Of a stretch of DNA of 64,000 bases, positions 1 to 64,000 are shown one piece after another (the first letter of the stretch is position 1; every line of letters begins with the position of its first letter). The stretch is taken from assembly GCF_016599855.1 (NCBI RefSeq), contig NZ_CP067041.1, forward strand, positions 4,774,001-4,838,000, given 5' to 3'. The stretch is from Bradyrhizobium diazoefficiens (GTDB lineage: Bacteria > Pseudomonadota > Alphaproteobacteria > Rhizobiales > Xanthobacteraceae). Position numbers and translations under genes: made by a program. The notes beneath the pieces are model-generated. The model was not told the origin of the DNA and made no database searches. It worked only from the letters and a program-made list of their open reading frames with translations.

Positions 1-701
1 GAATGGATCAGTCCGATTCTGTCCGACCGCGTCTCGCCCATCCCGACGATCCCTCCGCAACACACGGAGATTCCTGCCGAACGCACGCGATCGATAGTGT
101 CTATTCGGTCCTGAAATGTCCGCGTTGTGGTCACGTTGGCATAATTTTCCGGGCTCGTATCGATATTATGGTTGTAGTAATCAAGCCCTGCTTTCTTGAG
201 CCGTGCCACCTGACTGTCACTAAGCATACCTAGCGTCATACACGTCTCGAGCCCTAGCGCCCGAACACCCTTGATCATTTCGATTACCCTGTCCATATCG
301 CGGTCTTTCGGCTCACGCCAAGCCGCGCCCATGCAGAATCGCTGCGCGCCGGCGGATTTTGCCTTCGCCGCCGCATTCAGCACTTTCGCGACGTCTAAAA
401 GCTTACCGGCAGCAATCCCGGTGTGATGATGAGCTGATTGCGAGCAATATCCGCAATCTTCCGGACATCCCCCAGTCTTGATCGAAAGCAGTGTACAAAG
501 CTGCACCTCGCCTGCGATGTGCCAGCGCCGATGAGCCAACTGCGCCTGCCATATAAGATCCAGGAATGGGAGAGAAAACAGAGCAGTGATTTCGGTTCGG
601 CTCCAGTCTGTTCTCAGCGCGCCCGCATCGGCTCCTGCAGGCAACGCGCTGTGGTCCACGCTATTTGCGATAGAAGGGTGCATGTTCATAGGACTTCTCA
701 T
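1..701 (-). CDS. bioB: Biotin synthase, cut by the left window edge
   Basis: Radical-SAM enzyme that inserts sulfur into dethiobiotin, the last step of biotin synthesis. About 233 codons are visible without a frameshift, from an ATG at 701 to the window edge; the C-terminal third lies outside. The radical-SAM cluster motif CPEDCGYC (Cys-x3-Cys-x2-Cys) follows SIKTGG, as in known BioB. Further typical stretches are [23 protein letters not shown] and [11 protein letters not shown], the last carrying the Cys residues and Gly-rich loop near the [2Fe-2S] site. A second in-frame ATG lies at 686-688. It is transcribed leftwards, so any bioFDA partners would be outside the window. Identity is very sure; whether the gene is complete cannot be seen. 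Confidence 0.95.
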
Positions 702-900
702 AGCTTGGCGAAAAGACTTAGGCTCGTGCACGTATTATCCCTCGCGCACGCCGAGTTGAGAGCACAGATGCGGTTTGCATCCAAATCACGAGTTCAACGA
801 CAAAGCGCCAAGTGTCTTCTCAAGAAAATCAGGCGAGGTCAGCGAACTCGCAAACTATTTCACCGACGACCTCGCCGATACAACGCCGTCCGACGCGGCG

Positions 901-1365
901 GCGCCCATCCTGAACTTCGCAGCAATCGATCTTGAGAAGCGAGAGGTTAAAATGCGATCGCTTCTCTCGAATACGATCATCTCGTTCTCGTGACCGGTTC
1001 TTACCATTCCTATTTTGGTCGCAAACGATTGGGCTAGGCATGAGCCCGGATTGAAGCGCATCATAGACGCTACCGAGATCAGAAAGCGCATGCTTCTTCC
1101 ATTTGAGCTTGCCGAAATTGGCGTAAGTGAGAAAGAGCGGCGGCCCCAGCCCACGTTCGTGATTGTCGGCGGCGGCACCAAACTGGCGTAGAGATGGCCG
1201 GTCCGATCGCCGAACTCGCCCGTTTTATCCTTGCGCGCGACTTCCGGAACATTGATCCGAGCTCTGCCCGAGTGATTCTTGTCGAGACGGTGCCCGCCTG
1301 CTTCGAGCAGTACGGGCGCAACCTGACAGCAGTTGATGTGGAGCCGAAGGGTTGCTGCTGGAACT
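901..1365 (+). pseudogene. NADH dehydrogenase type II (NDH-2) remnant
   Basis: A middle part of a single-subunit FAD-dependent NADH:quinone oxidoreductase, spread over three reading frames. Recognisable pieces are IDLEKREVK, EYDHLVLVTGSYHSYFG, then after a frameshift NDWARHEPGLK followed by DATEIRKRMLLPFELAE and TFVIVGGG (the second Rossmann nucleotide-binding loop), and after another shift VEMAGPIAELAR, ILARDFRNIDPSSARVILVE. Both ends are missing and at least two frameshifts are present, so it cannot be functional. Family identity rests on the order of these motifs. It separates bioB from the DUF899 gene and looks like plain decay. Confidence 0.75.
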
Positions 1366-1484
1366 AGGCGCGTGTTTCGCCACGCGTACGCCGGGGATAG
1401 CCGCACCCACCGCGAGCAACCGCTGACCGTTGCGCGCTGCGGGTGCGAAGAGCCACCCCGAACGGAAAGGGGAAAGAAGGACTC

Positions 1485-2261
1485 CTAGTACTGCAGGTTA
1501 GGGTAGGCAGCGTTGTCTCCGCGTCCTTCGCGCGTTAGATCGAGAGCGCCGTAGATTGGCCAGACCGGGTCGAGGGGGCTGGTGCTGCCGCGTTTGAACA
1601 CGTTCTCGCTCGCCCAATGGTGGCGGATTTCGTCTCCATCGCGTGAGAACACGTTCAGGACCGCGAGCTGCACGCCCTCCGGTGTTTCCGCGTGGTAGTC
1701 GCGGTTGAAGGTGTTGTTCCGCGAGGATAATAGCCGCAGGTTACGCCAGCCGCGTTCCTGTGCGTAGGTGGCGAGCCGTTCGGGACTTGTCTTCGCGATC
1801 ACGACGAGGTTGATCCGCTCGGCGAGATGAAAAGCAGCACCCTCGAGCCCGTCGACGACCGATGTGCATGACGGGCACGGCTGGTCGACAAGCGGCAGCT
1901 CGGCTGTCTTACCTCCCGGGGCACCCGCCCGCTGGTCATGTGACCAGCGCGGAAACATCATGCTGTAGATGACCAACGAGTTCTTGCCTGGTGCGAACAA
2001 CTCAGAGAACCTCACCGTGCTGGCATCGGCTGCGGACTCAAACACATAGTCCTCTCTGATGAGGCCGCCTGGCGGGAGTGCCCGGCGCTTGGCAGCGACC
2101 TGCTCGTTCAGCCGCTGAAGCTCTGCCTCAGCCTCCGACAACTCGTCGCGTGCGCGCCGGTATTCGCTCGACTCGCCGGGGAAGTGGACGTTCGGGTCGA
2201 GGAGTACCTCCCGCCACTTGTTCATGTCGCGTGGTTTGCCTTTGAGAGCCATTGCTTCCAT
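1485..2261 (-). CDS. DUF899 family thioredoxin-like protein
   Basis: About 258 residues with the features of the DUF899 family: an N-terminal helical part with a basic, glutamate-rich stretch (about residues 38-65), the phrase IREDYVFE, and a thioredoxin-fold body with YSMMFPRW and QPCPSCTSVVDGLEGA. The Cys-Pro-Ser-Cys pair resembles a thioredoxin active site, and the end (DPVWPIYGALDLTREGRGD) is typical. The biochemical role of the family is not established; a peroxiredoxin or thiol-redox function is inferred from the fold. An alternative ATG three codons downstream (2252) is similarly placed behind an AGGAAAGG stretch. The gene stands alone, downstream of the FAD oxidase but 340 bases away. 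Confidence 0.85.
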   Translation of the reverse strand: MEAMALKGKPRDMNKWREVLLDPNVHFPGESSEYRRARDELSEAEAELQRLNEQVAAKRRALPPGGLIREDYVFESAADASTVRFSELFAPGKNSLVIYSMMFPRWSHDQRAGAPGGKTAELPLVDQPCPSCTSVVDGLEGAAFHLAERINLVVIAKTSPERLATYAQERGWRNLRLLSSRNNTFNRDYHAETPEGVQLAVLNVFSRDGDEIRHHWASENVFKRGSTSPLDPVWPIYGALDLTREGRGDNAAYPNLQY

Positions 2262-2601
2262 CCTTTCCTATGCTGCGTCCTTATGCTCCGAACTCTCTCC
2301 TTGTAGGGTAGGAATTGGTAGCATCTTTCATATGTTGCGACTTTTTCCCGCGCTTCGCGAGATCTCGGCGGTTCCCCGGACTGCTGTCGACAACCGAGTA
2401 AATGGGGTCAAGACACCAGCCGTCGAGCATCGCGAAGAGGGTATTGAGGAGTTCCGCCAACATCGGATGCGTGATGGTCGCATGCACCATGTCAAAGCGC
2501 GACCAAACTCCGCGGCCACAGCGATGTTCGATGCCTGATGCTCGACTACGGTCCTCGCCGCGCTCCGAGAATGGCGTTTTCTAAATGGGCTGCGAGACAT
2601 G

Positions 2602-4020
2602 TTACGCACTCGATGACAACCCAGCGCGAACGGGCAGGATTTTGCCGGGATTGAGGATGTTCTGCGGATCCAGCGCCCGCTTTAGCTGCCACATGATGTC
2701 GATGGCGTCGCCATGTTCGGCTTCCATGTAATCGATCTTTCCGACGCCAACGCCGTGCTCGCCCGTCGACGTGCCTTCGAAAGCGATGGCACGCTCGATC
2801 ATTCGCGAGTTCACCGCTTTGGCCAAGGCGAATTCCTCTGGGCGCTCCGGATCAAGAATAAACTGGACATGGAAATTGCCATCACCGACGTGCCCGACAA
2901 TCGGTGCCGTCAGCCCCGAGCCCACGATATCTTCCTTGGTCCTAATCAGGCATTCCGCCAAACTCGAAATCGGGACGCACACGTCCGTCGCCCAGACTAA
3001 TGCCCCAGGACGCATTGCCTTAGAAGCGTAGAGCGCGTCATGGCGCGCGCGCCACAACATCGCCCGACGATCCGGCTCCGCGGCCCAATCGAAATCCGCG
3101 CCCCCGGCATCGAGCGCGATCATCCGAACGCTCTCGGCCTGCTCGGCCGCCGACGCCTGACTCCCGTGGAATTCGAAGAACAAGGTCGGCGTCTCCTTGA
3201 GCGACAGACCTGAGAACCGATTGCATGCTGCCACCTGCGCCTCGTCTAGGAACTCCACACGAGCGACCGGAATGCCCGCCTGTATCGTGGTGACCACGGT
3301 CTCGATAGCAGCGGCGACACTGGGAAAGGCGCAAATGGCGGCTGAGATAGCCTCCGGGACGCCATGCAGACGCAGAGTGACGTCGGTGATGATCCCGAAT
3401 GTTCCTTCAGATCCGACAAAGAGCCTCGTAAGATCGTAGCCGGCCGCGGATTTGCGAGCACGGTTGGCTGTCTTGATCAATCGACCATCGGCCACGACGG
3501 CGGTCAGAGCGATGACATTGTCACGCATGGTTCCATAGCGAACGGCATTCGTGCCGGACGCGCGCGTGGCGGTCATGCCGCCGATCGACGCATCGACGCC
3601 GGGGTCGATCGGAAAAAACAAACCGGTGTCCCGCAGATAGCTGTTGAGCTGTTTTCGGGTAACACCCGCCTCTACGGTGCAGTCTTGATCCTCCTGTGAC
3701 ACGCGCAGGATCTGGTTCATCCCAGAGAGATCGATCGAGAGGCCGCCGCAAACAGCGTTGACGCTGCCCTCCAGGCCCGTTCCCGTGCCATAGGCGACGA
3801 TCGGCAGCCTGTGCTCGTGACATAGTCGGACGGCCTCAATAACGTCGTAACGCGTCTTAGCAAGCAGCACGGCGTCAGGCAGCCCCGCGGGATGATAGGA
3901 CTCATCGTGCCCGTGCACACTGCGTACGGCCTCAGCTGTTGAGAGCGCCTCGCCGAAGCGCGCCGCGAGAGCGCTGAGGGCGTATTTCCTTTCGTCGTTG
4001 TGCTGACTTGCGACGGCCAT
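2602..4020 (-). CDS. FAD-linked 2-hydroxyacid dehydrogenase (D-lactate dehydrogenase/GlcD type)
   Basis: A 472-residue flavoprotein of the FAD-linked oxidase family (FAD_binding_4 plus FAD-oxidase_C). The PCMH-type FAD site is clear: GTGTGLEGSVNAVCGGLSIDL near residues 80-100, DPGVDASIGGMTATRASGTNAVRYG near 140, and GYDLTRLFVGSEGTFGIITDVTLRLH. The C-terminal part has the metal/substrate histidines of the family in GHVGDGNFH and the STGEHGVG signature. Full length. Such enzymes oxidise D-lactate, glycolate or other D-2-hydroxyacids, passing electrons to cytochrome c or quinone. It is the last gene of the leftward catabolic series and lies 169 bases after the FAH-family gene, with a remnant in between. 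Substrate unknown. Confidence 0.88.
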   Translation of the reverse strand: MAVASQHNDERKYALSALAARFGEALSTAEAVRSVHGHDESYHPAGLPDAVLLAKTRYDVIEAVRLCHEHRLPIVAYGTGTGLEGSVNAVCGGLSIDLSGMNQILRVSQEDQDCTVEAGVTRKQLNSYLRDTGLFFPIDPGVDASIGGMTATRASGTNAVRYGTMRDNVIALTAVVADGRLIKTANRARKSAAGYDLTRLFVGSEGTFGIITDVTLRLHGVPEAISAAICAFPSVAAAIETVVTTIQAGIPVARVEFLDEAQVAACNRFSGLSLKETPTLFFEFHGSQASAAEQAESVRMIALDAGGADFDWAAEPDRRAMLWRARHDALYASKAMRPGALVWATDVCVPISSLAECLIRTKEDIVGSGLTAPIVGHVGDGNFHVQFILDPERPEEFALAKAVNSRMIERAIAFEGTSTGEHGVGVGKIDYMEAEHGDAIDIMWQLKRALDPQNILNPGKILPVRAGLSSSA

Positions 4021-4039
4021 AATTTCCTCAAGATGCGGG

Positions 4040-4135
4040 TCAGCCGATGGCTGGACCGCCGGCTAAGATCGAAATTTCAGTCACAATCTGATCGCCGGCC
4101 TCAAGCCACAACGGGCCGGCAATGATGAGCGCGCC
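4040..4135 (-). pseudogene. Duplicated 3' scrap of an FAH-family gene
   Basis: Read leftwards, this stretch encodes GPLWLEAGDQIVTEISIL and then a stop. The complete FAH-family gene just upstream ends with PIWLSAGDQVVVEIDQLG. The two match in the WL-x-AGDQ-V-EI core that closes the fumarylacetoacetate hydrolase fold, so this is the tail of a second, related copy whose body has been lost. It sits exactly between the intact FAH gene and the FAD oxidase, where a full second copy would have been an operon member. Confidence 0.6.
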
Positions 4136-4189
4136 CTCTCGAGCTTAGCATCAGATTTGGCAGAACGTGCTCGATGTCGAAGCCGGGCC

Positions 4190-5044
4190 TCATGCGCGCA
4201 CCTCCGGCGCAACGAGCAAGTTCGTCAAAGTGCCCAGCTGATCGATTTCGACTACAACCTGGTCTCCGGCACTTAGCCAGATTGGCGATTCCTTCCCCAG
4301 CAGAACCCCTTCCGGTGTTCCGGTGATGATGAGGTCCCCCGGTTTGAGCGTCGCGTATCGACTCAGGACAGCGATGAGCTCGGCAACACTGAAGATCATG
4401 TCGCTCGTTGAGGAATCCTGCAAAAGCTTACCGTTGACCAGGCAGCGAATGCCAAGCGCTTGGGGATCTTTAATGGTCTCGGCTGTGACAAGGTACGGGC
4501 CTAGCGGCAAGAAGCCGTCCAGCATCTTTCCAATCGTCCATTGACTGGTGGCCAGCTGGGCGCCGCGCGCCGAGAGATCATTGGCGCAACAATAGCCCGC
4601 CACGTGATCCAGTGCGGCTTCGACTGAGACATTGCGCGCTGTCCGTCCGATAATGACACCGAGCTCCGCTTCGAAATCGTACCTCGTATCCACCTCTGGG
4701 AGCGCTACAGAGGCGCCACTGCCAACAAGACTATTGGCAAATTTTCCGAAGATCGCAGGCACCGTTGGAATGGGAAACCCAACCTCGACTGCATGACGAC
4801 GGTAATTTAGACCCACGCAAATGATCTTCTCGGGGGCAATCACTGGGGGCGCAAGACGAAGAGAGTCCAGGGAACGAGCGGGGAGATTTGCAACGCTAAT
4901 TTTTGACCTAATGGCATCGATGTCATCGATCTTGACCGGTGCCGAACCGTGCCAAAGATCGGCGGCGGCGAGGTCGACGACGCCATCGGGGCCAAACAGG
5001 CCTGTCCTGACGGCACCTTCATGAAAGAAATTGACGAGCTTCAT
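4190..5044 (-). CDS. Fumarylacetoacetate hydrolase (FAH) family protein
   Basis: A 284-residue member of the FAH fold family, which includes fumarylpyruvate and acylpyruvate hydrolases, oxaloacetate decarboxylases and 2-hydroxyhepta-2,4-diene-1,7-dioate isomerases. The body begins at IICVGLNYRRHAVE; the metal-binding acid residues lie in DFEAELGVIIGR, followed by the family phrase GYCCANDLSARGAQ and the C-terminal GDLIITGTPEGVLLG. The N-terminal 70 residues form the usual small lead domain. It starts 4 bases after the stop of the alpha/beta hydrolase gene, so the two are surely co-transcribed. Within this operon it fits hydrolysis of a ring-cleavage product; the exact substrate cannot be told from sequence. 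Confidence 0.88.
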   Translation of the reverse strand: MKLVNFFHEGAVRTGLFGPDGVVDLAAADLWHGSAPVKIDDIDAIRSKISVANLPARSLDSLRLAPPVIAPEKIICVGLNYRRHAVEVGFPIPTVPAIFGKFANSLVGSGASVALPEVDTRYDFEAELGVIIGRTARNVSVEAALDHVAGYCCANDLSARGAQLATSQWTIGKMLDGFLPLGPYLVTAETIKDPQALGIRCLVNGKLLQDSSTSDMIFSVAELIAVLSRYATLKPGDLIITGTPEGVLLGKESPIWLSAGDQVVVEIDQLGTLTNLLVAPEVRA

Positions 5045-5048
5045 GGTA

Positions 5049-5915
5049 TCAGCCGTGCCATCCGTCCAAGAAAGCGCGTAGCTCCTGGTTCACCCGTTCC
5101 GGCTGCTCCTCCTGAGGAAGGTGCCCACAACGCGGAATGGCCGAGCCGCGAACGTTCTTCGCCATAGTCTTCCAGACGCCAAGCACGTCAAAGGCCTGGC
5201 CGACGAGCTCAAAATCCGCTCCCCAAAGCGCCAGCACAGGGCATTCGATCAAGTCGTCGGCATCCTCGATGTCTTGCTGGAGATCGATGGGACCGGCACG
5301 ATAGTCGTTGAACGCGCCCCGCAAAGCTCCGGGCTGGGAATATGCGCGCACGTACTCCGCGATGGCCTGTTCGTCGATTGCCGCCGGATTGTAACACCAT
5401 GCACTATAGAAATGCCGAAGGAATATCTCCTCGCGTCCCCCAATCAAAGCCTCGGGCAGATGCGGGACCTGTTGAAAATAGAAGAACCAATACAGTCTTG
5501 CTAATCTTGCATCGGTGGAGTTGAACACAACTCGAGTGGGGATGTTGTCGAGCACCGCCAATCGATTCACCATTTGCCGATTATCTTTGGCAAAGCGCGT
5601 GGCAACCCTGGCCCCACGATCATGGCCTATGAGGCTGATCCGCTCGTAGCCGAAATGCGCGACAAGTTGCCGGATATCTTCCGCCATGGAGCGCTTATCG
5701 TAACCGGAATCTGGCTTGTCCGAATCGCCGTAACCGCGCAGATCGGGCATTATAACGTGATAGTCTTGTGCAAGATCGGGCCATTGATTTCGCCAAGCAT
5801 ACCAGGTCTCTGGATAGCCATGCAGAAGCACAACGGGAGCTCCCTTTCCAGCCTCCGCGACGTGCATGCGGATTCCATTCACGCGAACCGTGTGGCGCGT
5901 CAAAGTCGGTGTCAT
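5049..5915 (-). CDS. Alpha/beta hydrolase, epoxide hydrolase/haloacetate dehalogenase type
   Basis: Alpha/beta hydrolase of about 289 residues. The oxyanion phrase VVLLHGYPETWYAWR, the GYGDSDKP turn and the nucleophile elbow GHDRGARVA (Asp nucleophile rather than Ser) place it with epoxide hydrolases and fluoroacetate/haloacetate dehalogenases. The cap region holds Trp and Tyr residues (YWFFYFQQVPHLPE) and the catalytic His lies in CGHLPQEEQPE near the C-terminus. I chose the ATG at 5915, where homology begins (PTLTRHTVRVNGIRMHVAEAG); the frame is open further upstream. The next gene starts 4 bases after the stop. Dehalogenase and epoxide hydrolase cannot be separated by eye. Confidence 0.85.
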   Translation of the reverse strand: MTPTLTRHTVRVNGIRMHVAEAGKGAPVVLLHGYPETWYAWRNQWPDLAQDYHVIMPDLRGYGDSDKPDSGYDKRSMAEDIRQLVAHFGYERISLIGHDRGARVATRFAKDNRQMVNRLAVLDNIPTRVVFNSTDARLARLYWFFYFQQVPHLPEALIGGREEIFLRHFYSAWCYNPAAIDEQAIAEYVRAYSQPGALRGAFNDYRAGPIDLQQDIEDADDLIECPVLALWGADFELVGQAFDVLGVWKTMAKNVRGSAIPRCGHLPQEEQPERVNQELRAFLDGWHG

Positions 5916-6032
5916 TTGTTGTTCTCGACGTTTAGAAAGGTGTCCCACCTTTTTTCCCAGAGAGGGACACTCGGATCGTTTACTCCTCGCAGGCCGAACA
6001 AGCACCAAGTGGTTCGGCTCTGGTGTAGATAT

Positions 6033-6812
6033 TCAGTCCCAAAATTCACCGTTACGCGGGAGTTTGGCGAAATCTTCGGCGTCATGGCATAAGAACAGTG
6101 GAATGCCGCTCCGCTCGAGTTGTTGCATGCGCTTCCGCGTAATCGACATTGCTTCGACGCTCCAATCCCATGGCATGGGAATCATGTTTTCAAATCCGTC
6201 TCGCTGGTGACCAATATCTGCGCCCAAACAGATACGACCACGGTTTGATAAATTGAGAACCAGAGACTGATGTCCGATCGTATGTCCTGGAGTCTTCAGC
6301 AATCGGATGGCTCCATCATCGAATAGATCAAAGTCGCCTTCGATCTCGAGTATTTTAAGTTGGCGGATTTTGCTGAAGTCATTCTGACAATAAACTGGTC
6401 GCGTCCATGGATCAGGCCAAAGCGCGTATCGGATTTCCTCTCGCTGGACGACATGGGTAGCATCAGGGAAGTAGGACATCCCGCCGGCGTGATCTAGGTG
6501 TAGATGAGAGTACACGACGTAACGCACGTCCTTTGTTCGGATTCCAAACTTATCAAGCTGCGCATCGATAGCGTGCGCTCGCGTAAAAGCGTGAGGTCCA
6601 AATGCCGCACGCACGTTTCCTCCCCAGTATTCATCGGCCCGATCCGGGTCGGCGATTGCCTCGTTTATGCCGGTGTCCCAAAGCACGATCCCATGTTTGG
6701 GATGTTCGATGACGGCAGCGGTTGTTGGGATTTCGACACGCCCCGATGCGAAGGCCACCAACAAGTTCTTGTCGCAGCTGAGCGGACCGACGTTCATAGC
6801 GCTCATTCGCAT
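6033..6812 (-). CDS. Metallo-beta-lactamase-fold lactonase (AHL lactonase-like)
   Basis: A 259-residue metallo-beta-lactamase-fold hydrolase. The dinuclear metal motif HxHxDH is present as SHLHLDHAGGM, with further ligands in TPGHTIGHQSL and LGADIGH. The N-terminal lead (VLWDTGINEAIADP) and the order of motifs are those of N-acyl-homoserine lactone lactonases of the AttM/BlcC/AiiA group, which also contains gamma-lactonases of catabolic pathways. GGGAG stands 8 bases upstream of the ATG. Two readings are possible: quorum quenching, or opening of a lactone formed in the pathway of the neighbouring enzymes. Its place inside the catabolic series favours the second, but this is inference. Confidence 0.85.
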   Translation of the reverse strand: MRMSAMNVGPLSCDKNLLVAFASGRVEIPTTAAVIEHPKHGIVLWDTGINEAIADPDRADEYWGGNVRAAFGPHAFTRAHAIDAQLDKFGIRTKDVRYVVYSHLHLDHAGGMSYFPDATHVVQREEIRYALWPDPWTRPVYCQNDFSKIRQLKILEIEGDFDLFDDGAIRLLKTPGHTIGHQSLVLNLSNRGRICLGADIGHQRDGFENMIPMPWDWSVEAMSITRKRMQQLERSGIPLFLCHDAEDFAKLPRNGEFWD

Positions 6813-7079
6813 TTCTTTCGCTCCCTTCCCATTTTGTGAACCTTCTGGTACTTGCTGAGGCGCGGGTTCGATCCCTATGAATGTCGCATGCAGAGCATTG
6901 AGACATTTGGGTATCGCGTGCTGGCTGGCCGGAACCGCAGCCTATCGCGGCTGAGTTGTGAGGAAGCTTCCGAATAGACCCGAGAGCGTGCCGGCGCCCG
7001 ACAGGACCGAGCCCAGAGGTACGACGCTGGAAGCACTTGGACGTCCAAAAGCCCGTTCGATACACGACCTATTGTGGCG

Positions 7080-7733
7080 CTATTTCGCGGGCTCCTCTCT
7101 GATCCTATCGCCACTTTTAGCGACAGGAATAACCCAGATTGGCGTCGATCCGGGCGCGGAGCTAAGCAACGATGTGTATGGCTCATTGTTAGGCATGTCT
7201 TGATTGATTCCTCGAAGCGCTTCTTTCGCGGAATCCGGCAGCACGACCATCACATGCGGACCAATGTAGAACCATTCTTTTACTTCCCTGGGATCCTTCG
7301 CTTTTACCGCGTTCTGTCCCTGCCGCGCCTCCCCCATGAGCATGTACGAAAGCCCAACGCGGTCGATATTTGGCTTTTGCCCCGCGAAAGTGGCCTTTAT
7401 CCACTTCATCATCGTCTCATCTACACACATGGGATTGTGCTGCGGTCTTCCAGGGGTGTCGGGCATGCAAGTCCAACCATTGCTTCCCTCGCGCAAAACT
7501 CTCCCCTCGTGCGATCCATCTTTCGAGTTCGGCCAATCGACAACCGCTGCATGGTCGGTGATACTGGCGGGACCCGCGCTCAGAGCATTTGCGATTTTCC
7601 ATTCGTCAGAGTGCTCTGACGTGGTGAAAGTGCCCGGGGGCAAGGATGTCTTCAGAGTAGAAAGGTCCTCCGCACAGGCCGACGATGCGATCGCCGCGAG
7701 GCCGATCGCTCCATACAAGGCACTCTTAATCAT
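7080..7733 (-). CDS. Exported protein of unknown function
   Basis: About 217 residues starting at an ATG that precedes a clear signal peptide (MIKSALYGAIGLAAIASSACA, probable cleavage after the CA). The mature protein has a pair of Cys residues (WTCMPDTPGRPQHNPMCVDE) that could form a disulfide, and a GPHVMVVLPD segment. I do not recognise a named family, though similar periplasmic proteins with a conserved WTCMP-type region occur in rhizobia as far as I recall. It lies between the tautomerase and the lactonase in the same orientation, with gaps of roughly 190 and 270 bases, so operon membership is uncertain. Confidence 0.7.
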   Translation of the reverse strand: MIKSALYGAIGLAAIASSACAEDLSTLKTSLPPGTFTTSEHSDEWKIANALSAGPASITDHAAVVDWPNSKDGSHEGRVLREGSNGWTCMPDTPGRPQHNPMCVDETMMKWIKATFAGQKPNIDRVGLSYMLMGEARQGQNAVKAKDPREVKEWFYIGPHVMVVLPDSAKEALRGINQDMPNNEPYTSLLSSAPGSTPIWVIPVAKSGDRIREEPAK

Positions 7734-7924
7734 AGACCCGCCATCCTTCTCCGTATTGCGAAACACATTTTCCTCCGCCATTCCGTTTTGCTGCAGATAA
7801 GACCACGACTACGCTGAAGGCCTCGGCTGTGGCGGGCGCGCTCGCACACGCGCCGGCCAGCAGCAAACCAGCGACCCGGACGACATCGCATCGGGGCCTG
7901 ATCGTCGAGATCAGCCAAAGCCGC

Positions 7925-8335
7925 CTAAGTCGATGCAAGCGCCGCCGAAATGTGAGCGCGTTGCGCCAACCCCTGGCCGAATGAGATGTTTTCACCCGGC
8001 AGCTCATACAGTAGAACTAACAAGTCGTCCTTCGACAATCCAATCGCCTCGACGACCCTGCGATTCAGCTCCTTCAGCAAAGCCAGTTTCACGTCCTTCG
8101 AACGACCAGCTATAAATGTGAGCTCGAGCAGGATAAACTCCTCGGAATAGTTAAGTCCCAGGAAAGAGGGTGTATGTACGAACCTGCTTGGGGGAAGTTC
8201 GTGGATGATACGAAAATAGTCGTCCGGCGGAATCTTGAGAACGTCTTCGAGAGCGCCTTGAATCGCAGCTCCTAGGCGTTCGAGCTTTTCGTTGTCGTAT
8301 GTTCCCTTTGTAACGTGAATCTTTGCCGTGGGCAT
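7925..8335 (-). CDS. Tautomerase family protein (4-oxalocrotonate tautomerase-like)
   Basis: A 136-residue protein of the tautomerase superfamily. The second residue is Pro (MPTAKIHV), which becomes the catalytic N-terminal base after Met removal. The length of about 130 matches the long-chain group (fused two-repeat or malonate semialdehyde decarboxylase-like), not the 62-residue 4-OT itself. An excellent ribosome site, AAGGAGA, stands 5 bases before the ATG. It follows the enoyl-CoA hydratase gene by 83 bases. In a ring-cleavage pathway such enzymes isomerise 2-hydroxymuconate-type dienols or act on dehalogenated 3-carbon acids. Confidence 0.82.
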   Translation of the reverse strand: MPTAKIHVTKGTYDNEKLERLGAAIQGALEDVLKIPPDDYFRIIHELPPSRFVHTPSFLGLNYSEEFILLELTFIAGRSKDVKLALLKELNRRVVEAIGLSKDDLLVLLYELPGENISFGQGLAQRAHISAALAST

Positions 8336-8418
8336 TGGGTCTCCTTTTCTAAATTCTCAATAGGCTTGCAATGCCTCACGGGCTCGAACTCGATTCGCGC
8401 CAGAGGCGCGGGCACGTT

Positions 8419-9183
8419 TCAATTCCAGCTGAATTTAGGCGGGCGCCCTTCCATCAGCGCCGCCACCGCTTCTTTTCCTTCGGCGGAAGCAATTTGCGCT
8501 CCCAGTGCGGCATTTTCCATATGCATGCGGGCGAGGATGACCTTGGTGTCCTCCGCGGTCAATCGCTTCAGCAATTGCAACGCCTTGAACGGCTTCTGCA
8601 GGATCTGCTTCACGATCGAGTGAGACATCTGAATTAGCTCTTCCGCAGAGACGATGCGATTTACGAGCCCATAACTATAGGCCGCCTCGGCATAGAAGGG
8701 TTCGCCCAGCAATAGCAACTCCATTGTACGCTGATGGCCGATGAGGCGCGGCAGAAGCAGCGAGCTCGCCGCTTCCGGCACAATTGCCAGATTGATGAAA
8801 GGCAATTGGAAGCGCGTGCCGGACACCGCGAGGACAAGATCGCAATGCAGCAACATCGTAGTTCCGATACCGACGGCCAACCCGTTGACCGCAGCGATTA
8901 GTATCTTCTCGTTCGCGGCGAGCGCCCGCAGCATTCGAAAGACCGGAGCATCATCTCTTACGGGTGGGTCACTCAGAAACTCCTGCAAGTCGTTGCCGGC
9001 AGTGAATGCGTCTCCAGCCCCAGTTATGAGCAAGCACCGAATGTCGTCGTCCCGATTGGCCTGCTCAAAAAGCTCGGTGAGCCGATTATACATCTCGTTA
9101 GACAACGCGTTCTTCCGGTCTGGACGGTTGAACTTGATCTCCATTAATCCATCCTGCCGGGACACTTGGATCGGTTCAGTCAT
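8419..9183 (-). CDS. Enoyl-CoA hydratase/isomerase family protein
   Basis: Crotonase-fold protein of about 254 residues. Oxyanion-hole segments are visible as ITGAGDAFTAGNDLQEF and AVNGLAVGIGTTMLLHCDL. The downstream LAIVPEAASSLLLPRLIG matches the delta-isomerase/PaaG-like branch, where the position of the hydratase Glu is not the usual GG-T-RL context. The ATG at 9183 has AGGAAGG 5 bases upstream and is preferred over the longer frame. It is the first gene of the leftward series, about 560 bases from the divergent LysR gene, so that regulator may control it. Confidence 0.87.
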   Translation of the reverse strand: MTEPIQVSRQDGLMEIKFNRPDRKNALSNEMYNRLTELFEQANRDDDIRCLLITGAGDAFTAGNDLQEFLSDPPVRDDAPVFRMLRALAANEKILIAAVNGLAVGIGTTMLLHCDLVLAVSGTRFQLPFINLAIVPEAASSLLLPRLIGHQRTMELLLLGEPFYAEAAYSYGLVNRIVSAEELIQMSHSIVKQILQKPFKALQLLKRLTAEDTKVILARMHMENAALGAQIASAEGKEAVAALMEGRPPKFSWN

Positions 9184-9740
9184 TTGGCCTTCCTGCCTGA
9201 CCTGCGTTGCTTGATCAGAACGTGCCAAACACGTGTTCAGGTCACAAGGTTCGCCCCTGCCAGAAACTGGTCATTTCGTGCCAACGGCCGCGATGAATCC
9301 AATCGGCTGCCCGTGTGATCGCGGGCGACTCCGGACTAACATGTGTCCACCGAATGCAGACACAAGCGTCCGGGTATTAGTTGCTCGGTCAAATACAATG
9401 ACGTAAGCATCCAATTGGACGTCACAAGTTGGAGAACTTTGTGCCATATCTGCATCTCGATTTTTCCTGAGCGCTCGCCCATAGCTCAGGAGCGCGAATT
9501 GACAACCGCAGAAGACATCTGATCGTTGCGTTCTTGGCCGGTTGTGGCGGTATCGGCGGAAGCGCGCTCCATTAGTGGGCTTTGTTTGCAGTGGCGTGCT
9601 TTAGGCCTGCAGCCATAGGACGTTCCACTGTGACGCTGATTCTTTGGTTTGGCTTAGGGTTGCCGATGAAAGTAGCGTCGGCTGCACCACGTCAAAGCTA
9701 CGGAATCGCTTGAGAACATCTGATACTTTGGGGATGAGCT

Positions 9741-10676
9741 GTGGATCTCATTGCTGCGCTTCGCACTTTCCTTCGTGTCGCCCAAGTCGGCTCGTTCTCG
9801 GCTGTGGCCGAGGAGCGGGGCGTTACGCAGCCGGCAGTATCGAGACAAATTAGCGCGCTTGAAGAGCATTTTGGGACGCGCCTCGTCCAGCGCAGCACAC
9901 ATGCCGTCACCCTCACGTACGAAGGACACGGGCTTGTGCCAGCGGCTCAGCAGCTCGTAGAGTCAGCGGACGCGTTGCAGGAACGGACAGGGAGGCGCCG
10001 CACTAAACCGGTCGGGCGCGTCCGCCTGAGTGTTCCGGTCGCGCTGGGGCTATATGTCAGCAGCAAGCTCGATTCCCTGATCAAAAAGCACGACGAATTG
10101 TCGGTCGACCTCCTTCTGCACGACAGTTTGCGGGATCTCATCGAAGAGGGAATCGATCTCCAGGTTTGTGTCGGGGACGTCAACGATTCCGCTCTGATCT
10201 CCCGTCGGATCGGTGCGGCCACGTTTTTGCTTGTTGCGGCGCCGGCCTACCTGAAGGGCCGCATGGCACCAAAGGAGCCCGCCGATCTGCAACAGCACGA
10301 GTGCATAGTTTATCGATGGCACGTGTGGTGGTTCGCTGGTCCCGAAGGCGCCATCTCGGCGGCCGTGAGTAGCCGATTTCGCGCCAATAATTCCGAGGCC
10401 GTGCACCGCGCTGCGCTGAACGGCCAGGGCATTGCGCTCCTGTCACACCTGCTTGTCGCTGATGATATCGCCGCAGGCCGTTTGTGCGTCCTGATGCCCG
10501 CGTTTCCGCCCATGCGCCTTCCTTTGACAGTAGTCTATCCTTCCCGGCGCAACCTACCGCCGCGCGTCCGTGCCGTGATCGAATTCTTGAGCGAAACCGT
10601 TCAAGCCGATCCCGAACTGACGGATGACAGCAGCGTGCAGACCGTATCCCACACTGAGGTATCCGGCCTGGATTGA
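9741..10676 (+). CDS. LysR-family transcriptional regulator
   Basis: LysR-type regulator of 311 residues beginning at a GTG (9741) preceded by GGGGA. The winged helix-turn-helix is at residues 3-60: LRTFLRVAQVGSFSAVAEERG, then TQPAVSRQISALEEHFGTRL. The rest is the periplasmic-binding-like effector domain, of the CrgA/YafC kind (DLLLHDSLRDLIEEGIDLQV). It points away from the leftward catabolic series, with about 560 bases between. LysR genes usually regulate divergent neighbours, so the enoyl-CoA hydratase operon is the likely target. The effector is unknown. Confidence 0.92.
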   Translation: MDLIAALRTFLRVAQVGSFSAVAEERGVTQPAVSRQISALEEHFGTRLVQRSTHAVTLTYEGHGLVPAAQQLVESADALQERTGRRRTKPVGRVRLSVPVALGLYVSSKLDSLIKKHDELSVDLLLHDSLRDLIEEGIDLQVCVGDVNDSALISRRIGAATFLLVAAPAYLKGRMAPKEPADLQQHECIVYRWHVWWFAGPEGAISAAVSSRFRANNSEAVHRAALNGQGIALLSHLLVADDIAAGRLCVLMPAFPPMRLPLTVVYPSRRNLPPRVRAVIEFLSETVQADPELTDDSSVQTVSHTEVSGLD

Positions 10677-10829
10677 TCTTGGAAGCTGTCCGCGGCATGG
10701 ACCTCTCGCGCCTGCTCATACCAATCGTAACAAGCAATATGAGCACGACGTAAGTTCCGGCGTCCTGCAGCTCCTGCTATCTCCCCTTGCAACAGGCTGA
10801 TCCCGGCCTGCCAATCAGGAGTAACAGCA

Positions 10830-11045
10830 ATGATGAAGAAACTTGCAGGACTGCTCGCAGTGGCCGTGACGCTTTTTGCCGCCGCTCCGGCGCTGGCGCA
10901 AAGGCCCCAGATCAGGCCTGCACAGCACGTAACAATCGTGCGCGAAGTCGCCGCCCCAGCCTGGAGCGCTGCCGGCACGACAAACCGTGCTCCGGCCAAC
11001 TTCGAGGACACGGCCCCGCGTCCCTTCGCCGACGGCGAATATTGA
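10830..11045 (+). CDS. Small exported protein, unknown
   Basis: A 71-residue product with a textbook signal peptide: KK, then a Leu/Ala/Val core, ending APALA before QRPQIRP. The mature part is only about 48 residues, rich in Ala and Pro, without cysteines. AGGAG stands 6 bases before the ATG, and a second ATG follows directly. I do not recognise a family. It lies alone between the LysR gene and the convergent CoA-transferase gene. The clear translation start and signal peptide argue that it is a real gene. Confidence 0.6.
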   Translation: MMKKLAGLLAVAVTLFAAAPALAQRPQIRPAQHVTIVREVAAPAWSAAGTTNRAPANFEDTAPRPFADGEY

Positions 11046-11144
11046 TCGAGAGCCTGGTCGCGCAGCACTCCGGCGATCTCGATCTATCTCGGCAACCAGC
11101 GGCACCGCAATGTGCCGTTGGTTCCGGGGAGCCCGAGGTTCTGA

Positions 11145-12356
11145 CTAGCGTCGGCTCACAATGATGTTTCGCTGCTGCAGCTCGCAGATCTCTTCTTCAG
11201 GAACGTGTAGCTGCTCCAAGATCTCTTGGTTGTGTTCTCCTTGAAAGGCCGGCGCTCCGGGACGTGGCAGTTGCGACTGGCTGAAAATCCATGGGTTGCC
11301 GGGCATGCGCACCGTGCCACCGCCCCGATCGTCAACCTCGACTACGGCGCTCCATTCCCTCGCCCAATCGGAGCTGGCGAACTCGGTGACAGTTCTAATG
11401 CGCCCAACTGCGAGACCCGCTTCGCTCACCTGCGCCTGTAGCTGGCCGAAGTCATCGAATGTTGCAAGCCAAGATCGCACTTCAGCCAACAAGGCCGTCA
11501 GGTTTTTCCTGCGCAGTTTGGCCGTGGCGTAGCGCTGATCGCTCAAAAGGTCGCTCCGTCTCATCATCGCGCAATAGCGCGTAAACATCGGCGAATAGAT
11601 GGGGCTCGCGGCGATTGTCAATCGTGCACCATCGGCCATTTCGAAAATGTGGGATTCGTTGGCCGATAGCGCGATCGGCTCCCCGTCGGTATCGATTTTC
11701 GACAGCATAGCGCCCGCGCGCTCGTTCACCGATAACATCGTTGCGGCCATCGAAACGTCGACATGCTGGCCTTCGCCTGTGCGGTTGCGATGCTGTAAGG
11801 CCGCGAGCACGGCGATGACCCCTTGCAGTCCAGTGTAGACATCCGCATGGCTGCAGGAGTCGCCCCGCGGCGCCGACAATGCTTCCCCAAAATGATCGTG
11901 AACGATTGCGGTTAGGCCGGTCTCGGCTTGCACCGTCGGTGCAAAGGCTGGACGATTTTTCCAAGAAGTGGATTGGCCATATCCGCTCAGGGAAACGTAG
12001 ATGATATTGGGATTGAACGCTTTGACGTCCTCGTAACCAAGGCCAAACCGCGCGAGCGTGCCCGGACGAAAATTCTCGACGATGATATCAGCATTGCGGC
12101 AGAGCTTCGCGACGATCTCGCGCGCTTCACCGTAGTTCAGATCGAGGCTAAGATTTCTCTTCCCCGCATTCTGCTGGACGTAATAGAGGCCGATGCCATT
12201 GACATAAGGCAAGCCGAAGCGCCCGAGATCGCCTGACGGTGGCTCGATCTTCGTAATATCGGCACCGAGATCGCGCAGGGCCTTGGTGCAATGGGGCCCC
12301 GCCAAGACGCGAGTGAAGTCGACTACCCGCAATCCGTCAAGCGGAGCAGCGGACAT
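11145..12356 (-). CDS. Family III CoA-transferase (CaiB/BaiF type)
   Basis: About 403 residues of the formyl-CoA transferase/CaiB family, which moves CoA between carboxylic acids. The N-terminus LDGLRVVDFTRVLAGPHCTKALRDLGADITKIEPP is diagnostic, as are VENFRPGTLARFGLGYED and IIYVSLSGYG. The catalytic Asp is expected in HADVYTGLQGVIAVLAAL, within the family's D-x-x-x-G context. I chose the ATG at 12356, which has GGAG 7 bases upstream; a TTG start at 12362 would overlap the previous gene. It follows the enoyl-CoA hydratase stop by 2 bases and must be translated from the same message. The pair would activate and hydrate an organic acid, for example in carnitine, oxalate or aromatic-acid breakdown. 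Confidence 0.9.
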   Translation of the reverse strand: MSAAPLDGLRVVDFTRVLAGPHCTKALRDLGADITKIEPPSGDLGRFGLPYVNGIGLYYVQQNAGKRNLSLDLNYGEAREIVAKLCRNADIIVENFRPGTLARFGLGYEDVKAFNPNIIYVSLSGYGQSTSWKNRPAFAPTVQAETGLTAIVHDHFGEALSAPRGDSCSHADVYTGLQGVIAVLAALQHRNRTGEGQHVDVSMAATMLSVNERAGAMLSKIDTDGEPIALSANESHIFEMADGARLTIAASPIYSPMFTRYCAMMRRSDLLSDQRYATAKLRRKNLTALLAEVRSWLATFDDFGQLQAQVSEAGLAVGRIRTVTEFASSDWAREWSAVVEVDDRGGGTVRMPGNPWIFSQSQLPRPGAPAFQGEHNQEILEQLHVPEEEICELQQRNIIVSRR

Positions 12357-12358
12357 GA

Positions 12359-13126
12359 TCAATCTCCCTGAAATGCCGCAGTGGCCGGCCCCGTGGTAAA
12401 GAAGGCATCAAGTCCACGCTGCCGATCCTTGGCCTTCCAGATCATGTCGTTAATCTCGACCTGTCGCGCATCGGCGGCCGCAACCCCGCCCCGCGCCTCA
12501 AGATTGGCTTGCAATTTAATACCCTTGATGATCTGGGTCGGCCCCGCGGCAAGTTGCCGAGCCCATGTCATCGAGGCGCAGGCAAGTTCGGCTTCCGGCA
12601 CGATCTGATTGATGATTCCCCAGCGTTCGAAGGCCTCCGGAGTGTGACGGCGTCCGAGCATCGCGATCTCCTTCGCCCGCGTCACGCCGGCACGCTGCGA
12701 AAGCCGCTGTGTACCTCCGAGCACCGGCAGCAGGCCGACCGCGACCTCCACTTGACCGAAGAAGGCGGTGTTCGCAGCAATGATCATGTCGCACGTCAGC
12801 GCCAGCTCGAGACCGCCGCCCAAGGCTCCGCCATTCACGGCAGCTACCGTCGGCACAGGTACATCTTCGAGATCATGCAGCATGGCCTCGAGCTTCGCCT
12901 GATCGGTATGAATTCGTGTGCCAGACCCCCATGACCGCATTTCGGCGCCCGCGCAGAAATGTCGCATCGAGCTCCGGAGCAGGATCGCACGGCAGCCCGC
13001 CGCGACGACCTCCCGGTAGGCGGCGACGAGGTCATCGATCAATTGATCGTCGATTAGGTTGTGCGGCGGCTTTGCGAGCGTAACCACGCCAACCTTGCCG
13101 TCGATCTCGTGAGTAATGGTCGTCAT
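12359..13126 (-). CDS. Enoyl-CoA hydratase/isomerase
   Basis: Crotonase-family protein of about 255 residues. The start ATG at 13126 (next to another at 13129) has GAGGGA upstream; homology begins there (HEIDGKVGVVTLAKPPHNLID). Oxyanion residues lie in RHFCAGAEMRSWG and AVNGGALGGGLELALTCD, and a Glu is present in FGQVEVAVGLLPVLGGTQRL, the position of the catalytic acid of true hydratases. It is the first gene of a two-gene operon with the CoA-transferase. The upstream region to the divergent AraC gene carries nested inverted repeats that may be regulatory. Confidence 0.9.
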   Translation of the reverse strand: MTTITHEIDGKVGVVTLAKPPHNLIDDQLIDDLVAAYREVVAAGCRAILLRSSMRHFCAGAEMRSWGSGTRIHTDQAKLEAMLHDLEDVPVPTVAAVNGGALGGGLELALTCDMIIAANTAFFGQVEVAVGLLPVLGGTQRLSQRAGVTRAKEIAMLGRRHTPEAFERWGIINQIVPEAELACASMTWARQLAAGPTQIIKGIKLQANLEARGGVAAADARQVEINDMIWKAKDRQRGLDAFFTTGPATAAFQGD

Positions 13127-13497
13127 CATATCCCTCGCTTCCGGGAGAACGGCTCGCCATCCGAAACCGGGCACATCGATTCCGTCTGATAAGCGGCACT
13201 TCGTCGTCCACCGATCCTGAGACTGACTCCCTCTCTCATTTTGTATGTCGAACATCATGCGATGCGTGACAAGGTCAACCTCTGCCAATTATGATGTCAA
13301 AAGCTGCCAGGACAACAAGAATGGCCGCTTTAAGCGATGTCCGGCTAATTCTGAGACAATCGAACTGGGTCTGGCCGCAACGGTTGCTGCCGACCGAAGC
13401 GAGCGTCGCCAGGAACCGCGTCTGCGGAAAGCGGGTCACGCCGGGATCATGTCGAGCCGCATAGCGTCGCATCGTTGAAGTTTCAATCGTTTAACCC

Positions 13498-13564
13498 GAA
13501 TATCTGCACCGGGGCATTGTCAGCATGCTTGCGACTGCAGGGATACTAGCATATGCTGATATTC
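13498..13564. repeat. Nested inverted repeats between the hydratase and AraC genes
   Basis: Two nested pairs are seen: GAATATC (13498-13504) with GATATTC (13558-13564), and TCAGCATGCT (13520-13529) with AGCATATGCTGA (13548-13559). They lie about 95 bases before the AraC-type start and some 370 bases before the divergent hydratase gene. The arrangement suits paired regulator half-sites that could form a DNA loop, but chance symmetry cannot be ruled out. Confidence 0.4.
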
Positions 13565-13658
13565 CAAGCTAATCATCAGTCAAAGGACCTCAAAAGCTGC
13601 TCATGCAGTTCCAGGCAGCCGATTAGAGGGCGAACCCCTGCACGGATTGCGAAAAGCG

Positions 13659-14789
13659 ATGAAGCCGATCAAGATCGTGACACCAGTTCCAGCTCACCCC
13701 GATGCTCCGAGGCAGAATCTTCAGGGCCTGGCCGCATTGGCGTCCGAGCTTGCTGCTGAAGGCGTTTCAGCGCCGGATCTGTTTGCGCGCACCAGAGTTT
13801 GCGCGGGCCAACTGGAAAATGAGCGTGCGCGCATCTCGCGTGGAGAACGCCTGGCGATCTACCGAAACGCCAAGAGGCTCGCGAAACGGTCTGACATTGC
13901 TCTGTTGGCTGGAGCTCGGCAGCGCATCAGCGACTATGGGATCTGCGGCTACGCAATGTTCTCAAGCCGTAACTTCGGTGACGCACTGCTGTTTTTGCTC
14001 GATCATATCGATTTGGCTGGCCCTGTGGCCCAACAAATCAGCTTTCACATCGAAGGAGGACACGCGGCCGTTCTGCGCAGCCACGGACTCGACACGTTAG
14101 GCGATCTCGTGCCGTTTGTCGCGGAGTTCTGGCGAAGTTCTATGACCTCCCTGTTCAGCCGGGTCCTCGAGTTGCCCTTCCCGGCCAAGCGGATGACTTT
14201 TCCGTTCCCCGCACCGGTACACTGGCGCAGCTACGGACGGTTGCTCAACTGCCCGATTGAGTTCGGCGCTGACCACATGGAGTGGCACTTCGGCGCGGAG
14301 GTTCTTGAACTGCCGTGCCCGAACGCAAATCCAATCACCGCGAAAATCTGCCAGCAGCTTTGCGATGTCGTGCTGACCGAGCGCCCCGGCGAATCGGAGC
14401 TCCTTCGCAAGATACGCGCCACATGCGTTAGCGGCCCTAGCCCATTTCCGGGTGCCGCGGAAATCGCTCGCGAACTCGGCCTTTCCTTGCGGACTCTCCA
14501 CCGGAGATTGGCCGAAGAAGGATTGTCGTACCAATCCATAGTCGACGAGATGCGCCGATCCTTGGCGACCGAGCTCCTCGAAAACACGCAAATGAGCATC
14601 GATCAGGTTGCCGAGCGCGTCGGTTTTGCCGATGCGACAAGCTTTCGAAAGGCGTTCAAAAAATGGACAGACTGGTCGCCTTCCGATGTCCGTCATCCGG
14701 AGCGGAACAGAGCAAGAGCGCCACTTTCGCCGCTACACAACTCGGGTGCGAAAACACTGCAGGGCTGCCCTCTCAACGTGGGCCCGTAA
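13659..14789 (+). CDS. AraC-family regulator with N-terminal sensor domain
   Basis: About 376 residues. The N-terminal two thirds match the domain found in OruR/ArgR-like and catabolic AraC proteins (MFSSRNFGDALLFLLDHIDL, MEWHFGAEVLELPCPNANP). The C-terminal double helix-turn-helix is complete: AAEIARELGLSLRTLHRRLAEEGLSYQ and MSIDQVAERVGFADATSFRKAFKKWTDWSPSD. A basic tail of some 30 residues follows. I prefer the ATG at 13659; a TTG four codons earlier is possible. It is divergent from the hydratase/CoA-transferase operon and probably its regulator. A sense of which acid or CoA ester it binds is lacking. Confidence 0.88.
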   Translation: MKPIKIVTPVPAHPDAPRQNLQGLAALASELAAEGVSAPDLFARTRVCAGQLENERARISRGERLAIYRNAKRLAKRSDIALLAGARQRISDYGICGYAMFSSRNFGDALLFLLDHIDLAGPVAQQISFHIEGGHAAVLRSHGLDTLGDLVPFVAEFWRSSMTSLFSRVLELPFPAKRMTFPFPAPVHWRSYGRLLNCPIEFGADHMEWHFGAEVLELPCPNANPITAKICQQLCDVVLTERPGESELLRKIRATCVSGPSPFPGAAEIARELGLSLRTLHRRLAEEGLSYQSIVDEMRRSLATELLENTQMSIDQVAERVGFADATSFRKAFKKWTDWSPSDVRHPERNRARAPLSPLHNSGAKTLQGCPLNVGP

Positions 14790-15232
14790 ACTCAACAAGT
14801 CCGATTTCGTCTGCGATCGGCATGAGGCCTGAACGCTTTGGAGTCAGGCAGTAATAGGGCTTAGCTTCCGGGAAGACATTGGAGGGTGATGTTTTGTACC
14901 GCCATCTAGCGCAAGCGCGGAATTCTGTAGGCATCGCGTGCAAACCCGTCCTCTGTACTTCGCTGATAAGCTGTGCGCATAGCTCTCCCCAGCGCCAGGT
15001 CGCCGACGAGTGCCTTTAGCCCTCCTAGACTTCCAGCAGACGATGCAAGTCCTCGCCGCCTTGGTCGTAAACCGAAGTCACGGCAGAGGTACAAACGCCT
15101 TCGGCGGCGAGCACCCCAGAGTGCCCATGCAACGGTGCGCTGACTAGACCTAGCTCGCATTTGGTCAACCGTCGACTGACAGAACGCACCCACTTCCTCT
15201 CGACGCAGCATGTTAGCCCGGCTGATCTGTAT
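14790..15232. other. Gap without a recognised gene
   Basis: No intact gene is seen between the AraC-type and MarR-type genes. A leftward frame ending near 15025 holds CELGLVSAPLHGHSGVLAAEGV, which may be the end of a lost protein, but I cannot assign it. Confidence 0.4.
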
Positions 15233-15715
15233 TTAACGGGACACGGTATTCTCGAAGGCCGCGACGAACGCGTTGGAGGTAAGGAAGCGCAGTGCCTCGC
15301 GTAGACATTCGGACTCGGCTCGGCCGAAGGCGGCTTCGAAGCCACGCTCAGCTTCCTCCCAGAGGGCGTCGGTCTCGGCGAGCTTTGCTCGGCCACGCCG
15401 TGTGAGGCTTATCTGGCGATTCCGTCGATCGGTTGGGTCAACTGCGACAGCGACGAGGCCGTCGCGTTCCAAAGGTTTGAGTGTGTGGGCGAGCGCACCG
15501 GGGTCCATCACCAACGCCTCTGCAAGCCTGCCGACCGTAGTCGGCTCCGATCGTCCGATCTGGGCAAGAATCGCGCGTTGTGTCGTTTTTAGTCCGCTGG
15601 AGGCAAGCGCCGTGTCATACAGCTGCGAGATTCGTCGCGACGCCTTACGCAGCGCAGTGCAACTGCATCGGCTGCCCTCACCCGGCCCTGCGGCAGGGTC
15701 TTTCCTGTCCATCAT
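15233..15715 (-). CDS. MarR-family transcriptional regulator
   Basis: A 160-residue winged-helix repressor. The core runs from LKTTQRAILAQIGR through TTVGRLAEALVMDPGALAHTLKPLERDGLV to the wing DPTDRRNRQISLTRRGRAKL, the MarR signature DxRxR. An N-terminal Cys pair (SRCSCTAL) might sense oxidants or metals, as in some MarR proteins; this is inference. Two adjacent ATGs are possible starts. The target is not evident: the gene upstream has been replaced by an insertion sequence about 200 bases away, and the DNA between is gene-free. Confidence 0.88.
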   Translation of the reverse strand: MMDRKDPAAGPGEGSRCSCTALRKASRRISQLYDTALASSGLKTTQRAILAQIGRSEPTTVGRLAEALVMDPGALAHTLKPLERDGLVAVAVDPTDRRNRQISLTRRGRAKLAETDALWEEAERGFEAAFGRAESECLREALRFLTSNAFVAAFENTVSR

Positions 15716-15924
15716 CTGCCTTCAAGTTTTTTCCTAGAGCATTAGGGCCTGGTTGCGATTGGCAGCATATGCAGATATTGTCTCGGATGCAAGAAGTATT
15801 CGGTGCAACAGCCGACCAGCGGCCCCAGGGCAACGGCGAAATGCAATGCGAGCCAAAGCGGCGCCGAGAAGCGCGGCCTGCCGCAGCTATTAGGATGTCA
15901 TTCGGCCTGCAATATTGACCCCCC

Positions 15925-17712
15925 GTATTGCCGCATCTGCAAATGTTACCCTGATGGCGCCATTGCGGATGACGATCCGATGTCGATTGATCGGCCGCGC
16001 CAGATGGCTTTCCCCGCTTGCTCGACGAGAGGGGCTGTGGGCGGGTCGGGCCCTACATAGCCCGAGCCGTCCACAACCCCGGGCAATGGGGTAGCGGTCG
16101 TGGCATCGCCGAGCGGGCCTTGGGCGACCAACCGTTCGGCAGCCCTCCGTCTGAGCGCCCTCAGCAGACGTTGCACAATCGAATGCTGTCTCTTTCCGAA
16201 CTCCTCAGGGTATTTCTCGCTCAGCCGGCTGACAATTGCGAGCGCCGTCAGTTGCGGCTGCTCCGCGAGCCAGCCCTCGATCGCAGCAATATGCGGGTCG
16301 AGCTTGGACGGCATGCGAACCCTGGTTTTATAGGGCCGACGAGTCCGCCGGTGCGTGGCACGCGGCTCGCCGGCGGTCACCCTCTTGCCGAGCGTCTTCG
16401 CGAACGTCGCCGCGGTCACCGGCGCGTTGCTCGTGTGAGCGGATTGCAGGCCGCGCGCCTGTCCGGCACGACGATCGACGCGATTGCCGAGTTCGTCCTG
16501 GGTTGCGCGAATCTCGGCCAACAGCGCGACCGGATCGAGCGATCGATACTGATCGCGCAGCCGTGTCTTCACGGCGGCGGTCACCTTGGGATGCGCTAAT
16601 GCACGCTCGTAGGGCGTCGATGGGAGATGATAGCGCTTGATCACTTTAGCCCCTTCGCGGCGCTTCTCCTTCAGCTTGAACGACGGCTGGAAGAAGTTGA
16701 CGTAAAGTCGTGATGCCGCATAGAGGCGCCCCATCACGCGGGCCGTTTCGACGCCATCAAAGCGGCCATAGCCCATGAGGCGGCGGACGACGGCACCATT
16801 CTTCTGCTCGACGAACGCCTGATCGTTCTTCTTGTACGCGCGCGAGCGCGTGACTTCGAGCTTCTGTTGGCGACACCATGGCACGACGACGTCGTTCATG
16901 AAGGCGCTGTCGTTGTCGAAGTCAACGCCGCGCAAGAGCCAGGGGAACAGGCCCTGTGCGCGGTTGATCGCCTCGACGACCAGCGAACCTTCCCGCGTCA
17001 GCAGCGGCAGACACTCCGTCCAGCCGGTGGCGACATCGACCATCGTCAGGGTTTGGATGAACGAGCCAGCCACCGACGTGCCGCCATGGGCGACCATATC
17101 GACCTCGCAGAAGCCGGGCACCGGGCTGTTCCAGTCATTGAACGTACGGATCGGGACCTCGCGCCGGATTGCCGAATAGAATCCGGCGCGGCGCCGCCTG
17201 CCGCCGCTCGCTGCGATCTTCACATCGACGAGCAGGCGATCGATGGTGGCGGCGCTGATGGCCAGAACACGATCACGGTCCGACTGGCCAAGCTGCAATC
17301 GGCCATGTTGCTCGAGAGCAGGCAGCAAGGTCGGGATCATCACCTTGAGCCGCTTGCCGCACACCCGATCCGACGCTTCCCACAGCGCTGTCATCGCGTC
17401 CTTGACCGTCGCGCCATATCTACGCTTGCGCTCTTGCGGTGCCTCGACCTTGTCCGGCCCAACTGTCCCGCGTGGCCGAAGTGCACGTACCGCATGCTTG
17501 CGATGCCAGCCTGTAACGGCGCACAGCTCGTCTAGGATCCGTCCCTTCTCGAGCCGCCCGCTCGACCGATAACGCTCGGCCAGCGCGGATGTGATCTCGC
17601 GCTTTGCGCGCATGCTGATCTTCCCTGCCATAGCCGCCACCGAACTGATTCGGCAGCTCCGCCCCAGACTCGACAGGGAAGTTGTCCGGTAACATTTTTA
17701 GTGAGGCAATGC
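15925..17712 (-). mobile_element. Insertion sequence with integrase-type transposase
   Basis: About 1.79 kb. Imperfect terminal inverted repeats of 25-26 bases: the left end reads GTATTGCC then AAATGTTACC (15925-15950), and the right end, read inward, GCATTGCC then AAAATGTTACC (17688-17712). Both ends are flanked by a run of C (15919-15924 and 17713-17717), so a CCCCC target duplication is possible. The single transposase gene fills the element and its stop lies inside the left repeat. The element looks complete and possibly active. Confidence 0.72.
15946..17631 (-). CDS. Integrase-core (DDE) transposase, ISNCY-like
   Basis: A transposase of about 561 residues starting near MAGKISMRAKREI. 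An N-terminal helix-turn-helix region (LEKGRILDELCAVTGWHRKHAVRAL) precedes the integrase core. The three acidic residues can be placed: Asp in CEVDMVAHGG, Asp in VDFDNDSAFMND, and Glu in AFVEQKNGAVVRR. The C-terminal 200 residues are basic. The gene is uninterrupted. In rhizobia such long integrase-type transposases are usually placed with ISNCY or IS1202-like elements; the exact group needs a database comparison. A start three codons upstream (17640) is also open. Confidence 0.85.
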   Translation of the reverse strand: MAGKISMRAKREITSALAERYRSSGRLEKGRILDELCAVTGWHRKHAVRALRPRGTVGPDKVEAPQERKRRYGATVKDAMTALWEASDRVCGKRLKVMIPTLLPALEQHGRLQLGQSDRDRVLAISAATIDRLLVDVKIAASGGRRRRAGFYSAIRREVPIRTFNDWNSPVPGFCEVDMVAHGGTSVAGSFIQTLTMVDVATGWTECLPLLTREGSLVVEAINRAQGLFPWLLRGVDFDNDSAFMNDVVVPWCRQQKLEVTRSRAYKKNDQAFVEQKNGAVVRRLMGYGRFDGVETARVMGRLYAASRLYVNFFQPSFKLKEKRREGAKVIKRYHLPSTPYERALAHPKVTAAVKTRLRDQYRSLDPVALLAEIRATQDELGNRVDRRAGQARGLQSAHTSNAPVTAATFAKTLGKRVTAGEPRATHRRTRRPYKTRVRMPSKLDPHIAAIEGWLAEQPQLTALAIVSRLSEKYPEEFGKRQHSIVQRLLRALRRRAAERLVAQGPLGDATTATPLPGVVDGSGYVGPDPPTAPLVEQAGKAIWRGRSIDIGSSSAMAPSG

Positions 17713-17769
17713 GCCCCCTACAGGGGGGTCTGTTGCGCTGCCTGCTTCGTAACAAAGCAGGTGGTGGGG

Positions 17770-18090
17770 ATGCTGATCGTGGAGACGATTGCCCGGATCC
17801 GGCGCGAGCACTTCATCAAGGGCAAGACGATCAAGGAGATCGCACGTGACCTGAAGGTGTCGCGGAACACGGTCCGGAAGGTGCTGAGGTCGGGAGAGAC
17901 CTCCTTCGAGTACGAGCGGCAAGTGCAGCCGCGGCCAAAGCTGGGACGATGGGCAGTACTGCGGCGCGATCTGCCCGAAGCGTTCGGCAAGCGGTTCACC
18001 GTCTATACGCGCTTCTGGCGCTGGGCAGAAGGATGTTTGGGAGTGGGTTTCAAGGCTCTCACGACGATCTGGATTTCAAATATGTCATGA
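17770..18090 (+). pseudogene. IS21 istA 5' fragment joined to an IS5/IS427 transposase fragment
   Basis: The reading frame begins as an IS21-family IstA protein (MLIVETIARIRREHF, GKTIKEIARDLKVSRNTVRKVL, the Mrr-like helix-turn-helix) and after about 62 codons changes to an IS5/IS427-type transposase piece (RRDLPEAFGKRFTVYTRFWRW). The IS427 part then shifts frame, with DLDFKYVMIDGT visible in another frame just after. Both elements are truncated, and the chimera is not functional. An inverted repeat CCTGCTT/AAGCAGG (17741-17761) lies before the istA start and may belong to the IS21 end. Confidence 0.72.
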
Positions 18091-18938
18091 TCGACGGCAC
18101 ACCCTCAGCGGAGACACTGTCGGGATCATCGCCGTTCAACGAATCGATAACCCCCAGCAAATCTTCGAATCCGGAATGGCACGCGGCGCGGCCATACGAT
18201 CGGGGTTCTTGCCATCACGATGTGTTGGCTGCGCCGCATCACTATCTGCTTCAACCCGACAGCGCCGATCGGCAGGAGCCGTCGGAAGCCGGGGAAGACG
18301 GCATTGGTGACATCTCCCTCGTGGCGCCGCAGATGCTTCCGGCTCACCCGACCTTCGGATTGAGATGGCGACGACCAGCTCGATGGCCGAGTACCGACGC
18401 AAATCTGGTTCAATCCTGTTGTGCACCGCAATCACGATCTTTAGGGCCGGGTCGGGGGCGCGCCTTGGTCTCGATCTAGTACCGAGCCCTAGCGACGGCG
18501 CGCTTCCTCGGGAGGCTGCGAAGCAGCGCCGGCTCCTAATATGGCGGGCCACGGCTTGAACGTAGCCTCCCAAACATTCCGCGCGCAAGCGCCGTAAATA
18601 TGAGCGCTGCCCAACCGGAGGACACCGGAATGGCCTGTTCTGTTTGTTCTGCAGGCTACCATCGAGAACATGCCAGGCTGCAAAGCGGACCGCGGGTTTG
18701 CCGTATTGGCATGGAAGGCGCTCGCCCAGCAGGCGGCGAACGCTATCGAAGAGATGAGCCAGCTGTGATAAACTGCTTCAGGACCGCGCCTTGGTCGGCC
18801 GATGGCGGAAGATCAACCTCCCTTATTAGCGGCGTAGCCAGACGGTAGAGCCTAGCAATCGGCCTGTCTTTTCGGTTCAACGCTAATGGGAATAGCGGCT
18901 TCCAAGTCAATGGAAGCACGTCGAGCAAGACCTCTGGG
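18091..18938. other. Gene-free stretch after the IS remnants
   Basis: I find no gene that I can name here. Several frames are open on both strands, but none shows a protein family pattern or a good ribosome site. It is probably decayed DNA between the transposase scraps and the histidine kinase gene. Confidence 0.4.
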
Positions 18939-19004
18939 ATGGCGCTGGCCGCCGATAGCAGGCGGAAGGCCATAACGGCCGTGCTGTCCGCTGCAGCCCA
19001 TTCG

Positions 19005-20648
19005 ATGAGGTCATCATTGCTCTACAACTCTGTCCAAGTACCCTCTGAAATCATCCATAAATGGCAAGAGATTGTTGATGTGCTTGCCGAGATTATGCAC
19101 GTTCCCTCCGCTTTGATCATGCGAGTAGAGCCGCCCAACGTCAAAGTCTTCGTATCCAGCGAGTCCAAAGGGAACCCCTACGAAGCGGACGAGCTCGCAC
19201 CTCTCAACACGGGACTTTATTGCGAAACCGTGATGAAGACTTGTCAGCCTTTGCTTGTAAATGATGCCATTTGCGACGAGAAATGGAGATCAAACCCCGA
19301 TGTCAAGCTGGGGATGATTTCCTACCTCGGTGTACCGATCAGTTGGCCCGATGGCGAGGTATTCGGAACGATCTGTGTTCTCGACAATAAGAGGAACGAG
19401 TACAGCAAGCCTTACCTCAGGCTCTTGCTTCAGTTGCGCGACGCGGTGCAGCACGATTTGCGAAGGTTAGCGACGCAGCAGAGACAGCTCGAACAACGCG
19501 AGACGAAGATCCGGCGTCTGGTCGACGCCAACATCATCGGGATCTACATCTGGGAGTTCAACGGTCGACTCCTTGAGGCCAATGACATCTTCCTCCGCAT
19601 TGTGGGATACGATCGCGAGGATCTTATCTCGGGTCGCGTGCGCTGGACGGATCTTACGCCCCTGGACTGGCGCGATCGCACCGCACACGCCCACGAAGAA
19701 CTAAAGAGGACGGGTGTGGTGCACCCGTTCGAGAAGGAGTACCTTCGTAAGGATGGCAGCCGCGTGCCCGTGCTGATAGGCTCGGCGGCGTTCGACGAAC
19801 AGCGAGATCAGGGCGTCGCGTTCGTGCTCGATCTGACCGAGCGCAAGCGGGCGGAAGCCGAAGCCCGCGAAAGCGAGTGGCGCTATCGCGAAGCCCTGAT
19901 GGAGCTCGCGCATGCTAATCGGGTCACTACAATGGGACAACTGACGGCTTCGATTTCACATGAAATCAACCAGCCGATCGCGGCGGTTGTCTCCAACGCA
20001 GAGGCCGGGTTGAACTGGCTCGATGCTCAACGGCCAGATCTGGAGCGGGTCCGGCAGACGCTCGGTTGGATCATCAGCGATGGCATACGGGCCAGCGAGA
20101 TCATCGGTCGAATCCGGGCCCTTATCAAGAAGGCGCCTCCGCGGACGGAGGACCTAGAGATTAACGAGGCACTGCTCGAGGTCATAGCTCTGGCCCGTGA
20201 AGAAATGCTGAAGAACGGCGTCTCGGTGCGCACGCAACTCGCAGACAGCTTGCCGCTCGTTCGAGCAGATCGGGTCCAACTGCAACAAGTGGTTCTCAAC
20301 CTGATCATCAACGCCATCGAAGCGATGAGCGGCGTCAGTGAAGGAGCGCGTGAATTGATGATAGGCACTGGCAGAGATGCCTTGAATGGCGTGCTCGTCA
20401 GTCTGCGGGATTCGGGTCCGGGACTGGATCCAGCGAGGCTTGAGCACATCTTCGACGCATTCTACACAACCAAGTCCAGTGGCATGGGCATGGGATTAAC
20501 AATTTGCCGTTCGATTGTCGAAGCGCACGGTGGACGGATCTGGGCGAGCGCGAATGAACCTCGGGGCGCGGTTTTTCAATTCTTGCTGCCGCTAAAAGGA
20601 GGTGAGACCGTTTCCGCTGAAGATGACCGGCGAATGCCGGCGGTGTGA
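19005..20648 (+). CDS. GAF-PAS sensor histidine kinase, orphan
   Basis: About 547 residues, counting from an ATG near where homology starts; the frame is open back to 18939. The order is: GAF domain (IMHVPSALIMRVEP to LGVPISWPDGEVFGTICVLD), PAS domain (NIIGIYIWEFNGRLLEANDIFLRIVGYDREDL, ending FVLDLTERKRAE), then the kinase core. The phospho-accepting His is in SISHEINQPIA (about residue 319); the N box is QVVLNLIINAIEAM, the G boxes DSGPGLDP and GMGMGLTICRSIVEAHGG. There are no transmembrane segments, so it is cytoplasmic. No response regulator gene is adjacent; the neighbouring DNA is decayed, so its partner may have been lost or lie elsewhere. The ligand of the GAF/PAS part is unknown. Confidence 0.9.
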   Translation: MRSSLLYNSVQVPSEIIHKWQEIVDVLAEIMHVPSALIMRVEPPNVKVFVSSESKGNPYEADELAPLNTGLYCETVMKTCQPLLVNDAICDEKWRSNPDVKLGMISYLGVPISWPDGEVFGTICVLDNKRNEYSKPYLRLLLQLRDAVQHDLRRLATQQRQLEQRETKIRRLVDANIIGIYIWEFNGRLLEANDIFLRIVGYDREDLISGRVRWTDLTPLDWRDRTAHAHEELKRTGVVHPFEKEYLRKDGSRVPVLIGSAAFDEQRDQGVAFVLDLTERKRAEAEARESEWRYREALMELAHANRVTTMGQLTASISHEINQPIAAVVSNAEAGLNWLDAQRPDLERVRQTLGWIISDGIRASEIIGRIRALIKKAPPRTEDLEINEALLEVIALAREEMLKNGVSVRTQLADSLPLVRADRVQLQQVVLNLIINAIEAMSGVSEGARELMIGTGRDALNGVLVSLRDSGPGLDPARLEHIFDAFYTTKSSGMGMGLTICRSIVEAHGGRIWASANEPRGAVFQFLLPLKGGETVSAEDDRRMPAV

Positions 20649-21129
20649 GAGAGCGGGTACGGGCAGTGGACACGAAGCCCGTTCCCCGAGACGGCAATGT
20701 CCTTGCCGAGATCGGCGGGGTCTGCGCCAGAGTGGAATGGAGCTACCCAGGTTGGTTTGTAATTTAGACGTTTCAACCGGGTCCGTGGATTTTGCCCTTT
20801 GATGTCCACTCTGTCATAAAAGCGGGGCCAGTTGAGGAGCCGTTTTGGCCGCTCCCTCCCAGACTCACGTCCATCAATGTCGGGCTGCGCTAAAGCCCCT
20901 CTCGACAGGAACAGCAGGCTCGGAGCTACTCCATGCCGCGCGCAACCGCGCAGACAGTCTCACCAGCTTGCAAGGTCTCTGCTGATGTAGCATTGCGAAG
21001 GCGCAAACGTGGTTAGAGCGGCATGAGCTCCGCTTCTAACGATTGTCGACCTTTGCCGGGACCTTCAAGATCGCCAAATGCACCCAGCACCAGGACAGCC
21101 GCCGATGTGTACATCGCGATGACCGACTT
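20649..21129. other. Gene-free stretch
   Basis: Nothing recognisable downstream of the histidine kinase until the first transposase scrap. No convincing terminator hairpin was seen. Confidence 0.4.
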
Positions 21130-21395
21130 TCCCGTAACTTCTTTCAGATAGCCGACGGCGTGGATTGTGGGCACGGCTGTTGTTTGCTACGTCAGTTGCG
21201 AGAGTCAGCGGTCGGTCACCGAGGTGGAAGAACTGCAGTTTGTGCCAGCCGTGATGGATGCCGTGGTGCCGCCGCGCGCTGCTGGCCGAGATCTTGGCCA
21301 GGAGCGCAAAGCGACGCGCTGCAAGGCAAAGCTGGATGCCGGGATCATCAAGATCGAAGTCGATGGCATCACAACCCGTCGAGTGCCAAATTGAC
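21130..21395 (+). pseudogene. IS66 tnpA remnant
   Basis: The frame with VEELQFVPAVMDAVV, then ERKATRCKAKLDAGIIKIEVDGIT, is closely similar to the tail of the intact IS66 TnpA in this window (EEVQFVPAVVDAVM, ERKALRCKAKADSGIIEIEVDGIT). The helix-turn-helix part upstream is present only in shifted frames. The start and the later genes of the element are missing, so this is an old IS66 relic. Confidence 0.7.
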
Positions 21396-21474
21396 ATGGA
21401 GAAGCTCATTGCCGCATCCACGTCGATAAAGGTACCGCGGCCACAACCACCCACGCCGGTTCAGGATCTGGATC

Positions 21475-21660
21475 CCGGGTCAGGTCCGCCGCGTCACGGC
21501 TTCCATCCGTCGCGAGATGAAGCGTCGCGCGGCTGTCGAGCCTATCGTCCGCCACGTCATGACCGAGCACCGCATGAACCGCAATTATCTCAAGAGTCGC
21601 GGGGGGACCGCATCTCGCTTCATCTGGCCCTGCACCTTACAGCAGCTCCCGACGCTGAGC
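21475..21660 (+). pseudogene. IS5-type transposase C-terminal remnant
   Basis: The frame shows MKRRAAVEPIVRHVMTEHRMNRNYLKSRGG, corresponding to the conserved end of IS5-family transposases (usually RRRSAIEPVIGHLK and HRMGRNHL). The Glu of the DDE triad is in AAVEPI. It shifts frame after this and has no N-terminal part. It directly follows the IS66 scrap. Confidence 0.65.
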
Positions 21661-21780
21661 ACTTGCGCTTCAGCGCAGGATGTACGCGCGCGCGAGCTGT
21701 ACGTTGTAGGGATTACTGGCAAATAGTGCTTGAACTGACCGTAGCCGGCGCGCTTCAGGCATCAAAGTATTAGCGGCGTT

Positions 21781-22371
21781 TCATGGACGGGGGACGCTCG
21801 GTGGCGTGCGAGCTGAGAGGGTGGCAACATTGGCGCCCCCGCGCGTTCTAGCCGCTGTCTCGAAACTAAATTCCGCCGCGACCTTCAGGCACATTTTTCC
21901 GAGGCGTTTGTTGAGAGTGATAAGCTTGCATGTAAATGCGGTGAGTTCTGTCTCATCGAACTCTTCGAACACGAATCTCCTAATTGCGCTGAATTGTTCG
22001 GCGAGGCTCGCAAGGTGCTTACGAGCTTTGTCGGTCAGCGACATCCGGATCACCCGCGCGTCTGTGGGCGAGGGCACGCGGCGCAGGAGGTCTTTCTGCT
22101 CAAGAATCTTGGACTGGGTAGTCACAAACGATGGATCCACGTGGAGCAGTTTCGACACCACGTTGACCGGCACGCCAGCGTCCTGGTCGAAGTCCGAAAC
22201 GGCAATAAGGATCATCCACTGCGGACCGCTGACGCCAAGGGTCTTCCCCCACAACTGGCGGATCTCTTCCAGGTGACGATTGATGGACGAGATCTCCAGC
22301 GTGAGGTGCTTGGTTATGTCGAGATTTTCGATAGCGTGTTGACGCCTCACATCCTTCCTTGTCGCTGACAT
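21781..22371 (-). CDS. MarR-family transcriptional regulator
   Basis: About 196 residues. The winged helix is visible as VSGPQWMILIAVSDFDQD, VPVNVVSKLLHVDPSFVTTQSKILEQKDLL and the wing RRVPSPTDARVIRMSLTDKA. The N-terminal part is long and helical; the C-terminal 30 residues (after LKVAAEFSFE) are Ala/Arg/Pro-rich and may be non-native, because the end of the gene borders transposase scraps. I chose the ATG at 22371 since GGAAGG stands just before it. The likely target is unclear; the small exported protein upstream is transcribed in the same direction. Confidence 0.83.
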   Translation of the reverse strand: MSATRKDVRRQHAIENLDITKHLTLEISSINRHLEEIRQLWGKTLGVSGPQWMILIAVSDFDQDAGVPVNVVSKLLHVDPSFVTTQSKILEQKDLLRRVPSPTDARVIRMSLTDKARKHLASLAEQFSAIRRFVFEEFDETELTAFTCKLITLNKRLGKMCLKVAAEFSFETAARTRGGANVATLSARTPPSVPRP

Positions 22372-22526
22372 ACCTTCCCTTCCTCTTGCCGCGAACTTCA
22401 CTCTGTCTTGCCGACGTCACGGCTGGATTGCTGTCCATCGCTCCGCTTCGTCCCGTTCTGCAGCTGAGCCGGCCGCTGCTCTTGTGCCAAATCGCACTGA
22501 GTGGCAGGTAGGGAGCGCGACGCCCC

Positions 22527-22847
22527 CTAGTTGCGGCTGAGTGATGTACGTGCACGATGTGTTTTGAGTTTGACGTGAAGCACAGTCGCATAGGCCCTGT
22601 TTGCGCCATGGACGGGAGCTGTACCGGCTAGCTCCAGGCCCATTCTGCCTGCAGGCGTCAGGGCGCCTCCATTCAGGACATCGCGGTTCGGGTACTCTGC
22701 CGCAAACGTTGAGGGGTTCTGGATTGCCCACAGGGGAAGCTGCTCTGCGCCTGCAGAGGTCAAGGCGATCGTCGACAGTAGCGCAGCCGCGATCAGAGTT
22801 TTGAATTCAGACGCTGATCCAAGGCGGAGAACAGAAAGGCTGGACAT
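22527..22847 (-). CDS. Small exported protein, unknown
   Basis: About 106 residues. AGGAG stands 7 bases before the ATG at 22847. A signal peptide is clear (FKTLIAAALLSTIALTSAGA) with an N-region of 14 residues. The mature part contains NPSTFAAEYPNRDVLNGGALTPAGRMG, which suggests a small periplasmic protein. No cysteines. Family not recognised. It lies upstream of the MarR gene in the same orientation, 155 bases away. Confidence 0.6.
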   Translation of the reverse strand: MSSLSVLRLGSASEFKTLIAAALLSTIALTSAGAEQLPLWAIQNPSTFAAEYPNRDVLNGGALTPAGRMGLELAGTAPVHGANRAYATVLHVKLKTHRARTSLSRN

Positions 22848-22899
22848 CGGGACACTCCTCTTTTGGTTGAGCAACAATTCCGAGCGAGTGTATGAATCC

Positions 22900-23610
22900 G
22901 ATATCGGACCTTGAATGCGCGCGAATGTCAGTCATATGCTCGAACGTCTCAAACGAAGCCGATGTAAGATCCGTGTGGATTGGTCCTACCGAGCCTTCGC
23001 GATAATGCACTTGACCTTCGTTGCTCTTACGGAGCACCTGGCGCATCGATCAAGGTTCAGCAAAATCGGCGAAACTCCCTATCATCCGGTTGTCGCCTGA
23101 TCCACTTAGGCCGGTGCTATCCTAACTAGGACAGCCGTTCTGATAGATTAGAACAGTGGGAAATCTACGGGCGGCCGATCCACATTTGTTATGGCGACAG
23201 TTTGGTAAGCGGGAAAAAGTGGGCTGGTCGAGCCAATTTCATTTCGGAATTATTGAAGCCCGGAAGCATGAGGGGCTGCTGTCTCAGAACAGCGGCCCTT
23301 TGCGTTGCCACCCGCGAAGATAATCTCAGACATTTCACATTTGTTGGCGCGCTGGGCGCAGAGCAAAGAGTCGATGACGGTGCGCTGGGTGTATTCGCGT
23401 CGGCGCGCTCGCGGCCCCGGCGTCCCCATCTCTCTCCAGAGACGCTGGAGGCCGTCGCGGTCAGGACATTTACTTGATCCCTAGACTAAGTTTTCCGATG
23501 CCCTTCCCCAAGGGCAACCGATCGGCCCCGCCTCCTTCGCCCGCTGCGAGTTGGGGCCTCTTTTTAGATCGATCCCAACAGTGCGCGCATTTCGTTACAC
23601 CGCGAGGGGA
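22900..23610. other. Gene-free stretch with two short inverted repeats
   Basis: No gene is recognised over about 700 bases. Two adjacent palindromes are present: TCCTAACTAGGA (23120-23131) and GTTCT/AGAAC with an 8-base loop (23137-23154). They could be operators of a lost regulator. Confidence 0.4.
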
Positions 23611-23611
23611 A

Positions 23612-23932
23612 TTAGGTGGCTTTCGAAAGTATCCGCTTTTTCCCGAGCGGTTGGAAGTCCGGCAGAGAACGGACCGATCCTCCTACGATGATTATGAAAA
23701 GCGGGCCAGCGAGCGTCGAGAGAACGATGGCTCTCGGCAGGCTCAGACCTTCCATCGCAATCTTGCGATTGCGTAGGAGCCAAGGCAGCATCGCAAGCCC
23801 TGCGATCGCAAAGCGTATCGCGGCGATGTCGGTTGCGTGCAAACCGGCGGACACGCCGGCCCGCGAAAAGGCCATGTAGCCGCCCCAAATCGACGAGGCG
23901 AGCAGACCGAGCAAAAGCCCGCGCGCCTCCAA
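23612..23932 (-). pseudogene. DMT/EamA permease, N-terminal fragment
   Basis: Three hydrophobic segments of a drug/metabolite transporter are visible: GLLLGLLASSIWGGYMAFSRAG, then AIRFAIAGLAMLPWLL, and LSTLAGPLFIIIVGGS. Full proteins of the family have ten segments in about 300 residues; here only about 100 residues remain before the sequence diverges. There is no intact remainder downstream. It follows the broken peroxiredoxin gene in the same orientation. Confidence 0.65.
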
Positions 23933-24028
23933 TCGTTCCGTCGATGAAATCGGCTCCGCGGCACGAGTGCTCTCGGCCGTGATTGATGGGTTCGTCGTAA
24001 TGGTCGCGCTCCCATGCAGCGCCCGGTT

Positions 24029-24675
24029 TCAGACTGCACGCACCTTCTTGAGATCCTTCAGCACACCTATCGCGGCAGCTGGATCGAGGCGTTTGCGGTA
24101 GTCCGGGTCGACAAATGCCCGGGCGATACGCCCCCCTTGTACACGGCGGGCATCGGCAACGACCAAGCATCGTCACCATTACGCGCCGGCAAATCATGGC
24201 CAAACTTTCGGTACAGCTCGCGGAACTGAGGAGACAGCTCGAATCGTATCCCAAGCGCGTCCGCGAGATGACCTTTCGCGTCGCTCAATACGTCGAAGCC
24301 GAGCGAATTTTTTGCGGCCGTCGACGAGGTGTGATCGGGCCTTTCCGGCGAAACCGCGACGAGACGAGCGCCGAGCTCCTTGATCTCGGACAACCACGCC
24401 TGGTACGCACGGAGTTCGAGGTTGCAGTAAGGGCACCATCCGCCCCGATAGAACACGACTACCAACGGTCGGCCGGCGACTAGAGACGATAGATCCGTCT
24501 GCTCGCCTTTGTCGTTGGCGAGCACCGCCGCCGGAAATTAGGCGCCTTCCTTCAGCGAGCGGTCCGCGAGCGATCGCAAGGCCGCGTTGTCGTCGTCCAC
24601 CAGCTTCGCTACCTCCGGCCCTACTCGTTCGAGCCAAGAAGCTTTGAAAGTTTCGAGTTCCGTCTGCAAAGACAT
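24029..24675 (-). pseudogene. AhpC/TSA-type peroxiredoxin-like gene with one stop and one frameshift
   Basis: The ATG at 24675 has an ideal GGAGGAAT site. The N-terminus (MSLQTELETFKASWLERVG) runs to LADRSLKEGA, where a TAA stop falls in frame (24539-24541); the same frame then continues FPAAVLANDKGEQTDLSS and through the redox site FYRGGWCPYCNLELRAYQ. Near the end a G-run (about 24131-24136) shifts the frame; the proper end FVDPDYRKRLDP, then VLKDLKKVRAV, is found in the next frame. Only two lesions separate it from an intact gene, so it is recently broken, or expressed from an internal start. Sequencing error is a possible alternative for the homopolymer. Confidence 0.8.
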
Positions 24676-24852
24676 CTATTCCTCCCTGCGGAGCGCTGCG
24701 GGTTGAGAAGCGGTGCGCCTGCGACCGCCGAGCAGGCAGGTCATGCTGCGCTTGGCGCGTTCTTTCGACGTCGAGCAGCGTGCCATATGCTTTGAGTTGG
24801 ATAATTGCCGACCATTTCATAACATTAATACGTTTCACGCTTGGATAATCTC

Positions 24853-25764
24853 ATGGACCTTCTTTCTCCAATGAAAGCGTTCGTCCGCGTGGTCGAGGCC
24901 GGCAGCTTCACCGCCATTGCCAACGAGCAGAACACGACGCAGCCGACGATCAGCCGCCAGATCGCGGCGCTCGAAGACCATCTCGGCGCACGTCTTCTGA
25001 CGCGAACGACCCGAGTCCTGACCTTAACAGACGACGGACGCGCGTTCTACGAGCACGCTCTGCGCGCGCTCGAAGCCATCTCCGAAGCCGAAGGCGCCGT
25101 AGGTAGAAGGCGGGCGAAGCCATCGGGGACGCTTCGTCTGACCACTCCGGTAGTGTTCGGACGTCTTCACATCGTGCCGCGTCTCGCGAACTTCCTCGCC
25201 CGGAATCGCGAGTTGTCCATTGATTTGATGATGAGCGAAACGTTCACCGGTCTGATCGAACAAGGGCTCGATCTCGCTATCCGCGTCGGCGAGGTAGCGG
25301 ATCCCGGACTTGTGGCAAAACGGATCGGCATGGTACGGCGAATCACCATGGCGGCGCCTGCCTACCTCAAGAAGCGTCATGTTCCGAAGACACCCGATGA
25401 TCTGACCGATCATGATTGCATCGTCTACTCCCGACTTGCCACCGGCAACCGTTGGTTCTTCGAGGGACCGCGCGGACCGCTGACCGTCGAAGTCAAGGGA
25501 CGCTTCAGGGCTGACAACTCAGAGGGTGTGCGCGAGGCGGTGGTCAGCGGCCTCGGCATCGCCGTCATACCGGCCTTCGCCTTCGCCAATGAGGTCAAGA
25601 CCGGAGCAGTCACGGTGATCTTGAAGGACTTCGAACCAAAGCGACTTCCATTGAGCGCAGTCTACGCTTCCCGTCGCTTCGTCCCGCTCAAGGTCCGAGC
25701 GATCATCGACTATCTTTCGCACGAATTCGCCCTCGACCCGAGCCTGTCGATGCACATCGTCTAG
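24853..25764 (+). CDS. LysR-family transcriptional regulator
   Basis: About 303 residues starting from the ATG at 24853. The helix-turn-helix is PMKAFVRVVEAGSFTAIANEQ, then TQPTISRQIASLEDH-like (TQPTISRQIAALEDHLGARL). The effector domain follows (LRLTTPVVFGRLHIVPRLANF, RFRADNSEGVREAVVSGLGIAV). It is divergent from the peroxiredoxin-like pseudogene with about 180 bases between, as expected if it once controlled that gene, perhaps together with the permease. It resembles the 9.7 kb LysR protein in overall organisation. Confidence 0.92.
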   Translation: MDLLSPMKAFVRVVEAGSFTAIANEQNTTQPTISRQIAALEDHLGARLLTRTTRVLTLTDDGRAFYEHALRALEAISEAEGAVGRRRAKPSGTLRLTTPVVFGRLHIVPRLANFLARNRELSIDLMMSETFTGLIEQGLDLAIRVGEVADPGLVAKRIGMVRRITMAAPAYLKKRHVPKTPDDLTDHDCIVYSRLATGNRWFFEGPRGPLTVEVKGRFRADNSEGVREAVVSGLGIAVIPAFAFANEVKTGAVTVILKDFEPKRLPLSAVYASRRFVPLKVRAIIDYLSHEFALDPSLSMHIV

Positions 25765-26055
25765 GCCAGAGAACTCCTGGCATCATCCAAAAATCTTGAC
25801 GACAGTCTTGGCGAGGATCCCGGAGGGGTATGAACACTATTCGATCATGAAGACTATCCTAGAAAGCGGGCATGACGCGACTGCCGCACGAGCGTTGCGA
25901 TCCCGCAGAGGCGCCAAGGGAGAACGACTTGTCTGCGTTCACGCTTTACGAACTCGATAATGTCGACCGGAACTTTAAGAACCCTTTCGTCTGGCGGATA
26001 AGGTTTGCCCTGGCTTGGAGTATGAGAGTTGAGGAAAGGCGCGGGTTTATCCCAA

Positions 26056-26284
26056 TCAATCAATCGTCGACGCGTCGGGTCTTGTGAGCGCTACGGCGAT
26101 CTGCCGAATCAAGGGGGCCGCGAACAGAACGAGCGGAAGCATGAGCGTCCAGGATATCAACCACGAACCGAGCCAATGCAGAAGGAAAGATTCGTTCTCA
26201 ATATGGTTTGCGCTGGCGATGCCAGCCGCTAATCCACTGGTCAGACCTGATTGGATGGCGCCGAATACAAAATGGGAGTAACGT
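26056..26284 (-). pseudogene. DUF2798 membrane protein, lacking its start
   Basis: The frame reads FVFGAIQSGLTSGLAAGIAS, then HWLGSWLISWTLMLPLVLFAAPLIRQIAVAL. This is the two-helix pattern of DUF2798 proteins (two membrane segments, a WL-x-SW motif and a final PLIRQ). No start codon lies upstream before a stop, so about 10 N-terminal residues are lost. Function unknown. Confidence 0.55.
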
Positions 26285-26545
26285 CGCTAAATCGGCAGCA
26301 TCGATATAACCCTGATCAAGGCCGCCTTTTCACATCTCGCCCATTTCAATCAACGGGAGTCCGGTGACCAGCCAAAAAAGCCGGGGTCCAAAGACCTCCG
26401 GCCAGTTGGGGAGGAAATCAGTCGGTCCGTAGCAAGCTCCAGCGCCGGTAACTATGAGGTCGTAATCGCCCTTCGTTTTACTCGCACCGCCGCGTATCTT
26501 GCCCTGGTATAAGTGGCGCGAGGCGCCACTCCCAACTGCGCGAGC

Positions 26546-27538
26546 TCAGAACTTCACGGTCACACCGGAAAACACTGAAGATTCCGTACAGCTCCCTGCG
26601 GTCAGACCAATACACTGGGGTGCACGATTGTGGTCCAACCCAAATTTGTTTTGCCAATACCGGTATGCGACCCAGACATCCAGGAGATGCGAGTACTTTG
26701 CACCCCCCGCCGCCCTGCTCGCATCGAGTGTTAGGCGAATCGGCTCGCTGCTGAATTCGGTCACCCTGTTGAGCGTGCCAGGCGCAGAAGTGCCGGGTCC
26801 TTTGGGACCATACCACGCAGCGCGACCGCTGATCGACAGCGGCAGGTAGTCCGGTAGAAACCCGAGATCCATATAGTAGTTGGTCTCGACGGCCCAACTT
26901 CCACGAAAATCCAGACTTCCGTCGAGCGGTGCGGGAAGAAACGCACTATAGTTTACTTCCTTGAAGTACATTGGCGCGACATTGAAAAAGCCCTTGTAAG
27001 GCAGATCGAATGCGAATTGCAGACCGGCAAAGCCCACCAGCCTCGCCGGATCAAGCGCATTGTTTTCAACTTTGCCATCGGCGCCGACCTCAAGTGACAC
27101 GTTGTGCAATGGGCCGACGCTGAATGTACTGGTGTTAAACACTTGGTTGAACCCGATAGTGCTTCGAATGGAGCCTGCGAAGTCAAGGGCCCCAGCACAG
27201 CCTTTCCGACCGGTCGGCGAACATGGCGCTGCAGGATCGCTATGATCCGATTTGAAAAGGGCGAGGTTTGCGAAATTTGTCCCGTATGCCCATGCGTCGA
27301 AGTGAGTGAAAGCTACGACCTGCTTTGCAGTCGACCGGGCGAATCCGGGATCCGTTCCGTTTGGCATGTAGGCGTAGGTCAAGCGATCGTCGACAACCGT
27401 GAAGAATGGCACTGGGGGCACCGGCTTGACGGCTGCCTTGACCGGCGGATCGCTAACATCGGCGGCGCGGCCAAGATCGGCGTAACCGATTGCCGAGAAG
27501 ACGACGGCAAGAGCCAGGAGACGTGACGGAAACAGCAC
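26546..27538 (-). CDS. Putative outer-membrane beta-barrel protein
   Basis: About 330 residues, probably starting at a GTG (27538) before a signal peptide (LFPSRLLALAVVFSAIGYADLGRAA). After a Pro/Val-rich linker the protein has repeated amphipathic strands rich in aromatic residues, and ends in GVTVKF with the C-terminal Phe that marks outer-membrane barrels. Two Cys pairs (APCSPTGRKGCAG and PQCIGLTAGSCTE) may form disulfides in loops. The pattern is reminiscent of Tsx-like nucleoside channels; I do not assign a substrate. It stands near a 4-helix membrane protein and a LysR gene but shares no tight operon. Confidence 0.72.
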   Translation of the reverse strand: MLFPSRLLALAVVFSAIGYADLGRAADVSDPPVKAAVKPVPPVPFFTVVDDRLTYAYMPNGTDPGFARSTAKQVVAFTHFDAWAYGTNFANLALFKSDHSDPAAPCSPTGRKGCAGALDFAGSIRSTIGFNQVFNTSTFSVGPLHNVSLEVGADGKVENNALDPARLVGFAGLQFAFDLPYKGFFNVAPMYFKEVNYSAFLPAPLDGSLDFRGSWAVETNYYMDLGFLPDYLPLSISGRAAWYGPKGPGTSAPGTLNRVTEFSSEPIRLTLDASRAAGGAKYSHLLDVWVAYRYWQNKFGLDHNRAPQCIGLTAGSCTESSVFSGVTVKF

Positions 27539-27663
27539 TTCGAACCCTCCATGAGAGACGCTGAAAAGGAGACAAAAGTCTCGTAAGCCTTCATGGGAGT
27601 CCCCTCGAAGACAGCTTGGGTAATTGCACTCAGACAATTGCGATGCGTCCACATCGCTCGAAC

Positions 27664-28074
27664 TTAGTTAGGCCTCGCTGACCGAAGCCCGATCGTGGAA
27701 AAGGTCGCGGCAATTACGAAAAGGATCGGACCCGCGAGCGACGTAAGCGACGCCGGTACATAGCCGGGCATAACGATGAGCACTACGAAACCCAGATCCA
27801 CCACCCCGACGACGATCAGATTGATCCAATATCCGATCCGGTCGTTGCGCCAGTTGAGTGCCAAAGCGAGGACGATTGCGAGCACGGCAAACACTGCTAA
27901 ATTCCAAGCGGCCTGCTCCATGCGTGCGTACGCAAGACCGGACGGTATCGTAGCGGCGAGCGCGTGGATTCCCCAGGAAGCGAGAAGGTGCAACACCCCC
28001 CAGATTACGTAGAGAGCCGCACCGATCCGGGCGCAGATGTTCTTTTGGACGCTCGCATGCGCAAGCACGCTCAT
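27664..28074 (-). CDS. Four-helix membrane protein, unknown
   Basis: A 136-residue product with four hydrophobic segments: IGAALYVIWGVLHLLASWGIH, AAWNLAVFAVLAIVLALAL, IGYWINLIVVGVVDLGFVVL and LAGPILFVIAATFSTIGL. GAGGGGA stands 7 bases before the ATG. It is probably a small integral inner-membrane protein. No motif gives its function. It lies upstream of the barrel protein in the same direction, 125 bases away, and divergent from a LysR gene. Confidence 0.75.
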   Translation of the reverse strand: MSVLAHASVQKNICARIGAALYVIWGVLHLLASWGIHALAATIPSGLAYARMEQAAWNLAVFAVLAIVLALALNWRNDRIGYWINLIVVGVVDLGFVVLIVMPGYVPASLTSLAGPILFVIAATFSTIGLRSARPN

Positions 28075-28293
28075 TGTTGATCCCCTCGATCACGATCGAC
28101 GTGATGCCGACCTGATGGCATTGCGTGCCGTATGCTGCTTATTCAGCATTCGCCCCGTTCATCCGAGGCCTTCTCCGGAACGGCAGCTAAAGCTGCGTCG
28201 ATCCCCTTGATCGCCTGTACAATCACCTTAGGGTGTTATTGTTTGAAGAAATATCTTCATTGTGGGAACAAGACTGTTCGCAAAGGGAGATCA

Positions 28294-29295
28294 ATGATGG
28301 ACCTGCTCGAAGACATGTTGACCTTTGTCAAGGTGGTTGAGGCGCAGAGCTTTACCGGTGCGGCAACGCGGCTAGGCGTCGCAAAATCCGTAGTCAGCCG
28401 ACGGATAGGTGAGCTGGAAGGCCGCTTCGGCGTGAACTTATTCCATCGTACGACCCGCCGGCTTAGCACTACGGAGATTGGTCAAGCCTACTACGAGCGT
28501 GCTCAAAGAATATTGGCCGATGTGGCGGAAGCAGAAACCGCCGTCCGAAGCTTACAGGTCGAGTTGATCGGTAAGCTCCGCATCGCGGCACCGATGTCGT
28601 TTGGGATCCTGCATTTGGCTCCGGCCATCATTGAGTTTCTTCAGCGACACAAAGAGCTAGAGATCGAACTCAATCTAAACGACAGAACAGTCGACTTGGT
28701 GAGTGAGGGCTTCGATCTGGCGATCCGTATCGGTCACCTGAAGGACTCTACTCTAATTGCGCGGACTCTCGCGCCGAGCCGCCGAATCATGTGCGCGAGC
28801 CCAGATTACCTAGCTCGCAAGGGCATCCCGAATTCTCCCGGGGATCTGTTCGTCAACGACCATGATTGCCTGCTCTACACCAACCGACCGGTCGCCGAGC
28901 AATGGCAGTTTCCAGATTTCGGTAAAGATACTCGAACAACTGGCCGACGTTTGGCAGTGAACAATGGCGACGTGCTGCGACAGGCCGCCCTCGCCGGCCT
29001 CGGTTTGGTCGTCTTGCCGACGTTTCTTGTGTCCACTCAATTGAGCCGCGGCGAACTGATACATGTTTTGACAGAATACGACCCACGCGCGACGTCCATT
29101 TATGCGCTTTGGTCGCCGAACCGCCAGTTGTCTGCAAAGGTCCGCACCCTAGTCGACTTCTTGGCGGAGCGTTTCGGTCCGCGACCGTATTGGGACGAGG
29201 CTATCGACGTTGCTCGTCTGCGCGGACAGCATCCCTCCCTTTCGGCATTAACCGCCGCGGAATCCCGAAAGGCGGAGTCAACAAATGTGACTTGA
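28294..29295 (+). CDS. LysR-family transcriptional regulator
   Basis: About 333 residues from the ATG at 28294, which has GGGAG 4 bases upstream; the frame is open to 28132 but the extra part is not LysR-like. The helix-turn-helix reads MLTFVKVVEAQSFTGAATRLG, then AKSVVSRRIGELEGRFGVNL. The protein is strikingly similar to the LysR protein at 49.7 kb along the whole length (for example KLRIAAPMSFGILHLAPAI against RLKVAAPMSFGVQHLAPAV), so the two are paralogues. The divergent neighbour is the four-helix membrane protein. Confidence 0.92.
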   Translation: MMDLLEDMLTFVKVVEAQSFTGAATRLGVAKSVVSRRIGELEGRFGVNLFHRTTRRLSTTEIGQAYYERAQRILADVAEAETAVRSLQVELIGKLRIAAPMSFGILHLAPAIIEFLQRHKELEIELNLNDRTVDLVSEGFDLAIRIGHLKDSTLIARTLAPSRRIMCASPDYLARKGIPNSPGDLFVNDHDCLLYTNRPVAEQWQFPDFGKDTRTTGRRLAVNNGDVLRQAALAGLGLVVLPTFLVSTQLSRGELIHVLTEYDPRATSIYALWSPNRQLSAKVRTLVDFLAERFGPRPYWDEAIDVARLRGQHPSLSALTAAESRKAESTNVT

Positions 29296-29357
29296 TGTCT
29301 CGCGGCGGAGAAAGACAGCAGCGGCCATGGCTCGGAGCGGTCTCCGCGGGAGGCCTA

Positions 29358-29510
29358 AGTTACGTACCGTTGTTGCCCTTCGATGCGGCTAAGACGCGAT
29401 CACGCGGTCTCGGCGTGTGTCTAAGGGCGGATCTCAGTTAGTTCCGCGACCGCATTGCTTATCGCTGGCGCAACCAGCGGGGGCGCCAGCTGACGGATGC
29501 CTGCCGGCTT
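29358..29510 (-). pseudogene. Scrap of a molybdenum hydroxylase large-subunit gene
   Basis: The frame reads NKPAGIRQLAPPLVAPAISN, then AVAELTEIR, with stops shortly after. The intact large subunit at 37.8 kb ends NKPTGVGQMATPLVAPAISN, then AIAELTGVRLRHTPMLPERVLASL. The scrap is clearly homologous at both DNA and protein level and represents the last 50 codons of a second copy. The rest of the gene is absent. Confidence 0.75.
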
Positions 29511-29707
29511 GTTTCGGGGCGTAGGGCATATCTGCGCATGACAAGGTAACCATAGAAGCTTCCTTTGTAGGCGGATAGGCTGGAGCGGGAGCGCGCAGAT
29601 TGAGCATGCTCTTTGGTCGGTACGACGGACAATTTCCCGGGAGAAGGGGTATTAATGACAGCCGAGCGCGGTCTGCCCGAAATCTCCGTCCTGCTTCATC
29701 GCAGTGG

Positions 29708-30256
29708 TCATATGGAAATGTATTCCTTCACGACTTCGTGCAGGCCTTGTCTAAAGCGCCGAGCGTTCTGGACGTAGCGTTCTGCCGTCTCCGCCAGTTT
29801 TTTTGCCGTCTCAGGATCGACGGCCCCGACGACCCTTGCCGGCATGCCAACGATCAAGGAATTGTCCGGAAACACTTTTCCTTCCGTCACGAGTGCCCTC
29901 GCACCCACAATGGAGTTCGCGCCGATTCGCGCATGGTTCAACACCGTCGCACCCATGCCGATCAGTGTGTTCCGACCGATTTCACAGCCGTGAAGAATTG
30001 CGGAATGACCGACTGTGCAACCCGCCCCAATCTTCAAAGGAACGCATTTGTCGGTGTGCACCAGAACGCCGTCCTGAAGGTTGGTTCGCTCTTCGATGTC
30101 GATTAGTTCATTGTCGCCGCGTAAGACGGCTCCGAACCAGATTCCGACATCTATGCCCAATCGGACTTTTCCGATGACTTGCGCGCCGGGAGCGATCCAA
30201 TATCGCCAGGGATCCACAATTTCTGGATGGTCGTTGTCGAGCGCATAGATAGGCAT
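29708..30256 (-). CDS. Gamma-carbonic anhydrase-like hexapeptide-repeat protein
   Basis: About 182 residues from an ATG preceded by GGGGGGAGAC. The left-handed beta-helix repeats are clear: IGKVRLGIDVGIWFGAVLRGDNELIDIEERTNLQDG is followed by CTVGHSAILHGCEIG and GANSIVGARALVTEG. Metal ligands expected in the family are present in VLVHTDK and GHSAILHG. Relatives are YrdA, PaaY and CaiE, whose roles range from carbonic anhydrase to thioesterase. It stands alone between the LysR gene and the glutathionyl-hydroquinone reductase gene. Exact reaction unknown. Confidence 0.87.
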   Translation of the reverse strand: MPIYALDNDHPEIVDPWRYWIAPGAQVIGKVRLGIDVGIWFGAVLRGDNELIDIEERTNLQDGVLVHTDKCVPLKIGAGCTVGHSAILHGCEIGRNTLIGMGATVLNHARIGANSIVGARALVTEGKVFPDNSLIVGMPARVVGAVDPETAKKLAETAERYVQNARRFRQGLHEVVKEYISI

Positions 30257-30522
30257 AGTCTCCCCCCAATCAACTGGTCTCGAAACCCCAAGCAGCGTCA
30301 ATCACCCGCGACGTCTGCAGTCTTCGCCCCTGGTCGCCACCAGAAAGGTTGGCAACATGGCCACGCCCAGACCTGCTTCGGCGCCTTGGAGCAACGCTTC
30401 GCCGCTGTCAGCTCGGAAACGGCCTGTCATAAGTTGGATATCTGGCGACGTTGGGCGAGGAAAAGCCAAAACGAACGGTCATACGGGCTGGGTCCACGAC
30501 GTCCCGCGTTGCATGCACGCCG

Positions 30523-31539
30523 CTAGACGGCCGCCCTCTGCCGAACGATGATTTCGAGAGCGGTAGGGGCCCCGCGACCATGCGGCAAGCTAAAGTCGAC
30601 ATCCGGTCCAATCGGGACTATGCGTTTCGGATTAACGGTTTCGTGGCTCTGGTAGTAGTGAAGTTTGATATGATCGAAGTTCGTTGTCCTGCGGACCCCG
30701 GGCCACTGGTAAAGCTCGCGGGTATAAGCCCAGAGATTGGGATAGTCGACTAGCCGGCGGATGTTGCATTTGAAGTGCCCCACGTAAACCAAGTCGAAGC
30801 GCACAAGCGTCGTGAACAAACGCCAATCCGCTTCGGTGATCACGTCACCGCAAAGATACCGCTGTTTTGCAAGCAGCCGCTCAAGGCGGTCGAGGGTTTC
30901 GAACAAGGGCAGCACCGCCTCCTCGTACGCTTCCTGTGTGGTAGCGAAACCCGCCCGGTACACGCCGTTGTTAACCCGAGTGTAGACCTCTTCATTGACC
31001 TGGTCGATCACCTTCCGCAGGTGGCTAGGATAGTAATCACCCGCCGTTGCGCCGATCTCGTCGAAGGTAGAATTCAGCATGCGGATGATCTCGGGTGACT
31101 CGTTCGAGACGATCTTTCCGGTCTTCTTGTCCCATAGGACTGGAACCGTGACTCGGCCCGAATAGCTTGGGGCAGCCGAAGAATACACCTCATAGAGACG
31201 ACGAGCGCCGTTCACCGGATCCCCGCTAACCCCGTCGCCTTCTTCGAAGGTCCAACCTTCCGAGCCCATGAGCCAATGCACAATCGAGACAGAGATAGCA
31301 TCCTCAAGACCCTTAATAACCTGGAAAATGAGGGTGCGATGAGCCCATGGACATGCCAAGGAGACGTACAGGTGATAGCGCCCGGTCTCGGCGCGAAAAC
31401 CTCCTGACCCGGAAGGACCCGGCTTACCATCGGCGGTTATCCAGTTGCGAAATTGGCTTTCGGACCGAACGAATCGCCCTCCGTCGGCCGCGCTGTCCAA
31501 CCGACGATCGTGCCAACGACCGTCTAACATTAGTCCCAT
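30523..31539 (-). CDS. Glutathionyl-hydroquinone reductase (YqjG/PcpF type)
   Basis: About 338 residues of the Xi-class glutathione transferase group, which removes glutathione from glutathionyl-hydroquinones, as PcpF does in pentachlorophenol breakdown. The N-terminal phrase FRNWITADGKPGPSG leads to the active-site Cys in LYVSLACPWAHRT (residue 63). The C-terminal all-helical domain has YLCGDVITEADWRLFTTLVRFD and HFKCNIRRLVDYPNLW. The start at 31539 has GAGGCGAG upstream. A second, diverged copy lies at 54.7 kb. It may serve the glutathione-linked aromatic pathway at 42-50 kb, though 11 kb away. Confidence 0.92.
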   Translation of the reverse strand: MGLMLDGRWHDRRLDSAADGGRFVRSESQFRNWITADGKPGPSGSGGFRAETGRYHLYVSLACPWAHRTLIFQVIKGLEDAISVSIVHWLMGSEGWTFEEGDGVSGDPVNGARRLYEVYSSAAPSYSGRVTVPVLWDKKTGKIVSNESPEIIRMLNSTFDEIGATAGDYYPSHLRKVIDQVNEEVYTRVNNGVYRAGFATTQEAYEEAVLPLFETLDRLERLLAKQRYLCGDVITEADWRLFTTLVRFDLVYVGHFKCNIRRLVDYPNLWAYTRELYQWPGVRRTTNFDHIKLHYYQSHETVNPKRIVPIGPDVDFSLPHGRGAPTALEIIVRQRAAV

Positions 31540-31789
31540 CTGAACTCGCCTCATCAAAGGAACATTCAACGATATTCTAGATCCCGCCGCACCGAAGGCG
31601 AGCGCCGATACCAACTCAATAGACGGATAGGGTCGACGAGAAAATCCACAATCAGGCGAACTAACTGTTCCTAGAATTAGAACCAGTCCGGCGATATTCG
31701 AGAAAGTCCCGGTATATTCCTGATAGCCGAACCTAGAGCTTCCGCGCGACGCAGATCTGGCGCTGACCCGACTTCGCTATAGATTGGTA

Positions 31790-32214
31790 TCGCAAATCAA
31801 ATCCGAACATGTCCATGGTGGAGACCTCCCAGGATCGGACGGCAGATTCCCGGTCCGCTCGGCACCGCGAGGACCGGGGCATCCTTGTGCAATGACCAAT
31901 TGTAGTAAGCGCGGCGACGTCGGCCGATTACGAATACCTATAGATCGAACTCTTCGGACCAATATCTCACCGAAGGTCACGTCCATATCAGGAATCAGAT
32001 AGCCGGGAGCTTGGTCCGAGCCGCAAGGCTTTCGTGAGCTGATTTGCGATCCATTCCGCGGTCGAATGCGCTGTGACGGCAAACCATAGTATCTGTCGTC
32101 GGCGATGCCCCGCTGATCAATAGGCCATACAGCAGACCAACGGAGACCGTCGGCACGGCGAACAGATCCATCGCGACAATCCCGTCCGCATAGGGTAAGC
32201 GCTGTTCCGGACAC
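31790..32214 (-). pseudogene. Integrase-core transposase remnant
   Basis: The start MDLFAVPTVSVGLLYGLLIS and, in a shifted frame, DMDVTFGEILVRRVRSIGIRN followed by RPTSPR match the common Rhizobiales integrase (where one finds DRDAVYGEIFIRRVRSMGIRD). The reading frame changes at least twice, and the catalytic Glu part is missing. It is the core of a lost insertion sequence beside the IS66 element. Confidence 0.7.
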
Positions 32215-32239
32215 ACGGGTCCGAGATGTTAGCGGATCT

Positions 32240-32476
32240 CTATGTGTTTCGTTTCTGGAGGGCTGCGAGCCGTTTCGCCTCAGCTAACGCTGCAGCTTTG
32301 GTTTTAAATGGACCAACGTCGTGTTCTTGCCTGTCGGGAAGCCAAACAGGCAAGAACCACCAACCGCCCGGGCGGTAACTCTTGCTGTTCCTTATCGATC
32401 CAACGTGTTCGGCTGTAAACCAACCGGGATCAATCCCGTCCTGTTGCCATAAGATATTCTGGTCGGTCACTGGCAC
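32240..32476 (-). CDS. Small hypothetical protein next to IS66
   Basis: A 78-residue frame whose ATG lies 46 bases beyond the stop of the IS66 TnpC gene, read in the same direction. It is rich in Trp and aromatic residues (GGWWFLPVWLPD) and ends in a Lys/Ala helix (FKTKAAALAEAKRLAALQK). No family is recognised. It could be a genuine small gene truncated by the IS66 insertion, or a chance frame. Confidence 0.4.
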   Translation of the reverse strand: MPVTDQNILWQQDGIDPGWFTAEHVGSIRNSKSYRPGGWWFLPVWLPDRQEHDVGPFKTKAAALAEAKRLAALQKRNT

Positions 32477-32522
32477 GCCTCACGAACGTTGGTTCGTCGA
32501 TTTGCTTCGCTCAGGCTGGATT

Positions 32523-34031
32523 CTAGCCGCGTCGATAGGCCCATGGCAACAAACCGTCGAGCTGGCGGTTCGGGTGACCGCCGACGATCCTGGTGAGAAC
32601 ATCGGTAATGTAGGCCAGCGGGTCGACATGATTCAGCTTGCAGGTTTCGATCAGGGAGGCGATGACAGCCCAGTGCTGGGCACCGCCGTCAGAACCTGCG
32701 AACAATGCGTTTTTCCTGTTGAGCGTAATCGGACGAATCGAACGTTCCACGACATTGTTGTCTAGCTCGATACGGCCGTCATCGATGAAGCGCGTCAGGC
32801 CCTCCCAGCGTGAGAGACCATAGCGGATTGCGTCGGCCAGCTTGCCCTTTTGGCTGATCAAGCCGAGTTTGGTTCGCAGCCATTTCTGTAGTGCATCGGC
32901 GAGTGGCCGAACTTTTTTGTATCGAACGAGACGACGCTCCTCGGCGCTGCGGCCGCGGATGTCCTTCTCGATCGCATAGAACTCGGCGATATGCTTGAGC
33001 GCCTCGCTTGCAATGGGCGCGGGACCAGGTGTGGCAAGTTCGTAGAAGTTACGCCGCATATGCGACCAGCAGAATGCAAGCTGAACGTCGCCACGCTCGG
33101 CGAGCTTGCCATAGCCGGCATAGCCATCGACCTGCAGGATCCCCTTGAAGCCTGCGAGATGAGCGATCGGTCGATCGGCTTTGCGATCGGGGGCATAGAC
33201 ATAGGCGACGCCCGGCGGATCGGCGCTGCCCCATGGCCGGTCGTCCGCGGCATAGGCCCAGAGCTGACCGGTCTTGGTGCGCCCGCGGCCGGGATCGAGC
33301 ACCGGCATCGTCGTCTCGTCGGCGAACAGCTTCGTCCGTTGCCTGAGCTTGCCAAGGAGGCGCTCATGCAATGGGCGCAGGTGGAAGGCTGCCTGCCCCA
33401 CCCAGTCCGCCAACGTCGAACGATCGAGTTCAATGCCCTGGCGGGCGTAAATCTGCGCCTGCCGGTAGAGCGGCAGGTGATCGGCATATTTTGAGACCAG
33501 GACCTGAGCGACGGTGGCCTCGGTCGGCAATCCGCCCTCGATCAGCCTGGCCGGCGCCGGCACCTGCATGACGCCGTCCTCGCAGGCCCGGCAGGCGTAT
33601 TTGGGACGCCGGGTCACGAGGATCCGGAACTGCGCCGGGACCAGGTCCAACCGCTCGCTCTTATCCTCGCCGATCCGGTGCAACTCGCCCTGGCAGCAGG
33701 GACAGGTCTTGTCCTCTATGTCGACGACGACCTCGATCCGCGGCAGGTGCGTCGGCAAGGCACCACGGTTGCCGCGGCGCTTGCGAGCCCGCGCCTCACG
33801 GCCTTCAGGTATGCTAATGTCTTGCGCCGTCTCGCTGTACGCCGCGACCTGCTCGACGTCTTCTAGACCCAGCAGCATCTGATCTTCAGGCAGCGTCTCC
33901 GCCCGCCGGCCAAACCGATGCCGCTGCAATTCCTTGATGATCTGACGCAGCCGTTCGCTCTCGCACCGCTCGGCGAGCAGCATCGCTTTCAGCGTCTCGG
34001 GATCGTCAGGCAGGGCGTCACTCACACCCAA
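32523..34031 (-). CDS. tnpC: IS66 transposase TnpC
   Basis: A 502-residue DDE transposase of the IS66 family. An N-terminal leucine-zipper-like part (AERCESERLRQIIKELQRHRFGRR) precedes a zinc-finger-like region with CPCCQGEL and CRACEDG, then the core. The acidic residues are in LFADETTMPVLDPG, LQVDGYAGYGKL and ELDNNVVERSIRPITLNRKN. The tail ADVLTRI-like (ITDVLTRIVGGHPNRQLDGLLPW) is the usual TnpC end. No frameshift. It follows tnpB by 74 bases. Confidence 0.95.
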   Translation of the reverse strand: MGVSDALPDDPETLKAMLLAERCESERLRQIIKELQRHRFGRRAETLPEDQMLLGLEDVEQVAAYSETAQDISIPEGREARARKRRGNRGALPTHLPRIEVVVDIEDKTCPCCQGELHRIGEDKSERLDLVPAQFRILVTRRPKYACRACEDGVMQVPAPARLIEGGLPTEATVAQVLVSKYADHLPLYRQAQIYARQGIELDRSTLADWVGQAAFHLRPLHERLLGKLRQRTKLFADETTMPVLDPGRGRTKTGQLWAYAADDRPWGSADPPGVAYVYAPDRKADRPIAHLAGFKGILQVDGYAGYGKLAERGDVQLAFCWSHMRRNFYELATPGPAPIASEALKHIAEFYAIEKDIRGRSAEERRLVRYKKVRPLADALQKWLRTKLGLISQKGKLADAIRYGLSRWEGLTRFIDDGRIELDNNVVERSIRPITLNRKNALFAGSDGGAQHWAVIASLIETCKLNHVDPLAYITDVLTRIVGGHPNRQLDGLLPWAYRRG

Positions 34032-34105
34032 TTCAGAGCATATTCGCCGCCATCTGGCGACGCGTCCGACGCTCCTGATTCATTTCGCCGCACCGCTGCC
34101 AACAA

Positions 34106-34462
34106 CTATCCAGCTTGCTTTGGCGCCGGCGTCTCCCGTGCCTCATGCACAAGCCGCCAGTCGAGGCCTTCCAGCAGCGCCGACAATTGCGCCGCCGACA
34201 GACGCATCACACCGTCCTCGATCTTCGGCCAGCGGAAGATCCCATCTTCGAGCCTCTTGGCGAACAGACACAAACCCGTTCCGTCCCAGAACACCAGCTT
34301 GATCCGGTCCGCCCGCTTGGCCCGGAACACATAGACAGCTCCCGAGAATGGATCTGCCCGCATGTTCTCACGCACCAGGGTCGCAAGCCCCTCCATGCCC
34401 TTGCGGAAGTCTACCGGTTTGGTCGCCACCATCACCCGGACCGCACCCGACGGACCGATCAC
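34106..34462 (-). CDS. tnpB: IS66 accessory protein TnpB
   Basis: A 118-residue protein with the unmistakable TnpB pattern: KPVDFRKGMEGLA, DPFSGAVYVFRAKRADRIKLV and WDGTGLCLFAKRLEDGIFRWP. The start overlaps the stop of tnpA by 4 bases (ATGA-type coupling), as usual in IS66. Required together with TnpA and TnpC for transposition of the element. Confidence 0.95.
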   Translation of the reverse strand: MIGPSGAVRVMVATKPVDFRKGMEGLATLVRENMRADPFSGAVYVFRAKRADRIKLVFWDGTGLCLFAKRLEDGIFRWPKIEDGVMRLSAAQLSALLEGLDWRLVHEARETPAPKQAG

Positions 34463-34896
34463 CGGTTCGCCTTCAGCGCCTGGACGATCGACGCAATCAT
34501 CGTCGGATCCGCACCACGACCGGCCCGGATCGTAATGCCGTCAACTTCGATCTCGATGATCCCGGAATCCGCCTTGGCCTTGCAGCGCAGCGCTTTGCGC
34601 TCCCGGTCAACAGCAGGCGCGGGCATCACGGCATCCACCACCGCTGGCACAAACTGTACTTCTTCCGCTTCGGAATGACCGCCCGCTGCTTCTCGCAACT
34701 GACGTCGCCAGCCAAACAACTGCTGCGGCGACAATCCATGCCGTCGTGCTACCGAACAGACCGAGTCGCCGCTCGCAACGATCTCAGCAACAATCTGCGC
34801 TTTGTCCTCGTCGCTCCACTTCCGTCGACGACCGGCTCCGGTGAAGACCTCAAGCCGCCGCACTGGCTCCGTGATAGCAGTATGCACTGTGTCCAT
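34459..34896 (-). CDS. tnpA: IS66 accessory protein TnpA
   Basis: A 145-residue helix-turn-helix protein: RRRKWSDEDKAQIVAEIVASGD, then SVCSVARRHGLSPQQLFGWRRQLRE, a typical IS3/IS66 transposase orfA DNA-binding domain. The tail with GIIEIEVDGITIRAGRGAD is that of IS66 TnpA. It is the first gene of the element and overlaps tnpB. A degraded relative is found at 21.1 kb. Confidence 0.95.
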   Translation of the reverse strand: MDTVHTAITEPVRRLEVFTGAGRRRKWSDEDKAQIVAEIVASGDSVCSVARRHGLSPQQLFGWRRQLREAAGGHSEAEEVQFVPAVVDAVMPAPAVDRERKALRCKAKADSGIIEIEVDGITIRAGRGADPTMIASIVQALKANR

Positions 34897-34976
34897 TCTA
34901 AGCCTAACGGTTCAAACAAACCGCAGACTCGCAGATCACCCCGTCATCCGGTAGGTGGCCCTTGAACAGCGCTTAC

Positions 34977-35468
34977 CGCATAGCTGCGGAGGACCGCTTT
35001 CCATCCCTGCGGGGGTGGTCCCTCTTCCGTGCCATTTACATGGCGACGCTGGTCCGGCCGACATAGATGCCGAGCTTCAGAAGTTCACCATGGGTTCTCG
35101 GCGTCCCCACAAAGGGTTGGCGATGCTTTCGCGGATCCTCCAGCGCCTTTCCAAGGACACCGTCAGTCGACGCGTCGTCCTCGAGCTTTCGTAGCCTATC
35201 GCTGAGCGCCGCTGCGATAGGTTAGGATGCGTGCCGCGCGACGAAATCAGTCGCACTCCGCACATCGCTAAAAGAACGCTTCAATTCCCAAGGAAATCGA
35301 TGCGCATCCTATGTCCCGCCTATCGCTATATCGCAACGCGCCGTCAGATCGGACGACAACAGCCGCCGGCGCGCGACCAAGACAATCGAGAGCTGCAACA
35401 GGACGCTTACGATTTTCGGCTCATGGCCAACACATCCAATGTCTCAGCATTTTCGCGCGCTCTCCGGC
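34977..35468. other. Gene-free stretch
   Basis: Between the IS66 end and the amidohydrolase stop I see no gene. A short rightward frame holds DIDAELQKFTMGSRRPHKGL, which reminds me of sequence that often follows rhizobial integrase genes; this is too weak to annotate. Confidence 0.4.
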
Positions 35469-37178
35469 TCAGCGAGCCAACGACGCATACGGCCCAGCCG
35501 CGTACACTATCCTGCCATCCATGATGGTAAGGACCGATCGTATGTTACCGATTTCATCGGTAGGAACGCGCATTAGATCGCCATCAAGCACTGCGAGGTC
35601 CGCGAGCTTGCCAACTTCAAGCGAGCCGCGCTTGTCGTCGTCGCGTACCAGCCATGCCGAGTTCAAAGTGTACATGCGCAACGCTTGCTCCCTGGTGAGT
35701 GCGAGGCTGGGGTCTCGTTCAACCGAGTCCGCCACGGCATGCCCGTCGATTTGAAAACGAAGCGCCAGCATTGTGTTGAAAGGCGATACGCGCGTGGCAT
35801 CGGTACCGCCTGCAACGATGAGGCCGGCATCCCACGCGAGCCTTGCGGGTGGACCCAATTTTGCCTTGGCATCCCCAACAATCTGCCGCAGTTGCGGCGC
35901 CTCGAAGTAAAGATTCTGCTGAACATTGTAGGCCAGCCCCAGCGCCTTCATCCGCGCGAAGGTGCGCGCGGTCCCTGTCGAAATGTGGGCGATGTTCCAG
36001 CGCAAGCCGGCGATCGGATGCTTCTCCACCACTTTTTCGAGGACATCGAGAATGTGGTTGGCGGCATCATCGGTATAGGCGTGTATCTCGAGCAAGTATC
36101 CGCGCTGCGCGGCCCAACTCGCGACGTCGAAGAAGCGCTTTTCCGCTTCTGCCGAAGGCGCGAAGCCAGGATCCAACCGGGTGCCGTCGTTCATTCCGAA
36201 GACCACGATTTCGCCCAAGCCCGCGAAATGTAGCATCTCATCCCCAAACCCTGGCGGGGTATAGGCCAGAGTCTGACGGTACCAGTCCGGCTCATTCTGC
36301 GGTGATTGAGCAGATATTCGGAAAGCGACCCGGACCGGCAGGCGATTTTCTCGCCGCAGCGCGAACACCGGGTCATAAACCTCCGCGCCCGAGCCTCCAC
36401 CTGCGGCATCGACGATGCCGGTTACACCGTAACTGCTGAGGAGTTTAAGGAATTCCAGCAGTGACGCCTTGCGTTGTTTGTTGTCGATCTTAGAAATCTG
36501 CGCCAACAGAGCGGAAAAGGGTCCGATTCCACCCTTGAGTGCGCCCGTAGGCTGACCAGATCCGTCCCGCTCAATGGTCACGCCAGGAGGCAGTTTCGGC
36601 GATGGTCCGGAGAGTTCTAATGCCTCAATACCAATCCTGTTCAAGACTGCCCAATCATATTGGAATTGAACGATCACAGGATGTCCAGGGACCGCTTTGG
36701 TGAGGTCGGCGGAGTTTGGTGCGCGCTTCTCCCGAAACTGATCCGGGTGCCAGCCGCCACCGACGACGAGCCACTGCCCTCCAGGACGTTTGGCGGCTTC
36801 ATTGGTCAGAATTTCGAGACCAGTTGCAAGCGTTGCAACGTTATTCCAATGCACCTCGAAATTGTAGCTCTGACCGCCGCGAATTGCATGAATATGCGCG
36901 TCCGTCATGCCAGGGATAACAGTTCGGCCCCCGAGATCGACTATCCTTCCTTCGGCGCATTTGTATTTGGCGACATCGCGGTCGCTGCCGACCGCGATGA
37001 TGCGATTCATCCGAATAGCGATAGCCTCAGCAACGCTGTCGCTCTTATCGACTGTTAAAACCTTCCCGTGCAGCAATACGGTGTCCGCCAAGCCATCGCA
37101 CCCGGCGGCCATTGCTGGACACGTAAGCGCTGCAACGAGGAGAACGCCAATCGAAGTCCTGGAACTCATAAAGGTCAT
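35469..37178 (-). CDS. Exported YtcJ-like amidohydrolase
   Basis: About 569 residues of the amidohydrolase superfamily (Amidohydro_3, YtcJ type). A signal peptide precedes the body (SSRTSIGVLLVAALTCPAMAAG). Metal ligands: HxH in GMTDAHIHAIRGG, His in LLEIHAYTDDA, His in RWNIAHIST, and Asp in IVAGGTDATRVSPF. The C-terminus shows the usual second beta-sandwich part (GSLEVGKLADLAVLDGDLM). The start is uncertain: ATGs at 37178 and 37169 are both close to the signal peptide and neither has a strong ribosome site. The substrate cannot be inferred; relatives hydrolyse amide or cyclic amide bonds. The gene stands alone. Confidence 0.85.
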   Translation of the reverse strand: MTFMSSRTSIGVLLVAALTCPAMAAGCDGLADTVLLHGKVLTVDKSDSVAEAIAIRMNRIIAVGSDRDVAKYKCAEGRIVDLGGRTVIPGMTDAHIHAIRGGQSYNFEVHWNNVATLATGLEILTNEAAKRPGGQWLVVGGGWHPDQFREKRAPNSADLTKAVPGHPVIVQFQYDWAVLNRIGIEALELSGPSPKLPPGVTIERDGSGQPTGALKGGIGPFSALLAQISKIDNKQRKASLLEFLKLLSSYGVTGIVDAAGGGSGAEVYDPVFALRRENRLPVRVAFRISAQSPQNEPDWYRQTLAYTPPGFGDEMLHFAGLGEIVVFGMNDGTRLDPGFAPSAEAEKRFFDVASWAAQRGYLLEIHAYTDDAANHILDVLEKVVEKHPIAGLRWNIAHISTGTARTFARMKALGLAYNVQQNLYFEAPQLRQIVGDAKAKLGPPARLAWDAGLIVAGGTDATRVSPFNTMLALRFQIDGHAVADSVERDPSLALTREQALRMYTLNSAWLVRDDDKRGSLEVGKLADLAVLDGDLMRVPTDEIGNIRSVLTIMDGRIVYAAGPYASLAR

Positions 37179-37322
37179 CCATTGATGGATGACTTTGCGA
37201 ATCCGAGTGGGTGGTGTGCAGGTCGCGGTCGATGTGGCAAGCATTTGCCTCTCCGGTTCATGGCTGTCGTGATTAACGAGACAATTGCCGACACAATCCT
37301 GTGTAGGTCGAGGTTCAGTACG

Positions 37323-37637
37323 TCAGGCGGTCTTGGAGCCGTCGGCGCTTGCGCGATTGTCGACACGCTTGTCGAAAGGATGGATCTGGACCTGTCGCCA
37401 GACGCCCTTCGTCTGAAACGGGTCCGCTGCGTTGAAAGCGAGAACCGCCGCCCGTTCGGACGCCTCAACGATGAAAAGGCTGCCGATCCTCGTTGATCCA
37501 TTCTCTGCAAGGAGAGGACCGGATATTACGATCCTGACAGGGAGCGGACTTGCGAGATAGGAACGATGCGCGTCGTATGTGCGGTTTCGGCGCTCTTCTC
37601 CGTGTTCGTGATCGAGGGCGTATACAACCCAATGCAT
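37323..37637 (-). CDS. YciI-family protein
   Basis: About 104 residues from an ATG with AAGGAG 7 bases upstream. The YciI fold pattern is visible: WVVYALDHEHG, then RIVISGPLLAENGSTRIGSLFIVEA, AAVLAFNAADPFQTKGVWRQVQIHPFD. The Asp of NAADPF and His of the N-terminal strand are the conserved active-site pair of the family. YciI-like proteins (for example the TftG-like dehydrochlorinase relatives) act in some aromatic pathways, but most are of unknown function. It is upstream of the amidohydrolase gene in the same direction, 144 bases from that start. Confidence 0.82.
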   Translation of the reverse strand: MHWVVYALDHEHGEERRNRTYDAHRSYLASPLPVRIVISGPLLAENGSTRIGSLFIVEASERAAVLAFNAADPFQTKGVWRQVQIHPFDKRVDNRASADGSKTA

Positions 37638-37804
37638 CAGTTTTCTCCTTCGGTGTGTGGCAAGACCGGCCGTATCGCTTGCGCTCAAGCAGGGCGACAA
37701 AGAAATCGATCCGGCGAATGGGCGTCGGCCTGCGGCCGATTAAAACGGCGCATTGCCCAATTCCTTTGTAACGACGGACATCGCCGAGGGGTCGACTGAT
37801 TGAA

Positions 37805-40042
37805 CTAGTTACCATCATTACCCTTCAGGGACGCCAAGACACGTTCAGGAAGCATCGGCGTGTGTCGAAGGCGGACGCCGGTCAGTTCAGCAATCGCGTT
37901 GCTGATCGCTGGTGCTACCAATGGAGTTGCCATCTGACCGACACCCGTAGGCTTGTTTTGTGTCGACAATATCTTGATCTGTATGTCAGGCATATCGCGC
38001 ATACGCATCACGGTATAGTCGTAGAAATTGGATTGCTCGATTTCTCCGTCCTTGATCGTAATGCGTTCCGACAGTGCCAGACCCATGCCGTAGATCACGC
38101 TTCCTTCAATCTGTGCGACAATGTTGTTGGGCTGAACAGCGACACCGGGATCGATTGCGACCCAGAACTTCATGAGCTTGATCACGCCTGTTGCGCGATC
38201 CAGCGAGACTTCCCCGACACCCGCGATTTGCGTTCCGGCATAGTCGATATATGCAATCCCCAGCGCGTTGTTGCTACGCTTCTGTCCCCATCCGGACATT
38301 TTTCCGACGGTCTCGATGACCGCGCGCGCACGCGGAGCATCTTTCGTCAGCTCGCGCCGGAATTCCAATGGATCGACGGCATGCTTCCTTGCTGCTTCGT
38401 CGATAAAGGCTTCCGTCGCAAATTTGTTCGCTGTGAAACCAATGCCGCGCAGAGCGGAAACGCGGACACCACTATGCATTGCGAAATGTTCGGCCAGGCG
38501 GTTCCGAATTGCATAGGTTGGGAGCTCCGTACCCGACAACGAAATGATGTCCCGTTCCTTCCAGGGACCAAAGTAGCGGACCGGATCCTGGAAAACGCCG
38601 ACGTTGTCCGTGGCAACCCGGTGATGCCACGACATTAGCTTGCTGGACGCGTCAAAGCCTGCCTCGATATGGTGTGCAGACATCGGACGAAACCGTCCGT
38701 TTCTTATGTCGTCCTCCCGGGTCCAGAGCACCTTTACCGGCCGCTTGACCTGCTTTGATAGAAACAAAGCACCTAGGAGAAAATCTTGGTCTCGTGGACC
38801 TCGACGGCCGAATCCTCCTCCTAACAGCGTTTCGTTAAATTTGACGTTCTCCTTCTCGATCCCGAGCGCTGTCGCTGCGGTCGTGACCGCCATCGTCTGG
38901 CTTTGTGTTCCGCACCATATCTCGACGCTTTTCCCGTCAGCCGAGACAGCCGCGACCGCGTTTAGGGGCTCCATCTGGGCATGGTAGGCGTAGTCGCAGC
39001 GGAATTCGCCTTTGAGGACGGTCGCTGCTGCCTTTATGCCGTCTGCACCCTCACCAACCGTGTCCCAAAGGGTCGCTTTTTGCACAACGTCGCCTCGAGC
39101 GACGGCCGCATAATTGTTCAGCGCTGCCTCGCTATCGAAAGAAGGTGCTCTTGCGGATTTTGTCCAAGTGACCTCTAGAACATCCTTGGCCGCGAATGCT
39201 GCCCATGATGTTTCGGCGACCACGCCTACACCGATCGGCAAATTGTAAACGCCGATGACACCTGGAATCCCACGTGCCGCTGTGTCTTTAATGGTCTCTG
39301 GTCGGCTATCAGGCAACGCGGGGCACAGCAGTGTGCCATACAACATCCCGGCAACCTGCACGTCGATGCTGTACCGCGCTGATCCATCGATTTTCGATGG
39401 CAGCTCGAATCTCATCACATCCTTGCCAATCAGGCGAAACCGATCAGGTTGCTTCAGATCATCCGGAATGATCTTGGGCGCGGCGGAAGGAACGACGGCG
39501 AACTTGGCGACGTCTCCATAAGAAAGGCTGCGGCCGGTCTTCTGATGGATCACGACGCTCGGGCCCGTCGTCAATTCATGGACGGGCACATTCCATCGTT
39601 GGGCCACATTGTCGAGAAGCACCCGGCGGACCTGCGCGCCAAATTGGCGAAGCTGCGTATAGTATCCAGCGACGGCGGTGCTGCCGGCGGTATACATCAT
39701 CCCGAGGAAGCCGGGGTTGCCGTAGAGCACATCGCTTGGCGGTGCGGCGACGATTCGAACGTCCTTCCAGTCCGCGTCGAGCTCCTCCGCCAAGATGAGC
39801 GGAAGCGAGGTCTTCGAACCCTGACCCATCTCGGCTGACGGCGACATGATCGAGATCATCCCGTCTTGAGCAATTGTCACCCAGGGGTTCATTTCAACCG
39901 GAGAAGCTGCGGATGCTAAGGATACGATGCTTGGCGACCGATTATGGCCGACGAAGCCGAACGTCAACCCTGCAGCGCCTATCATGACCGTTCTGCGGCT
40001 CAGAGCGATATGGTCCAGCGCCATTCGACGGGTCATGGTCAT
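37805..40042 (-). CDS. Molybdenum hydroxylase large subunit (isoquinoline 1-oxidoreductase beta-like)
   Basis: About 745 residues of the xanthine dehydrogenase family, single Mo-cofactor subunit type. A twin-arginine leader (SRRTVMIGAAGLTFGF) suggests export. Cofactor-binding stretches are seen: EMGQGSKTSLPLILAEEL, AGSTAVAGYY, GGGFGRRG and LRGIGFTANKFATEAFIDE. In the place of the catalytic Glu of GVGE-type sequences it has GVGQ (TGVGQMATPLVAPAISN). The start codon overlaps the stop of the iron-sulfur gene by 4 bases, so both are made together. Such enzymes hydroxylate N-heterocycles or aldehydes, with electrons passing to a cytochrome c; no cytochrome gene is near. Confidence 0.88.
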   Translation of the reverse strand: MTMTRRMALDHIALSRRTVMIGAAGLTFGFVGHNRSPSIVSLASAASPVEMNPWVTIAQDGMISIMSPSAEMGQGSKTSLPLILAEELDADWKDVRIVAAPPSDVLYGNPGFLGMMYTAGSTAVAGYYTQLRQFGAQVRRVLLDNVAQRWNVPVHELTTGPSVVIHQKTGRSLSYGDVAKFAVVPSAAPKIIPDDLKQPDRFRLIGKDVMRFELPSKIDGSARYSIDVQVAGMLYGTLLCPALPDSRPETIKDTAARGIPGVIGVYNLPIGVGVVAETSWAAFAAKDVLEVTWTKSARAPSFDSEAALNNYAAVARGDVVQKATLWDTVGEGADGIKAAATVLKGEFRCDYAYHAQMEPLNAVAAVSADGKSVEIWCGTQSQTMAVTTAATALGIEKENVKFNETLLGGGFGRRGPRDQDFLLGALFLSKQVKRPVKVLWTREDDIRNGRFRPMSAHHIEAGFDASSKLMSWHHRVATDNVGVFQDPVRYFGPWKERDIISLSGTELPTYAIRNRLAEHFAMHSGVRVSALRGIGFTANKFATEAFIDEAARKHAVDPLEFRRELTKDAPRARAVIETVGKMSGWGQKRSNNALGIAYIDYAGTQIAGVGEVSLDRATGVIKLMKFWVAIDPGVAVQPNNIVAQIEGSVIYGMGLALSERITIKDGEIEQSNFYDYTVMRMRDMPDIQIKILSTQNKPTGVGQMATPLVAPAISNAIAELTGVRLRHTPMLPERVLASLKGNDGN

Positions 40043-40494
40043 CCCTCCTGCGAAGCGCGCTGAATAGCGCTCAAAATTCTGGGATACGTGCCGCATCGAC
40101 AAATATGAACGCTCATGTATTCAACGATTTCGTCGCGCGACGGCTTCGCGTTGTGCGCCAACAATGCTGCTGCGCTCATGATATGGCCTGACTGACAGTA
40201 TCCGCATTGTGGGACCTGCTCGGCCAACCACGCTTGCTGCACGGGATGGGTGGAGTCCTTGGAAAGACCCTCGATGGTGGTAACGGAGCGGCCGCTAACC
40301 GCTGATACCGAGGTCTGGCACGAGAATGCGCGATCGCCATCGACATGGACCATGCATGCTCCGCACAGGCCCGCGCCGCAGCCGAATCGGGTTCCGGGAA
40401 GCTTCAAATATTCCCTAAGTATCCATAGCAGAGGCGTTTCTGCCGGGGCCTCCACCTTCACGGGCGAGCCATTTACATTGAACGTGATAGCCAT
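40039..40494 (-). CDS. Molybdenum hydroxylase [2Fe-2S] subunit (IorA-like)
   Basis: A 151-residue protein with two [2Fe-2S] clusters. The plant-ferredoxin cluster uses the Cys residues of RFGCGAGLCGACMVHVDGD and FSCQTS; the second, helical cluster those of QCGYCQSGHIM and ICRCGTYPRI. It passes electrons from the molybdenum cofactor to an acceptor. GGAGAAG stands 8 bases before the ATG. First gene of the two-gene operon. Confidence 0.93.
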   Translation of the reverse strand: MAITFNVNGSPVKVEAPAETPLLWILREYLKLPGTRFGCGAGLCGACMVHVDGDRAFSCQTSVSAVSGRSVTTIEGLSKDSTHPVQQAWLAEQVPQCGYCQSGHIMSAAALLAHNAKPSRDEIVEYMSVHICRCGTYPRILSAIQRASQEG

Positions 40495-40646
40495 GCGCGT
40501 TTCTTCTCCGTGGTTCTATGACATACGGTCTACGCTCTGACTTGACCTTCGAGCACCATCGAAAAAAGAGAAGCTGAACATCATTCTTCATCCAGACGAC
40601 ACCCGAAGCCCTGGTTCGGTGAACGATTCCGTCTCCAATCCCTCGC

Positions 40647-41987
40647 CTAGAGACGACCAATCGCTGGATCGTCAAAATGATCGCGATATTGCTGGATGGC
40701 TTTCTGCTCATCGAATTCGCCAGAGGACTTTGCAATCACAACGGTCGCCACGGCATTGCCGATAGTATTCCCGATCGCACGCGCTTCGGACATGAAGCGA
40801 TCGACACCCAGCAACAATGCGAGCCCCTCGGCAGGAATTAGCCCGCTCGCCGTAAGGGTCGCGGCGAGAATGACGAAACCGGCACCAGAGACCCCTCCCA
40901 CTCCCTTTGAGGTGAACATCATGAATGCAAGGAGGCCGAGTTGTTGCCAAAGCGACAGATCAATTCCGTAAACTTGCGCAATGAAGATTGCACCCATCGA
41001 TATATAGATGGCGCTCCCGTCCTGGTTCATCGAATAGCCGGTCGGGACAACCAGCCCAACGACCGGCCGCGAGCACCCAAAGGCCATCAGCTTTTCCATC
41101 AGCCGGGGCATCACAACCTCGGAATTGCACGTGGCGAACACGATGACCAGTTCGTCTTTAATAAAAAGCAGAAATTTGAAGATACTGAAATTGTAGCTGC
41201 GGGCGATCAGCCCCAGCACCACCACGACAAAGAGCACGAGCGTCAGATAGACCGAGGCAATCAGTTTCACCAACGACGAAAGCGAGCCAACTCCGAACGT
41301 CGCAACCGCAAACGCGATGGCGCCGAAGGCGCCAATCGGCGCGAATTTGATGACCAATCGGATGATCCCGAACAGGATCGACGAAATACGCTCGAGAAGC
41401 TCCTCGACGGGTTTGCCTTTTTCTCCAACAGCAATGAGCGCGGCGCCGAACAGAATTGCAAAAAACAGGATTTGGAGCACATCCAGTTTTGCAAATGCGT
41501 CGACGATGTTGTCCGGCACGATGTTGACAATGGAATCAACGATCGAATGCTGCTTGGTCTGGGCAATGATATGCGCCGCCGATTGTTGCGCACCCGCCGC
41601 GACCGGCGGCGTTAAACCTGCTCCGGGCTTTACGATATTGATGACGATCAGCCCTACCGCGAGCGCGAGGGTCGTCACGATTTCGAAGTACGCGATCGTT
41701 CTAAGCCCAAGCCGGCCGACCTTTTTCATGTCGCCGATGCCGGAAATTCCGGTAACGACCGTCAGGAAAACGATCGGCCCAATGACCATTTTGATCATTC
41801 GCAGAAAGACGTCGGCAAGCGGCTTCAGTTGCTTTCCGAGATCGGGATAGAGCCAGCCGACGAGAATGCCTAGGCTTATCGCGACCAGCACCTGGAGGGT
41901 CAAGTTCGCGTACCAACGCCTGGATATTGGTGTCGGTGCTGCGCGATCTGCAGCAGGGCGGTCCGAACCTAGTGTCGCTACATCCAT
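40647..41987 (-). CDS. DctA-type dicarboxylate/proton symporter, variant
   Basis: A 446-residue dicarboxylate/amino acid:cation symporter (DAACS) with about eight helices and two re-entrant loops. Typical parts are LTLQVLVAISLGILVGWLYPD, IKMVIGPIVFLTVVTGI, MEKLMAFGCSRPVVGLVVPTGYS and DRFMSEARAIGNTIGN. It is close to DctA in length and in the GKQLKPL segment. The serine-rich hairpin that usually reads TSSSES is ATCNSEVVMPRL here, and the NLDG of helix 7 is NQDG. These changes at the binding site hint at a different substrate. The gene stands alone; a malic enzyme scrap lies just upstream. Confidence 0.87.
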   Translation of the reverse strand: MDVATLGSDRPAADRAAPTPISRRWYANLTLQVLVAISLGILVGWLYPDLGKQLKPLADVFLRMIKMVIGPIVFLTVVTGISGIGDMKKVGRLGLRTIAYFEIVTTLALAVGLIVINIVKPGAGLTPPVAAGAQQSAAHIIAQTKQHSIVDSIVNIVPDNIVDAFAKLDVLQILFFAILFGAALIAVGEKGKPVEELLERISSILFGIIRLVIKFAPIGAFGAIAFAVATFGVGSLSSLVKLIASVYLTLVLFVVVVLGLIARSYNFSIFKFLLFIKDELVIVFATCNSEVVMPRLMEKLMAFGCSRPVVGLVVPTGYSMNQDGSAIYISMGAIFIAQVYGIDLSLWQQLGLLAFMMFTSKGVGGVSGAGFVILAATLTASGLIPAEGLALLLGVDRFMSEARAIGNTIGNAVATVVIAKSSGEFDEQKAIQQYRDHFDDPAIGRL

Positions 41988-42107
41988 TGTACGTTCCCTC
42001 GTGCATACACCGTTCCATGCTCACAACGCTGAATCGGCTGGCCCCTTTTGCGCAATCGTTTGCACCCCGCGGCGCACCAAAACTCGAAATGCGCATAGCC
42101 CGCTGCA

Positions 42108-42311
42108 CTACTCCTGGCTGGTGTGAAGAACGGTTGCGTTGATGCTGCCGGTGCGCTGGACAAGCATTCGCAGCCTATCTTTATAACGGCGCATGTCGGC
42201 GATCGGCCGAGAGGCCACGTTTGTCGCCATCGCGGCTTCCGCGACCACGGGAGCAACCGCAACGATCAGACGAGGATCGAACGGAGCCGGTATCAAATAG
42301 TCGGCGGTCAT
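42108..42311 (-). pseudogene. Malic enzyme internal scrap
   Basis: The frame MTADYLIPAPFDPRLIVAVAP, then VVAEAAMATNVASRPIADM and a Tyr-Lys-x-x-Leu stretch, matches the end of the malic enzyme catalytic part in NADP-type MaeB proteins (DYLIPKPFDPRLI). The rest of the oxidoreductase domain and the phosphotransacetylase-like domain are missing. It is directly downstream of the GST gene and upstream of the dicarboxylate carrier. Confidence 0.72.
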
Positions 42312-42314
42312 GCC

Positions 42315-43076
42315 TTAAGCCGAACGCTTCTGCATATCCCGAATGTCGGGATACTGCTCCGAAAGCAAAGAGCCGTGGTAAAACGCCTTCTTGAACGACG
42401 GCCGCGCCTTCATGCGCTCCAACCAAGCCCGGAAGCCCGGCAGATCGCTCCAGAGATTCGAATAGCCCAGATCTTCCATTCGGATCAGCGGAGGAAGAAT
42501 GCAGATATCGGCGAGCGAAATGCCTTCTCCGAGGAGATAAGGCTGGTCCTTCAGCTTCGCCTCCATCCGGAGCACGGTCTTCCGAATGCTGTTCTCGGCC
42601 TGCTTGATCTTCTCGTCCGAGAAGCCTTTATCTTTATCCATTTCGCCGAGGAATTTATCGCGCAACGGCTTCGAAGTAGCCACACCCGTGAATTCGGCTT
42701 CGCTCATCTCGGAAAAATGACGGACGAAAGCGGCGTTATAGGAGGGATACCGGACGGCCGTCGTCGGCACTTCCTCGAAGAAACGCATCCAGGCCCGCAT
42801 CTCGGCCCGCTGCTGCGGGTTCTGCGGCGTCAAGGATGTCTCCGGGAATACCTCGTCGAGATATTCCATGATGACGGAAGAATCGATCACCGGGACGCCA
42901 TCGTGGACGAGCGTCGGGACGACACCGTTGGGATTGAGTTTGAGGTACTCGGGCTTCAATTGATCTTGCTTGAACAATTTAAGGCGATGCTCGACGAAAT
43001 CCATTCCCTTTTCCGCGAGGGTAATTCGCACTTTCTGGCTGCAGGTCGACTGCATGGCATTGTAAAGTTCGAGCAT
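42315..43076 (-). CDS. Glutathione S-transferase (LigF/beta-etherase-like)
   Basis: A 253-residue glutathione transferase. The thioredoxin-fold half reads LELYNAMQSTCSQKVRITLAEKG, with a Ser/Cys active-site region at STCSQKV, then NPNGVVPTLVHDGVPVIDSSVIMEYLDE, where VPTL and DSS bind glutathione. The helical half is long (about 165 residues) with LLGEGISLADICILPPLIRMEDLG. Length and N-terminal pattern resemble LigF-like GSTs of lignin-dimer breakdown, but simple eta-class GST cannot be excluded. AAGGAGGAG stands before the ATG. It follows the alcohol-dehydrogenase-like gene by 46 bases and is likely co-transcribed from the LacI-controlled promoter. Confidence 0.88.
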   Translation of the reverse strand: MLELYNAMQSTCSQKVRITLAEKGMDFVEHRLKLFKQDQLKPEYLKLNPNGVVPTLVHDGVPVIDSSVIMEYLDEVFPETSLTPQNPQQRAEMRAWMRFFEEVPTTAVRYPSYNAAFVRHFSEMSEAEFTGVATSKPLRDKFLGEMDKDKGFSDEKIKQAENSIRKTVLRMEAKLKDQPYLLGEGISLADICILPPLIRMEDLGYSNLWSDLPGFRAWLERMKARPSFKKAFYHGSLLSEQYPDIRDMQKRSA

Positions 43077-43122
43077 CGACTAACTCCTCCTTCAAGACCT
43101 CGAAAAAATTGCCGCAATCGGT

Positions 43123-44151
43123 TCAGGGCCGAACCACGACGCGATCCCGCGAACCTTCCCACGTCGCCTTGAAGGCTTCCTTGGCCTTATCGAACGCGAA
43201 TACCGCCCGCTCGTGGACGGGGAACGGCCTCAACTTCCCGCTTTCGAAGCCGGGGCGCAGCTGATTCAATATCTCCGCACCCTGCTCGCCGGAAAGAGCA
43301 AGACTGTCGACGCCCAGGAACGAGTGCCTGCCACGGAAGAATCTAAAGATGTCGAACGGCACGTTGCGATCCAGCGTCGAAATGAAGATTTGGCGAGCTT
43401 CTGTCGCCATCGACGCGCACGCCTGCTCGAAATAGGGGCTGCCGACGGTGTTGAAGACGATGTCGGCGCCGTGACCATCCGTAGCCGCACGCACGTAGTC
43501 CGCGATACCTTGAGCGGATGCATCGATCATATCGAACGGCCTCGTCGCGTGACCCATGTAGGCCTCTCTTCCGCGCTCCACCGCGAATACGCGAGCACCG
43601 TTCATCGTCGCGAGCTGGATAACGGCCTGGCCCACCTTGCCGTTGCCGCCCAATACTAAGACCACGTCACTTGCCTTCACGCCGCCGGCGCGACGCAACC
43701 CCTCGAAAGCGGTGACGAACGGCACGCCGATAGCACCCGCCTCGTCGAGCGAGATACTGCTCGGCTTTTCGGAAATCTCCGAGGCGGATAGCACCAAATA
43801 CTGCGTCAGCGAGCCATCCTTCTTGATGCCAAGCTCACCGCTACTCCCCCAGACTTCCTTGCCTACGACGGCCGACGGACCCTCGACGACGACGCCGGCA
43901 TAATCCCGTCCTGGCGTACGCGGCCATACCGCATAGGGCATATGCCCCATCGCGGCCTTTACATCGCTCATGTTTACCCCTGCCGCCCTGACCTCGACGA
44001 CGCAGTCCTGGCTGCCCGCCACCACCTGACGCGTTTCCATATTGAGAGCGAGATCTTCTGCACTGGTAGCGGCAGCGGAGATCCGAATCGCTCTTCCCGA
44101 AAGCGCTACAGAGCGACCCTTGGAGCAATCATCAGAATCAATGTCGGTCAT
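43123..44151 (-). CDS. Zinc-less medium-chain dehydrogenase (quinone oxidoreductase-like)
   Basis: About 342 residues of the MDR superfamily. The GroES-like half has VVEVRAAGVNMSDVKAAMG and WPRTPGRDYAGVVVEG; the Rossmann half has DVVLVLGGNGKVGQAVIQLA, then VFAVERG and GADIVFNTVGSPYFEQA. The zinc-binding Cys/His set of true alcohol dehydrogenases is absent, as in quinone oxidoreductases. It probably reduces or oxidises a carbonyl or enone using NAD(P)H. I chose the ATG at 44151. It is the first gene of the leftward arm of the LacI-controlled cluster; a GCAA-N4-TTGC operator lies 43 bases upstream within the promoter. Confidence 0.88.
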   Translation of the reverse strand: MTDIDSDDCSKGRSVALSGRAIRISAAATSAEDLALNMETRQVVAGSQDCVVEVRAAGVNMSDVKAAMGHMPYAVWPRTPGRDYAGVVVEGPSAVVGKEVWGSSGELGIKKDGSLTQYLVLSASEISEKPSSISLDEAGAIGVPFVTAFEGLRRAGGVKASDVVLVLGGNGKVGQAVIQLATMNGARVFAVERGREAYMGHATRPFDMIDASAQGIADYVRAATDGHGADIVFNTVGSPYFEQACASMATEARQIFISTLDRNVPFDIFRFFRGRHSFLGVDSLALSGEQGAEILNQLRPGFESGKLRPFPVHERAVFAFDKAKEAFKATWEGSRDRVVVRP

Positions 44152-44186
44152 TCGCAAAACCTCAAGTGAGAACAAAGTCACGTGCA

Positions 44187-44215
44187 ATCCTCATGCAATC
44201 GTTTGCGTTCGTCAA
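44187..44215 (-). promoter_or_regulatory. Promoter and LacI-type operator of the dehydrogenase/GST operon
   Basis: Read leftwards: TTGACG (44210-44215) as -35, a 17-base spacer and GAGGAT (44187-44192) as a weak -10. The spacer holds the palindrome GCAAACGATTGC (44195-44206), equal to the pattern GCAA-N4-TTGC found at two other places in this cluster. A repressor bound there would block RNA polymerase. A half-site TGCAATCC overlaps the -10. Confidence 0.6.
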
Positions 44216-44268
44216 GCTGTTTTTTTGACCGCCCCGCCCGCGCAGAAGGGATGGGTTGGATAGTGCAT

Positions 44269-44307
44269 TGCAATGGATTGCGAAATTCGCTCGCGGCGGG
44301 CTATAGA
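44269..44307 (+). promoter_or_regulatory. Promoter and LacI-type operator of the LacI gene
   Basis: The palindrome GCAATGGATTGC (44270-44281) overlaps a possible -35 TTGCGA (44278-44283), which is followed after 18 bases by TATAGA (44302-44307). The start codon is only 6 bases after this -10, so if this is the promoter, the message has almost no leader. The operator suggests autoregulation. Confidence 0.5.
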
Positions 44308-44312
44308 TAGGC

Positions 44313-45359
44313 ATGCGACCAACAAGATCTACGCTGAAAGACGTAGCGGAAGCGGCGAGCGTTCATGTCTCGACTGCCTCACGCGCATTGAACCCCGAAA
44401 CGCAGCACCTCATCGGACCTGATGTTGTGGAACGCGTTCGGGAAGTTGCCCGCAAGCTCGATTACCGTGTGAACGCGTTTGCGTCGAGCCTACGCACAAA
44501 GCGCTCGAATGCCATTGGGGTCTTGATACCGGACCTTCTGAACCCGGTCTTTCCGCCGATCATCGTCGGTATACAAGAGACGATCAGCCAGGAAGGTTAC
44601 GAGATTACAATCGCGAGCGACGGCAACGACTTGGCCCGACACGCCGCAGTGATCGAGGGGATGCTGTCCAGGCAAGTGGACGGGATCATATTGGCGACAG
44701 CACTATTAAAAGACCCGGCGTTGACGCGACTGATTGATCGCAACGTCGCCGCGGTCATGGTCAACAGACGCGATGACAAGGGCCGCGCGTCGTCGGTGGT
44801 AACCGACGATGAGTGCGGAATTGCTCTAGCTGTAGAGCATCTTGTCTCGCTAGGCCACCGCGATATCTGCCATATCGCGGGCCCGCAAAATCTCTCAACG
44901 GGCGTGGCCCGACTGCGTGGATTTGTCGGCGCGATGAAGGCGAACGGTCTAAGCCTCGACGAATCGCGAGTTGCGGTTGCCGAGTCGTTCGTGCGGGAGG
45001 CCGGCAGCCGCGCCGCATCCCAACTCTTGTCTCATAAGAAGAGGCCGACGGCATTGGTCGCCGCCAACGACCTGTTGGCACTTGGCTGCTACGATGCCCT
45101 GAGGACGAACGGACTTCGCTGCCCGACTGATATATCCATCACGGGCTACAACGACATGCCGTTCGTCGACTTGGTGTCGCCTCCGTTGACGAGCATTCGG
45201 ATTCAGCACCACCAGATAGGAACCGAAGCGGCTAGATTGCTGTTGCGCAAGCTCTCGGAACCCCATGCCCCGGTCATCGATGTCGTTCTGCGCCCGGCAT
45301 TGGTCATTCGCGAATCGACCTCGCCTCCCCGATCCGCGCCGCGCAAAAGGCGCACGTAA
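44313..45359 (+). CDS. LacI-family transcriptional repressor
   Basis: A 348-residue LacI/GalR-type protein. The headpiece is complete: STLKDVAEAASVHVSTASRALN, then a hinge helix with the motif VREVARKLDYRVNAFASSLRTKR. The periplasmic-binding-like core shows IGVLIPDLLNPVFPPIIVGIQE, GIILATALL, VNRRDDKGRASSVVTDDECG and the C-terminal TSIRIQHHQIGTEAARLLL. It sits in the middle of the catabolic cluster, between a leftward and a rightward operon. The three GCAA-N4-TTGC palindromes nearby suit a protein of this family. The inducer is unknown but is probably an intermediate of the pathway. Confidence 0.94.
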   Translation: MRPTRSTLKDVAEAASVHVSTASRALNPETQHLIGPDVVERVREVARKLDYRVNAFASSLRTKRSNAIGVLIPDLLNPVFPPIIVGIQETISQEGYEITIASDGNDLARHAAVIEGMLSRQVDGIILATALLKDPALTRLIDRNVAAVMVNRRDDKGRASSVVTDDECGIALAVEHLVSLGHRDICHIAGPQNLSTGVARLRGFVGAMKANGLSLDESRVAVAESFVREAGSRAASQLLSHKKRPTALVAANDLLALGCYDALRTNGLRCPTDISITGYNDMPFVDLVSPPLTSIRIQHHQIGTEAARLLLRKLSEPHAPVIDVVLRPALVIRESTSPPRSAPRKRRT

Positions 45360-45371
45360 TCACGTTGACCC

Positions 45372-45390
45372 GTTCCTAACCCATAGGAAC
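45372..45390. terminator. Hairpin after the LacI gene
   Basis: A perfect 7-base stem GTTCCTA/TAGGAAC with a 5-base loop lies 13 bases after the LacI stop. A T-run is lacking directly after it (CTTTT comes 12 bases later), so termination efficiency is doubtful. Confidence 0.4.
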
Positions 45391-45422
45391 CCGACCGGAG
45401 AGCTTTTCCGTCGCGCAGCCTC

Positions 45423-45451
45423 TTGATCTTATGCAATCGATTGCGTATATG
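45423..45451 (+). promoter_or_regulatory. Promoter and LacI-type operator of the dioxygenase operon
   Basis: TTGATC (45423-45428), 17 bases, TATATG (45446-45451). The spacer contains the perfect 12-base palindrome GCAATCGATTGC (45433-45444), bounded by T and G as at the other two sites. The placement between -35 and -10 is that of a classic repressor operator. The dioxygenase ATG follows 23 bases after the -10 with GGAGG in front. Confidence 0.68.
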
Positions 45452-45474
45452 AGGTCGCGATCGGAGGTACTGCC

Positions 45475-46365
45475 ATGATCATAGACAGCGAGTCACAGGT
45501 CTCGGACGCAGTTATCGAAGCAATGGCAAAGTCGCCGAGCGCGCGGCTGACTCAGATCATGAATTCGCTCGTGAGACATGCTCACGCATTTGCGCGCGAA
45601 GTGAATCTGTCGGAGGAGGAATTCGACGTCGGCATCGATTTCCTCAACCGTATCGGGAAAGCGACAAACGATTCCCACAACGAAGGAATTCTGTTTTCAG
45701 ACGCGATCGGGTTCTCGACCCTGGTTTGCCTGCTCAACAATGGAAAAAACGGCGCGACGGAAACCGCGGCAGCCCTTCTGGGTCCATTCTGGCGGATGAA
45801 CTCCCCTCGGACCGCCAACGGCGATTCAATCGTGCGATCACACACTCCCGGCCCGGTCCTCTTCGCGAACTGCCGGATAATAGATACGAACGGCAGTCCC
45901 TTGGCTGGCGTGGAAGTAGACGTCTGGCAAGCCTCACCCGTCGGTTTGTATGAGAATCAGGACAGCGGCCAGGCGGATATGAACCTCCGTGGTAAGTTCG
46001 TTACCGATCGCGATGGCCGTTTCTGGTTTCGTTCCGTCAAGCCTGCAGGATACCCCGTCCCGACCGACGGCCCCGTCGGCGATCTGCTACGTGCCCAATC
46101 TCGGCATCCCTTCCGTCCTGCTCATCTCCATTTTTTGGCATTCAAGCAGGGTTTCAAAACCTTGGTCACGCAGGTTTTTGTCGATGATGACGAACGACTC
46201 ACGACGGACGTCGTGTTCGGAGTCACGTCTCATCTCGTCGGGCACTACAGACACCACAATGAAGCGGCCCCGACGGCCGACGTGACGGGAGCCTGGTATT
46301 CGCTTGAATACGACTTCGTCATGGAAGCCGGCGAGGCCAAGCTGCCGACTCCGCCCATCAAGTAG
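45475..46365 (+). CDS. Hydroxyquinol 1,2-dioxygenase-like intradiol dioxygenase
   Basis: A 296-residue non-heme Fe(III) enzyme that opens a catechol-type ring between the hydroxyl groups. The N-terminal dimerisation domain (RHAHAFAREVNLSEEEFDVGIDFLNRIG) and the catalytic domain are complete. Iron ligands can be placed: Tyr159 (VGLYENQ), Tyr193 (AGYPVPTDGPVG), His217 and His219 (RPAHLHF). The DGPVG and RHPFRPAH phrases match hydroxyquinol dioxygenases better than catechol enzymes. GGAGG is 7 bases before the ATG. First gene of the rightward operon. The product would be maleylacetate if the substrate is hydroxyquinol. Confidence 0.88.
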   Translation: MIIDSESQVSDAVIEAMAKSPSARLTQIMNSLVRHAHAFAREVNLSEEEFDVGIDFLNRIGKATNDSHNEGILFSDAIGFSTLVCLLNNGKNGATETAAALLGPFWRMNSPRTANGDSIVRSHTPGPVLFANCRIIDTNGSPLAGVEVDVWQASPVGLYENQDSGQADMNLRGKFVTDRDGRFWFRSVKPAGYPVPTDGPVGDLLRAQSRHPFRPAHLHFLAFKQGFKTLVTQVFVDDDERLTTDVVFGVTSHLVGHYRHHNEAAPTADVTGAWYSLEYDFVMEAGEAKLPTPPIK

Positions 46366-46393
46366 TTCCGTCTCACGCTCCGGATCGAGTAAC

Positions 46394-47155
46394 ATGTCCT
46401 ATCCAAGAGATCTCAAGAACAAAGTCGCGCTCGTCGTGGGAGGCGCTGGCGGAATCGGAGCAGCCACCAGTCAATTGCTTGCGGCTGCGGGTGCACGTTT
46501 GATCATCACACACATGCCCGGCCAAGCGCTCGCAGCAGCCGCTGGCAATGTGGTCGCCGAACTGCCCGGCGAAGGCCACAAGGCGTTCGAGGCCGATGTC
46601 TCCATGACCCCTTCTCTGATCGGTTTGCGGGACCGCATTTCCCAGGAGTACGGGCGGCTGGACATTCTGGTGAACGCCGCCGGATTCACGAGACCGGTGG
46701 CGCATGCCGACCTCGACGCTCTGGATGACGACCTCATCGACCAGATGTTCCGCGTGAACTGGCGAGGCCAATTCGCGACCATCAGGACCTTCGCGCCCCT
46801 TTTGGTCGCTTCGGGTGACGGATTAGTCGTTTCGATATCGTCGATAGCCGCTTTCACCGGGGTGGGCTCTTCGATCGCATACTGCGCCGCGAAGGCCGGT
46901 ATCGACATCATGACCAAATGTCTGGCACGCGTCCTCGCGCCTCACGTACGCGTTCTCGCCGTATCTCCAGGGGTCGTGGACACGACTTTCGTCCCAGGAC
47001 GGGATGTCGGCTTCAACGACAAGGTATCGAATACCACGCCGCTCAAGCGGATCGCGGAGCCAAGCGATATCGCGGCTGGAATCCTCGCATGCGCGACGCA
47101 TCTTGGCTTTTCGACTGGAACGACGATCGTCGTCGACGGCGGGCGCGCACTGTGA
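46394..47155 (+). CDS. Short-chain dehydrogenase/reductase (SDR)
   Basis: About 253 residues of the classical SDR family. The NAD(P) loop is VALVVGGAGGIGAATSQLL (TGxxxGIG type with GG in first place), then LVNAAGFTRPV and the catalytic Ser, Tyr and Lys in ISSIAAFTGVGSSIAYCAAKAG. The C-terminal signature VVDGGRAL is present. The ATG at 46394 fits homology; the preceding gene ends 28 bases upstream. It probably reduces or oxidises a pathway intermediate; a role in place of maleylacetate reductase is a guess. Confidence 0.9.
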   Translation: MSYPRDLKNKVALVVGGAGGIGAATSQLLAAAGARLIITHMPGQALAAAAGNVVAELPGEGHKAFEADVSMTPSLIGLRDRISQEYGRLDILVNAAGFTRPVAHADLDALDDDLIDQMFRVNWRGQFATIRTFAPLLVASGDGLVVSISSIAAFTGVGSSIAYCAAKAGIDIMTKCLARVLAPHVRVLAVSPGVVDTTFVPGRDVGFNDKVSNTTPLKRIAEPSDIAAGILACATHLGFSTGTTIVVDGGRAL

Positions 47156-47175
47156 CCAACGCAAAAGAGAGGGCC

Positions 47176-48099
47176 GTGTCGAATAAAGTCATCATCACCT
47201 GTGCCGTCACCGGAAACCTGACCAAGCCGGGAGACACGCCGCACCTTCCGATTACTCCATCGCAGATCGCCCTCGCCTGTCTCGGCGCGGCCAGCGCCGG
47301 TGCAGCCGTCGTCCACATTCATGTGCGCGACCCGGCGACCGGCGCTCCCTCCATGGAACTGGCGCTTTACAGGGAAGTCGTCAGACTGATCCGCGCCAAG
47401 AACCCGGATCTCATTCTGAACCTCACCACTGGCCCGGGCGGCCGCTTCGTTCCCTCTCCCGACGAACCTAAAATCGCCGCGCTGGGAACAACGCTCATGG
47501 TTCCGGAACGTCGCGTCGAACACGTCGCTGCACTGCAGCCCGACATCTGCACGCTCGATCTCAATACCATGAACTCGGGTGCGGAGGTCGTCATCAACAC
47601 CCCATCGAACGTCCGGCGCATGGCAAAGGTCATCCGCGAAGCAGGTGTCCGCCCCGAGCTCGAGCTTTTCGATTCCGGCGATATCGCGTTGATGCACGAT
47701 CTGCTTAAAGATGGGACCTTGAGCGGCCCCCTTCTCTGCTCCTTCGTCATGGGAGTGCGTTACGGGTTTCAGCCGAGTCCAGAGACGGTTCTTTACGCAC
47801 GCAATCTGCTTCCGCCAGGCGCGCAATTCACCGTCATCGGAATCGGTCGAGCGATGTTTAAGATGGCCGCGCAGTCGTATCTCGCCGGTGGACATGTCCG
47901 GGTCGGTCTGGAAGATTCCATCTATCTGTCTAAGGGCACGCTGGCCCCATCCAATGCCGCGCTGGTCGAAAAGGTCGCTCGGATGGTGCGGGACCTCGGC
48001 GGGGACGTCGCGTCGGCGAGCGAGGCCCGCAGCATTCTCCAGCTTCCTCAGCGGCAGGTCCCCGATCTTCTGAGCGACCAGGCTTCTGCGGTGGGTTGA
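47176..48099 (+). CDS. Beta-keto acid cleavage enzyme (BKACE, DUF849)
   Basis: About 307 residues of the family of 3-keto-5-aminohexanoate cleavage enzyme (Kce). These Zn-dependent enzymes react a beta-keto acid with acetyl-CoA to give acetoacetate and a new acyl-CoA. The zinc site is in VVHIHVRDPATG; further motifs are NLTTGPGGRF, LDLNTMNSG, PELELFDSGDIALM and GHVRVGLEDSIYLSKG, with the Arg and Glu residues expected near the active site. The GTG start at 47176 has AGAGAGGG upstream; a GTG overlapping the SDR stop (47152) is the alternative. Its position after a dioxygenase suggests beta-ketoadipate or a relative as substrate; this is inference. Confidence 0.9.
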   Translation: MSNKVIITCAVTGNLTKPGDTPHLPITPSQIALACLGAASAGAAVVHIHVRDPATGAPSMELALYREVVRLIRAKNPDLILNLTTGPGGRFVPSPDEPKIAALGTTLMVPERRVEHVAALQPDICTLDLNTMNSGAEVVINTPSNVRRMAKVIREAGVRPELELFDSGDIALMHDLLKDGTLSGPLLCSFVMGVRYGFQPSPETVLYARNLLPPGAQFTVIGIGRAMFKMAAQSYLAGGHVRVGLEDSIYLSKGTLAPSNAALVEKVARMVRDLGGDVASASEARSILQLPQRQVPDLLSDQASAVG

Positions 48100-48217
48100 G
48101 GCGACGGCCGAGCTTCGTTGGCTTGCCGGTTGATGCTCGCGTACTTGTGGGACTGCTCGGATCATCCCCCACAAGGCAGACGATGCACCTTCCGGAAATA
48201 CGATTGGACTGAGAGTG

Positions 48218-49630
48218 ATGGAACTAATCAAATCCGAAGTCTTTCAGGGGTCCGCATCTTCGGCCCAGAATGCGGAGGGGTTCGACACGGATCTTTTCGT
48301 GATAGGCGGTGGCTCTGGCGGCGTTCGCGCGGCCCGCATTGCAGCCGGCCACGGAGCACGTGTCATGCTCGCCGAAGAGCATCGGGTCGGCGGGACCTGC
48401 GTCATCAGAGGATGCGTGCCTAAGAAGTTGCTCGTATACGCAAGCCGCTTCGCTCACGATTTTCGCGACGCCGAAGGCTTTGGCTGGACGGTGCCCACGC
48501 CGCATTTCGACTGGAACAGCTTGATCACGAACAAGGACGCCGAGATAGACAGGTTGGAGAACGTCTACCAATCAAACCTCGAGAAGACCAAAGTTGAAAT
48601 ACTTCGGAGCCGTGCCGTCGTCGAAGGGGCGCACGAGGTGCGCGTCGTAAAAACCGGAAGATTGGTGCGTGCGAGATTCATCTTGATCGCGGTAGGCGCC
48701 AATCCCTCGACACTGCCGGTGCCAGGAGGCGATCTTGCGATCACATCCAACGAGGCCTTCTATCTGACGAAACGACCAGATCACGTTCTGATCGTTGGAG
48801 GCGGCTATATATCCGTTGAATTCGCCGGCATATTTGCGGGGTTGGGAAGCCGGGTGACCCTCGTTCACAGAGGTGATAAGCTTTTGCGCGGTTTCGACCA
48901 CGCCATTCAGGATCGTCTGGGCGATACCTATCGCAAACGCGGAATTGAAGTGCTTCTGGGCCGGAAGGTCGAGGACATCCGGAAGGTCGGCGGCTTCCTT
49001 GAGGTTCGCCTGTCGGATGGCACGATTCGTCGCGTAGACGAGGTCATGGCGGCGACCGGCCGCAAGCCGCACACGAAAGGTCTCGGCTTGGAAGGCGCCG
49101 GGATTGTACCGGACGACGACGGTGCGATTCCGGTAAATGATCATTGTCAGACCAAAGTCCCGTCCATCTACGCGGTCGGCGACGTCACAAACCACCCTCA
49201 CCTAACACCCGTCGCAATTCGCGAAGGACATGCGGTCGCCGATACTCTGTTCGGGGGGAGGCCAACCCCGATCGTGCACGAGCTGATTCCTACCGCAGTC
49301 TTTTCGACTCCTGAGATCGGCACGGTTGGCCTCACCGAGGCGGCTGCGAGACATCAATACGGCCACGTCACGATCTTCCAAGCCACCTTTCGTGACATGA
49401 AAGCGACCCTCTCAGGGAGCGAGGAGCGAACCTTCATGAAGCTGATCACTCATCCTTCTACCGACAAGGTGCTCGGCGTTCACATCGTGGGCCACGAGGC
49501 GGCCGAACTCATACAGCTCGTGGGCGTCGCCATGACCATGGGAGCGACCAAAGCAGATTTCGATCGCACGATGGCAGTTCATCCCACGGCTGCGGAAGAA
49601 CTTGTCACAATGCGGACGCCTTCCAACTAA
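48218..49630 (+). CDS. Glutathione-disulfide reductase-like flavoprotein
   Basis: About 470 residues of the pyridine nucleotide-disulfide oxidoreductase family. The FAD loop is DLFVIGGGSGGVRAARIAAG, the redox pair is in GGTCVIRGCVPKKLLVYAS (Cys-x4-Cys), the NADPH loop in VLIVGGGYISVEFAGIFAGLG followed by HRGDKLLRGFD, and the C-terminal His-Glu in VHPTAAEELVTMR. All are as in glutathione reductase. GTG at 48215 is an alternative start next to the ATG. It lies 118 bases after the BKACE gene and regenerates GSH, which suits the GST and hydroquinone reductases in the region. From memory, a glutathione-reductase-like gene also sits in the tft cluster of 2,4,5-T degraders. Confidence 0.92.
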   Translation: MELIKSEVFQGSASSAQNAEGFDTDLFVIGGGSGGVRAARIAAGHGARVMLAEEHRVGGTCVIRGCVPKKLLVYASRFAHDFRDAEGFGWTVPTPHFDWNSLITNKDAEIDRLENVYQSNLEKTKVEILRSRAVVEGAHEVRVVKTGRLVRARFILIAVGANPSTLPVPGGDLAITSNEAFYLTKRPDHVLIVGGGYISVEFAGIFAGLGSRVTLVHRGDKLLRGFDHAIQDRLGDTYRKRGIEVLLGRKVEDIRKVGGFLEVRLSDGTIRRVDEVMAATGRKPHTKGLGLEGAGIVPDDDGAIPVNDHCQTKVPSIYAVGDVTNHPHLTPVAIREGHAVADTLFGGRPTPIVHELIPTAVFSTPEIGTVGLTEAAARHQYGHVTIFQATFRDMKATLSGSEERTFMKLITHPSTDKVLGVHIVGHEAAELIQLVGVAMTMGATKADFDRTMAVHPTAAEELVTMRTPSN

Positions 49631-49693
49631 CCTCATGACATTTTCGCGTCGGGTCCGCTAGTTGAACTCGCTCTTCGCAACAATCGAACCAAC

Positions 49694-50641
49694 ATGAGCT
49701 TATTCGAGGACATGACGGCGTTCGTCTACGCTGCCGAAGCTCAGAGCTTTTCCGGCGCCGCCAGACGGCTCGGCATCGCCAAGTCCATCGTCAGCCGACG
49801 GATGAACTCTCTCGAGGACAGGCTTGGCACCAGCCTGTTCAATCGCACGACGCGCCGCCTCAGCTTGACGGAGACCGGACGGGCGTACTTCGAGAGGGCC
49901 CGCCGGATACTTGCTGATGTAACGGACGCCGAGGACGTGACTCGTCACCTCCAGGGCGAAGTGAGAGGCAGGCTCAAGGTCGCCGCCCCTATGTCGTTTG
50001 GCGTGCAGCATCTCGCGCCGGCAGTAACCGAGTTCTTGACCGCTCACCCCCAGGTGGAGATTGAACTTGATCTCAACGATAGATGTGTCGACGTCGTAAG
50101 TGACGGCTATGACCTCGCCGTGCAAATCGGCGAACTGCCCGACTCATCATTGATCGTACGCACCCTGGCACCCTGCCGTCACGTCGTATGTGCCAGTCCG
50201 ACGTATCTTGCCGCCCACGGCGAGCCCGGTGTGCCCAGCGATCTCGTAAAGCAAGGCCACGACTGCTTAGTTTACAGCAACCGGCCTGCATTAGAGCAGT
50301 GGAGATTCCGAATTGCAGGGAAATGGCAGGAGGTAAGCGTTGTTGCCTGCAGACTCGGCGCCAACAGCGCGAAGATTCTAATGGATGCTGCCATCGCCGG
50401 CCTAGGCCTGGCCGTACTACCTACCTTCGTCGTTAGTGACGCGCTCGTGTCTGGCCAGCTAACGCAGGTGCTCGGCGATTACGAATTCTACGATCCCTCT
50501 ATTCGTGTCGTCTGGCCGCAGAACCGCCAGCTATCGGCGAAAGTTCGCGCGTTCGTTGATTTTCTCGGCGCCCGATTTGGTGGGGTGCCCTACTGGGATA
50601 AGGCTATTGCCAATGGGGCGGCCCGACAACTCGGCGCCTGA
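49694..50641 (+). CDS. LysR-family transcriptional regulator
   Basis: A 315-residue LysR-type regulator. The N-terminus reads MTAFVYAAEAQSFSGAARRLG, then AKSIVSRRMNSLEDRLGTSL; the effector domain follows (RLKVAAPMSFGVQHLAPAV, DLAVQIGELPDSSLIVRTL). It is a close paralogue of the LysR protein at 28.3 kb. It starts 63 bases after the glutathione reductase gene in the same direction and may be read through from the catabolic operon, giving a second regulator besides LacI. Confidence 0.92.
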   Translation: MSLFEDMTAFVYAAEAQSFSGAARRLGIAKSIVSRRMNSLEDRLGTSLFNRTTRRLSLTETGRAYFERARRILADVTDAEDVTRHLQGEVRGRLKVAAPMSFGVQHLAPAVTEFLTAHPQVEIELDLNDRCVDVVSDGYDLAVQIGELPDSSLIVRTLAPCRHVVCASPTYLAAHGEPGVPSDLVKQGHDCLVYSNRPALEQWRFRIAGKWQEVSVVACRLGANSAKILMDAAIAGLGLAVLPTFVVSDALVSGQLTQVLGDYEFYDPSIRVVWPQNRQLSAKVRAFVDFLGARFGGVPYWDKAIANGAARQLGA

Positions 50642-50680
50642 CAAACGAAGCAAAACGCAGCAAGCCTATTCTATTCATGG

Positions 50681-50815
50681 GTGAAAACAGCTAAGACTCT
50701 ACGCCAACACTACGTCGTCGGCGGTCAGGGGTCCTGTAGTGTAGTGCTGCTGCACGGCTCGGCTGAGACTTGGCTTACCTGGCATCGTGTCATGCCCGGG
50801 CTGGCCAAAAGCCAC
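50681..50815 (+). pseudogene. Alpha/beta hydrolase, N-terminal scrap
   Basis: A frame with GQGSCSVVLLHGSAETWLTWHRV resembles the first strand and oxyanion loop (HGSxETW) of epoxide-hydrolase-like alpha/beta hydrolases. It ends after about 45 codons, where the sequence runs abruptly into the inverted ribD remnant. Confidence 0.6.
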
Positions 50816-51111
50816 GGTGCGGCCGCGATAATCAGGTCCACGCAGGTTGGGCCACGTGAACTGACAAGTGCGCACGGCTCAAGGGTTACGTAAATCGTCG
50901 CTCCGCGCGCCGCTTGTCCGGCGTCGGCGAGTGCCATGGCTTCGGCGTGAGGCCGGCCCCCGGGTCAGTAACCCCGACCGATGATAGTGGCGTCTCTGAC
51001 GATGATGCATCCGACATTTGGGTTCGGCGCCGTCGTGCCGCGCGCCTGCTCGGATAATGCGATGGTCATTTTCATCCATCGTGAGTCTTCCGCACTTCGA
51101 TCTTTCGCCAT
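50816..51111 (-). pseudogene. ribD (riboflavin deaminase domain) remnant
   Basis: Read leftwards from an ATG at 51111: MKMTIALSEQARGTTAPNPN, then VGCIIVRDATIIGRGY, a TGA stop in frame, and PGGRPHAEAMALADAG, then ARGATIYVTLEPCA. These are the deaminase motifs of RibD, including the zinc-binding HAE and the start of PCxxxGRTPPC, which is damaged (PCALVSSRGPTC). The gene stops where it meets the hydrolase scrap; the reductase domain is missing. Confidence 0.78.
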
Positions 51112-51341
51112 GACAAGCCCCTGCGTTTGGTCGCTCGTTTCACGTGTCGAAAGGATTGCTGAGTAGTGGCGCGTCGCGGAAGCGGGGCCGGTGGAACAAA
51201 ATTCGCGCGAGCCAAACCTTGTGCGTCTTACTCTACAGTGAGACGGCAAATCCATTGCGATTTAGCGCGGATTAAACCTCGTTCGGTGTGAACTGATTCA
51301 ACTCCTCGGTGGGTTTTCGCTGACGCCCGAAGCCGGCGGCT

Positions 51342-52292
51342 TCACTTCGAATTGCGCTGCTCTTCTATGCGGCGCTGCCATGGTGGAGTACCGGCGAAGC
51401 GTTTGATGAGGAAGTCAATGAACACTCGTACCTTCGCGGGAAGGTGCTCGTTTGGCGGATAGACAGCATAAATATTGCCGATGTCGAAGGGCGGCTGATC
51501 GAGCTCGATTATCTCGAGTTTGCCATCGGCGACGGCGTTCGCGACGATAAACGTAGGCTGGTAGACGACCCCCATTCCCGCAACCGCGGCAGCGACGAGC
51601 GCATCGCCATTGCCGGCTCGCAAGGGGCCGGAAATCGGGACGCGGAGGTCGCCGCCGCTCGCGAAGCTCCACGAGTTCGGGCCGACGGCGTGTGACAATG
51701 TGTAGCCGAGACAACGATGGTCCTTGAGGTCGGTCACCTTTTTCGGCCGGCCGTGCTTCCTGAGATATGTGGGTGATGCGCAGACAGCCAGTTGGCAGGG
51801 CGCGAGTCGCCGCGCGATCATGGGCGAGTCCTGAAGTCGTCCAATGCGTATCGCGAGATCCCATCCCTCTTCGACAAGATCGATCAGGCGATCGTTTAGA
51901 CCAAGATCGACGGTCAAGGCCGGATGAACCTTGGAGAGATCGTTGAGCAGTGGCGCGATCTCGCTGGCGCCAAAAGACACGGGAACGTTCACCCTCAGCA
52001 AGCCGCGGACGACAAGCTTGTCAGCGGCGGCAGCTGCCTCGGCTTCCTGAAGGTCGGCGAGAATTCGCTCGGCGGCCCGGACGTAGCTGCGTCCGATTTC
52101 GGTCGGGGTCACCTTTCGCGTTGTGCGATGCAATAGCCGCACACCCAGTCTCTGTTCGATGGCGGCAATATGCTTGGTCGCCATAGTCGGCGACATCTGC
52201 AGCGCGCGGGCGGCGCTCGACAGACTTCCAAGCTCGACGACCTTGAGCAGCACCTGAATTCCCTGAAAACGATCTAGCAACTGTCGCCTCAC
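51342..52292 (-). CDS. LysR-family transcriptional regulator
   Basis: About 316 residues beginning at a GTG. The helix-turn-helix is IQVLLKVVELGSLSSAARALQ, then SPTMATKHIAAIEQRLGVRL; the effector domain has LRVNVPVSFGASEIAPLLND and AVAGMGVVYQPTFIVANAV. It belongs to the same general LysR branch as the 28 and 49.7 kb proteins. The neighbouring DNA is decayed; the nearest divergent gene is wrbA, about 700 bases away, so the target is not clear. Confidence 0.9.
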   Translation of the reverse strand: MRRQLLDRFQGIQVLLKVVELGSLSSAARALQMSPTMATKHIAAIEQRLGVRLLHRTTRKVTPTEIGRSYVRAAERILADLQEAEAAAAADKLVVRGLLRVNVPVSFGASEIAPLLNDLSKVHPALTVDLGLNDRLIDLVEEGWDLAIRIGRLQDSPMIARRLAPCQLAVCASPTYLRKHGRPKKVTDLKDHRCLGYTLSHAVGPNSWSFASGGDLRVPISGPLRAGNGDALVAAAVAGMGVVYQPTFIVANAVADGKLEIIELDQPPFDIGNIYAVYPPNEHLPAKVRVFIDFLIKRFAGTPPWQRRIEEQRNSK

Positions 52293-53001
52293 ACTTAGGG
52301 TGTTGGAAATTAGTGCGGACTATTCGATTAACAACAAATTCGCAAGTAATTAAGCTGCGAGGCACGTCGGGTGAGAGCATGCGACGAGTCGTAGCTTCAT
52401 GCCGTCTCACTGCGATCATTCTTCCGCAGGCGATCGATGTAGCGAGCATCCTCGGGCGTTAGCGCTGCGGCTTCTTCAGCGCGGATTCGAGTGGCGTCCA
52501 AATTAAGCGATACGGGCGTGATCACCTGATTCTCCGGCGAAGAGCAGGCCTGGACGAGAATCGCTCTTACGTTTGCGGGCAAGCCGCATGACGGTCGTTG
52601 TCCACACACAGCATAGGTAGGGCAATTGAAAGGCTGTGTCGGGGAAGAGCGGTGCGCGGGTTCATACTGTTGGTACGAAGAGAACGTCTGTATCGCGGGA
52701 TTATCGCAGCACTAGATGGGCGATAGCCTCGCGAGCGTTTTCCAACCAACTGCCCGCCACGTTTGAAGCCCCATCGACGGTGTCGCTCCAGAAACAGGAT
52801 TACGCCTGAGAGGCGGGATCTGGCCGTGACGTCAACCGAAGAGGGGCTGGATGGACTAACGGAGTTCATTGTCACGAGGAGAAGCTGGAACGCGGATGAA
52901 CATTCATTGGCTTCTACGAGCAACAGGTTGACTGCGCGCTGCGTCGGTTGACACTGATAACGCCTCGCACCTGAGGGTGCGTCCGAATAAGGATCTCCAA
53001 A
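52293..53001. other. Gap between LysR and wrbA
   Basis: No gene is assigned. A short leftward frame (52397-52609) ends TPEDARYIDRLRKNDRSETA, which could be the tail of a small protein, but it has no good start. Confidence 0.4.
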
Positions 53002-53604
53002 ATGACTAAAGTTCTTGTGCTTTATTACTCGTCTCACGGTCACATCGAGGCGATGGCTCACGCCGCAGCGGAAGGTGCGCAATCCGCAGGCGTAGAAGTC
53101 GACGTAAAGCGCGTTCCCGAGACGACGCCCGAGGAAGTTGCTCGGAAAAATGGCTTCAAGCTTGATCAAAAGGCGCCGATTGCGAGCGTCGACGATCTCG
53201 CTGGCTACGAGGGCATAATTTTCGGGTTTCCGACGCGTTTCGGGACTATGCCCGCGCAAATGAAGGCATTTTTGGATCAGACTGGCGGGCTCTGGTACGA
53301 ACGAAAGCTTGTCGGCAAAGTCGGCTCGATCTTCACGTCGTCGGGCACGCAGCATGGCGGGCAGGAATCGACGATCCTCGGAAGCATTCCGCTGTTGCTT
53401 CACCACGGCATGATCATTGTCGGTCTTCCCTATACAGCGCGGGGCCAGATGCGCCTCGATGAAATCACTGGCGGTTCGCCGTATGGAGCATCGACTATCG
53501 CGGCACCGGATCGCTCGCGCCAGCCGTCGACGAATGAACTCGAACTTGCTTCACTGCAAGGGAAGTTCGTTGCCGAAGTTGCCCGAAAACAAGCTGCGGT
53601 CTGA
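53002..53604 (+). CDS. wrbA: NAD(P)H:quinone oxidoreductase WrbA
   Basis: A 200-residue flavodoxin-like FMN enzyme that reduces quinones by two electrons, avoiding semiquinones. Typical parts: [17 protein letters not shown] (phosphate loop of FMN), [27 protein letters not shown], then [15 protein letters not shown] and [20 protein letters not shown]. Full length and intact. AAGGATCT stands 5 bases upstream of the ATG. The role fits detoxification of quinones from the aromatic pathways in the region. It is not tightly linked to other intact genes. Confidence 0.95.
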
Positions 53605-53647
53605 GAGCGGTCCCGGATGGGCGCCGGTACAGTATTTGGTCGGCGCC

Positions 53648-53870
53648 TCAGCGCTCCAGCGACTTGAACATCTGGCGGGCAATGTCAACCAACCGGGTAC
53701 GTTCTGCATTTAGGTCCGTTGTCCGCCAGCTGAGAATGATGGTAAAGTAGCACCGACTTCGGCGATGGGACGAAGGACCGCGTCGTCGCGACGCATTCGC
53801 TTCATCGACGCCGGAACGACTCTGACGCCGAAACCGGCCGCAGCCATGCCAACGGCCGTTTGCACTTCCT
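53648..53870 (-). pseudogene. LysR regulator, C-terminal remnant
   Basis: In two frames: VQTAVGMAAAGFGVRVVPAS, then MRRDDAVLRPIAEVGAT, and after a frameshift TIILSWRTTDLNAERTRLVD and IARQMFKSLER. This is the usual end of a LysR effector domain. The DNA-binding part is missing, since the sequence joins a glycosyltransferase remnant upstream. Confidence 0.65.
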
Positions 53871-54300
53871 TCGCTGATCGCGCCGACCTCCGGCACGATT
53901 AGATCGAGATGGCTGAAGAGAATTTCGGCAGTGGCGTCTGTCGACCCGTCGTCAGCGATCAGGATCTGATCGAGCGGATCCCGCCGGGCGAGAAGCCGCT
54001 CGATCGCATCCGATAGACCTGTGGCTTCGTTTTAGGCCGCAAGGATGACGGCCGGTATCGGACGGTCTGGAGCATAACCGATGTCGTCGGGGCGGTGGCC
54101 GTCGCTGCTCGAACAAGCGGCGGATGCGGTGGATCGAGGCCGATCAGCAAAGTTTCATAAAGTATCATAGAGAGTGAGCGCGAACCCTGTCGCCCAGGTT
54201 GCGGCCGCACCGGACAATAACGTCCGCACAAGAAGCGCGATCGACAGCGCGAGGACCCCATGGCCTGGAAGAATATGCCAGGGACTGCGGCGCGTCGGGC
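53871..54300 (-). pseudogene. Family 2 glycosyltransferase remnant
   Basis: Read leftwards: an N-terminal membrane part (WHILPGHGVLALSIALLVRTL), then in another frame IPAVILAA, a TAA stop, NEATGLSDAIERLLARRDPL and DQILIADDGSTDATAEIL. The DDGSTD motif is the nucleotide-sugar site of GT2 enzymes (PgaC/NodC-like proteins share it). The catalytic C-terminal half is lost at the junction with the LysR remnant. Several frameshifts. Confidence 0.65.
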
Positions 54301-54435
54301 GGGGAGAAGCTACGACGAAAGGCTGGGCAAAGCTGCGCAATGCGGGGAGTTCCTGCGATGCGGGCGACGCTCGCAAGAACGAGACGGCGACATCACGTCT
54401 TTTGTAAGCGCCGGGTTCCGGGGCAGGTGCGGCGT

Positions 54436-54735
54436 TCAACCCGGTTGCCGGGTCCACGCATAACCGAGCGGGACCTCGCGGAAGGCGAAGCGATCGAGGT
54501 GGCTTTCAAATACCTTGCGGAAGCGCATGTCTTCAGCGTCGTCGGGTACGCTGAGGCTCATCTTGATTCCAGCCGGACTAGCCTTCAGGGTCAGCGTTAC
54601 TTGCGGGTTGAACGGGATCGTCGCAACGCCATCCGCTTCCGTGATCGAGAGCCTGTGACGCCAGTGCTTGATGAGTTGCTGGATGTAGCGTTCGCTCTTG
54701 GCTGTTGCGACGAAGCCGATTGTGGTGACTGTCAT
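54436..54735 (-). CDS. DUF2218 domain protein
   Basis: A 99-residue protein from an ATG at 54735, 2 bases after the stop of the glutathionyl-hydroquinone reductase gene. It shows the DUF2218 pattern: ATAKSERYIQQLIKHWRHRL, then VATIPFNPQVTLTLKAS, and the end ESHLDRFAFREVPLGYAW. Function of the family is unknown, but it is often a short cytoplasmic protein beside metabolic genes. The tight spacing indicates translational coupling with the reductase. Confidence 0.82.
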   Translation of the reverse strand: MTVTTIGFVATAKSERYIQQLIKHWRHRLSITEADGVATIPFNPQVTLTLKASPAGIKMSLSVPDDAEDMRFRKVFESHLDRFAFREVPLGYAWTRQPG

Positions 54736-54737
54736 GA

Positions 54738-55703
54738 TCAGGCTTTCGTGGGTTGGGGAAGTCGGTCGGCGGGACCGACCGGAACGATCTGCGAGGGATT
54801 GACGGCTTTGACCGAATAATAGCCGTGCTTGATATGGTTGATGCTCACGGTCTCGACGACGCCCGGCAGATCCAGAATGCGGGCCATATAGCGCGGCAGG
54901 TTTCGATAGTCCGCGATCCGGCGAATGTTGCATTTGAAGAGGCCGTGATAAGCCACGTCGAAACGGACAAGCGTGACGAACAGCCGGATGTCGGTTTCGG
55001 TCAGACGGTCGCCGAACAGAAACGGCCCGCCGGCAAGCCGATCGTCGAGTTCATCAAGCATCGCGAAAACGCCGAAAGCCGCTTCTTCATAGGCCTCCTG
55101 CGACAGCGCGAAGCCGGCTTGGTAGACGCCGTTGTTGAGCGGCGTGTATATGCGTTCGCTCAACGCCTCGATTTCACCGCGAAGATCAGCCGGGTAGAGG
55201 TCGCAGTTGCGCGTGGCAAGATGACCAAAGCCGGTTCCGAGCATGCGCAGGATATCGGCGGATTCGTTGTTGACGATCGTCCGGCGCTTCTTATCCCACA
55301 GCACGGGCACCGTCGCGCGGCCCGTATAGACAAGGTCAGCGGTCGTGTAGAGCTCGTGAACATATCTGGCGCCGAGGATGGGATCGGGTTCGGCGCCGGG
55401 GAACGGGTCGAACGACCAGCCAAAATCGCTAAGCTTCGGATTGACGACCGACATGCTAATCACGTCGTCCAAGCCCTTGAGCTTGCGCCCCATGAGCGTG
55501 CGCGAAGCCCAGGGGCAAATGAGCGCGACATAAAGGTGATAGCGGCCCGCTTCAGCCTTGAAACTACCTTCACCCGTCGGCCCGGGCGCACCATCGGGCG
55601 TGACCCAATTGCGGAAGCTCGAAGCCTTGCGGAGGAAGCGGCCCCTTGTATCGGTCGCCTGGAAGGGGTGCCATTCGGCAGACCATTTGCCCTCGATCAA
55701 CAT
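54738..55703 (-). CDS. Glutathionyl-hydroquinone reductase, second copy
   Basis: About 321 residues of the same Xi-class family as the 30.5 kb gene. Matching motifs: SSFRNWVTPDGAPGPTG, the active-site Cys in LYVALICPWASRT (residue 63 when counted from the ATG at 55703), VPVLWDKKRRTIVNNESADILRML, and FKCNIRRIADYRNLPRYM. An in-frame ATG at 55715 and another at 55733 are also possible; I chose the one that aligns with the paralogue. It is the first gene of an operon with the DUF2218 gene. Confidence 0.92.
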   Translation of the reverse strand: MLIEGKWSAEWHPFQATDTRGRFLRKASSFRNWVTPDGAPGPTGEGSFKAEAGRYHLYVALICPWASRTLMGRKLKGLDDVISMSVVNPKLSDFGWSFDPFPGAEPDPILGARYVHELYTTADLVYTGRATVPVLWDKKRRTIVNNESADILRMLGTGFGHLATRNCDLYPADLRGEIEALSERIYTPLNNGVYQAGFALSQEAYEEAAFGVFAMLDELDDRLAGGPFLFGDRLTETDIRLFVTLVRFDVAYHGLFKCNIRRIADYRNLPRYMARILDLPGVVETVSINHIKHGYYSVKAVNPSQIVPVGPADRLPQPTKA

Positions 55704-55872
55704 CGAAAATTCCATTCTATTCGGTTCAGTCAATCAGATCTCGCCGGGCCGACACGTACGTCGGAGGGCGCCTGTGACCCATTATCAAAAAGCAACCCCA
55801 TAGCGGACTGGCCGATAATCTGGGGATTGGTACGCTGTTCTTATACGCAGGGTTGAGGCGCGCGCCGCGCCG

Positions 55873-57027
55873 TCACAGCGCGTGGCCTGTCCTGTCCCGT
55901 TTGGTGTCGAGATAGCGCGCATTATGCGGGTTCGCCGACAGCCGGTGCGGAACACGCTCGGTGACCGTGATACCAGCTAACACAAGCGTTTTGACTTTTG
56001 CGGGGTTGTTAGTGAGGAGGCGAATACTGTCCTCGCCGAGGAGCCGTAGCATCTGGGCCGCAATCTTGAAGTCTCGCGCATCGATGGCAAAACCGAGCCG
56101 CGTATTGGCATCCACGGTGTCGAAACCGCGATCCTGAAGCGCATAGGCGCGCAGCTTGTTGACCAGGCCAATACCGCGTCCCTCCTGTCGCAGATAGAGC
56201 AGGATGCCCCAGCCATTATCAGCGATGGCCTCAATTGCAGTATGGAGCTGCGGGCCGCAATCGCATTTGAGTGAGCCGAGCATGTCGCCGGTCAGGCACT
56301 CGCTGTGCACCCTTACAAGTGGTGGACGTCCATTGGGTTTGCCGATGACGAGAGCGATGTGTTCGCCGGGCATCTCCGGAGTCCGGAAAGCGACGATCTC
56401 GCAGTCCTCGACTGCCGCGACTGGTAGACGGGCGCGGGCCGCAATCGACAGCCGGCTTGCATCGTCATAGGCTTCGATATCGTCGACTGATAGTGCGACA
56501 TCGACTGCCCCGCCGGTAGCGACATAGAATGCCGGAAGGATGCCGGCGCGCATGGCAAGATGCAGAGCCGCGGCCGAGATCGACGAAGGATCATGCTCGA
56601 CGATATCAAACGCGCCGGCAAAGGCGACCGCCATGTCGAGCTGAGGATCGGCGACGATCGTCGCGACCGAAAGATCGAAGCCGCCAGCGCGGCGTAGGCG
56701 AACAGGCTCGTCGGGATCGAAATCGGCGAAGGCTCGGCCGAAATCTAGTGTCGCGGCGCGCCCGGCGGAGATCAGGAGCGACGCCTCGCCGTTGGGATCG
56801 AAGGTAGCAAGACGAACCGGATCTGCGGTTTCGATTGCTAGTAGAATGATACTTGCGCCTTCACTGCCGATCGAAATCGGCCAGCCGCGACGAAGTGCAT
56901 CGATGGCGCGGGCGCCGAGGCGTGCAGCAGGCGCTAGATCCCCAAAGCGCCGAGCAGCGTGATGTGGTGGTTGAGCGTGGGGTGGGAAAAAGGGTCCGAG
57001 ACCGTCGAGGCTGATGAGGCTGTGCAT
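55873..57027 (-). CDS. ribA: GTP cyclohydrolase II with extra N-terminal domain
   Basis: A 384-residue protein. The C-terminal half is a full GTP cyclohydrolase II (first step of riboflavin synthesis): [23 protein letters not shown] with the three zinc Cys residues, then [40 protein letters not shown] and LLTNNPAKV. The N-terminal 180 residues are not a standard RibB domain; the acidic loop of DHBP synthase is not seen. This resembles the long RibA proteins with a degenerate lead domain in Alphaproteobacteria. No FMN riboswitch was recognised upstream. It stands near a broken ribD, 5 kb away. Confidence 0.87.
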
Positions 57028-57364
57028 TGCTATTCCATTTGCCGGAGCGACGTTGTTGCAATGAGCCGAGCCGCTTTCGTCTGGCGCGCCATCTGACGCT
57101 TTCAGGCAATCACCTGCACTCGAAACTCTGGATCTCGATATATTCTCGTACTTTCGAAAGGAGAATTAGCGAGTTGGTGCAATGTTCTGACACTATAGGT
57201 GTGAGATGTCGTCGGGGCGTAAGAGTGGGGCCGGAAATAAGCCACGGCGGCTGCGCGTCACCGAAGGTCAGAGGCTGTCTAAGGCCGCGGGTGGTCAAGG
57301 CCCCGATCGCTTCACAGCCTTCACCCACTTTGCGGATTTCCGTGGACTCGAAAAGTTTTGATCT
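57028..57364. other. Gene-free stretch
   Basis: Nothing recognised between ribA and the recombinase fragment. Confidence 0.4.
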
Positions 57365-57748
57365 TCATCCGGCCATTGCAGCAAATGAAGCCTCGCCAAG
57401 TCTCCCCGCCGCCTGGCTGGCAGGCCGAAGCTGCTTCCGGCCGTAAACGAACGCGCCCGCATGGGCCGGGTTCTTCAGTATGTCGGTCACCGCTGGAACG
57501 CTTGGCCGCTTCCAATATACCCCACCATGCGGATCGCGCCTCGGCAGCGAGAGGATTCTCACACAGAAAGCTCGCTTCACCTGCGCGGCGGTACGCAACG
57601 ACCGGAAGCTCTCAAACACCAAGGCGATGCGATTCCGCACCTCCTTATCCGAGTCTTTGGTGACGATACCCCTGGATCGCGCGCGAAGCCTGCCGGCAAT
57701 GGCTGCGCTAATTCTCCGCGCTTGCATCTGGCTGAGCACTCTTTTCAT
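57365..57748 (-). pseudogene. Large serine recombinase, middle fragment
   Basis: The frame has VTKDSDKEVRNRIALVFESFRSL and RTAAQVKRAF, followed by DPHGGVYWKRPSVPAVTDILKNPAHAGAFVYGRKQ. This is the Recombinase domain found behind the resolvase domain in large serine recombinases (pattern LxNPxYxGxYxxGR). The catalytic N-terminus and zinc-ribbon end are absent. It may be the relic of an integrative element. Confidence 0.75.
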
Positions 57749-57993
57749 GGGAGTGGGGCCTTAGCTTGAGCAGAGCTTGATGCACCTCCTCGACCAGGTA
57801 CGGTCGTCGTGCGCTGTCGCCGAGGCCACGCATGTCTGGTGCGTTCACCGTGTCCCGTGGAAATCTACGAACGTGAGCGTGAGGACCATCCAAGTTGATG
57901 TCTCGGCTGAGCACGCACTAAATTTTCTCTGCCATCCCAATCCTCGTGCGAAGCTTGCGCCGCAGCCCCAAAGCTAGTCACCTTGCCCCAAGT

Positions 57994-58390
57994 TTATCCA
58001 GTCCTGAGTTCGCTCCGACTGTTGGGTTTGTCCGGATGGGCGGTTGTAGCGACGGAAGCTGGCGCGAAGTCCTCGGCATAGCGCAGCGCCAGATCCCGGC
58101 GCGGGTTGCAGGTGAAGGCGAACTCAGATGGCGTCTTCCATCCGAGCTGCGAGTGCGGTGGTGTATCCTTTGTCGGCCGGCCAATGTCCAAGTGCGACGC
58201 GGGGCTGGGCCTGCGACGTAAACAGCGTTTCGTTCAACAATTCATCCCGCAGCCGGCCGTTGACGCTCTCAATGAAGGCATTCCGCATGGGCCTGTCCAG
58301 CGCGATATGGTGCCAGGCGACGCGGCTCTGATTGGCCCATGTCAGGATGGCGTTACTGGTGAGTTCGGTGCCGTTGTCGCTGACAATCAT
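57994..58390 (-). pseudogene. IS3-family OrfB, C-terminal fragment
   Basis: Two frames together give the end of an IS3-type DDE transposase: MIVSDNGTELTSNAILTWAN, then NAFIESVNGRLRDELLNETLF with the catalytic Asp and Glu, and after a frameshift SQLGWKTPSEFAFTCNPRR and the tail. The N-terminal half and orfA are missing. Inserted beside a LysR 5' scrap. Confidence 0.82.
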
Positions 58391-58626
58391 CTTGGGCCTG
58401 CCGGCGCTCGATCCGGTCCAGTTCCCGCGCCGCCCGGATGCCGGAGAGCGAGGTATCGGCCACGAGCGCCAGGCACTCGCGGTAGCCGTTCGCGCCGTGA
58501 GAGACGCGGCTTCTGCGCTCCTGAAGTGACCATCGGGGGCGACATGCGCAACGAACGTGCCGCGCCTGAAAAACCTCCTAGTTCGGCGACCTTCGGCGAC
58601 GCCCGCATACTTTCAAATCGGTCCAC
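58387..58626 (-). pseudogene. LysR regulator, N-terminal scrap
   Basis: The frame begins MDRFESMRASPKVAELGGFS, then GAARSLRMSPPMVT, a clear LysR helix-turn-helix start. After about 40 codons it becomes unrelated low-complexity sequence and meets the IS3 fragment. The remainder is lost. Confidence 0.7.
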
Positions 58627-59005
58627 TCCAATCTCACACTACCGGTACGCAAACAATTTCCTAACTAGCCGATTATCGCCGAAATGAGAAATGGCTACGT
58701 GTTTGGAGACAACGAAGGTTCGGAGCGCATCATGCGCCAACACTTGCGCGGCCCTCTCCGCCGCTTTCATTTGCGGGTGAGCCGGCCTGATGTGCATTCT
58801 TGTATCGGACACTAAGAGACGCTTCGAAATGGCAGTAGTCAGGTAGCTGGCGGCCAGCGGGACGCAGACGGAGGCGCGGCGAATTCGTCCGAACATGCTG
58901 GCCGTGGCGCTCTAAGCAATTGCTTGCCATGATGATCGACCGAGCTGCCCCAGTTGAACAGGTTATCGAATGTTCCGTCCTGAAGACCGAAAAGGAAGTA
59001 GCGCT

Positions 59006-59376
59006 ATGTCCCAAGTATTGATCGATACCACGCATGCGGGGCTTCAGAAGCTCTATTTTGCGTGCCTAACGCGGCCGGTTCGACCGCTGGCGGAATTGGA
59101 AGAGCATCTCAATAGTCACAAGGCTTATCTGTCGGTGCTGGAACGAGACGGGAAGCTGTTCGCCGCGGGCCCCTTCTAGCTGTAGGAGCGCGCTACGACG
59201 GGAACGGACTGATCGTGTTTCGTGCCAAGACTCGCGAAGAAGCGCAACAACTCGCCGACAATGATCCGTTTCACGCTACCGGCTTGCGCCGTTACGAGCT
59301 TTTTCCGTGGCAAGTGAACGAAGGAAGCCTTGACGTTCGGCTGCTTTTTTCGACGGGCAAGTTCGACATCGGGTGA
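59006..59376 (+). pseudogene. YciI-family gene with a frameshift
   Basis: AAGGAAG precedes an ATG at 59006. The first part FACLTRPVRPLAELEEHLNS and YLSVLERDGKLFAAGPF stops at a TAG (59177-59179). In the next frame it goes on: AVGARYDGNGLIVFRAKTRE, ADNDPFHATGLRRYELFPWQ, then NEGSLDVRLLFSTGKFD. All parts of the YciI fold are present, so a single base loss near 59178 broke it. The intact YciI gene at 37.3 kb is a different member of the family. Confidence 0.78.
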
Positions 59377-59987
59377 AATAAAGAGCTGGCACAGCCGCAA
59401 AAAAATCCATCAAGGCTTCCACAGCACCGATGTTGAATAGGGCGCAACGATGCGGTGCCACACGCGACGGCGTGCAACGCTGCCGCCAAGGGTCGCTCTG
59501 ATCGGAAGTGCCGCCTCGTAGGGCGACCTCACGTCGACCTCAGGGTGACCGAAGGGCGCCGCTGACGCGTTACGGGAGTTTGAGGACGACATCGATGCGG
59601 GCCTGAGGAAATTCGCCGCCGAGCTGAAACGAATGAGTGATCCATGGCCGCTAGGCGGTACGCACTAGGTGCCTTCCTCAATATGCAGCATCAAAACGAT
59701 CTATTCCGCAACACCGCCGCGGATCCGTTTTCTATCAGTGAGCTTGCTCGGAGCAAGAAATGGCTCAGATCCGTGAACGTGCTCGTCGTTGCATTCCGCC
59801 CCGGTCCGGAACCGGGTCGCGAAGAATGCGGTGGTGCTCGGCCGGAAGTCGGACGACAACGACCGAAGAGCGCCCGTTAGACTCTCCGCCGTTTGGCGCT
59901 GTACTACCCCCTTCCGCACCAACTCCGGCACCGTTTTTGTGCCCCACAACTTTCGACCTCGAGAAATCCTTGCGGCACCGCGATTTC
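59377..59987. other. Gene-free stretch
   Basis: No gene is recognised. A short frame EFEDDIDAGLRKFAAELKRM near 59578-59640 could be the end of a lost protein. Confidence 0.4.
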
Positions 59988-60880
59988 TTACATCGGACAC
60001 CGCAGCGCTGAAGATTTAAGGCACGGGCGCGCCTGCATTGCGATGACCTGGCCGTCGATCGTGCCCTGCCAGACCGGATCGCCCGGCTTCCACGGCGAGG
60101 CCAACAGATGCGCTTGGCCGGCCTTGCCCTCGGCATCGACGAAACGGATCGCAATGGCATCGCCCTCGCGCGCGACTTCAAGCGCGATCTCCTGGCGGCC
60201 GAGCCAGACCGCGCGGCGGCGCTCGCGCTGCACGATGCGGCCGCCCATCTGGCCCGAGATCTGCCGCTTGCGCTCGCCGAGCACGTGATCGATGGCGGCG
60301 CCGACCGCGGCGATCCGCCGCGCGACCTCGCGCACCGCAAAGCCCTTGGGGAATTCCTCGGCGATGAAGCCGGTCGAGAGCCGGCCCTCGCGCCAGCGCG
60401 GATGATACATCAGCGCCGACAGGAACGGGATGTTATGGCGGATGCCATCGACATAGAACGAATCCAGCGCGGTCGCCTGCGCTTCGATCGCCGCCGCACG
60501 CGACGGCGCATGCGTGACGAGTTTTGCGGTCATCGGATCGTAATGGATCGAGATCTCGCCGCCCGCTGCACGCCGGTGTCGTTGCGAATGGTGATGCCGT
60601 CCTGGCTTGCTTCCGCCGGCGGACGGTATTTCACCAGGCGCCCGGATCGAGGGCAGGAAGCTGCGGAACGGGTCTTCGGCGTAGAGGCGTGACTCCACCG
60701 CCCAGCCGGTCAGCGTGACGTCCTTCTGCGCAAGGCCGAGTTTCTCGGCGGCAGCAACGCGGATCATCTGCTCGACGAGGTGACACCGGTGACCAGTTCG
60801 GTGACGGGATGCTCGACCTGGAGTCGCGTGTTCATCTCCACGAAATAGAAGCTGTTGTGCTGCCCGGCGACGAGCAGCGG
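59988..60880 (-). pseudogene. Acetyl/propionyl-CoA carboxylase alpha subunit remnant
   Basis: Read leftwards: [20 protein letters not shown] (biotin carboxylase signature), a frameshift, then [41 protein letters not shown], a damaged stretch with further frameshifts, GEISIHYDPMTAKLVTHAPS, FYVDGIRHNIPFLSALM and HPRWREGRLSTGFIAEEFP. The ATP-grasp N-terminus and the biotin-carrier end are missing. It is the middle of a pccA/accA-type gene. Confidence 0.82.
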
Positions 60881-61171
60881 CGACGGCACTGCTCGTGCGC
60901 GAGGTCTGTCGGCTCCGTCAGAAATGCGATCTTCACGAGAAATCGGTTCAACAGGTTCGCAACGAGAAGACTATCCGAGTGTTGCGAACGCAGAACTGTG
61001 AGTTGCCGACGCATCTCAATCAAATCGAGCGGTTCTTGGTCCGGCTGCTCTTTCAAGTGAAACTCGCTTGCCTGCCATCAAACGAAGCCGCCGCGCCGAG
61101 TATATTAGCGCGACGACTTTGCAATGGGCGGACCCGGACGGGGCAATGTCCGGTGGATGCAAGCTATGGTC

Positions 61172-61726
61172 CGCATGGCTAACGGCAATCGAACTCGCGA
61201 ATTAAGCTTGATGTTGCGAGCCTGGGTTAAAGTTGGAACCCCATTAAAGCTGGACGAGGCCAGCGCGCTCGTTAGGTTGGCACAATATTTGGGTTATTGC
61301 GTTTGCGTGGCGGGCACGAGTTTCCAACTGTCCATCCTCAAGTTCCTCGCCGGCCAGCCCGATGGGCGGGCCAGCATGGACGTCATGAAGCAGTATCTGG
61401 CCGTGCTCTACACCAGCGGGCCGGAGTGGGTCGCCCGCACAAAGTGCCTTGCGGAACGCGCGCCCGAGCTGGACATCTTCAGCCAAAAGCTTGTCGCGCG
61501 GGAGCCCGGCGAGTGGCGGATCACGGACGAGGGCAAGGCCTTCCTGATCGCGCTCGAGCGTCCAACCGGCGTCGAAACGGAGCTAATCCTCGAGGAGATG
61601 ATCGAGCATCCTCAGACGTCGGACGTTCCGCCTCTTCCCACTCCACCGCAGCGGCGGGTTGATGAACGCAGGCGATGCAAGCGCCGGCACCGCGCCGACG
61701 GCTCGCACCCGCGGATGTTAGCATGA
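61172..61726 (+). CDS. Conserved hypothetical protein, possibly rearranged
   Basis: A frame of about 184 residues (open back to 61124). The middle part SFQLSILKFLAGQPDGRASM, then LYTSGPEWVARTKCLAERAP and DIFSQKLVAREPGEWRITDEGKAFLIALE looks like a small winged-helix protein that I recall as common in Bradyrhizobium. The first 45 residues and the basic Arg-rich tail after PTPPQRR may come from frame junctions. No function known. Confidence 0.45.
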   Translation, partial: RMANGNRTRELSLMLRAWVKVGTPLKLDEASALVRLAQYLGYCVCVAGTSFQLSILKFLAGQPDGRASMDVMKQYLAVLYTSGPEWVARTKCLAERAPELDIFSQKLVAREPGEWRITDEGKAFLIALERPTGVETELILEEMIEHPQTSDVPPLPTPPQRRVDERRRCKRRHRADGSHPRMLA

Positions 61727-62418
61727 TTGCAGAGCGAGGAGATCGAGAACAGCACCGCATCGCGCAATCTGATATCGGTCGAGAGTCCGGTGGGGTCGAG
61801 AGGCCAAACCGAACGGCCAGAGGGTGAGCCCGCGCAGCCTGATGATGCGAAGCACTCTCAGGTGTTAATGGACCGTTAGCGCGATGTGAATTAGCCTCGG
61901 CTTCGTAACCTTTCGGGTCCACAAGCGATGGAATTCCAGAGCGCAACGCCCGCTGTCGTGACAGCAATCCGCCACCGTGACCTACTGAATACCTGGCTGC
62001 ACGTCTACGCGCGTGAACAGAGACTTCCGCGCGTCTCGGAATGAGCCGGGCCCTCTAGAGGAAGAAGCCGACGATCTCGTGTACTACGCGTTGATACTGT
62101 CCAGTGGCCGCCCGTTCAAAGCGAAGGCACGCGAACGTCGACCGCGTACGGACAGACCGGCAAGGGCGTCGCCTGGACGAATATATAGGGCCCCGTTGGC
62201 AACTTCTCTCATGCCGGTTTTCGATACGGGGCGCAGCCCTGTGTCTTGCGGACCAGTCCCAAAGCTCGTGCGCGCGCCTCCGGGTCTCTTCTTCCAAGCT
62301 ATCGGCTTTCAGTATGTCAAGTTTGTTGCTGATGTCGCCGGCGAATGCGTTGAGCCGAGCTATGACCGCCCGATCGGCTATGAGCGGGTCCGCACCGAGA
62401 CGTGGCAGTGGACGCGGT
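61727..62418. other. Region without a clear gene
   Basis: A leftward frame (about 62250-62400) reads ADRAVIARLNAFAGDISNKL, then EEETRRRAHELWDWSA, which has the look of a DUF2934-like small protein but loses its pattern afterwards. I regard it as a possible remnant only. Confidence 0.35.
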
Positions 62419-63147
62419 TCAAAGGGAATTGGGCGGGAGGGCCGATCTGATCAGTTCCCAGGCTGCAGCCAGATGACGGCGTAGGGCGTCCTCGGCTTGG
62501 TCGGGATCGCGTGCTGCAATGGCGTTGAAGATGGACAAGTGCCCGGAATAGTTCATCCGATCGAGTTCTGGGCTGGTGCGCATAGAGCGCCAAAGTTGCA
62601 TCAGCCAATCAACATAGGCCTTGTGAATCGCTGGATAGATGGAGTTAGCTGGAATGCGGTAAAGAATGGCGTGAAAGGCGATATCTGTCGCATAGAAATC
62701 GCTCCAATTTCCGATTGCTGCGCAATTGGCCTCAAGAGCGCCCTTCAGATTCTCGATGTCGCGCTGACGGGCGTGCTGGGCCGCCCACCTCACAAGACCT
62801 GCCTCGACGAAAACACGTGACTCGAACAACTCGGCGATGCCCTGTTTGTCCGACACAAGGTGCGCAACAACGTCGCCGACTCGATTGAGGGCCGCTTCGT
62901 AGTCCGGTTTGCGCGCAACCGGCCGATGGCCGAACTTAGTGTCGGCGAGACCCCGATGCGACAGCTTTGCGATCGCCTCCCGTACCGCCGCCCTGCTGAT
63001 GCGGAAGCGCCGCATCAGGTCGCGTTCGCTTGGTAGCCGTTCTCCTTCGGGAATTTCGCCGGCCAGGATCATGCGGGCGAGCTCGTCAGACACCGCGTCG
63101 GCGAGACGTTCGGATTGCGGCGTCGCCGCGTTATCGCCAACCACCAA
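62419..63147 (-). CDS. GntR-family (FadR/FCD type) regulator
   Basis: About 242 residues. The winged helix reads ADAVSDELARMILAGEIPEG, then LPSERDLMRRFRISRAAVREAIAKLSHRG. The FCD effector domain has the metal/ligand residues typical of the family: Asp in FYATDIAFHAILY, His in DIAFH, and His residues further on in GHLSIFNAI. The start is a GTG (63144) or TTG (63147). It is divergent from the sugar-type binding-protein gene. Two TGGT-N3-ACCA palindromes in the intergenic region match the operator pattern of FadR-type regulators. Confidence 0.9.
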   Translation of the reverse strand: MVVGDNAATPQSERLADAVSDELARMILAGEIPEGERLPSERDLMRRFRISRAAVREAIAKLSHRGLADTKFGHRPVARKPDYEAALNRVGDVVAHLVSDKQGIAELFESRVFVEAGLVRWAAQHARQRDIENLKGALEANCAAIGNWSDFYATDIAFHAILYRIPANSIYPAIHKAYVDWLMQLWRSMRTSPELDRMNYSGHLSIFNAIAARDPDQAEDALRRHLAAAWELIRSALPPNSL

Positions 63148-63192
63148 TCTGTCCCTCGAAATCCGCGCCGACTTTGGCCCGCCACCAGCTTA

Positions 63193-63310
63193 TGGTAGGA
63201 CCAAAGCATTAACTTGGCCATCCCTTTCATCAGCAGTTTGGCGCATTCGGGTTGGTTTGTGATTGACACAATCGTTGTGCTCAATGGTAGGATGACCTGT
63301 GGTCTGACCA
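63193..63310. promoter_or_regulatory. FadR/GntR-type operators and promoter for the ABC transporter
   Basis: Two 11-base palindromes: TGGTAGGACCA (63193-63203), just upstream of the GntR start, and TGGTCTGACCA (63300-63310). A possible promoter for the rightward gene is TTGACA (63263-63268) and TAGGAT (63288-63293) with a 19-base spacer, so the second operator would lie at the transcription start. The pattern suits one regulator repressing both directions. Confidence 0.6.
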
Positions 63311-63419
63311 AGAAGGCGTCTTGAAGGGCATTTGGTTGGAGCGCCGCAGTGGCATTCCACCAGCACCATAGAAAACCCCACACCCAGATGGGCGGATCAA
63401 CGTTCCCAAGGAGAACAAC

Positions 63420-64000
63420 ATGAACAGAAGGTCTTTCCTGCTCCTCTCGGCCGGTGCCGCGAGCATGGCGGTGGCAATGCCCTTGTGGGCGCAAGATCTG
63501 CCGAAGCTGAAACAAAAGGAAAAGTACAAGGTCGGCTTCGCGCAGACCGAAAGCAACAACCCTTGGCGGATTGCTCAGACCGAGAGCATGAAGGCGCAGG
63601 CGCAGAAAGAAGGATGGCAGCTCGTCTACACTGACGCCGCAGGCTCGGCGGCCAAGCAGGTGGCCGACGTCAATTCCATGATCGCCCAGGGCGTCGATCT
63701 GATCTTCCTCGCACCGCGCGAGGAGAAGCCGTTGATCCCAGCGGTGATGAACGCCAAGAAGGCCGGCATTCCGGTCATCCTGCTCGACCGCAGCGTGGAC
63801 CCGAGCCTCGCAAAACCCGGCGTGGACTACGTGACCTTCATCGGCTCAGACTTTGTCGAGGAAGGCAAGCGGGCAGCGGACGCCCTCGCCAAGGCGGTGG
63901 GCGGGAAGGCGAAAATCATCCAGCTGGAAGGCACAACCGGGTCCTCGCCCGCCAACGATCGCGCCAAGGGCTTCAAGGAAGGGATCAAGGCCCATCCGGA
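63420..64000 (+). CDS. ABC-transporter sugar-type substrate-binding protein, cut by the right edge
   Basis: The ATG at 63420 has AAGGAG 6 bases upstream. A twin-arginine-like leader (MNRRSFLLLSAGAASMA) ends near LWAQD. About 190 residues are visible with the periplasmic-binding fold of the ribose/galactose group: YKVGFAQTESNNPWRIAQTES, then NSMIAQGVDLIFLAPREEKPL, IPVILLDRSVDP and FIGSDFVEEGKRAADALAK. The pattern QTESNNPWR resembles YtfQ-like galactofuranose binding proteins. ATPase and permease genes should follow outside the window. It is probably controlled by the divergent GntR protein. Confidence 0.9.
   Translation, partial: MNRRSFLLLSAGAASMAVAMPLWAQDLPKLKQKEKYKVGFAQTESNNPWRIAQTESMKAQAQKEGWQLVYTDAAGSAAKQVADVNSMIAQGVDLIFLAPREEKPLIPAVMNAKKAGIPVILLDRSVDPSLAKPGVDYVTFIGSDFVEEGKRAADALAKAVGGKAKIIQLEGTTGSSPANDRAKGFKEGIKAHP

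Follow-up and report, generated by a model that had tools for sequence, protein, structure and literature searches.

Which compound is broken down by a block of genes in which an intradiol dioxygenase is combined with a GST, a glutathione reductase (GR) and the β-keto acid cleavage enzyme BKACE around a single LacI gene, and do all these genes belong together? We addressed this question in the window, the whole 64-kb stretch of DNA analysed here, from a soil bacterium probably related to legume symbionts, whose ORFs were assigned by Pfam cut-offs and by NCBIfam/PRK models.

Gene content and operator-like sites

The earlier note described seven intact genes around one LacI gene, and this gene block is confirmed: both coordinates and families hold, since the seven ORFs are all uninterrupted and the named families all lie above Pfam cut-offs. 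On the minus strand, a LigF-related GST (42315..43076) follows, after a 46-base gap, an MDR dehydrogenase of the quinone-oxidoreductase, zinc type (43123..44187). The gap contains CTCCTCC (GGAGGAG on the coding strand), which resembles a ribosome-binding site. As close MDR homologues are about 12 residues shorter, the MDR start may be near 44151. The plus strand carries the LacI-family regulator (44313..45359; PF00356, PF13377), the hydroxyquinol-type intradiol dioxygenase (45475..46365; PF00775, PF04444), an SDR oxidoreductase (46394..47155 from its ATG, in an ORF listed from 46304; PF13561), BKACE (DUF849; 47176..48099 from a GTG; PF05853) and GR (48215..49630).

A motif scan for the LacI-operator-like palindrome TGCAATCGATTGCA returned exactly four sites in the window (≤2 mismatches; 0.37 expected), each at a promoter of the putative regulon. 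One precedes the dioxygenase operon (45432..45445, 1 mismatch) and the others, with 2 mismatches each, precede lacI (44269..44282), MDR-GST (44194..44207) and a DctA-type dicarboxylate transporter gene (42051..42064, about 64 bases ahead of the dctA start). A palindromic operator conserved at the promoters under control, the hallmark of a LacI regulon, was thus found, and the block is predicted to be a LacI-controlled regulon comprising the DctA transporter, MDR-GST, lacI and dioxygenase-SDR-BKACE, to which LacI would bind at these sites and which it would presumably repress. The restriction of the window sites to these four block promoters, together with the co-occurrence of BKACE with dioxygenase homologues described below, indicates that the block is more than a chance assembly. 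Elsewhere in the genome, 149 kb of sequence contained three more sites (≤2 mismatches), one of them perfect. Such a predicted operator allows the members of a soil- or plant-associated catabolic regulon to be listed gene by gene.

The site before the transporter gene (40647..41987, minus strand; NF002461, 556 bits for a cut-off of 513), which is the likely uptake gene of the regulon, also shifts the left edge. The block had been drawn from 42315 to 49630; its genes stand, but the regulon reaches at least to 40647. Similarly, no gene of the block is broken, as had been claimed, but the uninterrupted run of genes extends further left, through the adjoining genes for the molybdenum hydroxylase and DctA (37805-41987). 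The former encode, on the minus strand, an IorB-like molybdopterin-binding hydroxylase subunit (37805..40102; MoCoBD_1/2), possibly acting at an upstream step, and a [2Fe-2S] subunit (40039..40494; Fer2_2, Fer2). The membership of both is uncertain, and the IorB-like gene has no operator-like site of its own.

A conserved module in relatives

Relatives were collected as 59 distinct dioxygenase+BKACE loci, pooled from dioxygenase-seeded and GST-seeded searches. The two seeds retrieve different dioxygenase subtypes, with 53-78% identity in the dioxygenase-seeded set and about 50-53% in GST-type operons, and neither count is a frequency. BKACE is also present in 34 of the 80 loci found by dioxygenase homology, 33 of these 34 with an SDR. 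Across the 59 loci, SDR is found in 58, an MDR homologue in 52, a LacI homologue in 47 and a DctA homologue in 6; a small cupin, for which no match was obtained within the 64-kb window, is found in 43. The palindrome is common to 52 of the 59, as against 2 of 43 relatives of the dioxygenase classed as devoid of the module. No site was found in seven of 36 module loci, five of which have long flanks.

The gene order is therefore conserved elsewhere, as the earlier note required, and the core of LacI, hydroxyquinol-type intradiol dioxygenase, SDR, BKACE and MDR is a conserved catabolic module. Gene content, order and shared operator-like sites are direct observations; from them, this gene set probably serves to cleave an aromatic ring, after which an unusual enzyme, BKACE, would split the product. 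Similar sets recur in other soil bacteria, some with the GST built in, and the module is apparently unstudied: searches of the open-licence literature found no study of such gene sets among the papers listed.

Predicted ring cleavage and lower pathway

The best solved relatives of the window dioxygenase are hydroxyquinol-type enzymes. It scores 206, 199 and 188 bits to PnpC, which we take to be a hydroxyquinol dioxygenase, and to 6-chlorohydroxyquinol and hydroxyquinol dioxygenases, as against 129 and 105 bits to catechol 1,2-dioxygenases. Catechol cleavage was rejected on these scores, and the catechol and chlorocatechol NCBIfam cut-offs were not reached. The segments GLYENQ, AGYPVP and RPAHLH, whose two Tyr and two His are presumably the iron ligands, align with those of 3n9t and 1tmx. 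The enzyme would thus open a ring, with a trihydroxybenzene as putative substrate and hydroxyquinol as the likeliest one.

We infer the substrate, the order of the steps and the roles of SDR, MDR, GST and GR, and our preferred reading, to which we give a probability of roughly 55%, is a LacI regulon whose products would channel a phenolic into a trihydroxybenzene, likeliest hydroxyquinol, with BKACE completing the route. The phenolic would likely enter through the DctA transporter and be converted to the trihydroxybenzene; no ring hydroxylase was recognised within the regulon. Intradiol cleavage would yield a maleylacetate-type unsaturated β-keto diacid, MDR (or SDR) would reduce its double bond to give 3-oxoadipate, and BKACE, taking the place of PcaIJ and PcaF, would convert the latter with acetyl-CoA to succinyl-CoA and acetoacetate. 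The GST, found in a subset of lineages, would most likely handle the reactive unsaturated intermediate with glutathione, by cis-trans isomerisation or adduct removal, and GR, perhaps read through from dioxygenase-SDR-BKACE, would recycle GSSG. If BKACE closes the pathway, part of the carbon would leave as acetoacetate, altering the energy yield, and could feed a storage polymer.

The canonical hydroxyquinol branch uses a hydroxyquinol 1,2-dioxygenase and an Fe-type maleylacetate reductase, followed by PcaIJ/PcaF. The window cluster shares its class of ring-cleaving enzyme and probably its ring-cleavage product, but has no Fe-type maleylacetate reductase beside the dioxygenase and no PcaIJ/PcaF; SDR, MDR, BKACE and LacI control are found instead. 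In the whole genome, PF00465, the Fe-type maleylacetate reductase family, has four matches, none within the window. Since one of them is a maleylacetate-reductase-like gene (C1:3.955 Mb), and since a second dioxygenase of the same Pfam family, a pcaF and a pcaI/scoA-family gene are also present, the module need not serve hydroxyquinol. A canonical maleylacetate reductase adjoins the module in 5 of the 59 loci, and all five keep MDR, suggesting that MDR may not simply replace this enzyme.

A link of BKACE to 3-oxoadipate comes from Agrobacterium 14-818c, in which genes for an intradiol dioxygenase and an annotated maleylacetate reductase are found 4-5 kb away from a BKACE 67% identical to that of the window, with a LysR gene in between. 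The window protein is above the PF05853 gathering score and matches the BKACE fold, but is below the NCBIfam cut-off for 3-oxoadipate:acetyl-CoA acetyltransferase (NF053568; 178.4 versus 350 bits), as are the two relatives tested. The solved chain with the top BKACE score, 9zsc (337 bits), is given without substrate or organism and is absent among the fold matches. In Methylobacterium, a DUF849/kce gene lies in pca operons devoid of pcaIJF and was proposed to convert β-ketoadipate to succinyl-CoA and acetoacetate (PMC8963497, PMC12379598). In both cases BKACE would serve an aromatic pathway by acting on 3-oxoadipate, but the Methylobacterium operons belong to the protocatechuate branch, whereas the window has a trihydroxybenzene-type dioxygenase, SDR, MDR and GST, and most of its relatives a cupin. 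The only open-licence report retrieved for BKACE and 3-oxoadipate deals with deoxyribose/deoxyribonate oxidation (PMC6365646). There, an IorAB-like molybdenum enzyme, SDR and BKACE are common with the window, but the substrate is a sugar acid and there is no ring-cleaving dioxygenase; deoxysugar oxidation was rejected as the role of the block because it leaves the dioxygenase unexplained. PMC12421898 describes a carnitine-type island unrelated to the module.

The glutathione-linked genes and rival readings

None of the 80 dioxygenase-seeded loci carries a GST. The view of the GST as a hitchhiker, based on that count, was overturned by GST-seeded searches, in which, of 16 plasmid records with a relative of the window GST, 14 have it immediately ahead of the dioxygenase gene. 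GST plus module recurs on Rhizobiaceae plasmids and in other genomes, and a GST is present in 13 of the 59 loci, all 13 from GST-seeded searches. The link between GST and module is real. Among 398 genomes of the phylum, a search at 1e-85 returned the window's own copy only, and no match was found among the candidates scored in the other 145 genus genomes at the limits used. GR is the second glutathione-disulfide reductase of the genome (PRK06116, 563.6 bits for a cut-off of 480; TIGR01424, 591.8 bits, just below its cut-off of 606), with a 56% paralogue at C1:3212341. It lies downstream of the dioxygenase operon without an operator-like site of its own, accompanies none of the 59 loci (no relative above 60%) and, at 1e-185, had no match among the candidates scored in the other 145 genus genomes. 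The combination pointed out earlier recurs with BKACE and, in some loci, with GST, but not with GR. That both GST and GR are stress genes landed by a catabolic cluster would fit their missing matches in the genus, but it is very unlikely for the pair, given that the GST comes just after MDR, downstream of a promoter region that contains an operator-like site, and recurs with the module; for GR alone this explanation stands.

The sphingomonad LigF β-etherase system also uses an SDR and glutathione, and the nearest relative of the GST with a solved structure is LigF itself. A LigD-LigF-LigG-like route, in which the SDR oxidises an aryl ether, the GST splits it with glutathione, GR recycles GSSG and the ring passes to the dioxygenase, is nevertheless quite unlikely. 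Ser13 of the GST, which forms an invariant pair with Cys12 at the active-site position, does align with the catalytic Ser14 of LigF, located near the GSH thiol (PMC4777856, where it is numbered Ser-13, and PMC6369299). But Asn13 of LigF (Asn14 of BaeA), proposed as GSH activator (PMC6369299), is replaced by Cys12 in all rows of two alignments (15 and 24 sequences). The GST reaches 34.7 bits for the 440-bit cut-off of the β-etherase model NF042997, which may describe another etherase subclass, its neighbours differ from those of LigF, and SDR is kept mostly in modules devoid of GST. The breakdown through a glutathione conjugate or ether put forward earlier is partly supported: ring cleavage and the GST link persist, and the ether is improbable. 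The best NCBIfam model is maleylacetoacetate isomerase (maiA, TIGR01262), and the GST is a putative Cys-type isomerase or lyase; the module offers a concrete setting for finding its job.

Such an activity would suit a direct action of BKACE on the unsaturated product: the GST would turn maleylacetate into fumarylacetate, BKACE would give fumaryl-CoA and acetoacetate, and an acrylyl-CoA-reductase-like MDR would form succinyl-CoA. This would account for the persistence of the BKACE-MDR pairing in loci that also have a maleylacetate reductase, and agrees with the invariant Cys beside the aligned Ser, but it is doubtful given that TIGR01262 covers the N-terminal domain only, at 92.9 bits for a cut-off of 171, and that so few modules have the GST. 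More broadly, a glutathione-dependent, acetoacetate-yielding ring cleavage, in which the GST isomerises or de-conjugates the acid and BKACE completes the pathway, possibly with fumaryl-CoA reduced by MDR, is a tentative proposal; if true, rhizobial plasmids and chromosomes would carry an additional route for completing the trihydroxybenzene branch. A substrate other than a hydroxyquinol precursor, e.g., an N-heterocycle or aryl ketone that enters by way of the molybdenum hydroxylase and of an FrsA-like C-C hydrolase present in relatives, is unlikely. IorAB-like genes adjoin the regulon, and one copy of the hydrolase is related to 2,6-dihydroxypseudooxynicotine hydrolase (159 bits), but few loci have homologues of the FeS subunit (4/59) or the hydrolase (8/59), the window regulon has no recognisable hydrolase of this kind, and the dioxygenase is hydroxyquinol-like.

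A few side observations concern plasmids and contigs. The GST homologue P0005 and the MDR homologue P0142 both have a longest metagenome contig of 9435 bases, a match that could be due to chance. GR has one 63% plasmid match in Methylobacterium, and its homologue P0245 has the same longest contig, 85586, as the MDR homologue P0130, which is the sole, and indirect, hint of a link between GR and the module.

Conservation of the dioxygenase-BKACE module

In the window, the MDR gene (43123-44187, -) is divergent from the intradiol dioxygenase gene (45475-46365, +), with lacI (44313-45359, +) between them; the GST gene (42315-43076, -) lies on the MDR side, and SDR (46394-47155, +), BKACE (beta-keto acid cleavage enzyme; 47176-48099, +) and glutathione reductase (GR; 48215-49630, +) follow the dioxygenase. 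All seven ORFs are uninterrupted, as the earlier note had claimed, and profile matches (Pfam, NCBIfam) bear out the families it named; the best NCBIfam model for MDR, the PIG3 quinone-oxidoreductase subfamily, is matched below its cut-off (106 vs 297 bits).

When named genomes were scanned with the dioxygenase as seed, 89 relatives came up, including several Bradyrhizobium species, and the best 80 of these 89 loci were examined. BKACE was also present in 34 of these 80, with SDR in 33 of those 34, often with MDR and a cupin of ~118 residues downstream and a divergent lacI; GST and GR were found in none of the 80. At 1e-60, all 146 genomes of the genus contain a dioxygenase match of some kind, and a dioxygenase of at least 70% identity occurs in only 9 of the 145 other genomes, BKACE adjoining in all nine.

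Combining the dioxygenase-seeded, genus, GST-seeded and plasmid searches, we obtained 70 loci with dioxygenase and BKACE, representing 59 distinct dioxygenase sequences; this set was gathered with several seeds and is therefore no random sample. The core of the cluster is conserved, with SDR in 58 of these 59 loci. The other neighbours are MDR (52/59), LacI (47), cupin (43), GST (13), a Liv-type substrate-binding protein (13), an FrsA-like hydrolase (8), DctA (6), maleylacetate reductase (5) and a molybdenum-hydroxylase FeS subunit (4), all of these counts being lower bounds because many loci end 1.5-10 kb each side or at contig ends. Two genomes from the same family (loci L004/L188 and L189) and Bosea (L014) likewise have a divergent MDR, with no lacI in between and no GST.

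LacI operator-like sites

The palindromes upstream of the dioxygenase have TGCAATCGATTGCA in common. Allowing up to 2 mismatches, 29 of the 36 loci assigned to the module class, which includes truncated ones, have this site; of the 43 assigned to the class without module, 2 have it. One of these two (L051) has LacI and ends inside the dioxygenase; L017 was left out of both classes. The module loci lacking it are L005, L007, L011, L016 and L035, with long flanks, and L024 and L027, with short ones. Counted by distinct sequence, 52/59 have the site, and 38/59 have it no more than 250 bases upstream of the dioxygenase gene; GST-type operons instead have it close to lacI and to the start of the transporter.

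The window contains four sites, at 42051, 44194, 44269 and 45432, against an expectation of 0.37 at 2 mismatches (first-order Markov simulation; maximum 2 in 60 runs). Loosening the limit to 3 mismatches adds no site to these four, and 4.05 are expected by chance, so that significance depends on the tighter threshold and on site placement. Eleven other genome stretches (149 kb) gave three matches, one of them perfect but within a 912-residue ORF. The block is a genuine and conserved putative LacI regulon.

The glutathione genes

Of the glutathione link claimed in the earlier note, the GST part holds for some of the module family (13/59 loci; 14/16 plasmid records with a GST relative). GR, present in 0/59 distinct module loci, is a candidate regulon member. 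GR has no site in front of it and a 56% paralogue elsewhere in the genome; only 115 bases separate it from BKACE, and transcription reading through from BKACE into GR is therefore possible.

With part of the candidates per genome scored, GST had no match at 1e-50 in the 145 other genomes of the genus; at 1e-45, 29 of the 396 other genomes searched in the order had one (46-54% identity). The order-level search yielded 35 non-self matches, of which 16 neighbourhoods were inspected, and in three of these (L195, L201 and L203, from two genera) GST directly precedes dioxygenase-SDR-BKACE-MDR-cupin. A plasmid search returned 16 records with a GST relative (40-51% identity), all of which were examined: in 14, covering 10 distinct dioxygenase sequences, GST immediately precedes the dioxygenase; BKACE, MDR and cupin come after, and LacI and a Liv-type ABC transporter lie ahead. 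In one of these records, L220, GST is shortened and the BKACE sequence is present with no annotated BKACE gene; in the Ensifer plasmid operon, SDR is on the opposite side of lacI. The two exceptions are Pseudosulfitobacter, where GST adjoins a fumarylacetoacetate-hydrolase-family gene, and Cupriavidus pinatubonensis, where a 39.6% GST lies near a flavin monooxygenase, LysR and gorA.

The predicted GST structure (pLDDT 92) has LigF as its nearest structure, and LigF Ser14 aligns with GST Ser13. An alanine mutant of this LigF serine, numbered Ser-13 there, is reported to have kept <5% activity (PMC4777856), and LigF Asn13 has been proposed as the GSH activator (PMC6369299). The place of Asn13 is taken in GST by an invariant Cys12, a residue that would be more in keeping with an isomerase, a lyase or a reductase than with an ether-cleaving enzyme.

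At two further loci, L196 and L204, the GST relative is accompanied by genes for ABC transporters, for an M24 protein and, judged by eye, for E1/E2-type dehydrogenases. The M24 protein of L204 is DddP-like, with a score under the DddP model's cut-off, and a dioxygenase match is absent from both loci. The GST probably has a role in another pathway as well.

Proposed ring-cleavage chemistry and related genes

Hydroxyquinol ring cleavage yields the beta-keto acid maleylacetate, and BKACE enzymes convert a beta-keto acid and acetyl-CoA into an acyl-CoA and acetoacetate. The nearest solved relatives of the dioxygenase are PnpC (3n9t), a 6-chlorohydroxyquinol dioxygenase (8r2x) and hydroxyquinol 1,2-dioxygenase (1tmx). 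Ring cleavage plus BKACE has good contextual support. Agrobacterium 14-818c carries a BKACE with 67% identity to the one here, at a distance of 4-5 kb from genes for an intradiol dioxygenase and a maleylacetate reductase. A BKACE-type reaction on beta-ketoadipate is proposed for Methylobacterium (PMC8963497, PMC12379598), and SDR and BKACE mutants are reported not to grow on deoxyribonate (PMC6365646). Two results count against the proposed mechanism: the window BKACE and two relatives tested miss the cut-off of the curated 3-oxoadipate BKACE model, and maleylacetate reductase occurs together with MDR in 5/59 loci, a second dioxygenase adjoining the reductase in two of them (L063 and L212).

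The host genome (7.10 Mb, one contig), whose positions 4774001-4838000 make up the window, has three BKACE matches, a catechol-dioxygenase N-terminal domain in each of two genes, pcaF, and one pcaI/scoA-family gene over cut-off. Away from the regulon, it encodes an Fe-type maleylacetate-reductase-like protein whose three best solved relatives match at 455-426 bits; two of the three bear the name maleylacetate reductase.

Related genes were also seen in other settings. In L159, an Agrobacterium plasmid, a ~58% dioxygenase relative is in line with annotated hpaH (hydratase) and hpaI (aldolase) at 8001-10474, which suggests a different, pyruvate-yielding intradiol route; relatives of similar identity are present in many genomes of the genus. 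In 17 loci, L028 among them, a ~60% relative lies near uvrC-like and pgsA-like genes (by eye); both kinds of gene are seen 17 times and are absent from the module loci. The dioxygenase there stands alone among housekeeping genes. Next to the module in L004, L189, L203, L211 and L213 is a hydrolase resembling 2,6-dihydroxypseudooxynicotine hydrolase, which may free a trihydroxybenzene from an aryl ketone.

Within the window, a further GST-domain protein (30523-31614, -), which by eye resembles glutathionyl-hydroquinone reductases (YqjG/PcpF), matched Pfam GST domains only and no NCBIfam model at the limit used; it could be relevant to quinone toxicity. Downstream of the regulon, past two LysR genes, lies a flavodoxin-like protein (FMN_red, Flavodoxin; 53002-53604, +), by eye a WrbA-type quinone oxidoreductase. 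A transposase ORF of the IS66 family (32523-34031, -), in which four IS66 Pfam domains were matched, is a sign of mobile DNA in the surrounding part of the genome.
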